Shown here in pieces: positions 1-34,110 of a DNA stretch of 34,110 bases (position 1 is the stretch's first letter; the number at the start of each line of letters is the position of its first letter). The stretch is from a virus. The translations under genes were made by a program, and so were the position numbers. The stretch covers positions 1-34,110 of IMG/VR virus record IMGVR_UViG_3300017728_000052; one strand, given 5' to 3'. The notes under the pieces are model-generated. The model ran no database searches and was not told where the DNA came from. It saw nothing but the letters and a program-made list of their open reading frames with translations.

Positions 1-115
1 CACTAAGGCAGAGGCTGACACACGCTACCCATTCTTAGGCAATGACAGCATCATCCGTACCAATGGGCAGACCATTACTGCTGACATCACAATCAGTGCG
101 ACAACTAACGGTGTA
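1..115. repeat. Left copy of 115-bp terminal direct repeat
   Basis: The first 115 bases are identical to the last 115 of the window. The reading frame of the fibre gene starting at 33715 continues without a break through this copy to a stop at 179-181, so the contig is circular or terminally redundant. Because the repeat lies wholly inside a coding sequence, an assembly overlap of a circularly permuted genome is more likely than a genuine packaging repeat. This is inference. Confidence 0.95.
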
Positions 116-181
116 TCGGCTGGCCCTATTACACAGGATAATGCCACCGTCACTGTTAACGGATATTGGAGTATCGTATGA
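2..181 (+). CDS. Fibre/adhesin protein with MPYIG start, 3' part (junction-spanning)
   Basis: This is the C-terminal part of the protein that starts at 33715. Codons from position 2 are in frame with that gene after circular closure and end at TGA 179-181, giving about 153 residues in total. It includes the segment YTKAEADTRYPFLG, a form common near the ends of phage fibre-shaft or head-binding domains. The last codons (Y-W-S-I-V) contain TTGGAG, which serves as the ribosome-binding site for the next gene at 178 (ATGA overlap). Function inferred: virion-attached fibre or adaptor subunit. Confidence 0.8.
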   Translation, partial: TKAEADTRYPFLGNDSIIRTNGQTITADITISATTNGVSAGPITQDNATVTVNGYWSIV

Positions 182-564
182 CCAGTCAGTTAAATGTAGA
201 TACTATTGCAGATAAGGCTGGTACTGGTCCTGTTGGGTTAACGAAGCAGAGTGCGGCAAAGGTTTGGGTGGATTTTAATGGCTCTGGAACAATCGCAATC
301 CGTGACAGTTTTTCAGTATCTAGTATTACAGATAATGGCACTTCTGATTACACGACAACTTTTGCGTCTGCTATGAGTAATGATGATTTTGCAGTGTCAG
401 CGCAGTCAACATCTACTGGTGCTGGTTATATCTGTAATGCACCTAAAAATGCAGCATCTGGAAGTATCTCCACTACCATAATAAGGTCAATCGGTATTGA
501 TTTTAATGGAAATACAAATGACCACGAGTTTGTGCATCATATTATCCACGGAGACCTTGCATAA
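178..564 (+). CDS. Short fibre-like paralogue 1 of cassette array (128 aa)
   Basis: First of eight paralogues (here called the GDLA family) sharing AK-x-W, then an aromatic residue, D-S-F-N/S-x-S-S-x-T-D-N-G-T, an F-x(2-3)-M-x-N segment and a C-terminal G-D-L-A. The start is ATG 178, not an upstream in-frame TTG at 166, because GGAG lies 6 bases before ATG 178 and the ATG overlaps the preceding stop (ATGA). The N-terminus (MTSQLNVDTI) is of a type common in marine phage fibre proteins; 'LTKQSAAKVW' is shared with the paralogue at 31289. It lacks catalytic motifs, membrane segments and a signal peptide. Likely a beta-rich virion-surface or receptor-binding subunit; function is inferred from context. 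Confidence 0.8.
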   Translation: MTSQLNVDTIADKAGTGPVGLTKQSAAKVWVDFNGSGTIAIRDSFSVSSITDNGTSDYTTTFASAMSNDDFAVSAQSTSTGAGYICNAPKNAASGSISTTIIRSIGIDFNGNTNDHEFVHHIIHGDLA

Positions 565-566
565 TG
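550..566 (+). promoter_or_regulatory. Cassette junction repeat: GDLA codons double as next RBS
   Basis: GGAGACCTTGCATAATG encodes the last residues G-D-L-A, the stop TAA and the overlapping ATG of the next gene; GGAG is the Shine-Dalgarno element. The same junction recurs at 951-967, 1355-1368, 1714-1730, 31640-31653, 32053-32069, 32415-32431 and 33701-33717. Variants end in TAATG or ATGA, and 31640 has GGGGACTTAGC. The next gene is not always a family member: it is a holin candidate at 1728, a putative assembly protein at 32429 and an MPYIG protein at 33715. Confidence 0.85.
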
Positions 567-965
567 GCTAGTTTACTTAAAGTAGATTCACTAACAGGTG
601 TAACCACCGCTGGTTCTATTAGCGTTACTGGCGAGGGCAACTCAACCACGACTAATCTTCAGCAGGGGTTGGCGAAGTCTTGGTACAAGTTAAACGGTTC
701 TGGAACCATCAGTGGATATGACAGTTTTAATATTGCGTCTTTCACCGATAACGGAACAGGAGACTATTCTGGAACTTTTACCAGCGCAATGGGAAATGCA
801 AACTATTCTGCCAGTGCTAACACAGGTTCCGCTGATGTGTTTGGTTCTGTTGACGGTGGTAATCAGGCAACAACTCTTTTGCGAGTTACATCGTATTACC
901 ACTCTAATAGTGCCAACCTTGACCGCGCACAAGTATATGCAATAGCAGCAGGAGACCTAGCATAA
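564..965 (+). CDS. Short fibre-like paralogue 2 (133 aa)
   Basis: GDLA-family member. The N-terminal block TAGSISVTGEGNSTTTNLQQ (about residues 15-34) is almost identical in protein to the block in the gene at 31651, yet the DNA differs at many synonymous sites, so the similarity is maintained rather than recent. A core with D-S-F-N-I-A-S-F-T-D-N-G-T-G-D-Y follows, then F-T-S-A-M-G-N-A-N-Y and terminal GDLA. The ATG overlaps the preceding TAA (TAATG). Probable virion-surface subunit, by context only. Confidence 0.8.
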   Translation: MASLLKVDSLTGVTTAGSISVTGEGNSTTTNLQQGLAKSWYKLNGSGTISGYDSFNIASFTDNGTGDYSGTFTSAMGNANYSASANTGSADVFGSVDGGNQATTLLRVTSYYHSNSANLDRAQVYAIAAGDLA

Positions 966-1369
966 TGGCAAGCGAACTTAGAGTTAACACCCTGAAGGAT
1001 GCCAGCGGTAATAACAGCATTGCTACTAGCTTTGTGGCGGGTGGTAGTGCAAAGTGTTGGGCAAACTTCAATGGCACAGGGACCGCTGCCACTCGTGACA
1101 GTTTCAATCTTTCTAGTTTAACAGATAACGCCACTGGTGATTTTACCATTTCTTTCTCATCTTCTTTTAGCAATAACGACTACGCTGTAGGGGGTACAAC
1201 TCGTTCTGCAGGTGTAATATCTGGGGGTAGTTATCAAGCACCAGCAGATAGTGATTCTGACCAAGCAACAGGTTCTTTAAGAGCATATACAATTAGTCTT
1301 AGCAGCGGCAGTCTTACTGTTGCTGATATAAGTTATTGCTATCCTAGTTTACAAGGAGACCTCGCATGA
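965..1369 (+). CDS. Short fibre-like paralogue 3 (134 aa)
   Basis: GDLA-family member with an 'ELRVNTLKDASGN' N-terminus instead of the TAGS block. The core A-K-C-W-A-N-F-N-G-T-G-T followed by D-S-F-N-L-S-S-L-T-D-N-A-T-G-D-F is clear. The variable middle (about residues 70-115) is rich in Ser and Gly. It starts in a TAATG overlap and ends in ATGA, so its translation is coupled on both sides. Role inferred as in the neighbouring paralogues. Confidence 0.8.
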   Translation: MASELRVNTLKDASGNNSIATSFVAGGSAKCWANFNGTGTAATRDSFNLSSLTDNATGDFTISFSSSFSNNDYAVGGTTRSAGVISGGSYQAPADSDSDQATGSLRAYTISLSSGSLTVADISYCYPSLQGDLA

Positions 1370-1728
1370 GTAAGGCAGCAGAACTAGCCGAGTTTGGCAG
1401 CGGTATCTCTAGCGGCCCTAATGCTGTCGAGGGTTTGGCGAAGTCTTGGTGTCATTTTAATGGCACTGCGGGTTCAGTTTCTTTTGAGGACAGTTTTAAT
1501 AAAAGTTCTATTACCGATGTTGCTACTGGCAGATTTACTACAGCATTTACAAACAATATGGGCAACGCACATTATGCAGAAACCCCTTCTTCTAGTTACT
1601 TATCTGGTATTTGGGACCAGACAAACATGATATCATCTAGTTGCCAAATTTTTACTGCTGATTCGCCATCAGGCGCACTTTCAGATAGGGAACCGACTGT
1701 ATCAGTGACAATAGGAGACCTAGCATAA
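1366..1728 (+). CDS. Short fibre-like paralogue 4 (120 aa)
   Basis: GDLA-family member with a short N-terminus (MSKAAELAEFGSGISSG) before G-L-A-K-S-W-C-H-F-N-G-T. A 15-bp stretch (ttggcgaagtcttgg) is identical to the equivalent place in the gene at 564, a possible recombination patch. The core reads D-S-F-N-K-S-S-I-T-D-V-A-T-G-R-F. It is the last fibre cassette before the lysis block, and its GDLA/SD junction drives the holin-like gene at 1728. Confidence 0.8.
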   Translation: MSKAAELAEFGSGISSGPNAVEGLAKSWCHFNGTAGSVSFEDSFNKSSITDVATGRFTTAFTNNMGNAHYAETPSSSYLSGIWDQTNMISSSCQIFTADSPSGALSDREPTVSVTIGDLA

Positions 1729-1895
1729 TGAACGATGAAACCAAAGTTGTCCTAGATGTGGCTGCTGGCACAGGCACGGTTGCCGCGTGGATGGCTATGG
1801 TTCCTGACTTTGTAGCATTGTTTACTGGCGTCTGGGTGTTGATACGCATCTTTGAAACCAAGACCGTTCAGAGGCTTCTAGGGAAAGATGTTTAA
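1728..1895 (+). CDS. Putative class II-type small holin (55 aa)
   Basis: Small ORF from the ATG overlapping the previous stop (TAATG). The protein has an acidic N-terminus (MNDETK), a hydrophobic stretch from about residue 13 to 41 (G-T-V-A-A-W-M-A-M-V-P through V-W-V-L-I-R-I-F), then a basic tail (K-T-V-Q-R-L-L-G-K). Size and layout resemble T7 gp17.5-type holins and small holin-like proteins next to fibre genes in marine podophages. It is followed by endolysin-block genes. The product is predicted to insert in the inner membrane and to time lysis. A second holin candidate lies at 3294, so the division of labour is unclear. Confidence 0.65.
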   Translation: MNDETKVVLDVAAGTGTVAAWMAMVPDFVALFTGVWVLIRIFETKTVQRLLGKDV

Positions 1896-2091
1896 GGCAA
1901 TCGTACTGGCTTGCGCGATAGCGACTCCAACCGATTGTATCGAATTTCACGACACTCGCGGCCCCTACGATACCCGCGCTGCATGTGAACGCCGTGCAAT
2001 GGAAATGGGGCGTGACGTTGGCGAAATGGTTAATGGCATGCAGCCAAAGAAGTGGCGATGCCAGACATTGAAAAAGGGCATGCTGTCTTAA
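1888..2091 (+). CDS. Small Cys-containing, possibly exported protein (67 aa)
   Basis: The ATG lies within the end of the preceding gene (8-base overlap). The N-terminus (MFKAIVLACAIATPTDC) is short and hydrophobic, like a signal or lipoprotein-type leader, though no canonical lipobox is evident. The rest is polar with four cysteines in total (C9, C17, C33, C58) that could form disulphides in the periplasm. I do not recognise the family. Position in the lysis block suggests an envelope role; an outer-membrane spanin subunit is possible but not demonstrated. Confidence 0.55.
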   Translation: MFKAIVLACAIATPTDCIEFHDTRGPYDTRAACERRAMEMGRDVGEMVNGMQPKKWRCQTLKKGMLS

Positions 2092-2591
2092 TGGAACCGA
2101 TTAGCACTGCATTAGCTGGCATGGCGCTTGTGAAAGCAAGTGTGGATGGTATTAAGTCAGCCCTTGGTACTGCCAAGGACATTAGTGCTATTGCAGGCGA
2201 CATAGACGCGCTGCTTAACGGTCAACAGCAAGTACAAGCTGCAAGCAACAAGAAAGGCGGCATGGGTATAGCAGACCAGTTTGGCGTTCAGAGTGTTGCA
2301 AAGGAAATCATAGATGCAAGGCTGGCTGCTGAACAGGTGGCTGAAGTCAGGCGATTAACAGACCACAGATTTGGTGCTGGCACATGGCAATCTATATTAG
2401 ACGAACGTGCTAAAAGAATACGCGAGGCCAGGGAAGCCCAGGCCAAGGCGCGTAGAGAAGCGGCGCTTTCCCAGCAAGAGATGATTGATAGTTTTAAGAT
2501 TGGACTGGCTGTCTTTGCACTTACTTGCGTAGTAGTCGGGCTGTTTATCACGGTGATGGTATCAACAGCAAAAGCGATTGGCATTGGATGA
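2091..2591 (+). CDS. Lysis-block protein with C-terminal membrane segment (166 aa)
   Basis: Start chosen at the ATG overlapping the upstream stop (TAATG); an earlier in-frame ATG at 2052 would overlap 40 bases of the previous gene. The N-terminus (MEPISTALAGMALVKASVD) is amphipathic. A long charged helix follows at about residues 85-135 (repeated E-R/A-K patterns, R-E-A-R-E-A-Q-A-K-A-R-R-E-A), and a single hydrophobic segment lies at about residues 140-160 near the C-terminus. Proteins of this layout are frequent in marine podophage lysis regions, but no function is established to my knowledge. Tail-anchored inner-membrane topology is inferred. Confidence 0.7.
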   Translation: MEPISTALAGMALVKASVDGIKSALGTAKDISAIAGDIDALLNGQQQVQAASNKKGGMGIADQFGVQSVAKEIIDARLAAEQVAEVRRLTDHRFGAGTWQSILDERAKRIREAREAQAKARREAALSQQEMIDSFKIGLAVFALTCVVVGLFITVMVSTAKAIGIG

Positions 2592-3004
2592 GTACGACAA
2601 CAGGGCTTATCGGTGAATATCAGGCCGCTGCCATTGTGTTATCATTAGGTTGGCGGGTGTCTATGTGCCAGCAAGACAAGGTTGATTTACTAGCGTGGAA
2701 AGATGATGAATTTATCAGGATACAAGTTAAGACTGCGAGCCTACTATTACAGAAAGGCAAGCGCCTTCCGTGTTACCATTTTCAGTTTGGGCATGGACGC
2801 CAGAATAAAATTATTGGGAGTGTTAAGGACTATGACATATTATGCTGTGTGGGCTATCAACATAGGAAAGCAGTGTTCTTGCCAGTTTCTGAGGTGCAAC
2901 AAAAGTCAAAGCGCATGTCGCCTAAGTTATTTGATGAAGATAAAGCGGAGTTTTATTCGTTTAATAAAGCGTTGGCGGCAGTAAGAGGACGTAGAGATAA
3001 CTAA
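2588..3004 (+). CDS. PD-(D/E)XK endonuclease, I-Ssp6803I-like (QxK type)
   Basis: Start is the ATG in the ATGA overlap with the previous gene. The N-terminus T-G-L-I-G-E-Y-Q-A-A-A contains the conserved Glu (E10), D33 lies in K-V-D-L-L-A-W, and I-Q-V-K-T-A (Q46, K48) forms the atypical D...QxK catalytic core seen in the group I intron endonuclease I-Ssp6803I family (PDDEXK_5-like). The 138 residues fit that family. No group I intron was recognised, and the gene is embedded in the lysis block, so it may be a free-standing homing enzyme or a domesticated phage nuclease. Family assignment is from motif memory. Confidence 0.7.
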   Translation: MSTTTGLIGEYQAAAIVLSLGWRVSMCQQDKVDLLAWKDDEFIRIQVKTASLLLQKGKRLPCYHFQFGHGRQNKIIGSVKDYDILCCVGYQHRKAVFLPVSEVQQKSKRMSPKLFDEDKAEFYSFNKALAAVRGRRDN

Positions 3005-3294
3005 TGAAACAAGCAGCGACAAAGTTAAACGAAGCAAGCGAAATAACAATTCCATTGCGGAATCTTATAAGCATGATTGCTTTTACGGCAGTCAGTGTTT
3101 GGGTTTATTTTGGGCTGACAGAACGCATTAGTTTTCTTGAACACAATCTTGAACTGACAATGGAAGAAGTTGAGGAGAACGACAACTGGATTGATGAGTT
3201 TCAACCACCCAAATCTGTACAAGATACGGTTGCAAGAGTTCACGACTTAGAAATAGAAATAGAAAAACTTAAACTTATGTTAGAGGCAAGGTAA
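3004..3294 (+). CDS. Single-TM coiled-coil protein, i-spanin candidate (96 aa)
   Basis: Coupled by TAATG to the upstream gene. A hydrophobic segment at about residues 20-37 (I-S-M-I-A-F-T-A-V-S-V-W-V-Y-F-G-L) follows a short basic N-terminus, giving N-in/C-out topology. The remainder is heptad-rich and acidic (L-E-H-N-L-E-L-T-M-E-E-V-E-E, then V-H-D-L-E-I-E-I-E-K-L-K-L-M-L-E), predicted coiled coil. Position next to a holin and size match inner-membrane spanin subunits (Rz-like), but no overlapping Rz1-type lipoprotein gene was found, so the name is tentative. Confidence 0.65.
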   Translation: MKQAATKLNEASEITIPLRNLISMIAFTAVSVWVYFGLTERISFLEHNLELTMEEVEENDNWIDEFQPPKSVQDTVARVHDLEIEIEKLKLMLEAR

Positions 3295-3689
3295 TGTTAC
3301 AAGCACTAATCGGCCCAGCTACTGATTTAATTGGCAAGTTTGTCGAGGACAAAGACCAGAAAAACAAGCTGGCTCACGAAATAGCTACAATGGCTGAGCG
3401 TCACGCGCAAGAACTAGCCAAGGGGCAGTTAGCTGTAAATGCTGAGGAAGCCAAGTCAAAAAACCTGTTTGTGTCAGGCTGGCGGCCTAGTGTTGGCTGG
3501 TGCTGTAGCCTAGCTTTATTCGCCCACTTTCTAGTGTTCCCAACTATGGATGTAGTGACAGCCTACATGGGCATAGAGGCTGTGGCTTATCCATCTTTTG
3601 ACATGGATAGCCTAATGACTGTATTATTAGGCATGCTTGGGCTAGGCGGTATGCGTAGCTTTGAAAAATCAAAGGGGCTGACAAAATGA
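3294..3689 (+). CDS. Holin of the 3-TM gene-transfer-agent type
   Basis: The 131-residue protein has an N-terminal amphipathic charged helix (about residues 1-55), then F-V-S-G-W-R-P-S-V-G-W leading into a hydrophobic segment (about 66-86), a second hydrophobic stretch (about 105-120) and the ending L-G-L-G-G-M-R-S-F-E-K. The 'GWRP' and 'GLGGMRSFEK' signatures are typical of the GTA_holin_3TM family. It would permeabilise the inner membrane for the M15 peptidase encoded 0.15 kb downstream. Start ATG overlaps the upstream TAA (TAATG); its stop overlaps the next ATG (ATGA). Confidence 0.8.
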   Translation: MLQALIGPATDLIGKFVEDKDQKNKLAHEIATMAERHAQELAKGQLAVNAEEAKSKNLFVSGWRPSVGWCCSLALFAHFLVFPTMDVVTAYMGIEAVAYPSFDMDSLMTVLLGMLGLGGMRSFEKSKGLTK

Positions 3690-3838
3690 AACGCGGATTA
3701 TATTCTAACATTCATGCAAAAAAGAAACGTATTGCTGCTGGGTCTGGTGAGAAAATGCGCAAACCTGGAAGCAAGGGTGCGCCGACAGCCAAGGCTTTTA
3801 AGCAATCGGCAAAGACAGCAAAGAAGAAAAAGAAATGA
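3686..3838 (+). CDS. Very basic small protein, conserved marine-phage type (50 aa)
   Basis: Begins in an ATGA overlap with the holin and ends in an ATGA overlap with the endolysin, so it is translationally coupled on both sides. The product starts M-K-R-G-L-Y-S-N-I-H-A-K-K-K-R and contains R-I-A-A-G-S-G-E-K-M-R-K-P-G-S-K-G-A-P-T. It ends in a poly-lysine tail. I recognise this 'AAGSGEKMRKPGSKGAP' form from small proteins in marine podophages. Function is unknown; nucleic-acid or membrane binding is suggested only by charge. Confidence 0.75.
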   Translation: MKRGLYSNIHAKKKRIAAGSGEKMRKPGSKGAPTAKAFKQSAKTAKKKKK

Positions 3839-4290
3839 CCTACCCTCTGTCGCCAAACTTTACCTTAGAAGAAATGGTGAAGTCTCAGGTTGCGGAACGT
3901 AAGGGTATTCCCAACGCCCCAGAACTGCATCACATTGAGGCTATGGAACTGTTGTGTGAAAAGATATTGCAGCCTATCCGAGATGAGTTTGGTTCGTTCG
4001 TGGTTTCATCAGGGTATCGCAGCCCAGAGTTATGCGTTGCAATTGGCAGTAGTTTGGACAGCCAACATGCCAAGGGTGAGGCAGCAGACTTTGAGGTAGC
4101 AGGCGTAGATAACTATGACCTGGCAAAATGGATTGAGGACAACCTAGACTATGACCAGCTTATTCTTGAGTGTTATACTGGCGGCAACTCTGGCTGGATA
4201 CATTGCAGCTACATTGAAGGCGGTCGAGGTGAGTCGCTTACATATAACAAGCAAGACGGGTACACCCACGGGCTGAACAAAGATGGCTAA
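3835..4290 (+). CDS. Endolysin: peptidase M15 family (D-Ala-D-Ala / L-Ala-D-Glu type)
   Basis: This 151-residue zinc peptidase has S-S-G-Y-R-S-P (58-64), the first metal motif S-x-H-x(2)-G-x-A-x-D (S76, H78, D85) and the second metal site W-I-H-C-S (H123). These are the HxxGxAxD and WxH motifs of M15_3 peptidases, which cut peptidoglycan stem peptides. No signal peptide is seen, so release depends on a holin (3294 or 1728). Length is typical for phage M15 endolysins. Start ATG overlaps the stop of the basic small gene. Confidence 0.88.
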   Translation: MTYPLSPNFTLEEMVKSQVAERKGIPNAPELHHIEAMELLCEKILQPIRDEFGSFVVSSGYRSPELCVAIGSSLDSQHAKGEAADFEVAGVDNYDLAKWIEDNLDYDQLILECYTGGNSGWIHCSYIEGGRGESLTYNKQDGYTHGLNKDG

Positions 4291-4552
4291 GTCACCAGCA
4301 TGGCAGCGCAAGGCAGGCAAAAGTAAGTCAGGTGGTCTGAACGCTAAGGGCCGTGCATCTGCCAAACGCCAGGGTATGAATCTAAAAGCCCCTGTATCTC
4401 GTAAGCAGGCAAAGAAGTCGCCCAAGTCAGCAGCTAGGCGTAAGAGTTTTTGTGCTAGAATGAAAGGCATGAAGAAGAAGCTGACAAGTAAGAAGACAGC
4501 GCGTGACCCGAATAGTCGTATCAACAAAGCCCTGCGCAAATGGGATTGTTAG
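4283..4552 (+). CDS. Lys/Arg-rich small protein, DUF6321-like (89 aa)
   Basis: The ATG lies 8 bases inside the endolysin gene. The product begins M-A-K-S-P-A-W-Q-R-K-A-G-K and has G-G-L-N-A-K-G-R-A-S-A-K-R-Q-G-M-N-L-K-A-P-V and R-R-K-S-F-C-A-R-M-K-G-M, an arrangement I associate with the DUF6321 phage proteins. It is extremely basic, suggesting nucleic-acid binding, for example genome condensation; no function is established. It is the last rightward gene of the lysis block, and its TAG interlocks with the TAA of the convergent leftward gene (4549), with no room for a terminator between them. Confidence 0.75.
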   Translation: MAKSPAWQRKAGKSKSGGLNAKGRASAKRQGMNLKAPVSRKQAKKSPKSAARRKSFCARMKGMKKKLTSKKTARDPNSRINKALRKWDC

Positions 4553-4770
4553 TTACAAATAACTAAACTATATCCAGTGCCATCTCTGTGTTTAAATGCT
4601 TTGTAAGGAAGTTTGTAATGTCGCGCAGCATCCCTTGCCCTTTCATGTTCAAGCCAGTTATCGAACGTGATTGCCTCACCAGCTTTCAAACTCTTTAAGA
4701 ATGTCCACCTTCCTCTTTTCCTTGCTGGCTTGCCCAGCTTTGGCTGCCCACAACACTCGCATCTTTTCAT
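4549..4770 (-). CDS. Small zinc-binding protein (CxCCGQPK), unknown function
   Basis: The ATG at 4770 is preceded by GGAGGG (7-base spacing), the strongest RBS type in the early region. The 73-residue protein starts M-K-R-C-E-C-C-G-Q-P-K, a zinc-knuckle-like N-terminus, followed by a basic linker and a C-terminal domain (I-T-F-D-N-W-L-E-H-E-R-A-R-D-A-A-R-H-Y) ending T-G-Y-S-L-V-I-C. Only C4, C6 and C7 are clustered, so metal binding is uncertain. It overlaps the gene at 4676-4906 by 95 bases in another frame. Last gene of the leftward recombination operon. Confidence 0.7.
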   Translation of the reverse strand: MKRCECCGQPKLGKPARKRGRWTFLKSLKAGEAITFDNWLEHERARDAARHYKLPYKAFKHRDGTGYSLVICN

Positions 4771-4906
4771 AACATTCCCTCCTGTTTAGCGAATAGCAGA
4801 TGGGTTGCTTACTCCCAAGTATTACCCATCCACCATCTTTTATATAATGTTTGTGACCGCACACGGCGCATGCAATCTGGCGTGAATCAAACTTTTTCTT
4901 TGCCAT
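4676..4906 (-). CDS. Putative zinc-ribbon protein overlapping its neighbour (76 aa)
   Basis: The N-terminal half reads like a true gene: A-C-A-V-C-G-H-K-H (CxxC), then I-C-Y-S-L-N-R-R-E-C (second Cys pair), making a four-cysteine zinc site plausible. The second half (after about residue 46) runs for 95 bases over the strongly supported gene at 4549-4770 in the +1 frame. Its RBS is weak (GGAAG touching the ATG), with coupling to the end of the DUF6378-like gene. Possibilities are a true long overlap, a shorter ancestral gene with a read-on tail, or a frameshifted fusion of the two. Confidence 0.5.
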   Translation of the reverse strand: MAKKKFDSRQIACAVCGHKHYIKDGGWVILGSKQPICYSLNRRECYEKMRVLWAAKAGQASKEKRKVDILKEFESW

Positions 4907-5198
4907 CTTCCAGCAGTTCTAAAGCAATCGCGCTGTAGCCTATGATGTCTACGAATGAGTCTATGTGATTACAGTTCAAACCAAACTCATCCTTGGCTGA
5001 TAACCTGGATAGTTTTACCGCTATCATAAAGGCACAGACCTGTGTTTCAGTCATCTTGTGGCCTGTAATCATAGACCCCATTTCACTGATTTGCCGGAAG
5101 TTATCACCCACCGTTCCATACCTAGACCGTTCCAAGAGTACATCCTTGCAATGGTCTAAAGCATGAAAGGCAGTTTCCAAGTTAGAAAGGGACTTCAT
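4887..5198 (-). CDS. DUF6378-like phage protein
   Basis: The 103-residue product (from the second of two adjacent ATGs, 5201 and 5198) contains L-L-E-R-S-R-Y-G, then F-M-I-A-V-K-L-S-R-L and H-I-D-S-F-V-D-I-I-G-Y-S-A-I-A. This ERxxxYG ... MxxxKxxR ... DxxxDxxGY layout matches the DUF6378 family of small all-alpha phage proteins. Function is not established, although the acidic helix pattern recalls MazG-type nucleotide pyrophosphohydrolases. No RBS is visible; the start lies within the last codons of the upstream SSB-like gene, so translational coupling is likely. Confidence 0.65.
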   Translation of the reverse strand: MKSLSNLETAFHALDHCKDVLLERSRYGTVGDNFRQISEMGSMITGHKMTETQVCAFMIAVKLSRLSAKDEFGLNCNHIDSFVDIIGYSAIALELLEDGKEKV

Positions 5199-5514
5199 CA
5201 TCAAGTGCCATCTGTGGCTTAGGTGCTGCTGGTGTTTCCATTGACTCGGCAATCTTACGCATGCCGCCCTGTCTTACGTTAGCAGCAATGCTTTCACCGC
5301 TTGTGTAATCCTCTGCAATGCGTTCACTGATACTCACATCAATAGAACCATCCTCATTTGCAAAGACAGAGATTTGATGCCGTGTGTCCTTGCTTAGAAC
5401 CACATCGCCTGGTTCCTTACCTACATAGGGCTTCCAGTTTGAGTTGCTATGGGTTGCTTTCTTGTCTGGGTCATTCGCAAAGCAGCGAATAGTGGTGATT
5501 TTTCTCAAGGCCAT
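5182..5514 (-). CDS. Small protein with SSB-type acidic C-terminal tip
   Basis: A 110-residue protein that ends A-L-D-D-E-V-P-F, very close to the DDDIPF tip by which bacterial single-stranded-DNA-binding proteins recruit partners. The N-terminal about 75 residues (start M-A-L-R-K-I-T-T-I-R-C-F, with H-Q-I-S-V-F-A-N-E-D-G) could form a small beta barrel, and a Pro/Ala linker precedes the tip. I cannot show an OB fold by eye. Position between a RecT/Erf-type annealing gene and other recombination genes supports an SSB role. ATG overlaps the preceding TAA (TAATG). Confidence 0.6.
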   Translation of the reverse strand: MALRKITTIRCFANDPDKKATHSNSNWKPYVGKEPGDVVLSKDTRHQISVFANEDGSIDVSISERIAEDYTSGESIAANVRQGGMRKIAESMETPAAPKPQMALDDEVPF

Positions 5515-5726
5515 TAGTCTTCTCCTTCTTGGTTTTTAGGTATAAGTTTAGATAGCTTTACACTTATGTAAGGTATTTCCTGTGCTGTGTTATTGTTCCA
5601 CCCAGAAATAATGTATGTTTCCCCACTGAGGGTCATGTAACCCTTCATGTCTGGGCTTTTATCGTTGCCTTTTTTGTTATAAGGGAACATCGCACCGTTC
5701 AAGTCTTTGTGTTTGAAAGCCTCCAC
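5514..5726 (-). CDS. DUF736-like small protein (70 aa)
   Basis: The best start is GTG 5726: GGAG lies 6 bases upstream and the GTG begins one base after the stop of the annealing-protein gene. An ATG at 5759 would overlap that gene and has no RBS. The protein has M-K-G-Y-M-T-L-S-G-E-T-Y-I-I-S-G-W and E-I-P-Y-I-S-V-K-L-S; the final 'YxSVKL' strand is the hallmark of DUF736-type proteins. Function is unknown. Co-transcription with the annealing and SSB-like genes suggests an accessory DNA-metabolism role. Confidence 0.65.
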   Translation of the reverse strand: MEAFKHKDLNGAMFPYNKKGNDKSPDMKGYMTLSGETYIISGWNNNTAQEIPYISVKLSKLIPKNQEGED

Positions 5727-5727
5727 T

Positions 5728-6429
5728 TTACTCTCCTGTTGTAAGTTTATCTTCAGCATCAAGGAACAGCTTAACAATTTGCTGCGCTGCTTCTGGATTT
5801 CGTTGTTTAATGTCTTGTATTTTAGGCTTCATAGACTCAAACAGAGTATGAACATTATTGACATGCTTCATCTGACGCAAGCGTGATTTCATGTCTTGCC
5901 ACACGCCCCTGTCATGCTTCTCGTCAAGTTGTTCACGGGTCATTTCTTTGGGTGGCTCAGACGGGGCCGGAGACTGTTGACTTGGAGGGTCTTGTTTCTC
6001 GACAGCCACCGTCTGAACTTGTGTGGTATCATTATCATCTTCTGGTGGCAAGTCCTCGCCAGCATAAATGTAATGACCCAAACCAAAATAAGCTAAACAT
6101 TTTACCATACATCTTTGTAGTGCTGTATTGATGTCAAAGCTGTTAGGATTTTGGACAGGTTTATTACCTTTTAATACAGGCAATATTTCTGTCTGTTCCT
6201 CGTCTTCGATTCTCACTGTAACCATAACAAAAGCAAAGCCATGTTCGTCAATCATATAAGGGCGTTTGCCATTTGGCCCATCGAACTGGTGTTTATCAAA
6301 AGAAGCGTTTGGGTAACTGTCTTTAACAATACCCCAAGCCCATGCCCAGGATAGGTACGTCATGCCTTGTTTCTTTTCAGTGTGTTTATTCACATCAATG
6401 CAGCTAAGAGTCTGCCATATGTTAGTCAT
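5728..6429 (-). CDS. Single-strand annealing protein, Sak/DUF1071 (RecT/Erf superfamily)
   Basis: ATG 6429 has GGAGGT 8 bases upstream; the ATG 6 bases earlier is too close to that RBS. The 233-residue protein has the DUF1071 hallmarks: Y-L-S-W-A-W-A-W (about 25-32), V-T-V-R-I-E-D, F-D-I-N-T-A-L-Q-R-C-M-V-K-C-L-A-Y-F-G-L-G (about 101-121) and Y-I-Y-A-G-E-D-L-P. A Pro/Gln-rich linker and a charged C-terminal helix follow. Such proteins anneal complementary ssDNA and pair with a 5'-3' exonuclease, here the RecB-like nuclease at 6755. Likely role: recombination-dependent concatemer formation or repair. Confidence 0.85.
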   Translation of the reverse strand: MTNIWQTLSCIDVNKHTEKKQGMTYLSWAWAWGIVKDSYPNASFDKHQFDGPNGKRPYMIDEHGFAFVMVTVRIEDEEQTEILPVLKGNKPVQNPNSFDINTALQRCMVKCLAYFGLGHYIYAGEDLPPEDDNDTTQVQTVAVEKQDPPSQQSPAPSEPPKEMTREQLDEKHDRGVWQDMKSRLRQMKHVNNVHTLFESMKPKIQDIKQRNPEAAQQIVKLFLDAEDKLTTGE

Positions 6430-6598
6430 TATCATTCACCTCCTCATTGTAGTCCGTAATCGCTTTCATAAATGACGCAAGCATAGTCTTGAGTTCATCC
6501 AAGTCTTTTTGCATGTGCGCCATGTCTCGTTCGATGCGGTTCAATCTCTCTTGTGTAAAGTCGATTGCTTGCGCATGTTCCTGTTCTACCTCAGTCAT
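6422..6598 (-). CDS. Small coiled-coil protein (58 aa)
   Basis: Start chosen at ATG 6598, preceded by GGGAAGGG; an upstream in-frame ATG at 6628 lies inside the previous gene. The protein (M-T-E-V-E-Q-E-H-A-Q) is almost entirely helical with a heptad pattern in R-L-N-R-I-E-R-D-M-A-H-M-Q-K-D-L-D-E-L and an acidic C-terminus. Family not recognised. It overlaps both neighbours by 8 bases in the exonuclease to annealing-protein operon, so it could be an adaptor for one of them; that is only inference from position. Confidence 0.65.
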   Translation of the reverse strand: MTEVEQEHAQAIDFTQERLNRIERDMAHMQKDLDELKTMLASFMKAITDYNEEVNDND

Positions 6599-6758
6599 AC
6601 TTACCCTTCCCTTTCGGCTTACCAACATTGAAACCCTTGTTCACTTTAATCTGGCTGTAGTTATTTTTCCTGATAACCCTGCCCATAGCGTCAGTTTTGT
6701 CGTTTACCTCTGGTATCCGCAACGCTGCTGCTATCTCATCCCAAGTCGGCACTTTCAT
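6591..6758 (-). CDS. Small basic protein of recombination operon (55 aa)
   Basis: Start ATG 6758 has GGAGGG with 4-base spacing and overlaps the TGA of the exonuclease gene (ATGA). The product begins M-K-V-P-T-W-D-E-I-A-A-A-L-R-I-P and ends in a basic G-K-P-K-G-K-G-K-Y-D. An N-terminal helix and a lysine/glycine tail are all that can be seen. Family not recognised. Strict coupling between the exonuclease and coiled-coil genes argues that it is real. Confidence 0.65.
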   Translation of the reverse strand: MKVPTWDEIAAALRIPEVNDKTDAMGRVIRKNNYSQIKVNKGFNVGKPKGKGKYD

Positions 6759-7651
6759 TCTACCCTCCAGGTTTGTTTGGCAATCTCAAGTATCTCAGGG
6801 CCATGCCGCTGCGCTATCTCTGCAAAGTCAGGTGCAACCATACCAAACAGGGTTTTCCAGTTGCCGTTAGCAGCTTTCATAAGGTTTTGTATCGTCAACC
6901 ACCGCTGCGCTATTCTTTCATACGCTTCTTCTAATGCGTCAGGCTTCAGCATGTCGCAGTTATCAGGTGTGCATAGGTTGTAGCCCTCGCCAGTAACAAA
7001 CAGCAAGGCTGGCACTAGGCCAGTGCCTTTCCAGTACACTGCCTGCTGCGCTACCTGATTCCAGGTAGGTTCTGTCTTTGGTTTCGGTATACGCCAGGTT
7101 CTTGTGCCATCCTTCTTGGGCGGGTTGGCTACAGGCAGGCTGCATTTTAGGTCAATCTGTCTTGTGTCATCAGCGTAATCCAGGAACATAATCGTAGGTA
7201 TGTCTAGCCTGTCATCTTTAAATACACGTTGGTATTCACCCACCATCTCCACGTTCTTGCCAAAGTATTCTTCTGTGCCTCTGACTGCATGACCTATCAT
7301 TTCTGGGATAGCTTCCTTGCAGGCTTCAAACACTTCCATGTCTTTGCCGTTATCCCATTTAATAGGCTTGTATTCCATATACTCTGTCATGGCATGTCTT
7401 ACTGCCTCGCCTAGTGTCAAGCCCTCTTGCTGGCCTCTGACGGGCGAGTAATCATGCAGCCCAAAGTAATGGTCGCAGCCCTGTTGTACTATCTGCCCTG
7501 CCCTTGGCCTGGCTGACATAGGGAACTGCATATTGTGTTCTTTGCGGATGTATAGTTTGAACAGGTTTTCATAAGTGGATTGCGTACCACCTGATGCGCT
7601 GTTGTGATAACAACCGAACTCTTTTCGATAGTCTGGGATTTCGTATTCCAT
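6755..7651 (-). CDS. PD-(D/E)XK exonuclease, RecB/lambda-exo-like
   Basis: ATG 7651 follows GGAGGG with 4-base spacing; the in-frame ATG at 7702 is nearly at the promoter -35 and has no RBS. The 298-residue protein shows E-Y-F-G-K-N-V-E-M-V-G-E-Y, then I-M-F-L-D-Y-A-D-D (D148) and Q-I-D-L-K (D157-x-K159), the catalytic D...DxK core. A later Q-Q-A-V-Y-W resembles the QxxxY motif of RecB-family nucleases. Together with the annealing protein it forms a two-component recombinase like lambda Exo/Beta. It is the first gene of the leftward operon driven by the promoter at 7671-7699. Confidence 0.75.
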   Translation of the reverse strand: MEYEIPDYRKEFGCYHNSASGGTQSTYENLFKLYIRKEHNMQFPMSARPRAGQIVQQGCDHYFGLHDYSPVRGQQEGLTLGEAVRHAMTEYMEYKPIKWDNGKDMEVFEACKEAIPEMIGHAVRGTEEYFGKNVEMVGEYQRVFKDDRLDIPTIMFLDYADDTRQIDLKCSLPVANPPKKDGTRTWRIPKPKTEPTWNQVAQQAVYWKGTGLVPALLFVTGEGYNLCTPDNCDMLKPDALEEAYERIAQRWLTIQNLMKAANGNWKTLFGMVAPDFAEIAQRHGPEILEIAKQTWRVE

Positions 7652-7670
7652 TTGACCCTCCAATAGAACT

Positions 7671-7699
7671 GTCTTACCAGCCCATTGCCAATCTGTCAA
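7671..7699 (-). promoter_or_regulatory. Leftward sigma-70-like promoter of recombination operon
   Basis: On the minus strand a perfect TTGACA (7699-7694) is followed by 17 bases and TAAGAC (7676-7671), a weak -10. Transcription would begin about 15 bases before the exonuclease RBS. Its -35 lies inside the spacer of the rightward promoter at 7685-7713, so only one polymerase can be bound at a time. The element GTGTTGACA is shared with the leftward promoter candidate at 11559-11587. Confidence 0.6.
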
Positions 7700-7713
7700 C
7701 ACTGTATTATGAT
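7685..7713 (+). promoter_or_regulatory. Rightward sigma-70-like promoter giving leaderless mRNA
   Basis: TTGCCA (7685-7690), a 17-base spacer and TATGAT (7708-7713). The regulator ATG begins only 6 bases after the -10, at or next to the expected transcription start. No Shine-Dalgarno sequence is present upstream of that ATG, so the message is predicted to be leaderless, as for lambda cI made from PRM. Confidence 0.65.
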
Positions 7714-7718
7714 GCGGT

Positions 7719-7928
7719 ATGTATTTACAGGATTACATTAGAGAACAAAGACTTAGCATGCGGCGGTTTGCTTGGAAAGCTGGCTTGTCTGTCTCTGCTG
7801 TGTCTCGCATACTATCTAATCAGCGTTTTCCTACGCCCGAATCTATGCGGCGTATTTCTCTAGCAACTGATGGAAAGGTAAAAGCTAATGACTTCTACGA
7901 ACAACACCACAGCCAGCGATTACGTTAA
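7719..7928 (+). CDS. HTH (Cro/CI-type) transcriptional regulator, leaderless
   Basis: This 69-residue protein is little more than a DNA-binding domain. It has S-M-R-R-F-A-W-K-A-G-L-S-V-S-A-V-S-R-I-L (about 14-33) as the helix-turn-helix, then R-F-P-T-P-E-S-M-R-R-I-S and D-G-K-V-K-A-N-D-F. It has no cleavage or oligomerisation domain, so it resembles Cro more than CI. It sits at the divergent promoter pair and is the natural candidate to regulate both. There is no integrase in the window, so it may time lytic functions rather than maintain lysogeny (inference). Confidence 0.75.
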   Translation: MYLQDYIREQRLSMRRFAWKAGLSVSAVSRILSNQRFPTPESMRRISLATDGKVKANDFYEQHHSQRLR

Positions 7929-8103
7929 TTGCCCTGACTGCGGCGGGGCTGGTGAATATGAGGTTGAGGTCGAGGTTATTGACCATGCCAATGGCGGCTT
8001 TATCAAGGGCATCATGCAGACTTGTGAGTTCTGTGACGGTGACGGTGAGGTGCATGAAGAAGACGCAGCCGAGTTTCTCATCCATGTAGAGTTTGAACAA
8101 TGA
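7888..8103 (+). CDS. DnaJ-type zinc-ribbon protein (71 aa)
   Basis: It overlaps the regulator gene by 41 bases in another frame and has GGAAAGG about 9 bases upstream of ATG 7888. Two CxxCxGxG-like motifs are present: C-P-D-C-G-G-A-G (residues 15-22) and C-E-F-C-D-G-D-G near residue 46-53. These are the zinc-binding repeats of DnaJ-type cysteine-rich domains, separated by an acidic beta segment. No J domain is present. Likely a small metal-binding protein; target unknown. The stop overlaps the resolvase-like ATG (ATGA). Confidence 0.75.
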   Translation: MTSTNNTTASDYVNCPDCGGAGEYEVEVEVIDHANGGFIKGIMQTCEFCDGDGEVHEEDAAEFLIHVEFEQ

Positions 8104-8495
8104 CCAACGGGCGCAACAAAGGGGCTTCATTTGAAAGATTTATAAGCGGTGAGATTTTCTCTGCCCTTGGTGTCGAGACAAAGAGAGACCTGGAACAATA
8201 CAGATTAGCAGGCAAGGGTGATTTGATTGGCCTTGATGGGTGGCTGATAGAGTGTAAGCGGTATGCAAACACGACAGCCAATAATATCCATAAGGATGCC
8301 TGGTGGTCACAAACTTGCGCAGCCGCGTTATTAACAGGTGAAAGGCCAGTTCTGATTTACAAGTTTGACAGGCAGCCGATTCGCTGCGTTGTGTATCTCT
8401 CAGCTATCAATGAGGCTTTCTCTAATAAGGATGACATAGCCACGATTAGCTTTGAGACATGGTGCATGTTAGTGCGGGAGTCCTTATGCGATTAG
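8100..8495 (+). CDS. PD-(D/E)XK nuclease, putative Holliday junction resolvase
   Basis: The 131-residue protein opens M-T-N-G-R-N-K-G-A-S-F-E-R-F and contains E12, then G-K-G-D-L-I-G-L (D41) and W-L-I-E-C-K-R-Y (E51-x-K53), the typical E...D...ExK catalytic set. The C-terminal half (S-Q-T-C-A-A-A, P-V-L-I-Y-K-F-D-R-Q-P) matches small phage and archaeal resolvase-like proteins. It would cut branched DNA made by the recombination module before packaging. Starts in an ATGA overlap; its 3' end overlaps the convergent HNH gene by 12 bases. Confidence 0.75.
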   Translation: MTNGRNKGASFERFISGEIFSALGVETKRDLEQYRLAGKGDLIGLDGWLIECKRYANTTANNIHKDAWWSQTCAAALLTGERPVLIYKFDRQPIRCVVYLSAINEAFSNKDDIATISFETWCMLVRESLCD

Positions 8496-9092
8496 CTTGT
8501 TGCTTTTGCGCCTGTTCTCTGTAGCCGGTATAACTTGCAGATTCCACGGCACATGTAAACCGCACACATCTTTTCGTTGCAATGGTATAATATGGTCAAC
8601 TTCATAGGCTGTTCCTGTGCGCTTGGTTAAGTCTGCGCTGCGCGTGTATATCTTTCTTATTTCGCTTTTATTCACCCATGAAGGCGTTGCTTTGTTTAGC
8701 CCAGCCCTACGCGCCACTGTGTTGCACCTGTTCATAACAGCAACATCTGGCCTAGAGTTCCTTTCTTTTGCATATTGTTTTATCTTCTCTTTATTATATT
8801 TTCTGTACGCAGCACTCGCAGATTTAACTTGTTCTTTGTTTTGTTTTGCCCAGCGAGACTTGATTAACAAAACTTTCTCTTTGTTATGTAACTGCCACTC
8901 AGCGTTCTTTTCCAGTATTTGTTTTCGCTTTACTGGGTCTTTGTATCTTTTGCGAGAATCCTGCCTGTGACACTCTAGGCATCTATTGTTGGCAACTTTG
9001 CGTTGTTCATCGTGTCCATGCTTGCAAGGCTTGCCTGTAAAGTACCGTTTCAGCCCTTTTTCTCTTGCCTCTTTGCGTGTGATTATCTGCAT
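8484..9092 (-). CDS. HNH endonuclease, free-standing homing type
   Basis: GGAGGG lies 6 bases before ATG 9092. The 202-residue protein has an N-terminal Cys/His region (G-K-P-C-K-H-G-H, then N-R-C-L-E-C-H-R) like the zinc modules of phage HNH enzymes. A long lysine-rich linker with W-A-K-Q-N-K repeats follows. The HNH core lies near the C-terminus: Y-E-V-D-H-I-I-P-L, N-L-Q-V-I-P and E-N-R-R-K-S-N-K. It sits convergent to the resolvase gene and between two control regions, and separates the two leftward gene blocks. This suggests a mobile insertion; ends of an inserted element are not visible. Confidence 0.85.
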   Translation of the reverse strand: MQIITRKEAREKGLKRYFTGKPCKHGHDEQRKVANNRCLECHRQDSRKRYKDPVKRKQILEKNAEWQLHNKEKVLLIKSRWAKQNKEQVKSASAAYRKYNKEKIKQYAKERNSRPDVAVMNRCNTVARRAGLNKATPSWVNKSEIRKIYTRSADLTKRTGTAYEVDHIIPLQRKDVCGLHVPWNLQVIPATENRRKSNKLIA

Positions 9093-9129
9093 GTGAAACC
9101 CTCCTTTTCAATGCTTTATAAATTTATGG

Positions 9130-9157
9130 TTGACAGGTTTTTGCTTCTTCGTATAAT
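9130..9157 (+). promoter_or_regulatory. Consensus sigma-70 promoter pointing right (antisense to operon)
   Basis: TTGACA at 9130-9135 and TATAAT at 9152-9157 with a 16-base spacer are both perfect consensus hexamers. No rightward gene follows; the next genes rightward are encoded on the other strand. A short hairpin (CCGC-ATTA-GCGG, 9158-9169) begins immediately after the -10, overlapping the likely start site. Transcription would pass through the 14-bp iterons. Possible products are a small RNA or an antisense transcript. Confidence 0.7.
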
Positions 9158-9171
9158 CCGCATTAGCGGTG

Positions 9172-9268
9172 TTAAGCATAACAAGTTAAGCATTACTTGT
9201 TGAGCCAACCCAAGTACCTATTGCAAAAAGAAAAGGGTGCCAAACTTGTTAAGCATAACTTGTTAAGC
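9172..9268 (+). repeat. Five iterons at 14-bp pitch (TTAAGCATAACTTG-like)
   Basis: TTAAGC or TTGAGC occurs at 9172, 9186 and 9200, and again at 9249 and 9263, with exactly 14 bases between starts inside each group. The consensus unit is TTAAGCATAACTTG. With its preceding G it holds an imperfect dyad GTTAaGCaTAAC (10 of 12 symmetric). The first group is just downstream of the consensus promoter; the second lies in the loop of the terminator at 9225-9277. Such arrays usually bind a dimeric HTH protein; the XRE-type product at 9291 is the nearest candidate. A replication iteron is the alternative. Confidence 0.75.
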
Positions 9269-9277
9269 CTAGCACCC
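9225..9277 (-). terminator. Rho-independent terminator of the leftward early operon
   Basis: On the minus strand GGGTGC (9277-9272) pairs with GCACCC (9240-9235). The stem can extend by about seven further pairs including G-U wobbles, and is followed by TTTTCTTTTT (9234-9225). It lies 14 bases beyond the stop of the XRE gene. In the plus direction the same stem is followed only by a looser T-rich tract, so it would be weaker there. Confidence 0.7.
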
Positions 9278-9290
9278 ATTTCTCTTTTAT

Positions 9291-9464
9291 TTATTTCTCC
9301 TCTAGCTCTATCGTTTCCAAGGCCATTTCCAAGACCTTGGGTATGCTTGTCTCGCCTAGTTCATAGGCTTGTATTGTGCGGCGTGATAACCCTAGCTTTT
9401 CAGCAAATGATTGCTGCGTATAACCAAGGAAAGACCGCCTTTCTCTAAGTTCTGATGGTGTCAT
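9291..9464 (-). CDS. Small XRE-family HTH regulator (57 aa)
   Basis: Start ATG 9464 overlaps the TGA of the upstream gene (ATGA); the longer in-frame reading to 9587 would run through that gene. The protein is a bare HTH_3 domain: M-T-P-S-E-L-R-E-R-R-S-F-L-G-Y-T-Q-Q-S-F-A-E-K, then L-G-L-S-R-R-T-I-Q-A-Y-E-L-G-E-T. 'YTQQSFAEKLGLSRRTI' is the classical recognition unit. Last gene of its operon, just upstream of the terminator and next to the iteron cluster, which is its plausible operator. Confidence 0.8.
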   Translation of the reverse strand: MTPSELRERRSFLGYTQQSFAEKLGLSRRTIQAYELGETSIPKVLEMALETIELEEK

Positions 9465-9664
9465 TTCTCTATCCAGCTTTTCTCTGATGCGTCTGTGATT
9501 GCAGCAATTCCCCAGGAATCCAACGCATCGCCGTGTATGTTCTGCAAGGCAAGGATTTGCTGCCTTGCCTCGTTTTCTGTATCGCATAGCTGCCAGTCGT
9601 CTTTATAGGTTGTCTGGTCTGCTATGTTGGTTGTGAATTTAATCCGATGAAATACTAGCTGCAC
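9461..9664 (-). CDS. Small early protein, unknown (67 aa)
   Basis: GTG start at 9664 preceded by GGAGGGG (5-base spacing). The product begins M-Q-L-V-F-H-R-I-K-F-T-T-N-I-A and has a mixed alpha/beta look, with E-N-E-A-R-Q-Q-I-L-A-L-Q as a helix and W-G-I-A-A-I-T-D-A as a strand. Family not recognised. It is coupled by ATGA to the XRE regulator, so a regulatory partner or an antitoxin-like role cannot be excluded, but nothing in the sequence demonstrates it. Confidence 0.6.
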   Translation of the reverse strand: MQLVFHRIKFTTNIADQTTYKDDWQLCDTENEARQQILALQNIHGDALDSWGIAAITDASEKSWIEK

Positions 9665-9748
9665 GCCTTCCCCTCCTATGGTTTAATAGCGATTTAAAGG
9701 CCACTGACAGCCCTCTAGCCGTCAATGGTATTGGTTGTTGCCTTTGGT

Positions 9749-9913
9749 TTACTTGCTGGCTTGTGCAAGCTGTATAATCTTTAGCAGATACTCGCGTTCT
9801 GCTTGTGTTAGCTTTGCCGCTACCGCTTCCATGTTTTCGGTTGAGTTATCCGCTGCAATTGCGATAGCTGCGTTAAGGACGTTGTTTTGTGTTTCTAAAG
9901 TAAGTGTCTGCAT
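9749..9913 (-). CDS. Small helical early protein (54 aa)
   Basis: Starts at ATG 9913 (M-Q-T-L-T-L-E-T-Q-N-N) and ends at TAA 9751-9749. It is predicted to be all-helical (A-A-I-A-I-A-A-D-N-S, A-E-R-E-Y-L-L-K-I-I-Q-L-A-Q-A). The RBS is weak (AGAGG about 13 bases upstream), unlike the GGAGGG of its neighbours. It stands alone between the hairpin at 10018-10058 and the gene at 9461. Family not recognised; coding status is likely but not certain. Confidence 0.5.
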   Translation of the reverse strand: MQTLTLETQNNVLNAAIAIAADNSTENMEAVAAKLTQAEREYLLKIIQLAQASK

Positions 9914-10017
9914 AGCTGTTGTTTAGCCTCTTTGGTTTGTTGTTGTATTTAGTAGACGATTCAGAACGGAAAATTATTCACATAAAAATAAATTTTTTTC
10001 CTGTTACTGTTATAAAC

Positions 10018-10058
10018 AAATGAGAACCCCAGATTATTATGACATTCTCATTTTTTTT
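10018..10058 (+). terminator. Hairpin followed by T8, rightward terminator
   Basis: AAATGAGAA (10018-10026) and TTCTCATTT (10045-10053) form a 9-bp stem with an 18-base loop, running into eight T residues (10051-10058). The T-run is on the plus strand, so it stops rightward transcripts best, although all annotated genes around it are leftward. The only nearby rightward promoter is at 9130. In the leftward direction it is preceded by A8 and followed by TTTGTTTAT, so weak bidirectional function is possible. Confidence 0.55.
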
Positions 10059-10224
10059 ATTTGCTTTTCCTTGCACCATAAACAGCCAGCCCCATGCCAG
10101 CTATTAGCAGGCATATCTGCAAGGCAAATGCCGCGTCTGACATTTGGTTGTGCGGTGGGTCTTGCATGCTTGATGCAAATAAGACCATTAAAAGCCCGAG
10201 GCCTATTGTAAGTTTGTTAGCCAT
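10057..10224 (-). CDS. Small two-TM membrane protein (55 aa)
   Basis: ATG 10224 overlaps the stop of the upstream gene (TAATG) and has GGAGGG 7 bases before it. Two hydrophobic segments are seen: about residues 5-19 (L-T-I-G-L-G-L-L-M-V-L-F-A-S-S) and 33-50 (F-A-L-Q-I-C-L-L-I-A-G-M-G-L-A-V-Y-G), joined by a polar loop (Q-D-P-P-H-N-Q) and ending in a basic A-R-K-S-K. N-in/C-in topology is expected. Early expression suggests modification of the host envelope, such as superinfection exclusion; this is inference. Its stop overlaps the hairpin at 10018-10058. Confidence 0.65.
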   Translation of the reverse strand: MANKLTIGLGLLMVLFASSMQDPPHNQMSDAAFALQICLLIAGMGLAVYGARKSK

Positions 10225-10427
10225 TATAAAACCCTCCTAACACGCAGAATAGATTTCAATTCGTGTAGTTTGCGTGTCTCTTGTGGTATTTGTTGCGTTC
10301 TTAGCTGATAGGCATCACTCAATAAATCGCGTTGCCTCTTGCTGCCTTCGGCGCAGTAATACTCAGCCGTTGTTTCTAAATGCACTATCGCCTTAATTGC
10401 TTTAAAAGCTTCTGATTGCATAAACAT
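10224..10427 (-). CDS. Small early protein, helical (67 aa)
   Basis: Start ATG 10427 has GGAGGG with 7-base spacing and overlaps the preceding TAA. The product (M-F-M-Q-S-E-A-F-K-A-I-K-A-I-V-H) is largely helical with a basic C-terminus (L-K-S-I-L-R-V-R-R-V-L) that also encodes the RBS of the next gene. Family not recognised. Strong RBS and regular coupling support a real gene. Confidence 0.6.
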   Translation of the reverse strand: MFMQSEAFKAIKAIVHLETTAEYYCAEGSKRQRDLLSDAYQLRTQQIPQETRKLHELKSILRVRRVL

Positions 10428-10627
10428 TATGAAACCCTCCAATTGCTTGATGCCATGACGTAACGGTCAAAAAATGCTTTCTCTAACCGCTTATATTTGC
10501 TTGGCCTGCCGCCTATGTACTGGTCAAGCCATCTGCGTCCGTTCTTGTCTGTCCTGGCATAACGTGCCGCAAGCCAGGCATTGATTGACAGATATTTGTC
10601 GGCGTTTATATTGTGTGTGCGTCTCAT
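10427..10627 (-). CDS. Small basic early protein (66 aa)
   Basis: GGAGGG lies 6 bases before ATG 10627. The product begins M-R-R-T-H-N-I-N-A-D-K-Y-L-S and includes the aromatic/basic region W-L-D-Q-Y-I-G-G-R-P-S-K-Y-K-R-L. Many Arg and Tyr residues suggest nucleic-acid or protein binding. Family not recognised. Member of the GGAGGG-led early operon. Confidence 0.6.
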   Translation of the reverse strand: MRRTHNINADKYLSINAWLAARYARTDKNGRRWLDQYIGGRPSKYKRLEKAFFDRYVMASSNWRVS

Positions 10628-10638
10628 TGCTAGCCCTC

Positions 10639-10860
10639 CTAATTGATAGTGACGATGCGAACACGGCCGCTTTTTGTGGTCTCGGTTTCAAAATCAATGC
10701 GCTTGCCTTCCCAGCCCGCACATACCTTGTATGCGTCCGAAATGTTCGCTTTGGTGCGTAGTGTAAGACCGCCCTCAAACGTGAACTCAAAAGCTGGGTT
10801 CCCGCAATGCGAATTTGGCAATCGTTTGATGCCTTTGATTGTCTGTGTTTGTTTAGTCAT
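10639..10860 (-). CDS. Small beta-rich early protein (73 aa)
   Basis: GGAGGG with 7-base spacing precedes ATG 10860. The product (M-T-K-Q-T-Q-T-I-K-G-I-K-R-L) looks mainly beta, with F-E-F-T-F-E-G-G-L-T-L-R-T-K and R-I-D-F-E-T-E-T-T-K-S-G-R-V-R-I-V. A compact barrel or small OB-like fold is possible. Family not recognised. It is separated by short gaps from its neighbours rather than overlapping them. Confidence 0.6.
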   Translation of the reverse strand: MTKQTQTIKGIKRLPNSHCGNPAFEFTFEGGLTLRTKANISDAYKVCAGWEGKRIDFETETTKSGRVRIVTIN

Positions 10861-10872
10861 TGGTCTGCCCTC

Positions 10873-11145
10873 CTAATTAAGATTGATTAGCTGGATTTCA
10901 CCGGCTTTGATTGCCTTCAATGTCTCGGCTTTGTTCATGTCCAAAAACATGTTGCGATATTTGCCCGTTGTTGTGGAATAATCCCAGCTATCACGGTCTA
11001 ACTTTATCGCGCCATCATCGCCGCGAAAAGCAATCACGGTCTTATAGCTTTGGAAATAACAGCCATCATCTGTGTAAATGATAAACTGGTTTTTGACCTT
11101 GTTACCTGATGGTGATGTCATGTTTGTTACTGTTGGTGATTGCAT
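10873..11145 (-). CDS. Small early protein (90 aa), unknown
   Basis: The leader CATTGTTTAACCCTCCAA (plus-strand view, 11143-11160) holds GGAGGG and the ATG, and is repeated exactly before the gene at 11310. The product has beta-type segments (K-N-Q-F-I-I-Y-T-D-D-G-C-Y-F-Q-S-Y and T-V-I-A-F-R-G-D-D-G) and a C-terminal helix with A-E-T-L-K-A-I-K-A-G-E-I. Family not recognised. Confidence 0.65.
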   Translation of the reverse strand: MQSPTVTNMTSPSGNKVKNQFIIYTDDGCYFQSYKTVIAFRGDDGAIKLDRDSWDYSTTTGKYRNMFLDMNKAETLKAIKAGEIQLINLN

Positions 11146-11148
11146 TGT

Positions 11149-11307
11149 TTAACCCTCCAATATAAGCGGCGCATAAAGGCAACCAATACCAACGCCACCA
11201 AGTAATGTTGCGATATAGATTCCATTTGGGAAGCCAGTTATAACTTCAAGAACAGATGCAACGATGAAAACGATTGCGAGTAATGCAAAGATAATAGTGT
11301 CAGTCAT
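11149..11307 (-). CDS. Small two-TM membrane protein (52 aa)
   Basis: ATG 11307 to TAA 11151-11149. Two hydrophobic stretches cover most of the protein: I-I-F-A-L-L-A-I-V-F-I-V-A-S-V-L and Y-I-A-T-L-L-G-G-V-G-I-G-C-L-Y-A-P-L, with a short G-F-P-N-G turn between. Charge is very low. Its last codons (E-G-stop) contain the GGAGGG used by the next gene. An early membrane protein of unknown role; exclusion or membrane-remodelling functions are possible. Confidence 0.6.
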   Translation of the reverse strand: MTDTIIFALLAIVFIVASVLEVITGFPNGIYIATLLGGVGIGCLYAPLILEG

Positions 11308-11309
11308 AA

Positions 11310-11525
11310 TTAAGCCCCTAACGCTGTTAAAAGCATTTGATACTTGCCGACTACATTATTATAGCCGAGCTCATCGCAGCGTTTGATTTTGGTTTTGATA
11401 ACATTGATGATGCCATGCTTTGCAATGTCAGTATTTGTTGCGACTACATAAGCAAAGGGAACGCCCTTTAGTTTTACAGTCGTTACATGGCTTGATTGTT
11501 TTACTGTGATTGTTGGTTTTGTCAT
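11310..11525 (-). CDS. First gene of leftward early operon, unknown (71 aa)
   Basis: It shares the 18-bp RBS leader with the gene at 10873 and follows the leftward promoter candidate at 11559-11587, giving a 5' UTR of roughly 20-30 bases. The product starts M-T-K-P-T-I-T-V-K-Q-S-S-H-V and contains V-P-F-A-Y-V-V-A-T-N-T-D-I-A-K-H-G-I and K-I-K-R-C-D-E-L-G-Y. Small alpha/beta protein; family not recognised. As the promoter-proximal gene it is probably among the first expressed. Confidence 0.65.
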   Translation of the reverse strand: MTKPTITVKQSSHVTTVKLKGVPFAYVVATNTDIAKHGIINVIKTKIKRCDELGYNNVVGKYQMLLTALGA

Positions 11526-11558
11526 TGTTTAACCCTCCAAGGTTGTTGTCGTAACTCC

Positions 11559-11587
11559 TACATAAGCGCAGCAATCGCGCATGTCAA
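11559..11587 (-). promoter_or_regulatory. Leftward early promoter candidate
   Basis: On the minus strand TTGACA (11587-11582), 17 bases, then TATGTA (11564-11559). The flanking GTGTTGACA is identical to the leftward promoter at 7671-7699. It would drive the small-gene block from 11525 to the terminator at 9225. Confidence 0.55.
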
Positions 11588-11606
11588 CACCACATAGCAA
11601 AAAAAG

Positions 11607-11639
11607 TTTACACATTGGAAAAAGTTTTGTTTATATAAT
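11607..11639 (+). promoter_or_regulatory. Rightward promoter candidate toward late genes
   Basis: TTTACA (11607-11612) is followed after 17 bases by TTTATA (11630-11635), and a perfect TATAAT overlaps it at 11634-11639 (21-base spacing). The surrounding run is strongly AT-rich. It lies about 290 bases before the small terminase gene, so a long leader would result. Only moderate support. Confidence 0.4.
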
Positions 11640-11933
11640 ATAAGTATAGAAGTGTTGATATTGTTGGGGTTTTGTTTTGAATGGGGTTTGATTTACATTT
11701 CACAACACAGACAAAGCACAGAGTCACCCGCGCTGCAATGCAACAGCGCCGAGCCTATCACAGAATGCTAGGTGTTGCAAATATGTCACACACTGTTGCA
11801 GCCAAGCCACACTGCATTGTTTCGGCAGCGCAAGGCATAGGGGGGCATGTTTTGCAAGGCGGTACACCCGACAGCGCGCGGCCTGCTTTATATATGTTAA
11901 ATACTACTATCCAGCACACACACAGGAGTAACC

Positions 11934-12329
11934 ATGACTAAGCTTACCAGACAGCGCACAGACATAATCATATCCAGTATTGCAGACGGGCATAGCATTG
12001 TTGACGTATGCGAGGCCACTGGCGTGTCCAGGACTGCGTTCTACCAGCGTTGCAAGAGGGATGAGGAGTTTGCAGCCGCTGTTAAGGAAGCACAGCAGTA
12101 TAGTGCGGAGAAGGCTTTAGAGGAGTTAGATACTTTGTACGGTGATGCGTTGCATGGTAGGAAGGATTACAACCCTAATGTATTGCGAGACTATGCACAT
12201 CATGTGCGGTGGAAGGTAGGCAAGGTGCTGCCTGAGAAGTTTGGGGAAGCTAAGAACCGTGCTGGCGTAGAAGTCAGTGATGGTACAGTTAGGATATTGT
12301 GGGAGACTGACAGTGGCACAAGCAGTTAA
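11934..12329 (+). CDS. terS: Terminase small subunit
   Basis: AGGAGT lies 4 bases before the ATG. The 131-residue protein has an N-terminal helix-turn-helix-like DNA-recognition region (I-V-D-V-C-E-A-T-G-V-S-R-T-A-F-Y-Q-R-C) and then a helical oligomerisation region with A-L-E-E-L-D-T-L-Y-G-D. 'GVSRTAFYQRCKRDEEFAAAV' style segments are typical of phage terminase small subunits. It recognises the packaging site and loads the large subunit, which follows in an overlapping frame. First gene of the late block. Confidence 0.8.
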   Translation: MTKLTRQRTDIIISSIADGHSIVDVCEATGVSRTAFYQRCKRDEEFAAAVKEAQQYSAEKALEELDTLYGDALHGRKDYNPNVLRDYAHHVRWKVGKVLPEKFGEAKNRAGVEVSDGTVRILWETDSGTSS

Positions 12330-13605
12330 GATACCTTATAAGCCTCGGCCTCTACAGGCAGAGATGCACAACAGTTTAAAGAGGTGGAACGTGCTGGTTA
12401 TGCACAGACGCTTTGGCAAAACTGTGTGGGCTGTTAATGAGCTTATTAAGAAAGCCCTGACTTGTGAGTTACCAAGGCCAAGGGTGGCGTTTGTAGCGCC
12501 TACGTTTACACAGGCCAAGCGGATTGCTTGGGATTATGTGAAGTTCTATGCGGGTGTGATACCAGGTGTTTCTTTTAATGAGACGGAACTGCGTGTGGAC
12601 TTTCCTAATGGCGGTAGGTTGATGCTGTTGTCTGCTGAGAACCCAGATAGTTTGCGTGGTATCTATTTAGATATGTGTGCGTTTGATGAGTTTGGTATGC
12701 AAAACCCAAGGGTATGGGGGGAGGTTGTAAGGCCAGCACTATCTGACAGAGAGGGTGCGGCTATATTTCTAGGTACACCAGCAGGCCATAATCACTTTTA
12801 TGATTTATTCCAGACTGCCAAAGACCAAGCAGAGGAGGGTAATGAACAGTGGTATTATAAAATAGTACGGGCTAGTGAGAGTGGGCTAGTTAAGGATGAG
12901 GAGTTAGATGCTGCCAGGACGCAGATGACGCCGGAACAATATGAACAGGAATATGAGTGTTCGTTTACTGCTGCTATTATTGGCGCTTACTACGGCAAGT
13001 TGTTGGATGCTGCTGATGATGATGGACGTATTACTAGAGTTCCTTATGACCCTATGTATCCTGTGCATACTGCTTGGGATTTGGGGATAAACGATTCCAC
13101 AGCTATCTGGTTCGCCCAGATTTTCCGAGGTGGTGCGGTTAATGTTATTGATTATTACGAGAGTAGCGGCGTTGGGTTGCAGCATTATGCGGATATTCTT
13201 AATAAGAAGGAATACATTTATGGCGACCACTTAGCACCGCATGACATTGAGGTTAGGGAATTAGGCAGCGGTAAGTCCAGGTTAGAGACAGCCTATAGCC
13301 TCGGTATTAGGTTTAGGGTAATACCTAAGATGAAGATAGCCGATGGTATTAACGCAGCAAGGATGTTGATACCTAAATGCCACTTTGATAAAGATAAGTG
13401 TGGCGAAGGCGTTGGCTATTTAAAACAGTACAGGCAAGAGTTCGATGAACGTAGGAAAGTTTTTAGAGACCATCCGTTGCATGATTTTACGTCACATGCG
13501 GCAGATGCGTTTCGGTATCTCGCTGTGGGTCTCGAAAATAGAAGTAACTTTACGAAACCTCCGCAGCAAATAGCACAGATGGAGTATAACCCGTTCACGT
13601 TATGA
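12313..13605 (+). CDS. terL: Terminase large subunit (packaging ATPase and nuclease)
   Basis: The start is taken as GTG 12313 (GGGAG 7 bases upstream); the in-frame ATG at 12277 has a longer overlap with terS. The 430-residue protein has Walker A H-R-R-F-G-K-T (31-37), Walker B L-D-M-C-A-F-D-E-F (D125, E126), coupling region F-L-G-T-P-A-G, and an RNase H-like nuclease start A-W-D-L-G-I-N-D-S (D256), with H-A-A-D-A-F-R near the C-terminus carrying the last acidic residue. It powers DNA translocation into the prohead and cuts concatemers. Packaging strategy cannot be read by eye. Confidence 0.9.
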   Translation: MAQAVKIPYKPRPLQAEMHNSLKRWNVLVMHRRFGKTVWAVNELIKKALTCELPRPRVAFVAPTFTQAKRIAWDYVKFYAGVIPGVSFNETELRVDFPNGGRLMLLSAENPDSLRGIYLDMCAFDEFGMQNPRVWGEVVRPALSDREGAAIFLGTPAGHNHFYDLFQTAKDQAEEGNEQWYYKIVRASESGLVKDEELDAARTQMTPEQYEQEYECSFTAAIIGAYYGKLLDAADDDGRITRVPYDPMYPVHTAWDLGINDSTAIWFAQIFRGGAVNVIDYYESSGVGLQHYADILNKKEYIYGDHLAPHDIEVRELGSGKSRLETAYSLGIRFRVIPKMKIADGINAARMLIPKCHFDKDKCGEGVGYLKQYRQEFDERRKVFRDHPLHDFTSHAADAFRYLAVGLENRSNFTKPPQQIAQMEYNPFTL

Positions 13606-14009
13606 GCAAGTCTATAGATGTAGAAGCTATCAAGTATCTGCTTGATTGGAGTGATTACCACGGCTGGTGGGGCGTTGAAGAAGTTGAACGCTGTATTAGA
13701 CCGCCGATGACACTTGGTCAGTACATGGTTCTAAGGGATAATTCTGACATGCCAATATGTTTTGCGACCTGGGCGTTTCCTAATTATGCCCAAGTTGTAG
13801 AGTATACAGACAGCTTATGTTTCCCAGCAGAAGGTTATGATGGTGGCGGCACAGTTCCGTGGCTAGTTGACTTTATTGCGATAGGCGGCAAGAGAAACAT
13901 AGCTATAGGTTTCCGAAACTTAAAAAGTATGTTATCTAATAAAGGGTATAAAAATGCGTACTGGCTGCGCACTGAGACACAAAAACTAGGCTTTCACAAG
14001 TGGAATTAG
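13602..14009 (+). CDS. HlyC-like toxin-activating lysine acyltransferase
   Basis: Starts in an ATGA overlap with terL. Over about residues 16-113 the protein follows the HlyC layout: S-D-Y-H-G-W-W (H20, matching catalytic His of HlyC P-L-H-R-N-W), P-M-T-L-G-Q-Y-M-V-L-R-D-N (HlyC N-Q-Y-A-L-L-T-R-D-N), I-C-F-A-T-W-A, then W-L-V-D-F-I-A-I-G-G (D90, matching HlyC W-I-D-W-I-A-P-F-G). HlyC enzymes move an acyl chain from acyl-ACP to an internal lysine of RTX toxins. No RTX toxin is present here; the target is presumably a virion or host protein. Length 135 is slightly short of HlyC (170). Confidence 0.75.
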   Translation: MSKSIDVEAIKYLLDWSDYHGWWGVEEVERCIRPPMTLGQYMVLRDNSDMPICFATWAFPNYAQVVEYTDSLCFPAEGYDGGGTVPWLVDFIAIGGKRNIAIGFRNLKSMLSNKGYKNAYWLRTETQKLGFHKWN

Positions 14010-14018
14010 GAGATTGTT

Positions 14019-14405
14019 ATGGGTGGTGGACTACCAAGATTTGTTCCAAAATTTATCAGGAAACCAGTTAATAAGATTGTTAAAGCTGGCAGAAAAGTAG
14101 GGGCAGAGGTTTTTGAAGAAGTTATTGAGAAACCAGCCAAGAAAATTGCCGCTGAAACTTTCGATGTTGTAATGGGTACAGACAAAGAAGAACGCCGTGC
14201 TATGTTGGATGGCATGCCACCACCTGAACCAGCGGTCACTCCAGAGGTAACGCCAGAGGTTGTGCCTGATGATACAATTCTTGCATCTAAAGAACGCCGC
14301 CGTTCTGCTGGCAAAAGGTCTGGTGGTGCTGGTACAATTTTAGAAGAATATGGCGTAAAATATTCTAAACCTAGTTCTAAGTCAGTCACAGGAGTTAGTG
14401 TATAA
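14019..14405 (+). CDS. Lys-rich virion-region protein of unknown function (128 aa)
   Basis: AGGAG precedes ATG 14019 by 7 bases. N-terminal half is basic and helical (M-G-G-G-L-P-R-F-V-P-K-F-I-R-K-P-V-N-K-I-V-K-A-G-R-K), the middle is Pro/Val/Glu-rich (P-E-V-T-P-E-V-V-P) and the tail is basic (K-E-R-R-R-S-A-G-K-R-S-G-G-A-G-T). Family not recognised. Its place directly after the acyltransferase and before the portal makes it a candidate substrate or minor head protein; that is inference. The C-terminal K/R-G-A-G-(S)-T-I signature also occurs in the next gene. Confidence 0.65.
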   Translation: MGGGLPRFVPKFIRKPVNKIVKAGRKVGAEVFEEVIEKPAKKIAAETFDVVMGTDKEERRAMLDGMPPPEPAVTPEVTPEVVPDDTILASKERRRSAGKRSGGAGTILEEYGVKYSKPSSKSVTGVSV

Positions 14406-14635
14406 TGTCTTTTTTAAAGCCAAAGGTTTATATGCCACCCGCAGCATCAGCACCGCCACCACCAGTACAAGCTGCTGAAGAAGATACTGTACGCGCAGCA
14501 GCCTTGTCTGAAGAAGCTATCAAGAAAGCCCGTCAAAGAAAAGGTGCTGGGTCTACTATAGTTGCTGGTTCTGGTATGGCAGGCGGCGGTACAACTCCCA
14601 CATCTACTGGCGGCACACCTACATTATTGGGGTAA
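14405..14635 (+). CDS. Small Pro/Ala-rich structural-type protein (76 aa)
   Basis: GGAG in the previous gene's last codons and a TAATG overlap start this gene. The product is M-S-F-L-K-P-K-V-Y-M-P-P, a run of Pro/Ala, an acidic helix (A-A-E-E-D-T-V-R-A-A-A-L) and a Gly/Thr-rich end with R-Q-R-K-G-A-G-S-T-I and T-L-L-G. Proteins with this 'xFLKPK-PPPP...RKG-STI...TLLG' layout commonly lie immediately before podophage portal genes and are assumed to be minor virion proteins. No biochemical role is known to me. Confidence 0.75.
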   Translation: MSFLKPKVYMPPAASAPPPPVQAAEEDTVRAAALSEEAIKKARQRKGAGSTIVAGSGMAGGGTTPTSTGGTPTLLG

Positions 14636-14638
14636 TCT

Positions 14639-16228
14639 ATGCAAGATTTCATTAAGTCACTGGTAAAACGGTACGATTCACTAAAGACCCGTAGGGATAA
14701 TTGGGATACGCATTATCAGGAACTTGCTGATTACATGCTGCCCCGCAAAGCTGATATTGTTCGCAAGCGTTCCAGAGGCGAGAAGCGGATGGAAATGATA
14801 TTTGATGGCACTGCATTGCAGGCTGTCGATTTATTATCAGCTAGTCTCCACGGCATGCTGACCAGTGGTGCAACTCCCTGGTTCCACCTAGACTTAAAAG
14901 ATGCAGACATAGGCCGTGACGATGAGGTGCGCGAGTGGTTACAAGACACCAGTATGCGCATGATGAGGGCGTTTGGCCACTCTAACTTTGAAACTGAAAT
15001 CCATGAGATGTATGTAGACCTTGTTGTTTTTGGCACAGGCTGCATGTTTGTCGAGATGGATGACCGTGACTTGCGGTTTAGTACCAGGCACATATCCGAG
15101 TTTTATGTTCAAGAGAACCAGTTTGGTATTGTAGATACAGTGTTTAGGATGTACAGGCTACCAGCCCGTCAAGCTGTGCAAAGGTTTGGTATTGATAATG
15201 TTGGTGACTACATTGCCAAGAAGTTTAAAGAAAAACCAGATGACGAAATAGATTTGTTGCATGCTGTTGTGCCGCGTATTAACCGTGACCCTAACAAGCG
15301 TGACAATAAAAACATGCCGTTTGCGTCATTCTACATTGATATGCAAACAAAGATGCTACTTTCCGAGAGTGGCTTCCAAGAGTTCCCGTACATTGTTCCG
15401 CGATTTTTGAAGGCAACTGGCGAGACAATGGGGCGTTCCCCAGCGATGACTGCGTTGCCTGACGTTAAGATGTTGAATCTTATGTCAAAAACAATCATCC
15501 AAGCTGCTCAGAAACAGATAGACCCTCCCCTTCTTGTTCCTGACGATGGATTCCTCTTGCCCATCAGAACGCAGCCTGGGGGATTGAACTTCTTTAGAAG
15601 CGGTACTAGGGAGATGATTACGCCGCTAAACACAGGCGCAAACATTCCTATTGGTTTAAGCATGGAAGAACAACGGCGTACAGCTATTCGTTCAGCGTTC
15701 TATGTTGACCAGCTTCTTAGTGGTGGCGCACCAAATATGACAGCTACTGAGGTTGTCCAGCGCCAAGAAGAACGCATGAGGGTGATTGGCCCTGTGCTGG
15801 GAAGATTGATGAATGAGATGCTTCGGCCTCTTATTGACCGTGTATTTGCGTTAATGCTGCGCAGTGACATGCTTCAACAGCCGCCAGAAATGATACAAGG
15901 ACGCGATATAGATATTGAATATGTATCACCACTAGCCCGTGCGCAGAAGTCAAGCAGCCTTAACAGCACTATGAAAGCGTTGGAGATACTAATGCCGTTG
16001 TCACAATCCATACCAGTAGGCGACCACATTGATGCCGATGGATTAGTTAAGCATGTAACTGAGGCATTAGGCGTACCAAAGACTGCGTTGAAGTCAGAGC
16101 GTGAGGTGCAACAAGTTCGTGAGGAACGCGCCGCACAGCAACAGCAACAAATGGAAATGATGCAAGAGCAACAAGACATACAGAACGCAGGCCAGCTTGC
16201 TCAAGCATCTAGGATGGTTAGTAAGTGA
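14639..16228 (+). CDS. Portal / head-tail connector protein (T7 gp8-like)
   Basis: The 529-residue protein has the T7-type portal layout. An N-terminal helical region (R-R-D-N-W-D-T-H-Y-Q-E-L-A-D-Y-M-L-P) comes first. S-L-H-G-M-L-T-S-G-A-T-P-W-F (about 71-84), F-G-T-G-C-M-F-V-E and the stem/crown segments with L-P-D-V-K-M-L-N-L-M-S-K-T follow, and Q-R-Q-E-E-R-M-R-V-I-G-P-V is conserved in the family. A Gln-rich C-terminus (Q-Q-Q-Q-M-E-M-M) ends the protein. It forms the dodecameric ring for DNA entry and tail attachment. Length is close to T7 gp8 (536). Confidence 0.92.
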   Translation: MQDFIKSLVKRYDSLKTRRDNWDTHYQELADYMLPRKADIVRKRSRGEKRMEMIFDGTALQAVDLLSASLHGMLTSGATPWFHLDLKDADIGRDDEVREWLQDTSMRMMRAFGHSNFETEIHEMYVDLVVFGTGCMFVEMDDRDLRFSTRHISEFYVQENQFGIVDTVFRMYRLPARQAVQRFGIDNVGDYIAKKFKEKPDDEIDLLHAVVPRINRDPNKRDNKNMPFASFYIDMQTKMLLSESGFQEFPYIVPRFLKATGETMGRSPAMTALPDVKMLNLMSKTIIQAAQKQIDPPLLVPDDGFLLPIRTQPGGLNFFRSGTREMITPLNTGANIPIGLSMEEQRRTAIRSAFYVDQLLSGGAPNMTATEVVQRQEERMRVIGPVLGRLMNEMLRPLIDRVFALMLRSDMLQQPPEMIQGRDIDIEYVSPLARAQKSSSLNSTMKALEILMPLSQSIPVGDHIDADGLVKHVTEALGVPKTALKSEREVQQVREERAAQQQQQMEMMQEQQDIQNAGQLAQASRMVSK

Positions 16229-16428
16229 CACCAGAAATAGAAAAGATAAAATTCCTTTACAGACAGACGTTTACCGCAGATGGCGCAACCAAAGTCTTAG
16301 AGGACTTAGAGGCAAGGTGTAACTATCGTGCTTCTAGTTATGTAGCTGGCGATGCCAATGCTACAGCATTTGAGGAAGGGAAACGTGCTGTTATCCTTCA
16401 TATCCATAACATGATGAAAGAGGAATAA
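16225..16428 (+). CDS. Bbp19-like small phage protein (67 aa)
   Basis: Starts at GTG 16225, which overlaps the portal TGA (GTGA). The product has Y-R-Q-T-F-T-A-D-G-A-T-K-V-L-E-D-L-E (about 12-29) and A-F-E-E-G-K-R-A-V-I-L-H-I. The 'F-x-(T/A)-x-x-G-x-x-V-L-x-D-L ... EGKR' pattern is that of the Bbp19 family found next to portal genes in many podophages. Role is unknown; probably a minor head protein or an assembly aid. Confidence 0.75.
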   Translation: MTPEIEKIKFLYRQTFTADGATKVLEDLEARCNYRASSYVAGDANATAFEEGKRAVILHIHNMMKEE

Positions 16429-17274
16429 ATGTCAGAAGAAACTGTCGAACAGGTAGCCCAGCCAGAAACTGCGACTGTCATGGAGACACCAGCAGAAGTA
16501 GCATCAGGTGGGTCTGGTAACGAGTTTTTAGAATTGATACCAGAAGAATTGCGTGGACACCCTAGCATTTCACCTATCAAAGATGTTGGAAACCTAGCCC
16601 GTTCCTATGTGAACGCGCAAAAACTAATCGGCGCGGATAAGATACCGATGCCAGTAAACCCTACAGATGAGGACTTAGACAGGATTTACAGCCGATTGGG
16701 AACACCAGAAGCAGCTACAGGATATGAACTTCCTGTTGATGGGAACATAATTACAGAAGAAGTTGCATCTAATTACGCAGATATTGCGCATAAGTTGCGT
16801 CTTACACCTGACCAAGCCAAGGGTGTACTTGATTACTACAAAAGCACTGTAGAGCAATCAGGTGCAGCTACGATGGAACAGGTTGAGATTTCCCGTGAAA
16901 ACACTGAGTCAGTATTAAAGCAAGAGTGGGGCCGTGCTTATGAACAAAAAGTACAAGCTGCTTCCAGCGTTGCACAAGAGTTTGCTGACCCAGAAATGTT
17001 TAACCTCACCTTACAGGATGGCTCAAAGTTAGGGGATAACCCTGAGTTTATAAAAGCCTTTGCAAAGATTGCTGATTTCCGTCAAAGCGTTACAAGTGAA
17101 GATACTGTTGCAGAAATGTCACAGTCGGGTATAATGACACCAGCTTCTGCCCAGGCAGAGGTTGACGCGATTATGAATGACAGAAGCCATGCTTATTGGG
17201 ATAGGAAGAACCCTATAGCCCGTGAGCAAGCTGTAAAAAGGGTTTCTGATTTAATGAGCCAGATACATGGATGA
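16429..17274 (+). CDS. Capsid scaffolding/assembly protein (T7 gp9-like)
   Basis: The 281-residue protein is acidic at its N-terminus (M-S-E-E-T-V-E-Q-V-A), then has L-I-P-E-E-L-R-G-H-P-S-I (about 35-46), S-Y-V-N-A-Q-K-L-I-G, a hinge with Y-E-L-P-V-D-G and a long helical C-terminal half ending in R-V-S-D-L-M-S-Q-I. The 'ELRxxPSL...S-x-V-x-A-x-K-L-I-G' motif is typical of phage scaffold proteins located between portal and capsid. It is expected to guide procapsid assembly and then leave. The start is 1 base after the previous gene. Confidence 0.88.
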   Translation: MSEETVEQVAQPETATVMETPAEVASGGSGNEFLELIPEELRGHPSISPIKDVGNLARSYVNAQKLIGADKIPMPVNPTDEDLDRIYSRLGTPEAATGYELPVDGNIITEEVASNYADIAHKLRLTPDQAKGVLDYYKSTVEQSGAATMEQVEISRENTESVLKQEWGRAYEQKVQAASSVAQEFADPEMFNLTLQDGSKLGDNPEFIKAFAKIADFRQSVTSEDTVAEMSQSGIMTPASAQAEVDAIMNDRSHAYWDRKNPIAREQAVKRVSDLMSQIHG

Positions 17275-17497
17275 GTTAGATTATCGTTCATTAAGGCTTG
17301 AAGTTTTAAGAACTGCGTTAGAGTTTGGTACGCAGAGAGACATAGTGAATCCTGACCTTCTCTTTGACAAATATTGGGAGGTGGTCATGCAGGGTAGCGG
17401 AGAGTTCCGTCCTAAAGACAATCGGAAAGACGATAGCTTAATGGTAGCTAAAAAACCTAGAAGTGTCCGTAAGGGTAGCGCATCGCAATTAATGTAA
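17267..17497 (+). CDS. Small protein between scaffold and capsid (76 aa)
   Basis: ATG 17267 overlaps the scaffold stop by 8 bases. The N-terminal half is helical (M-D-E-L-D-Y-R-S-L-R-L-E-V-L-R-T-A-L-E) with an aromatic segment F-D-K-Y-W-E-V-V-M; the tail is basic (K-K-P-R-S-V-R-K-G-S). Family not recognised. Position suggests a head-assembly accessory role. Confidence 0.65.
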   Translation: MDELDYRSLRLEVLRTALEFGTQRDIVNPDLLFDKYWEVVMQGSGEFRPKDNRKDDSLMVAKKPRSVRKGSASQLM

Positions 17498-17528
17498 CTT
17501 AAACCTGTGAAAACAATGGAGACATGAT

Positions 17529-18407
17529 ATGTCATCACAAATCACCACGGGCTTTGTACAACAATATTCTGCGAACGTGCAGATGCTATCACAGCAGATG
17601 GGTTCTCGTCTTCGTGATGCGGTGCGTATTGAGAATGTTATTGGCAAAAATGCCTTTATCGACCAAATTGGTGTAGCGACAGCGCAGCTTCGTACATCAA
17701 GAAATGCCGACACTCCTCAGATTGATACCCCACACGGGCGTAGACGTTTGAGCCTTGCTGACTATGAGTATGCAGACCTTATTGACGACCAAGACAAGGT
17801 TCGTATGCTTGTTGACCCGACTTCATCATATGCCCAAGCTGCTGCGGCTGCTATGGGTCGTGCGATGGATGATGTCATCATTGCCGCTGCAACAGGCACA
17901 GCCTCAACAGGCGAAACTGGTAGTGGTTCAGCATCCCTAGATGCAACAGCCGACTCTGTTGGTTCAGCATCATCAAACGATGGATTGACTGTTGCAAAGC
18001 TAACTGAAGCAAAGCGTAAGTTAGACCTCGCAGACGTTGACCCTTCTATCCCACGTTACATTGCAGTTGGCCCAAAGCAGATTGAAGATTTGCTTGGAAC
18101 AACTCAAGTGACTTCATCAGACTTCAACACCGTTAAGGCGTTGGTATCTGGCGATGTGGACACATTCATGGGCTTCCGCTTTATCATGTCGAACCGTTTG
18201 GCTGTTTCTGCCACAGACGTTCGCACATGCTTTGTGTGGGCTGAAGATGGTCTTACATTAGGTATGGGCAAAGACATTTCTGCCCGTATTGATGAGCGTG
18301 CAGATAAAGGTTACGCAACCCAGGTTTACTATTGCATGAGCATCGGTGCGGTGCGCATGGAAGAAAACAAGGTTTGCCAAATCTTCTGTGACGAAACCCC
18401 TGACTAG
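17529..18407 (+). CDS. Major capsid protein
   Basis: GGAG lies 7 bases before ATG 17529. The 292-residue protein has a typical T7-group capsid layout: N-terminal F-V-Q-Q-Y-S-A-N-V-Q-M-L-S-Q-Q (8-22), D-Q-I-G, then D-Y-E-Y-A-D-L-I-D-D-Q-D-K-V-R (about 77-91), an A-rich helix with M-G-R-A-M-D-D-V-I-I, Y-I-A-V-G-P-K-Q-I-E-D-L-L, F-M-G-F-R-F-I-M-S-N-R-L and a C-terminal cation-poor end. HK97 fold expected. Shorter than T7 gp10A (345). Scaffold upstream and decoration-like gene downstream fit. Confidence 0.9.
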   Translation: MSSQITTGFVQQYSANVQMLSQQMGSRLRDAVRIENVIGKNAFIDQIGVATAQLRTSRNADTPQIDTPHGRRRLSLADYEYADLIDDQDKVRMLVDPTSSYAQAAAAAMGRAMDDVIIAAATGTASTGETGSGSASLDATADSVGSASSNDGLTVAKLTEAKRKLDLADVDPSIPRYIAVGPKQIEDLLGTTQVTSSDFNTVKALVSGDVDTFMGFRFIMSNRLAVSATDVRTCFVWAEDGLTLGMGKDISARIDERADKGYATQVYYCMSIGAVRMEENKVCQIFCDETPD

Positions 18408-18417
18408 GAGCTAAAAG

Positions 18418-18897
18418 ATGACTACTAAAAACTCAGACTTAGTAGCGAATCTTGAGGCATCCCCTCAAGTCGCTAACGATGCCCAAGAACTACACGGCGT
18501 AATCCGTGTGGCTCAAGGAAACGTAGCCTTGGCTGCTGGTGATAGCACTGACGATGATATTGTTATGCTTGCACCGATTCCAAGCAACGCATCCATTGTA
18601 TCTTTGCAAGTAGGCTCAGATGCTTTAGGTGGAAGCTGCACATACAATGTTGGTATCTACACAGATGCTGGCGCTGTTAAGGACGAGGACTTCTTTGCTA
18701 CTGCCGTTGCCGATGGCGCAGCATTAGCAGAGCTTCGTTATGAGGCCGCTGACCTAAACACTACAGGCCAGAAGATGTACACAATGGCTGGTGATAGTTC
18801 TGACCCAGGCGGGTTCTACTACATCGCTGCAACATTCGCAGCGACAGGTGGAACTGCTGGTGACATGGCTTTTGTCATCCAGTACGTTGTAAACTAA
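18418..18897 (+). CDS. Capsid decoration or head-fibre-like protein (159 aa)
   Basis: GGAG with 7-base spacing before ATG 18418. The protein is Ala/Gly/Asp-rich, acidic and beta-rich (V-I-R-V-A-Q-G-N-V-A-L-A-A-G-D-S-T-D-D-D, I-V-S-L-Q-V-G-S-D, Y-N-V-G-I-Y-T-D, F-Y-Y-I-A-A-T-F). Proteins of this size and composition right after the major capsid gene in marine podophages are abundant virion proteins, probably capsid cement or fibres. The name is an inference from place and composition. Confidence 0.7.
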   Translation: MTTKNSDLVANLEASPQVANDAQELHGVIRVAQGNVALAAGDSTDDDIVMLAPIPSNASIVSLQVGSDALGGSCTYNVGIYTDAGAVKDEDFFATAVADGAALAELRYEAADLNTTGQKMYTMAGDSSDPGGFYYIAATFAATGGTAGDMAFVIQYVVN

Positions 18898-18904
18898 ACA
18901 ATGT

Positions 18905-18927
18905 GGGGGGCGGTTCTGCCGCCTCCC
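18905..18927 (+). terminator. Strong hairpin after capsid/decoration genes
   Basis: GGGGGGCGG (18905-18913), loop TTCTG and CCGCCTCCC (18919-18927) pair over 9 positions with a single G-T. It is followed by ATACATCTTT, not a clean T-run. T7 has its main late terminator after capsid gene 10; this may attenuate or stabilise mRNA at the same place. The next gene's RBS (GGAGGGG) lies 10 bases further on. Confidence 0.55.
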
Positions 18928-18949
18928 ATACATCTTTGGAGGGGATATG

Positions 18950-19315
18950 ATGAAGCCGTGCGGAGACTTCCGCTGGGATTTAGAAGTAGGTCAGATAGCT
19001 GAACAATGGCTGGGCGGCATACTCAGTGGAAACACTATAGAGGTAAAAAGGGATTTTGTAGCTTCACGGACGGGAAATGTGTTTGTGGAGTTTTTTTGTA
19101 GAAACAAACCAAGTGGCATAGCTACAACACAAGCAACACATTGGGCGTTTATACTTGACGATGAAACTGTGGTATTGTTACCGACAGACAAGCTAAAGAC
19201 TATAGCAAGAGAAGCATACAGGAAACGTGGCCCCGTTATGGGCGGCGAGAAGAATTTAAGCAAGGGCGTACTGATTAGAGTTGAAAGGCTAGTAAACCAT
19301 GCCATCAGTTGTTGA
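18950..19315 (+). CDS. PD-(D/E)XK-like nuclease in head-tail block (121 aa)
   Basis: Two tandem ATGs (18947, 18950) follow GGAGGGG; the second has the better 5-7-base spacing. The protein opens with G-D-F-R-W-D-L-E-V-G-Q-I-A-E, then T-I-E-V-K-R-D (ExK), G-N-V-F-V-E-F and P-S-G-I-A-T-T-Q-A-T-H-W. This 'EVK ... GNxFVE ... KPSGIxTTxAxxW' layout is shared by a small phage PD-(D/E)XK nuclease-like family. Function in phage growth is unknown; it could trim DNA ends or branches during packaging. Its end overlaps the gp11-like gene by 17 bases. Confidence 0.65.
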   Translation: MKPCGDFRWDLEVGQIAEQWLGGILSGNTIEVKRDFVASRTGNVFVEFFCRNKPSGIATTQATHWAFILDDETVVLLPTDKLKTIAREAYRKRGPVMGGEKNLSKGVLIRVERLVNHAISC

Positions 19316-19895
19316 TATATGTAACCAATCACTAGACTTGCTAGGCGCTGCTACTATTACAGCCCTAACAGAAAACTCTAAAGAAGCTAGGCTTTGTAAC
19401 AGAAACTTTGAGTTAATCCGCGATTCCGTGCTACGCGCACATCCTTGGAACGTGGCTGTTACTAGAAAGTCATTACCACAAGACACTGACACTCCGGCAT
19501 TTGGTTTTAACTTTCAGTATACTTTACCGACAGACCCGTACTGTTTGCGGTTGTTGTCGTTTTGGGATACCAGTGTGGATAACGAGATTGCGGCTTATGA
19601 CAGTAATGTCATGTATAAGATTGAGGGCCGCAAGATTCTGTCTAACGAGAATGTCTGCAATATTATATACATAGGCCGCGAGACTGATACTGAACAGTAT
19701 GATTCTTTGCTGACATCTACCATAGCGCACAGGCTGGCTGCTGAAATTGCTTACGGCGTTACAGGCAGTTCTACTCTGGCGCAGGGTATGCAGGGATTGT
19801 ACGAACAAAGATTACGAGAGGCCAAATCAATAGACGCTATGGAAGGATACCCAGAACAGCCAATCGCAGACACCTTTACTAACTTTAGGTTGTAA
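19299..19895 (+). CDS. Tail tubular protein A (T7 gp11-like)
   Basis: The 198-residue protein opens V-V-D-I-C-N-Q-S-L-D-L-L-G and contains A-R-L-C-N-R-N-F-E-L-I-R-D-S-V-L-R-A-H-P-W-N (about 30-51), F-N-F-Q-Y-T-L-P-T-D-P-Y-C-L-R-L-L and A-H-R-L-A-A-E-I-A. These are the conserved blocks of gp11 family proteins (T7 gp11 is 196 aa), which form the ring between the portal and gp12. Starts inside the nuclease-like gene. Confidence 0.9.
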   Translation: MPSVVDICNQSLDLLGAATITALTENSKEARLCNRNFELIRDSVLRAHPWNVAVTRKSLPQDTDTPAFGFNFQYTLPTDPYCLRLLSFWDTSVDNEIAAYDSNVMYKIEGRKILSNENVCNIIYIGRETDTEQYDSLLTSTIAHRLAAEIAYGVTGSSTLAQGMQGLYEQRLREAKSIDAMEGYPEQPIADTFTNFRL

Positions 19896-19896
19896 C

Positions 19897-22308
19897 ATGG
19901 CTCGTGTATCCAGCATTGTCACAAACTTCCGCGCTGGTGAAATATCACCAAAGCTAGAAGGCCGTATTGACTTACAGAAATATAACGAGGCTGCGCAAAC
20001 GCTAAACAATATGTTGGTGTACCCATCTGGCGGTGTAACGCGCAGACCAGGCACATTCTTTGCTGGGCGTTCTAAGGACGGTGGCAAGGTTCGCCTGATG
20101 AACTTTGAGTTCAGTGATGAGCAAGCGTATGTCCTAGAAATGGGTGCAAACTACATTCGCTTCTACAAAGATGGCGGTTTACTTACTGAGGCCACAAAAA
20201 CAATTACAGCAATCACTAAGGCCAACCCAGCGGTTGTAACATCTAACGGTCACGGATTTTCCAATGGAGACAGGGTGTTTATTAAGTCTGTCGCTGGTAT
20301 GACTGAATTAAATAACCGAGAGTTTACTGTAGCCAGCACTGCTACCAATACATTTGCATTATCGGGCGTAGATAGCACTGGCTTTACTACTTACACCAGC
20401 GGTGGCACTGCTGGTAAGATTGTAGAGGTTACTACGACTTACAGCGCCACAGAGGTATTTGAATTAAATTATACGCAATCTGCTGATGTTGTTTACCTGG
20501 CACACAAAAGCCATGAGCCAGCAAAGCTGACAAGAACGACAGCAACCAGCTTTACAATAGCTGACATTGATTTTGTTGATGGGCCATACCTTGATGAGAA
20601 TGACACCACTACAACTTTGTACGCTTCAGCACAAACAGGCTCTGGAATAACAGTAACAGCCTCGGCAAGTGTGTTTACTAGCGCAGATGTGGGTAGGTAC
20701 ATACGTTTTAGAGAAGTGTTAGAAGTCCATTACGATGAATGGGAAGCGTCAAAAAGCTACGCTAACAATGTTAAGGTTCGTTTTAACGGGCATGTTTACA
20801 AACACACCACTGGCAGCACACAAACCTCTGGAAATACGCCTCCGGTTCATCTTGAGGGCAGTGAGGTGTACGGCGCTTTAACATGGACATACCAGCATGA
20901 CAATAATGGTTATGTTGTAATCACAGGATTTACAAGCGCAACAGTAGTTACAGCTACAGTAAAAACTAACGCTATTGGTATATCGACTTTGCCAGAACAT
21001 GCTGTTGGTTCTAGTAACGCGACTAAACTGTGGTCATTGGGTGCATTTAACGGCGACCAGGGCTTCCCACGGGCTGTGGGCTTCTATGAGCAACGATTAT
21101 ACTTTGCTGGCACTACAGGCCAGCCACAGACGATATTTGGCAGTGTATCGGCAGACTTTGAGAATCAGACACCAGGTACGCTAGACTCGGACGCGGTAAA
21201 CCTTACGATTGCGTCTGATAGAGTTAATGTTATTAGGCATTTGTTGCCAGCTAGATTTTTGCAAGTTCTGACAACAGGCGCGGAATTTACACTGTCAGGC
21301 GGTACAGGTTCCCAGCCAGTTACACCTACAAACGTAAACGTGCTGCGTGAAACAACATTTGGCACATCTGACATTAGACCAGTTCGCGCTGGTAACAGCA
21401 CTATTCTTATCCAGAAGGGCCAAGAGAAAGTTAAAGAGATTACATTTAACTTAGACACTGATGGATTGCTGGGAATAGATTTGACAATCCTAGCAGACCA
21501 CATACCACGCGGCGGTCTTACTGATATGGTATGGCAACAGGAACCAGAGTTAATCTTATGGTTTGTGCATAGTGACGGGCGTCTAGTTGGTCTTACCTAT
21601 GACCGTGCAAATGCTGCTGTAGGCTGGCATGACCACGCTATCGGCGGCAGCGGAATTGTTGAGAGTATTACCGCTATTCCATCAGGTGCAGAAGACCAGG
21701 TTTATGTATCTGTCAAACGTACCATTGATGGTAGCACAGTACGCCATATTGAGTTTATCAAGACTATTGAGTTTGGCGATGATGTAGCTGATGCGTTTTT
21801 TGTAGATAGTGGCCTTACCTACGACAGCACAGCTACCAGCACCATTACAGGCTTGAACCACCTAGAGGGTGAAGTTGTGTCTATTCTGGCTGATGGTGCA
21901 ACCCACCCAGACAGAACAGTGTCTGGTGGCGCAATTACTTTAGACCGCACCGCATCAAAGGTGCATGTAGGGTATTCATACTCCTCAACAGTAGAGACAC
22001 TAAGGCTAGAAGCTGGCGCTGATGATGGTGTTGCGCAAGGTAAGATAAAGCGTATTCATGGCGTGACAGCACGGTTCTTTAACACAGTCGGTGCGGAACT
22101 AGGGCCAGATACAGACAACCTGGACAGATTGCCGTTCCGCGACAGTAGCATGGCTATGAATAAAGCAGTGCCGTTGTTCACGGGAGATAAAGAAATATAT
22201 TTTCCATCTGGATACGAGACTGATGCACGGGTTGTAGTAAGGCAATCGCAGCCATTACCTATGACAGTGCTGGCAATCATGCGGAGGTCAAACACTTTCG
22301 ATGCTTAG
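19897..22308 (+). CDS. Tail tubular protein B / nozzle (T7 gp12-like)
   Basis: The 803-residue protein (T7 gp12 is 794) starts with F-R-A-G-E-I-S-P-K-L-E-G-R-I-D-L-Q (about 10-26) and Y-P-S-G-G-V-T-R-R-P-G-T, the conserved gp12 opening. Further blocks are W-S-L-G-A-F-N-G-D-Q-G-F-P-R-A-V, F-Y-E-Q-R-L-Y-F-A-G, F-T-L-S-G and L-I-L-W-F-V-H-S-D-G-R-L. It forms the nozzle at the end of the tail, on which the gp17-like fibres sit. Begins 1 base after the gp11-like stop; the end overlaps the next gene by 8 bases. Confidence 0.92.
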   Translation: MARVSSIVTNFRAGEISPKLEGRIDLQKYNEAAQTLNNMLVYPSGGVTRRPGTFFAGRSKDGGKVRLMNFEFSDEQAYVLEMGANYIRFYKDGGLLTEATKTITAITKANPAVVTSNGHGFSNGDRVFIKSVAGMTELNNREFTVASTATNTFALSGVDSTGFTTYTSGGTAGKIVEVTTTYSATEVFELNYTQSADVVYLAHKSHEPAKLTRTTATSFTIADIDFVDGPYLDENDTTTTLYASAQTGSGITVTASASVFTSADVGRYIRFREVLEVHYDEWEASKSYANNVKVRFNGHVYKHTTGSTQTSGNTPPVHLEGSEVYGALTWTYQHDNNGYVVITGFTSATVVTATVKTNAIGISTLPEHAVGSSNATKLWSLGAFNGDQGFPRAVGFYEQRLYFAGTTGQPQTIFGSVSADFENQTPGTLDSDAVNLTIASDRVNVIRHLLPARFLQVLTTGAEFTLSGGTGSQPVTPTNVNVLRETTFGTSDIRPVRAGNSTILIQKGQEKVKEITFNLDTDGLLGIDLTILADHIPRGGLTDMVWQQEPELILWFVHSDGRLVGLTYDRANAAVGWHDHAIGGSGIVESITAIPSGAEDQVYVSVKRTIDGSTVRHIEFIKTIEFGDDVADAFFVDSGLTYDSTATSTITGLNHLEGEVVSILADGATHPDRTVSGGAITLDRTASKVHVGYSYSSTVETLRLEAGADDGVAQGKIKRIHGVTARFFNTVGAELGPDTDNLDRLPFRDSSMAMNKAVPLFTGDKEIYFPSGYETDARVVVRQSQPLPMTVLAIMRRSNTFDA

Positions 22309-22723
22309 GATTGTGCCATTTAACTCTAGTCTTATTAACAGCATTGAGACTGACTTTGACTTCCCAGAAAGCATGAGGGCTGCGTTTGACAACGGGCAGC
22401 AAGTGATTGGCTATGCAATCATGGGCGACAAGGACGTTGTTGCTGTTGGTGGCATACATGAGATGTGGGCTGGTGTTGGCGAGGGGTGGGTTGTTTTGTC
22501 CAAGCATGCACCGAAATGGAAGCTGTCACTAGCTAGGTATGCTAAGACACTGTTTAGTAGTATACTGGCAACAACGAGTTTACATCGTGTGCAAGCTAGT
22601 ATCCACATGGGCGACCCAGAGGCGATTAGGTTTGCTAGATGGATGGGATTTGAAGATGAAGGTATTATGTACAAGTTTGGGCCAGACGGTAGTGACTATT
22701 ACCGCATGGCAAGGGTGTTGTAA
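22301..22723 (+). CDS. T7 gp13-like protein with GNAT-type fold (DUF2833-like)
   Basis: The 140-residue protein (T7 gp13 is 138) lies exactly in the gp13 place. It has I-G-Y-A-I-M-G-D-K-D-V-V-A-V-G-G-I, W-V-V-L-S-K, R-V-Q-A-S-I-H-M-G-D-P-E-A-I-R-F-A-R-W-M-G-F-E-D-E-G and D-Y-Y-R-M-A-R. The 'A-x-R-F-x-x-x-M-G-F' end resembles GNAT acetyltransferases. Whether it is active is unknown; in T7 it aids virion assembly. Confidence 0.8.
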   Translation: MLRIVPFNSSLINSIETDFDFPESMRAAFDNGQQVIGYAIMGDKDVVAVGGIHEMWAGVGEGWVVLSKHAPKWKLSLARYAKTLFSSILATTSLHRVQASIHMGDPEAIRFARWMGFEDEGIMYKFGPDGSDYYRMARVL

Positions 22724-23148
22724 TGATTGATGCGCTTCTTGGTTACAAAGGGAACCAAGCTGCTGCAAAGGCAGCCAGACAAACTGCTGAGTTTAACGCA
22801 CAGGTTGCAGAAAACGAGGCGGTATTACTTCAAAGACGTAAGATTGATGAAGAAGCAAGGATGCGTCAAGGGTCTGACAGAACAGTTGCTACACAAAAGG
22901 TTGCCACGGCTGCGTCAGGCGTACAGATGTCAGGTAGCGCATTACAAGCTATGGCTGATTCATATTTTAACACAGAGATGGACGCATTGAATATACAGTA
23001 TGCTGCCGACATAGAACAAACAGCTAAAGCATCAGAGGCAGCAATCACACGGGCTGAGGGACGCGCACGGTCTACAGCATTAAAAGTTGCGTCATATCAA
23101 TCACTATTATCTGGCGCAGAAAAAGCCGCAACATTCGGTATGGGGTAA
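22723..23148 (+). CDS. Internal virion protein (T7 gp14-like)
   Basis: ATG overlaps the previous TAA (TAATG). The 141-residue product is Ala/Gln-rich and helical: A-A-K-A-A-R-Q-T-A-E-F-N-A-Q-V, E-N-E-A-V-L-L-Q-R-R, then T-A-A-S-G-V-Q-M-S-G-S-A-L and D-A-L-N-I-Q-Y-A-A-D-I-E. The 'SGVxxxGS' motif in the middle is usual in gp14-type ejection proteins, which are ejected first and form a pore in the outer membrane. Shorter than T7 gp14 (196). Confidence 0.8.
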   Translation: MIDALLGYKGNQAAAKAARQTAEFNAQVAENEAVLLQRRKIDEEARMRQGSDRTVATQKVATAASGVQMSGSALQAMADSYFNTEMDALNIQYAADIEQTAKASEAAITRAEGRARSTALKVASYQSLLSGAEKAATFGMG

Positions 23149-23156
23149 AGTAAGCA

Positions 23157-25658
23157 ATGCCAAAAATTCCAGTATATCAACAGAAAGTAGGTGTAGCGGC
23201 AGGCGGGTTAGGGCCACGCGCAAACTCGGCTGCATTTGAAGCCCCAGGAAAAGCAACTGCTGCGTTTGGCGAGCAGCTTGGAGATGTAGCTTACAAATTA
23301 GCTGAACAAGAGAGGAAACGCGAAGATAGGCGCATATTGCAAGAGGAGTCAGAGGCCGCAAAAGAATCTGCAATGCAAAAAAATATGGAAGACCAAAGCA
23401 CAACCTTTGGTGACGCTAAGAATAGTATGGCAGCACACAAGGCCGACTATTTAAAAAACCTAGAAAACAAAGGTTATAGTAAACGTAGATTGGCATTAGT
23501 AAAATCCGAGATAGACTCACAATTTTCCATAGCATCGTTAGATGCCCAGAAAAACGCATTTAATAGAGGCACACAGTTAAGCACTGAGGCTGATAACAAG
23601 TCTCTCGACAGTCATAGACAGACTATGCGTACCGCTGCACCTGGGTCTGCCCCATATATGCTTGCTGAGGCAAACGCTGCTAAAATATTTGATGCAGCTA
23701 AAACAGAAAACAGAAAGTTAAGTTATAGCCCACAATCATTTACGCAAAATGTAAAGGTCGATACATTCAATTTGAAGTTAGAGTCGGCCCAGACACCAGC
23801 GGAACTAGATGCTGCTTATCAGACATTAAAAGATGATACATCTTTAAATCCAAGTGTGCTTATCAAAGCCAAAAGTAGCATAGCTACTGCTAAAAGCAAT
23901 TTAGGAACAAAGTTGTATGAGTCTACATTAGAGACCGTTGTGGAAGCTGATATGTCTTCAGCCGAAGCACAGCAACTTATAGATGGTTATAAGGCTGGTG
24001 AAGACTTTAGCATCACTAGACAGAACGGAGACACAATCTCATTTAATGCAAAAGAGATGCCGGTAGGCAGACGCACTCAGCTTATATCTGAAGCGGAAAA
24101 GATTAAAAAAGGTTTCCAAATTGAACTGCGTTCTGCAAACACAGCTTCTATTGTGGACGGATATGAGACTGCGGGCAAAGATGGCGCACTAGCTATAGCC
24201 TTGGATGTGTACAACACGACTGAGGATGTCGAAGATGCAAATGCGTCTGTGTTGGCAACCGCAAGAACAATGGATGCGCAAGCAAAAATTGCGTTAGCAG
24301 AAGGTAACTTTGAACAGGCAAAACTGTTGTCTGAAACAGCAAACGCATTAGTTACTGAAAGTTTTGGTGGAAACCCATCTCTTATAGAAAGCGCAGATAC
24401 ATCAACTTCCGCAAATTCTATATCAAAGTCTGTAGCGGCTACAGGAATAACTCTTGTTCAAGAACAGCAAAAACAAATCAAATTCGATGCGGGAGTAAAG
24501 GCATTTGCGGCTGGTGAGTTGGATAACTACGCAGGCGCTTATACTGCTGATGAAGAAGAAGCTATAATGAATCAAGGTTTGTCTGGGAAAAGTTTGCCGG
24601 AACAGCTTGACTTGTTGTCTCGCAACAATATGACATCCCCAACAATCAAAAGTATAATTGATGGCGCAATGAAAGAGGGATTATCACCATCTTTTGACCC
24701 ATCTTCAGACGTTAATCCTGTGCTACAGGGGCTAGAGGCTTATAGACAGGTTAAAGTAAGGGGTGAGGGAATACTTGCAGACCACGCCACAGAACAAAAC
24801 CAAGCATATTTTGACTCCGTTCTGGCTTTAGAGGCAGTCGGAGTTGAAACTGTTGACGCAATTAACCGTGTTACAAGAGGTTTTAACAGTGGGGTTGATG
24901 TTGATGCAAAATATTCTGTGGTTAAAAGCGAAGTAGACGGGATATTGGATGCAAATGTTACGACAGTATTTGGCGCTGTGTTATTCGGTGAAAAAGTTGA
25001 TAACCGTTCATCAATCCAGCAGCGTTTAGAAGACTTGAGTAAGACTTACATTAGCATGGGAACAATGGACGCAAAGAGTGCAGTTCAAGCAGCGGCTAAA
25101 AGCATAAACGAAAGCCACATAAACTTGCGTGGACAGCTTATACCTCGCCGCAAAAGTTATCCTAAAGATATAAAGACTATGGTTGATTTAGCGGCAACAG
25201 ATTTCTTTAACAAAAATCAGGCTTTGCCAGCGGGTGACAAGGGGAAAATCACCGATTTGCAGATTGACGATATTGCTTTGATACCGACCAGCGGTCGTTC
25301 AGATGAATGGATTGTTATCCATAATGGCGTTGTTGCTTCATATGCTGGTGCGCCTTTGTATCCGATTGGAGACTTGCAAGGATTGTATGATGCTGACACA
25401 AGCGTTCAGACAGCAAAGAAAATACAGGAAAACCTCAAAAAGCGCGGCCTTACGGAACCACAAAAACTGCAAACAGAAGTGCAAAGATTACGCCGTGAGG
25501 CTGGCGAACTGACAGGGCTAAACCTTTCCAACATAAGGAAAGAACAAGGCGAACAAGCGGCTGACGCTGCTATTGCAAAACGCAAGTCACTGTTAGAAGA
25601 AGCAGACGAATTGCAAAAGTCTGGCGTTGAACTAGGAAGGCTGCAAAGTGGTTCTTGA
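23157..25658 (+). CDS. Internal virion protein (T7 gp15-like ejection protein)
   Basis: The 833-residue protein begins M-P-K-I-P-V-Y-Q-Q-K-V and G-P-R-A-N-S-A-A-F, typical of gp15-type openings. After that comes a very long helical region rich in A, K, E and Q with few aromatic residues. No transmembrane segment is visible. It is in the gp15 place and would assemble in the virion core and be ejected to form the trans-periplasmic channel. T7 gp15 is 747 aa. Its 3' end overlaps the gp16-like gene by 11 bases. Confidence 0.8.
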   Translation: MPKIPVYQQKVGVAAGGLGPRANSAAFEAPGKATAAFGEQLGDVAYKLAEQERKREDRRILQEESEAAKESAMQKNMEDQSTTFGDAKNSMAAHKADYLKNLENKGYSKRRLALVKSEIDSQFSIASLDAQKNAFNRGTQLSTEADNKSLDSHRQTMRTAAPGSAPYMLAEANAAKIFDAAKTENRKLSYSPQSFTQNVKVDTFNLKLESAQTPAELDAAYQTLKDDTSLNPSVLIKAKSSIATAKSNLGTKLYESTLETVVEADMSSAEAQQLIDGYKAGEDFSITRQNGDTISFNAKEMPVGRRTQLISEAEKIKKGFQIELRSANTASIVDGYETAGKDGALAIALDVYNTTEDVEDANASVLATARTMDAQAKIALAEGNFEQAKLLSETANALVTESFGGNPSLIESADTSTSANSISKSVAATGITLVQEQQKQIKFDAGVKAFAAGELDNYAGAYTADEEEAIMNQGLSGKSLPEQLDLLSRNNMTSPTIKSIIDGAMKEGLSPSFDPSSDVNPVLQGLEAYRQVKVRGEGILADHATEQNQAYFDSVLALEAVGVETVDAINRVTRGFNSGVDVDAKYSVVKSEVDGILDANVTTVFGAVLFGEKVDNRSSIQQRLEDLSKTYISMGTMDAKSAVQAAAKSINESHINLRGQLIPRRKSYPKDIKTMVDLAATDFFNKNQALPAGDKGKITDLQIDDIALIPTSGRSDEWIVIHNGVVASYAGAPLYPIGDLQGLYDADTSVQTAKKIQENLKKRGLTEPQKLQTEVQRLRREAGELTGLNLSNIRKEQGEQAADAAIAKRKSLLEEADELQKSGVELGRLQSGS

Positions 25659-28600
25659 CCCTAATCAAATACAAGTAGACCGCCCTATTAGCTTGCTGGA
25701 AGAACAAGCCGCCGAGCGTGTTTACGAAGAAGAAAAAGAAAAGGTCACGTTTGGTAAAGCTGTTGATGCAGCATTTGCTGAAGAAAATACTATGTCTTGG
25801 ATATTCAATGGTTTAGAAGACCACGAACCAGACAGAGAGTTTGACCTTACCCCAGAGTTAATTGAACAGTACACAGAGGGCGTACCAGAAGACCGCAAGG
25901 ATTACGTTGTAGATGCAGTTAGCTTACCTCACTTGCAGAAATTACACGACCGCGCCAAAGAGTCTCTTAAAAACCAAGACACTCTTGCCAAGTATGGATG
26001 GGGCGGTGTGGGTTTGCAAATGGCGGCAGCAACCCTAGATGTGCCAGCCATTGCAGCAACCATAGCAACAGAAGGCATAGCCGCCCCGTTAATATGGGGA
26101 GGAAAGGCAACTAGATTAGCTAGAACATTCCGTGCAGCAACCGCTAGTTCTGCATCAGCGGCAGCAATCGAAGCATACCTTGTGTCTCAAAACAATATGA
26201 AAGACCCATACGATATATTGTATGCGGCAGGCGGTGGATTTTTGTTAGGCGGCGCTGTTGCTGGGGCTAAAGGTGTGTTTGGTAAAGCATCTAAAGAACG
26301 CTATCAACAAGCCGCCATGAATACGATGAAGTACGCAGATGACGCGCAATCAGCAGATGTTAATCAAGCCATGATTGACCGTGGCATTGATACTGGCGTA
26401 GGTGCGGCAGAAAACCCTGCATCGCGTTCCATGCAAGAAATGGACATTCGGCGTGGCATCCAAGAAAGAATTGATGATGCAGACGCAGAACCAATGGCTG
26501 CTTTTGGTAAATTGCGGTTTGATATGGTTGGGCAGTTAAAAAGCAGCACACTTGGAATTAGCCGCAGGATTGCTGGGATACTTGGCGAAGATGCTGTTGA
26601 GCCTGGTGAGATTACTGCCGACCTTATCAAGACTGTTGGCACAAAGGTTACATCAAATAAATTTTATCAGGGATACGAAGCTGGGTATGATGGCTGGGCA
26701 AAGTCTAGCGGTGTCAATTGGGGTGGACGCAGACTAGAGTCTAGGCGTGGTGAGTTTGGTAAGTTGGTGTCTGATGAGATTGAGTCACCAGGCACATCTA
26801 CAGACCCTAATGTCATTGCGGCAGCACAAAATACCAGCCGCCTATTCCGTGATATGTTGCAAGAAGCCAAACGCGCTGGCGTAAAAGGATTTGACGACAT
26901 TCCAGAAGACCTGACGTACTTCACGCACCTTTGGGATGGGCATAGATTAATTAAAGCAGAAGCAGACTTTAGCACAAAAGGGGTGCAGGGGCTTTTAAAG
27001 AAAAGTCTGTTGTCTGCCAATCGCACTATGGATGACGACCTAGCTGAAGCCATCGCCAAAGGGATGTTCAATAAAATTGTTAAGAACGAAGTCGGTATGG
27101 ATGCGGGTCTGGCTAGGATATTTAGCACCTCTAACAAAGAAGCCTTGCGCGATATTTTACTAGAGGAAGAACTGCTTGACGAAGTTAGGGTTGACCGCCT
27201 TTTAAGCCAGTTAGACATGGACAGGGAAGGTGTGCCAGCAAGAGCCAAGCGCCGCTTAAAGTTTGACATGAGTTCTACTATAGAGGCTAACGGAAAAACA
27301 CTACATATCAAAGAGTTAATGGAACGCGACACCGAGGCTGTAGTAAACAGCTACATTAATTCTATGCAAGGCAAGATTGCTTTGGCTAAAAAGGGCATAT
27401 TTTCTGACGGTGACTTTGAAGCAATAAAAAAAGACATATTAGAGGAAGGTAAGAAGCTAGGGGGAGAAGGAAGAAGGCAAGCGGATAAAGACATTGAGAA
27501 GTTAAATGTTTTATATGCTTTGGTATCTGGCAGAACGTCACCTTTGATTGGCGACCCGTCTAGCACTGCCAATAGAATGATACGTTTTCTTATGGATTAC
27601 AACTTTATCCGTGTTATGAACCAAGTTGGTTTTGCTCAAATATCAGAACTAGGAAATGCTGTGTCGATTGATGGCACTGTAGCGTTGATGAGGGTTGTGC
27701 CTGACATGGGGGCAATGATTCGGCGTACAGCGGATGGCGAGTTAGAAGATTTAGTCGCCAGGGATGTAGAGGCATTTGTTGGGTCTGGTGTTGACCGAGT
27801 TATCCAGCAGTCTATGAATAAGCACAGTGTTGAGGATATGTATGGCTTAGGTAAAGGTGACAAACTTGACAAAGCCATCGGCGGTATGCACAAGCTAAAA
27901 CGTCTGACTGCTGACTTATCTGGTCTCGCCCCTATTACCGTTGCGCTTGAAAGGGCTGCGGCAAAGGTTGCTGTCCAGTCATTAGTGGATGTTGCGTCCG
28001 GTGTTAAAAAACTGCGCATGAAAAAGCTAGGAAAATCTACAATCGAACAAGACATAGCAGCAAGGCTAAAATCGTTTGGCCTGGACGAAAAGATGTGGCC
28101 TCGCGTAGTAGACCAGATACAAAAAAACGCAGTTACAAACCCGTCTATGTTTTTGCGCACCCGCAAAGTTAAAACAATTAACATGTCGGAGTGGACAGAC
28201 ATAGAAGCAAGAGATGCTTTCGGGTATGCAGTGGCTAGATGGACACGGCAAAGCATCCAGCAGAACGATGTCGGTAATTTGAACATTCACATGACTAGCA
28301 CTATGGGCAAAATATTTACTCAGTTCCGTGCATTTATGCTGGTGTCACACTCAAAGCAGTTTTTGCATAATATCAAACGAAACGACTTTGCCGCATATCA
28401 AGCGATGATGTGGTCAACATTTTATGGGGCTATGGCATATACAGCGCAAACGCATGTCAATGCAATCGGCAGGGATGACAAGGCTGAGTTCTTAAAAGAA
28501 AGATTAAGCGCAGAAGAAATAGGCAAGATGGCGTTTGCCCGTAGTTCTTGGGCTGCTTTGTTTCCATCAGCAGCGGATATGCTTGCTTGGTCTACTGGTT

Positions 28601-28860
28601 ACGAGCCTATGTTTTCGTACAAAAGAAGCACGGGGCTTGCAACAGGGTTCTTGTCTGGCGCACCAATGGTTAATTTACTTGATACTGCGGGTAAGGTTTT
28701 GCAGGGCGGCGGAAGGTCATTACTCAACCCAGACTACCAATGGTCACGCGGTCAGCAACGCGCACTAAACTCTTTGTTGCCGTTTCAAAATGCCATAGGA
28801 ATCAAGAATATACTCAACCAAATGGTAGAAGGTTTACCAGAGCAAGCTAAGATTGAGTAA
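25648..28860 (+). CDS. Internal virion protein (T7 gp16-like), no lytic domain seen
   Basis: Start GTG 25648 has AGGAAGG 7 bases upstream. The 1070-residue protein (T7 gp16 is 1318) has an acidic N-terminus, a hydrophobic Ala/Gly-rich part (about residues 115-215, with G-G-G-F-L-L-G-G-A-V-A-G) and a large helical C-terminal part with F-R-A-F-M-L-V-S-H-S-K-Q-F-L-H-N. The T7-type N-terminal transglycosylase motif (E-S-x-x-x ... G-L-x-Q) was not seen, so it may only form the inner-membrane channel. Family by position and size. Confidence 0.75.
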   Translation: MVLDPNQIQVDRPISLLEEQAAERVYEEEKEKVTFGKAVDAAFAEENTMSWIFNGLEDHEPDREFDLTPELIEQYTEGVPEDRKDYVVDAVSLPHLQKLHDRAKESLKNQDTLAKYGWGGVGLQMAAATLDVPAIAATIATEGIAAPLIWGGKATRLARTFRAATASSASAAAIEAYLVSQNNMKDPYDILYAAGGGFLLGGAVAGAKGVFGKASKERYQQAAMNTMKYADDAQSADVNQAMIDRGIDTGVGAAENPASRSMQEMDIRRGIQERIDDADAEPMAAFGKLRFDMVGQLKSSTLGISRRIAGILGEDAVEPGEITADLIKTVGTKVTSNKFYQGYEAGYDGWAKSSGVNWGGRRLESRRGEFGKLVSDEIESPGTSTDPNVIAAAQNTSRLFRDMLQEAKRAGVKGFDDIPEDLTYFTHLWDGHRLIKAEADFSTKGVQGLLKKSLLSANRTMDDDLAEAIAKGMFNKIVKNEVGMDAGLARIFSTSNKEALRDILLEEELLDEVRVDRLLSQLDMDREGVPARAKRRLKFDMSSTIEANGKTLHIKELMERDTEAVVNSYINSMQGKIALAKKGIFSDGDFEAIKKDILEEGKKLGGEGRRQADKDIEKLNVLYALVSGRTSPLIGDPSSTANRMIRFLMDYNFIRVMNQVGFAQISELGNAVSIDGTVALMRVVPDMGAMIRRTADGELEDLVARDVEAFVGSGVDRVIQQSMNKHSVEDMYGLGKGDKLDKAIGGMHKLKRLTADLSGLAPITVALERAAAKVAVQSLVDVASGVKKLRMKKLGKSTIEQDIAARLKSFGLDEKMWPRVVDQIQKNAVTNPSMFLRTRKVKTINMSEWTDIEARDAFGYAVARWTRQSIQQNDVGNLNIHMTSTMGKIFTQFRAFMLVSHSKQFLHNIKRNDFAAYQAMMWSTFYGAMAYTAQTHVNAIGRDDKAEFLKERLSAEEIGKMAFARSSWAALFPSAADMLAWSTGYEPMFSYKRSTGLATGFLSGAPMVNLLDTAGKVLQGGGRSLLNPDYQWSRGQQRALNSLLPFQNAIGIKNILNQMVEGLPEQAKIE

Positions 28861-28898
28861 ATTATAAAAATAAGGTATATATACTCTAGGAGTTTGAA

Positions 28899-30485
28899 AT
28901 GACAGTTAGTAGCACCACAACCAGAAACAGTTACAGCGGTAATGCCAGCACTAGCGTCTTTGCGTATACGTTCAAAATATTTGATGATGACGATATTACT
29001 GTTGTTATCCGTACTGACGCAACTGGTGTTGAGACAACAAAAACAAAGACCACGCATTACACTGTATCGGGTGTAGGTAGCGGCAGTGGTGGTAATGTTA
29101 CGTTTACATCAGGCAATACCCCTGCAAGCGGCGAAACTGTTGTGCTGCTTAGAACAACAGCCCGTACCCAGCTTACAGACTATGTAGCTAATGACCCGTT
29201 CCCAGCAGATACGCATGAAGATGCACTGGATAAACTGACCTTTATCACACAGGAACTACAAGAAGAAGTCGGGCGTTCACTCAAGCTATCACAAACAAAT
29301 ACCATTGCTACGGCTGAATTTACAGTAGGGGCAACAGACCGCGCCAACAAAATCCTTGGATTTGACACCAGCGGTGACTTAGCCATCTTCCAAGAGATTG
29401 GCACATTCAAAGGTTCAGACGCTACAACCACAACCGCAGCCTACATTGAACGTGACATTGTAAAATCAACCACAACAGCACAGTTAAACAACGTATATAT
29501 TGCACTGCAAGATTCGCCTGTCGGCACAGCTTTAACAAACACGAGTTATTGGGCGTTGCTTGTAGACGCTGTATCAGCCGCCGCATCAGCCACGGCAGCA
29601 GCAGCAAGCGCGACTGCATCAGCCAGCAGCGCCACAGCATCAGCTAGTAGTGCAACGTCCTCGGCAAGTTCAGCCTCATCTGCCGCTACAACATATGATA
29701 ACTTTGATGACAGGTATCTTGGGGCAAAAAGCGCGGATGTTTTAGTCGATAATGACGGTGACGCGCTAATTACAGGCGCTTTATATTTTAACAGCAGTGA
29801 CGGTGACATGCGCGTTTATAACGGTAGCGCATGGATTAACGTAGTTTCATCGTTAGGCAATCTTGCTAATGTTGTTGAGGATAGCACCCCACAGTTAGGT
29901 GGTAATTTAGACACTAATGGCAATGATATTGTTACAACATCTAATGCCAGCTTAGACCTTGCGCCAAATGGCACAGGCGCTGTGGTTGTGCGAGGAAACA
30001 CTAACCCTGGCAGTATTATATTTAACTGCGAATCTAACAGTCACGGTCAAACAGTTAAGGCGCAGCCGCACTCAGCAACTGTAACAAACGCACTGACGCT
30101 TCCGGCTGGCGGCGACCAAGAGATTGTTGGCACAACAGCAACACAGACATTAACAAACAAGTCTATCGTAGCCACACAGCTTACAGGCACAATTGCTAAT
30201 GCAAGACTAGATGCACAGTTACAGGACGTAGCTGGACTGGCGGTAACAAATGGTGGTTTTATTGTAGGTGATGGTTCTAACTTTGTACTAGAGACCGCAG
30301 GCACTGCGCGTACATCACTTGGACTAGGAACAGCAGCGATTACTGATACAGGAACTTCTGCTGGAAATACTGTGGTTTTAGATGGTTCAGCTAGGCTACC
30401 AGCAGTAGATGGGTCACAATTAACTAATCTATCATCCACAGGTGCGACTGCTGGTTTCGCAGTGGCTATGGCTATCGCGTTGTAA
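28899..30485 (+). CDS. Tail fibre protein with T7 gp17-type N-terminal domain
   Basis: AGGAG lies 7 bases before ATG 28899. Residues 1-140 match the T7 fibre attachment domain: N-S-Y-S-G-N-A-S-T-S-V-F-A-Y-T-F, I-F-D-D-D-D-I-T-V-V-I, T-H-Y-T-V-S-G-V-G, V-V-L-L-R-T-T-A and F-P-A-D-T-H-E-D-A-L-D-K-L-T. An Ala/Ser repeat linker (about 225-265), then beta-rich shaft repeats (T-P-Q-L-G-G-N-L-D-T-N-G, T-Q-T-L-T-N-K-S, L-T-G-T-I-A-N-A-R-L-D). The Ala/Ser run is likely a trimeric coiled coil. No obvious receptor lectin domain; receptor binding may be shared with the small cassettes downstream. Confidence 0.88.
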   Translation: MTVSSTTTRNSYSGNASTSVFAYTFKIFDDDDITVVIRTDATGVETTKTKTTHYTVSGVGSGSGGNVTFTSGNTPASGETVVLLRTTARTQLTDYVANDPFPADTHEDALDKLTFITQELQEEVGRSLKLSQTNTIATAEFTVGATDRANKILGFDTSGDLAIFQEIGTFKGSDATTTTAAYIERDIVKSTTTAQLNNVYIALQDSPVGTALTNTSYWALLVDAVSAAASATAAAASATASASSATASASSATSSASSASSAATTYDNFDDRYLGAKSADVLVDNDGDALITGALYFNSSDGDMRVYNGSAWINVVSSLGNLANVVEDSTPQLGGNLDTNGNDIVTTSNASLDLAPNGTGAVVVRGNTNPGSIIFNCESNSHGQTVKAQPHSATVTNALTLPAGGDQEIVGTTATQTLTNKSIVATQLTGTIANARLDAQLQDVAGLAVTNGGFIVGDGSNFVLETAGTARTSLGLGTAAITDTGTSAGNTVVLDGSARLPAVDGSQLTNLSSTGATAGFAVAMAIAL

Positions 30486-30499
30486 AATAAGGATTTATT

Positions 30500-30832
30500 A
30501 TGGCACAGGACTTTGAAAGAAACATTGCAAGGAATGTCGGCGCAAGCGAGGTCGTTTTGCGAACCGCTAACTCTGATGATGCTATTATTGGTATCAACAT
30601 TGCTAATGTGACAACTACCCAAATCTTAATGGACGTATACATCACTGGCGCTGGTGCTACTGATGATTATTACATTATTAAAGATGCCCCAATTCCAGTA
30701 GGTTCAGCCTTACAAGTCTTGGACGGTGGTGCTAAGATTGTAATGCAATCTGGTGACATACTTAATGTAATAAGCGATACTGCATCAAGCGCAGATGTTT
30801 GGGTTTCCGTAGTCGATACTATTAGTTCATAA
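30500..30832 (+). CDS. Fibre-associated or adaptor protein (110 aa)
   Basis: AAGGA lies 6-7 bases before the ATG. The product is beta-rich: A-S-E-V-V-L-R-T-A-N-S-D-D-A-I-I-G-I-N-I-A-N, I-L-M-D-V-Y-I-T-G, D-Y-Y-I-I-K-D-A-P-I-P-V-G-S-A-L and M-Q-S-G-D-I-L-N-V-I. This looks like a compact jelly-roll-type protein as seen next to fibre genes in other marine podophages, where it is assumed to be structural. Name tentative. Confidence 0.65.
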   Translation: MAQDFERNIARNVGASEVVLRTANSDDAIIGINIANVTTTQILMDVYITGAGATDDYYIIKDAPIPVGSALQVLDGGAKIVMQSGDILNVISDTASSADVWVSVVDTISS

Positions 30833-30842
30833 GGAATAAAGT

Positions 30843-31292
30843 ATGCCGTATATTGGTCAACAAGTTCCAGGTTCTTATCAAGCTACTAAGGCTGTACAAC
30901 GCTTTAATGGTGACGGTAGTGACACTACATTCACACTGACTACCACAGTATCTTCTGTGCAAGATGTACTGGTGTCAGTCGATGGTGTTGTGCAAGACAC
31001 AGCAGCTTACACTATTCCTGATGGAACTACACTCACATTTACTGCTGCCCCTTCTTCTGGTACAGGTAACATCTTTGTAAATTACCTAGCACCTCAAGCT
31101 GGTACAATTACACCACCCGCTGAGAACAAGGGTAACTTTAAGGCTGGTGGTTTGTTTCGTACCAATGCACAATCCCTTACAGCAAATACAACCATCCTAG
31201 CTACAGAAAACGCCAATGTAACTGGTCCGTTTACTGTGGCTTCTGGTGTTACATTAACCGTTGAAAGCGGTGGGACATTGGTGACGCTATGA
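30843..31292 (+). CDS. Fibre/adhesin protein with MPYIG start (149 aa)
   Basis: Begins M-P-Y-I-G-Q-Q, the same opening as the gene at 33715, then R-F-N-G-D-G-S-D-T-T-F-T-L (21-33), V-L-V-S-V-D-G-V-V-Q-D, Y-T-I-P-D-G-T-T-L-T-F-T-A-A-P-S-S-G and I-F-V-N-Y-L. This phage fibre N-terminal or neck-type domain recurs in marine phages. The C-terminal part is a beta repeat (L-T-A-N-T-T-I, V-T-V-E-S-G-G-T-L-V). It ends in ATGA with the first of the downstream cassettes. Confidence 0.75.
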   Translation: MPYIGQQVPGSYQATKAVQRFNGDGSDTTFTLTTTVSSVQDVLVSVDGVVQDTAAYTIPDGTTLTFTAAPSSGTGNIFVNYLAPQAGTITPPAENKGNFKAGGLFRTNAQSLTANTTILATENANVTGPFTVASGVTLTVESGGTLVTL

Positions 31293-31654
31293 GTACATTA
31301 AAAGCAGATACCATACAAAGCACAGGCGGTGGTGCAGCTACGCTAACAAAGCAAACTGCGGCAAAGGCTTGGATATATTATAAACAAAACACACCCACTA
31401 TTACAGACAGCTTTAACACAAGTAGTGCTACAGATACAGCAACGGGAAACTTTTTACAAAATTACACTAATGCTTTTGATGCCTCATATGATGGCAGGGC
31501 TATGAGTGGAAGCGGCTTTACCACTGACAAGGTTCTTTCACATGGTTCAACTGGTTCAACTACAAGCGCACAACAGTTTAATTTATATGACGTTGGCAGT
31601 TCTGGTTTAGACGACAGCTTTAGTTCTGCTTTAACTCACGGGGACTTAGCATGA
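31289..31654 (+). CDS. Short fibre-like paralogue 5 (121 aa)
   Basis: GDLA-family member with N-terminus M-S-T-L-K-A-D-T-I-Q-S-T-G-G-G, then T-L-T-K-Q-T-A-A-K-A-W-I-Y-Y, D-S-F-N-T-S-S-A-T-D-T-A-T-G-N-F and terminal G-D-L-A. The T-L-T-K-Q-(T/S)-A-A-K segment is shared with the gene at 178. It starts in ATGA overlap and ends in ATGA overlap with the next cassette (GGGGACTTAGC variant). Same inferred role as the others. Confidence 0.8.
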   Translation: MSTLKADTIQSTGGGAATLTKQTAAKAWIYYKQNTPTITDSFNTSSATDTATGNFLQNYTNAFDASYDGRAMSGSGFTTDKVLSHGSTGSTTSAQQFNLYDVGSSGLDDSFSSALTHGDLA

Positions 31655-32067
31655 GTGAGATACTAACAAACAAACTCACTGGCACAAGCACTGCTGGGTC
31701 TATCCTTGTAACAGGCGAAGGTAATAGCACGACCACTAACTTGCAGCAGGGGTTAGCGAAGCAGTGGGTGTATTTTGATATGGCAAGTACCACTGCCGTA
31801 GATTCGCTGAACACGAGTAGCTTAACCGATAGCGGCACTGGAAAATTTGTGGTGAATATAAACAATGACTTCAACAACACAAGTTATACCGTAAATTATA
31901 CTGGAAACGGTTACGCAAGTGACACTTTTCCTGCAAATGTGACATGCGTTGCAAAAATTAGTTATGAAACAACCACCACAACTGGCTTATATGACACTAT
32001 TTCTTATAGCTCTGTTCTTGTAGATAGTAAATATAATTACTGTACAGCACACGGAGACCTCGCATAA
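31651..32067 (+). CDS. Short fibre-like paralogue 6 (138 aa)
   Basis: GDLA-family member with N-terminus M-S-E-I-L-T-N-K-L-T-G-T and the conserved T-A-G-S-I-L-V-T-G-E-G-N-S-T-T block followed by N-L-Q-Q-G-L-A-K-Q-W. The core is D-S-L-N-T-S-S-L-T-D-S-G-T-G-K-F, then a divergent C-terminal half ending C-T-A-H-G-D-L-A. The 'TAGS...QQGLAK' block is shared with the gene at 564. Confidence 0.8.
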   Translation: MSEILTNKLTGTSTAGSILVTGEGNSTTTNLQQGLAKQWVYFDMASTTAVDSLNTSSLTDSGTGKFVVNINNDFNNTSYTVNYTGNGYASDTFPANVTCVAKISYETTTTTGLYDTISYSSVLVDSKYNYCTAHGDLA

Positions 32068-32429
32068 TGGCACTAGGAAAAATCAAAGCAGATACCTTAG
32101 AACACAGCACCGCTGGGTCACTTGATACGCAGTACGTTGTGCAGGGTAGTGCAAAGGCTTGGGCTAAATGCACTAATGCAGCAGGATTAGACGACTCTTT
32201 CAATATAAGTGGTGGAACTGATAATGGCACTGGCGACTACACTTATGCCTTCACCAGCGGTATGGCGACCACGAATTATGTTTCATTGACTAACACGGTT
32301 TATGCCACTTTGTCGTCAAGCGGTACATTAACCGCATCAAATTACCAAGTAAGGTGTTACAGTCGTGCTGACTCGCTTACTGCTATTGATGATGTCAATT
32401 TTTCACAAATTGCAGGAGACCTAGCGTAA
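32067..32429 (+). CDS. Short fibre-like paralogue 7 (120 aa)
   Basis: GDLA-family member with N-terminus M-A-L-G-K-I-K-A-D-T-L-E and T-A-G-S-L-D-T-Q-Y-V, then A-K-A-W-A-K-C, D-D-S-F-N-I-S-G-G-T-D-N-G-T-G-D-Y and F-T-S-G-M-A-T-T-N-Y. The final GGAGACCTAGCG-TAATG starts the putative assembly protein at 32429. Confidence 0.8.
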   Translation: MALGKIKADTLEHSTAGSLDTQYVVQGSAKAWAKCTNAAGLDDSFNISGGTDNGTGDYTYAFTSGMATTNYVSLTNTVYATLSSSGTLTASNYQVRCYSRADSLTAIDDVNFSQIAGDLA

Positions 32430-32905
32430 TGCAGACACCACAGTTTCAAGGCACACACCTATTTGACAGACTATGCTGGGCAAAGGAAAACCTAGACGGT
32501 GTACAGTCAGACTATCGTGTAGTCTATGAGGACAGCGTAGACGAGTGCGCTAAGATACTTGTGCCTGACCCTAACTGGATGGCGTGTGCGCTACAGGGCG
32601 GCATCCTACCACCAGTACAGGTATATTGGGAACTAGCAAAAGATGAAGCAAAGCCTGACTTTGTAAAGCATACTAGGGGTCACTTGCTTCATAACACTGA
32701 GCCTGTTGAGGCTATGACCGAAGAACAGGCCATTGAGTATTTGATTATGAAGGATTGCCCACAGCATGTGTGGCGAGACTATGATAGCGGCAATAAGCCA
32801 AAGATGGTAATATGCCGCAAAGAGCAGCTTCCAGCTACAAGAGAGTGGCGCAATGCTTGGAAGATAAGTGAAGACCTAGCCACTGATGAAACCGTAGCCG
32901 CATAG
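32429..32905 (+). CDS. Fibre-region protein, possible assembly factor (158 aa)
   Basis: Starts at ATG 32429 inside the GDLA junction. Unlike its neighbours it is acidic and rich in Trp/Cys (L-F-D-R-L-C-W-A-K-E-N, D-P-N-W-M-A-C-A-L-Q-G-G-I-L, V-Y-W-E-L-A-K-D-E). The C-terminal part has H-V-W-R-D-Y-D-S-G-N-K-P-K-M-V-I and R-E-W-R-N-A-W-K-I-S. 'EWRNAWKI' is like ends of phage proteins found with fibre genes. Possibly a chaperone of fibre assembly; not proven. Confidence 0.55.
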   Translation: MQTPQFQGTHLFDRLCWAKENLDGVQSDYRVVYEDSVDECAKILVPDPNWMACALQGGILPPVQVYWELAKDEAKPDFVKHTRGHLLHNTEPVEAMTEEQAIEYLIMKDCPQHVWRDYDSGNKPKMVICRKEQLPATREWRNAWKISEDLATDETVAA

Positions 32906-32915
32906 GAGAAACCTC

Positions 32916-33287
32916 ATGGCAACAACATATATCGTAGACAAGGACGGTAATCAGATTGATGCTTCAACTGCTACCGTTCCATCAGACCGCCACTTCCGTG
33001 GTGCATGGTCACTAGAAGGCACTGTTATTTCAGAAGACATGACAGCAGCCAAAGCAATCTTCAAGGACAAAATCCGTGAGGTTCGCGCACCACTGCTTGA
33101 CGCAGAGGATGTCGTGTACATGAAGGCACTAGAAGCTGATGACACATCTGCAAAAGCAGCGTCAGTAACTAAGAAGGGCAAGTTGCGTGATGCACCAGCC
33201 GCTTCAGCAATTGGTAGTGCAGACACAATTGCTAAACTCAAGGCAGCTTGGGACACATCTGTGCTGGGCGATAGCCCTTACGCATAA
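32916..33287 (+). CDS. Fibre-region protein, possible assembly/chaperone type (123 aa)
   Basis: AGGAG lies 7 bases upstream of the ATG. The product starts M-A-T-T-Y-I-V-D-K-D-G-N-Q-I, then D-R-H-F-R-G-A-W-S-L-E-G-T-V-I, a basic helix A-K-A-I-F-K-D-K-I-R-E-V-R-A-P-L-L-D and E-A-D-D-T-S-A-K, ending P-Y-A. This DKIRxxRxPLLxxxDxxYxKALE-type helix is common in small phage tail-fibre assembly or tape-type proteins. Exact family not assigned. Confidence 0.6.
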   Translation: MATTYIVDKDGNQIDASTATVPSDRHFRGAWSLEGTVISEDMTAAKAIFKDKIREVRAPLLDAEDVVYMKALEADDTSAKAASVTKKGKLRDAPAASAIGSADTIAKLKAAWDTSVLGDSPYA

Positions 33288-33298
33288 GGAGATAGGTT

Positions 33299-33715
33299 AT
33301 GGCACTAACACAGATTGTAAAGGATGGCTTGGGTGCAAGCCTGACAGCTACGTCTGAAGGCGGTGCTGTAACCACTTCTGTCCAACAGGGGTTGGTAAAG
33401 GCGTGGTTCAGTATGAATGAGGGTAGCACCCCAGCGTTCCATGATAGCTTTAACTTTGGTTCAATCACTGATAACGGAACCGGAGACATAACAGTAGCGT
33501 TTACCTCTGTTTTTGGTAATGCTAACTACAGCCTGTCCGGTTCTAACGCAAATAGTGGTACAAACTACACACGAGGCCCGGGCGGGTTTTATGACTCTGC
33601 TGTAGCTACAAGCAGTTATAGGTATCTTAGTTGTTTTGGGTCAGATGCTAGTGGTAATGGTGCTTTGCGTGATGACGCTAGGATGAAACAGATGTATGTA
33701 GGAGACCTTGCATAA
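33299..33715 (+). CDS. Short fibre-like paralogue 8 (138 aa)
   Basis: GDLA-family member with its own AGGAG RBS. The N-terminus (M-A-L-T-Q-I-V-K-D-G-L-G-A-S-L) is unlike the others, but V-T-T-S-V-Q-Q-G-L-V-K-A-W-F-S-M-N, D-S-F-N-F-G-S-I-T-D-N-G-T-G-D-I and F-G-N-A-N-Y-S-L-S are clear. It ends Y-V-G-D-L-A in GGAGACCTTGCATAATG and starts the junction-spanning MPYIG gene. Confidence 0.8.
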   Translation: MALTQIVKDGLGASLTATSEGGAVTTSVQQGLVKAWFSMNEGSTPAFHDSFNFGSITDNGTGDITVAFTSVFGNANYSLSGSNANSGTNYTRGPGGFYDSAVATSSYRYLSCFGSDASGNGALRDDARMKQMYVGDLA

Positions 33716-34110
33716 TGCCATATATAGGTAAATCACCATCAGTAGGATTCCGCAATCGTTTTGTATATCAAGCGACAGCAGGGCAGACTAGCTTCAGTGG
33801 CAGTGATGCCGACAGTAAGGTGTTATCCTATCAGGATAGCCTGTACATGGACGTATACCAGAATGGTGTCCTACTCAAACCTGGTACAGACTATACAGCC
33901 ACGACAGGTACAACAATGGTACTGGTCACAGGGGCAACCCTCAATGACGTAGTTGAGATGGTTATCTATGACACATTCTCTGTAGCCAACTCGTACACTA
34001 AGGCAGAGGCTGACACACGCTACCCATTCTTAGGCAATGACAGCATCATCCGTACCAATGGGCAGACCATTACTGCTGACATCACAATCAGTGCGACAAC
34101 TAACGGTGTA
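33715..34110 (+). CDS. Fibre/adhesin protein with MPYIG start, 5' part (junction-spanning)
   Basis: ATG overlaps the preceding TAA (TAATG). The product opens M-P-Y-I-G-K-S-P-S-V-G-F-R-N-R, then F-V-Y-Q-A-T-A-G-Q-T-S-F-S-G, V-Y-Q-N-G-V-L-L-K-P-G-T-D-Y-T-A and L-N-D-V-V-E-M-V-I-Y-D-T-F-S-V-A-N, the usual order of marine phage fibre N-terminal domains. It runs off the end at V-132 and continues at 116-181, giving 153 residues. It closes the fibre array onto the cassettes at 178-1728. Confidence 0.85.
   Translation, partial: MPYIGKSPSVGFRNRFVYQATAGQTSFSGSDADSKVLSYQDSLYMDVYQNGVLLKPGTDYTATTGTTMVLVTGATLNDVVEMVIYDTFSVANSYTKAEADTRYPFLGNDSIIRTNGQTITADITISATTNGV
33996..34110. repeat. Right copy of 115-bp terminal direct repeat
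   Basis: Exact copy of bases 1-115. It lies inside the fibre gene starting at 33715; removing one copy leaves a 33,995-bp circle with an intact frame across the junction. Confidence 0.95.

Follow-up and report, generated by a model that had tools for sequence, protein, structure and literature searches.

Tail fibres of the T-even phages and of Mu exchange their C-terminal domains, and phage lambda provides the example of Tfa-type chaperones. In branched receptor-binding systems, such as the K1-5 adaptor gp37 with its two spikes, G7C, KP32/KP34, the Menlow Klebsiella phages and TSP1-4 of CBA120, a T7-like or similar anchor carries additional receptor-binding proteins on short conserved N-terminal peptides of 7-29 residues, and the C-terminal parts of these proteins are exchangeable (PMC6872550, PMC7506556). 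In marine phages, according to the available portion of Mizuno et al. 2014, read recruitment revealed metaviromic islands in which host-recognition genes (tail fibre, C1q, lectin-like) vary within populations (PMC3909814); slot grammar, a tag/body boundary and a junction of the kind reported below are not described in that portion. The tail-fibre region gp28-gp42 of HMO-2011, a Puniceispirillum (SAR116) phage, contains an array like the one analysed here.

The window, i.e., the whole 34,110-nucleotide stretch of viral DNA analysed, carries a 115-bp terminal repeat (bases 1-115 repeat 33996-34110), giving a circle of 33,995 bp. One MPYIG gene (33715) continues across the join, and its product aligns with HMO-2011 gp33 over the full length; because of this unbroken match through the join we consider the closure sound, and the repeat and this gene together bear out the circularization assumed in the original prediction. 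That prediction also described eight short paralogues ending in GDLA within one block, interspersed with two fibre-region proteins and one MPYIG protein. All eight paralogues were recovered head to tail across the join, each with a GDLA C-terminus (121, 138, 120 and 138 aa at 31289, 31651, 32067 and 33299; 128, 133, 134 and 120 aa at 178, 564, 965 and 1366; overall range 120-138 aa). The MPYIG protein is likewise present, but genes of this type number two (30843 and 33715). We refer to them as anchors and to the paralogues as tips. All array genes lie on the same strand, in the order anchor 1 (T7-fibre-like), tips A-B-C, small genes D and E, tip F, anchor 2 and tips H-I-J-K:

28899..30485, + strand: long tail-fibre protein upstream of the array, N-terminal part T7-fibre-like (residues 1-159, PHROG tail proteins phrog_1640 / phrog_13893)
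30500..30832, + strand: small structural protein, HMO-2011 gp42 homologue by synteny; precedes anchor 1 in most relatives
30843..31292, + strand: anchor 1 (MPYIG...LVTL), from PF03906 match and model resemblance
31289..31654, + strand: tip slot A; tag MSTLKADTI, linker LTKQTAAKAW, GDLA end, ATGA junction
31651..32067, + strand: tip slot B; tag MSEILTNKL, linker LQQGLAKQW, GDLA end
32067..32429, + strand: tip slot C; tag MALGKIKAD, linker VQGSAKAW, GDLA end
32429..32905, + strand: gene D, conserved single-copy 158-aa protein, 82% identical in HMO-2011
32916..33287, + strand: gene E, conserved 123-aa protein (phrog_20196, unknown function, 8.8e-31)
33299..33715, + strand: tip slot F; tag MALTQI, linker VQQGLVKAW, GDLA end
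33715..34110, + strand: anchor 2, first part (MPYIGKSP...), running on through the circular join; matches HMO-2011 gp33
116..181, + strand: anchor 2, last part (...NGYWSIV)
178..564, + strand: tip slot H; tag MTSQLNVDT, linker LTKQSAAKVW, GDLA end; protein modelled
564..965, + strand: tip slot I; tag MASLLKVDS, linker LQQGLAKSW, GDLA end
965..1369, + strand: tip slot J; tag MASELRVNT, linker AGGSAKCW, GDLA end, ATGA junction
1366..1728, + strand: tip slot K; tag MSKAAELAE, linker EGLAKSW, GDLA end

HMO-2011 shares the array, its order, the tags, the junctions and genes D and E, and five of its tips end in GDLA. It differs in slots B, I and K, which hold EIAG-type, C1q and 364-aa bodies, in having two tail assembly chaperones within the block, and in its backbone genes. 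Gene D has no Pfam match; its EWRNAW motif and position suggest a possible assembly helper.

All eight tips match PHROG 11355 (tail fiber protein) with E-values from 2.1e-11 to 1.1e-20. The same PHROG is matched by 112 of 115 related family members. The AlphaFold2 model of the slot H protein is all-beta (pLDDT 83.8, pTM 0.71), and a fold search of BFVD gave an E-value of 1.5e-9, the matches including tail fibres and spikes; the structure prediction proposed earlier for these subunits thus yielded a tail-fibre-like fold, and the tip body models as a tail-fibre-type beta-sandwich. The best PDB fold match is weak (phiAB6 tailspike, E 0.07, TM 0.52), and a sequence search of the PDB with the tip profile gave no match. 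Anchor 1 matches the T7 tail fibre N-terminal domain (PF03906, 3.4e-6, over its cut-off); its model, of moderate quality (pLDDT 72.6), resembles the T7 gp17 N-terminal structures 7boz, 7ey9 and 9jz0 (E about 1e-3) and, by fold, CBA120 TSP4 over its initial part only (residues 1-250). For anchor 2, a search with its HMO-2011 homologue gave no Pfam match. The anchor profile also matched antibody light chains, which we dismissed as composition artefacts.

The locus resembles the K1-5/KP32/CBA120 kind of system in its T7-like tail-attachment domain (PF03906, anchor 1) and in tips with a short conserved N-terminal peptide and a variable C-terminal part. However, it is smaller and more standardised, with at most eight putatively anchor-attached tips of 120-138 aa and no known enzyme domain, and it adds fixed slots, a common overlapping ribosome-binding-site junction and bodies that move between slots. 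With classic tail-fibre exchange it shares the conserved N-terminus and variable C-terminus, and a helper chaperone (PF16778) adjoins some bodies; unlike those systems, it consists of many separate short genes rather than one long fibre.

Relatives were gathered via gene D, and 80 IMG/VR loci were retained. Across these loci and HMO-2011, the array is found in genomes of at least four different backbones; gene D of the window is 90.6% identical to that of its relative L011, yet no backbone family was found in common. Among these loci, picked by gene D, exactly three genes separate anchor 1 from D in 51 of 56 arrays. Of the five exceptions, four (L007, L022, L024 and L085) were read as having an extra chaperone or companion gene, and the fifth (L038) has a fourth tip ahead of D. 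Tags keep their own positions (A, 58/67; C, 71/82; H, 48/48; I, 42/43; J, 36/37). Slot K bodies in relatives are mostly of other types. The linkers define position classes common to both array halves (A/H LTKQ, B/I QQGLAK, C/J GSAK), so the protein blocks previously taken as mixed between members are the linkers of two array halves and not the result of random mixing. With slot number and order nearly fixed, the proposal that whole cassettes can be freely gained, lost or shuffled is not supported in its original form.

Three tips per anchor in most arrays, and likewise in a Microvirga genome locus, raise the alternative that the tips behind each anchor form a single heterotrimer of one A, one B and one C. 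Such an assembly would explain the number three, the position-specific tags and the three linker classes; in a Methylocystaceae MAG locus, too, three tips occur, there accompanied by one further gene. However, a C1q or S74-chaperone body may fill one slot beside ordinary tips, and such domains self-trimerise in known fibres; the four tips before D in L038 also speak against it, and we regard a heterotrimer as improbable.

Each of the eight GDLA ends overlaps the next start, six as TAATG and two as ATGA (junctions at 1355 and 31640):

31640..31653, + strand: junction A/B, GGGGACTTAGCATG; ribosome-binding site, GDLA codons, overlapped stop/start
32053..32069, + strand: junction B/C, GGAGACCTCGCATAATG
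32415..32431, + strand: junction C/D, GGAGACCTAGCGTAATG
33701..33717, + strand: junction F/anchor 2, GGAGACCTTGCATAATG
550..566, + strand: junction H/I, GGAGACCTTGCATAATG
951..967, + strand: junction I/J, GGAGACCTAGCATAATG
1355..1368, + strand: junction J/K, GGAGACCTCGCATG
1714..1730, + strand: junction K/next gene (55-aa MNDETKVVL protein), GGAGACCTAGCATAATG

Six fit GGNGAYYTNGCNTRATG exactly, against a chance expectation of 0.09 with one mismatch allowed. The GDLA-coding segment forms the start region of the next gene at all eight, as first proposed, but two depart from the sequence given at that time: junction 31640 carries GGGGACTT in place of GGAGACCT and reads GGGGACTTAGC, and junction 32415 has GCG as its Ala codon. 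The overlap, with a ribosome-binding site just upstream, is that of an overlapping gene pair and presumably couples translation of the neighbouring genes.

Codon counts over 288 distinct GDLA genes from 84 arrays, a check proposed earlier, show conservation beyond amino-acid need: GGA is used at 98% of junctions versus 22% elsewhere, GAC at 94% versus 36% and GCA at 92% versus 38% in local usage. For 284 GDLA genes the following gene can be seen; 283 of them run into its start (overlap of -1 or -4), and the remaining one abuts it. The Shine-Dalgarno core is present at 284 of 291 GDLA junctions and at 34 of 38 non-GDLA TAATG junctions, compared with 390 of 668 other starts. Because unrelated protein ends (PEKP, EDFS, LENA, KDAD) also place the same ribosome-binding site there in other frames, the site appears to be what the junction keeps. 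The opposite view, that GDLA is retained mainly for a protein reason (e.g., a trimer lock or docking tail) with the ribosome-binding site as a by-product, may draw on the Leu, retained through both CTN and TTA codons (GDLA accounts for 321 of 343 such ends), and on the Asp, retained though other GGA-G codons would preserve the site. We consider it unlikely, given the extreme codon choice at silent positions, the unrelated ends just named and the family members outside such arrays, which end in ...VFG, ...FGGNS or ...FGGR and lack GDLA. Nevertheless, Asp and Leu are kept more strictly than the ribosome-binding site needs, which makes it likely that the C-terminus also has some role in the protein itself.

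In pairs of arrays with D genes 85-95% identical, same-slot bodies are at background DNA identity in 704 of 711 cases; their median identity is 0.52-0.54 (shuffled mean 0.51, max 0.57), versus 0.78-0.90 for the tags. Between anchor 1 and anchor 2, the relatives L023 and L026 share 99-100% identity; past anchor 2 they differ by three replaced bodies behind tags that are 92-98% identical. Conversely, bodies 90-99% identical occur in different slots and carry other tags, and the shared stretch has its edges at KxW and GGAGACC; slot A of L082 and slot I of L085 agree at 99.3% over 299 bp, and slot A of L029 and slot H of L033 at 97%. Nearest body neighbours are close to slot-blind (7 in the same slot, 4.8 expected, n=33). 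Other slot contents include C1q, Peptidase_S74 and separate tail assembly chaperones, and unrelated bodies (C1q, S74, EIAG type) occur behind the same tag in the same slot. Judged from these alignments, the exchange unit is the body from the tag/KxW linker to the GDLA junction. Thus, number and order are fixed, yet recombination at the junction is plain: of the array first envisaged, its modular build, its tail-fibre character and the exchange at the junction are supported, but free gain, loss and reordering of whole cassettes are not.

Ordinary tandem duplication and subsequent rapid divergence slot by slot, with no body exchange and tags as the slowly evolving half, would fit the homology of all GDLA bodies, conserved at few positions, and the resemblance of A-B-C and H-I-J to copies of one trio. 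It is largely refuted by the near-identical bodies behind different tags in different slots, and the unrelated bodies sharing tag and slot, as well as phages that are otherwise 99-100% identical but differ wholesale in bodies only, leave it very unlikely. Still less credible is a dedicated diversity generator (a reverse-transcriptase DGR or an invertase), even though the extreme variability is confined to one portion of every gene: it is whole bodies that are replaced, and array genes all lie on one strand. A DGR, invertase or integrase as the swap source was rejected, since the genome has no RVT_1, Resolvase or Phage_integrase match. The window encodes a Sak annealing protein (PF06378); Sak was rejected as a general swap enzyme, as neither Sak nor Erf was found in the records of 16 relatives, many of them fragments.

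We propose, with a probability of roughly 0.7, that this block gives a short-tailed marine phage a multi-socket receptor-binding array, with slot-tagged, exchangeable tips and GDLA/ribosome-binding-site junctions. Two anchors would each head a set of small tips, anchor 1 with a T7-fibre tail-attachment domain. Each tip would begin with an N-terminal docking tag of about 10-25 residues that is specific to its slot. A linker of its position class, with Lys-x-Trp as its last residues, would join this tag to an exchangeable beta-sandwich body of ~90 residues, a type also known from tail fibres of other phages; the GDLA end would follow, and its codons supply the next gene's ribosome-binding site and stop/start overlap. 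We infer that the tips are located on the virion as homotrimers, that the tags dock on the anchors, holding each tip at its own place, and that the bodies bind host receptors. A large shared pool would provide the bodies, and recombination bounded by linker and junction would exchange them, both inside one slot and from one slot to another; because the next gene would still be translated behind any body that ends in the junction sequence, such swaps would be neutral for the rest of the operon. Whether this amounts to a lineage-independent plug-in format, in which tag-defined sockets and common edges (KxW at 5′, junction at 3′) let any tip from an ocean-wide pool fit any of up to eight sockets, with several receptor binders per virion, seems to us evenly balanced.

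In this array, the start signal of one gene has shaped the C-terminus of the protein encoded just before it. HMO-2011-type phages have been described among the most abundant ocean viral groups (PMC6918029). Fixed slots with freely exchanged tips would give such phages a concrete mechanism for following changes of the host surface, and host-recognition repertoires may be read from metagenomes, the tag giving the slot and the body the specificity. The array looks like a natural plug-in system for altering what the virus sticks to.

The window, a phage contig whose 115-bp end repeat closes it to a circle of 33,995 bp, is circularly permuted; its products include terminase, portal and major capsid proteins as well as proteins of a short tail. 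Twelve genes span the circular join: eight paralogues of 120–138 aa, two MPYIG-type genes (anchor 1 at 30843; anchor 2 at 33715) and two others, D (32429) and E. All eight paralogues match the PHROG 11355 'tail fiber protein' profile. As the original prediction had read, all eight end in GDLA, whose last codon block overlaps the start of the next gene. The strict junction pattern is matched at six of eight junctions (0.09 expected), with small exceptions in the window (GGGGACTTAGC at 31640; GCG at 32415). Promoter and terminator signals in the array block did not exceed chance. Other features of the genome are:

2588–3004 and 8100–8495, plus strand: two PD-(D/E)XK endonuclease-like proteins (PF11645, PF24608)
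3835–4290, plus strand: candidate Peptidase M15 endolysin (PF08291, 5.5e-17), within the lysis region that lies downstream of the array
5728–6435, minus strand: Sak-type single-strand annealing protein (PF06378, 1.3e-42)
23157–25658 and 25648–28860, plus strand: large proteins of 833 and 1070 aa, respectively

The Sak-type protein is a possible recombination enzyme; it was not found in the records of 16 array-bearing relatives, many of them fragments. Neither large protein matches Pfam, nor does the 833-aa one match PHROG; judged by position, both are probably internal virion proteins.

Searching with gene D returned at least 585 relatives in IMG/VR, of which 80 loci were fetched, a sample thus selected by presence of this gene. 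The window block is also syntenic, gene by gene, with gp28–gp42 of SAR116 phage HMO-2011. Gene chains follow a single order: anchor 1, tips A–C, D, E, tip F, anchor 2, tips H–K. Each tip, i.e., GDLA paralogue, combines an N-terminal tag, a linker ending Lys-x-Trp and a body, and tags agree with slot positions across relatives. Some phages (e.g., L022, L055, L066) possess the first set alone, and in L038 set 1 bears I-J-K tags and set 2 B-C tags. The proposed gain, loss and shuffling of whole cassettes is not supported for count and order; the anchor 1-to-D interval contains exactly three genes in 51 of 56 arrays. Exchange does occur, with the body as its unit.

Between phages whose D genes are 85–95% identical, tags retain 78–90% identity, whereas bodies are at background, with 704 of 711 pairs (not independent observations) below 60% (shuffled mean 51%, maximum 57%). 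From the start of anchor 1 to the end of anchor 2, loci L023 and L026 share 99–100% identity; beyond that point, three bodies are replaced behind tags 92–98% identical. Bodies of 90–99% identity occur in different slots, with homology running from the Lys-x-Trp linker to GGAGACC..GCAT, and nearest body neighbours are close to slot-blind (n = 33 scorable). The same sockets also take non-homologous bodies, as C1q (PF00386) occupies slot I in HMO-2011 and slot B in L085, Peptidase_S74 occupies slot B in L082 and L087, and EIAG-type bodies in HMO-2011 have PF16778 tail assembly chaperones downstream of them. Chimeras, namely gene D with a fused K tag (L051, L057) and an F tag joined to the anchor 2 end (L013), mark the exchange edges. 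Mini-anchors of 63–65 aa keeping only the C-terminal anchor repeat (L013 2552–2743, L022 8314–8511, L040 1078–1275) suggest that tips plug into this end.

Among 288 distinct GDLA genes, the junction is conserved beyond amino-acid need, a check set by the original prediction: Gly is encoded by GGA in 98%, against 22% in the rest of these genes; the corresponding figures are 94% and 36% for Asp GAC and 92% and 38% for Ala GCA, and Leu codons CTG/TTG are almost absent. The next start is overlapped by −1 or −4 in 283 of 284 genes with a visible neighbour (one abuts), where starts were set by a simple overlap-favouring rule and the overlap frames themselves are present in the sequence. At TAATG junctions with other upstream ends, the Shine-Dalgarno core occurs in 34 of 38, against 58% of the remaining starts in these loci, and its translation in different frames gives PEKP, EDFS, LENA, LEDA, KDAD and others. 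Where homologues lie outside arrays of this kind, their C-termini are VFG, VLG, GGNS or GGR, and in Vibrio phage L203 and Pseudomonas phage L205 GGAGG again precedes an overlapping start. The ribosome-binding site is therefore the conserved element and GDLA its usual reading here; Asp and Leu appear to carry an additional protein-level preference. In L203 (Vibrio phage 1.052.A, 1573–2324), two mini-fibres belonging to the tip family lie in tandem; they end in FGGNS/FCGN and make up a smaller array with an overlapping GGAGG..ATGA junction.

The slot-H protein is modelled as an all-beta domain (pLDDT 83.8) with 64 matches below 1e-3 in a viral structure library, tail fibres and spikes included; the best PDB match is the phiAB6 tailspike (E 0.07, TM 0.52). 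Anchor 1 contains PF03906; a model of it, of moderate quality, is similar to structures of the T7 gp17 N-terminus and to residues 1–250 of CBA120 TSP4.

By flanking gene families, the array occurs on at least four backbones:

HMO-2011 type
L011 type
window/L022 type
cyanobacterial-phage type

Gene D of the window and L011 share 90.6% DNA identity, and no shared gene family was found between their backbones. Two bacterial genome records (Microvirga, L209; a Methylocystaceae MAG, L208) likewise carry D and E together with an anchor and three tips, the ends being GxLA or GDMA/GELS. A candidate tail-sheath-like gene was seen by eye near the Microvirga array, a hint that contractile-tailed phages may use the array too. 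A gene D homologue (47%) lies at 15542–15937 of HQ332136/NC_023841, named Dunaliella viridis virus SI2, which is possibly a bacteriophage recorded with an algal host.

Short conserved N-terminal peptides attach extra receptor-binding proteins in K1-5, KP32 and KP34 phages (PMC6872550), and four homotrimeric spikes form a branched set in CBA120 (PMC7506556). The array tags are the same kind of element, with putative docking. Variable host-recognition islands of marine phages are already known (PMC3909814), and RCA-phage papers noted tail-fibre gene variation (PMC6918029, PMC8528129). No account of the slot grammar, between-slot body exchange or shared junction was found in the literature searched (not including the HMO-2011 genome paper). 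Since no published description of this grammar was found, we judge the array, on sequence and predicted structure throughout, to be a variant within known branched, modular receptor binding, in which the slot grammar, the between-slot exchange and the junction appear to be the new part.
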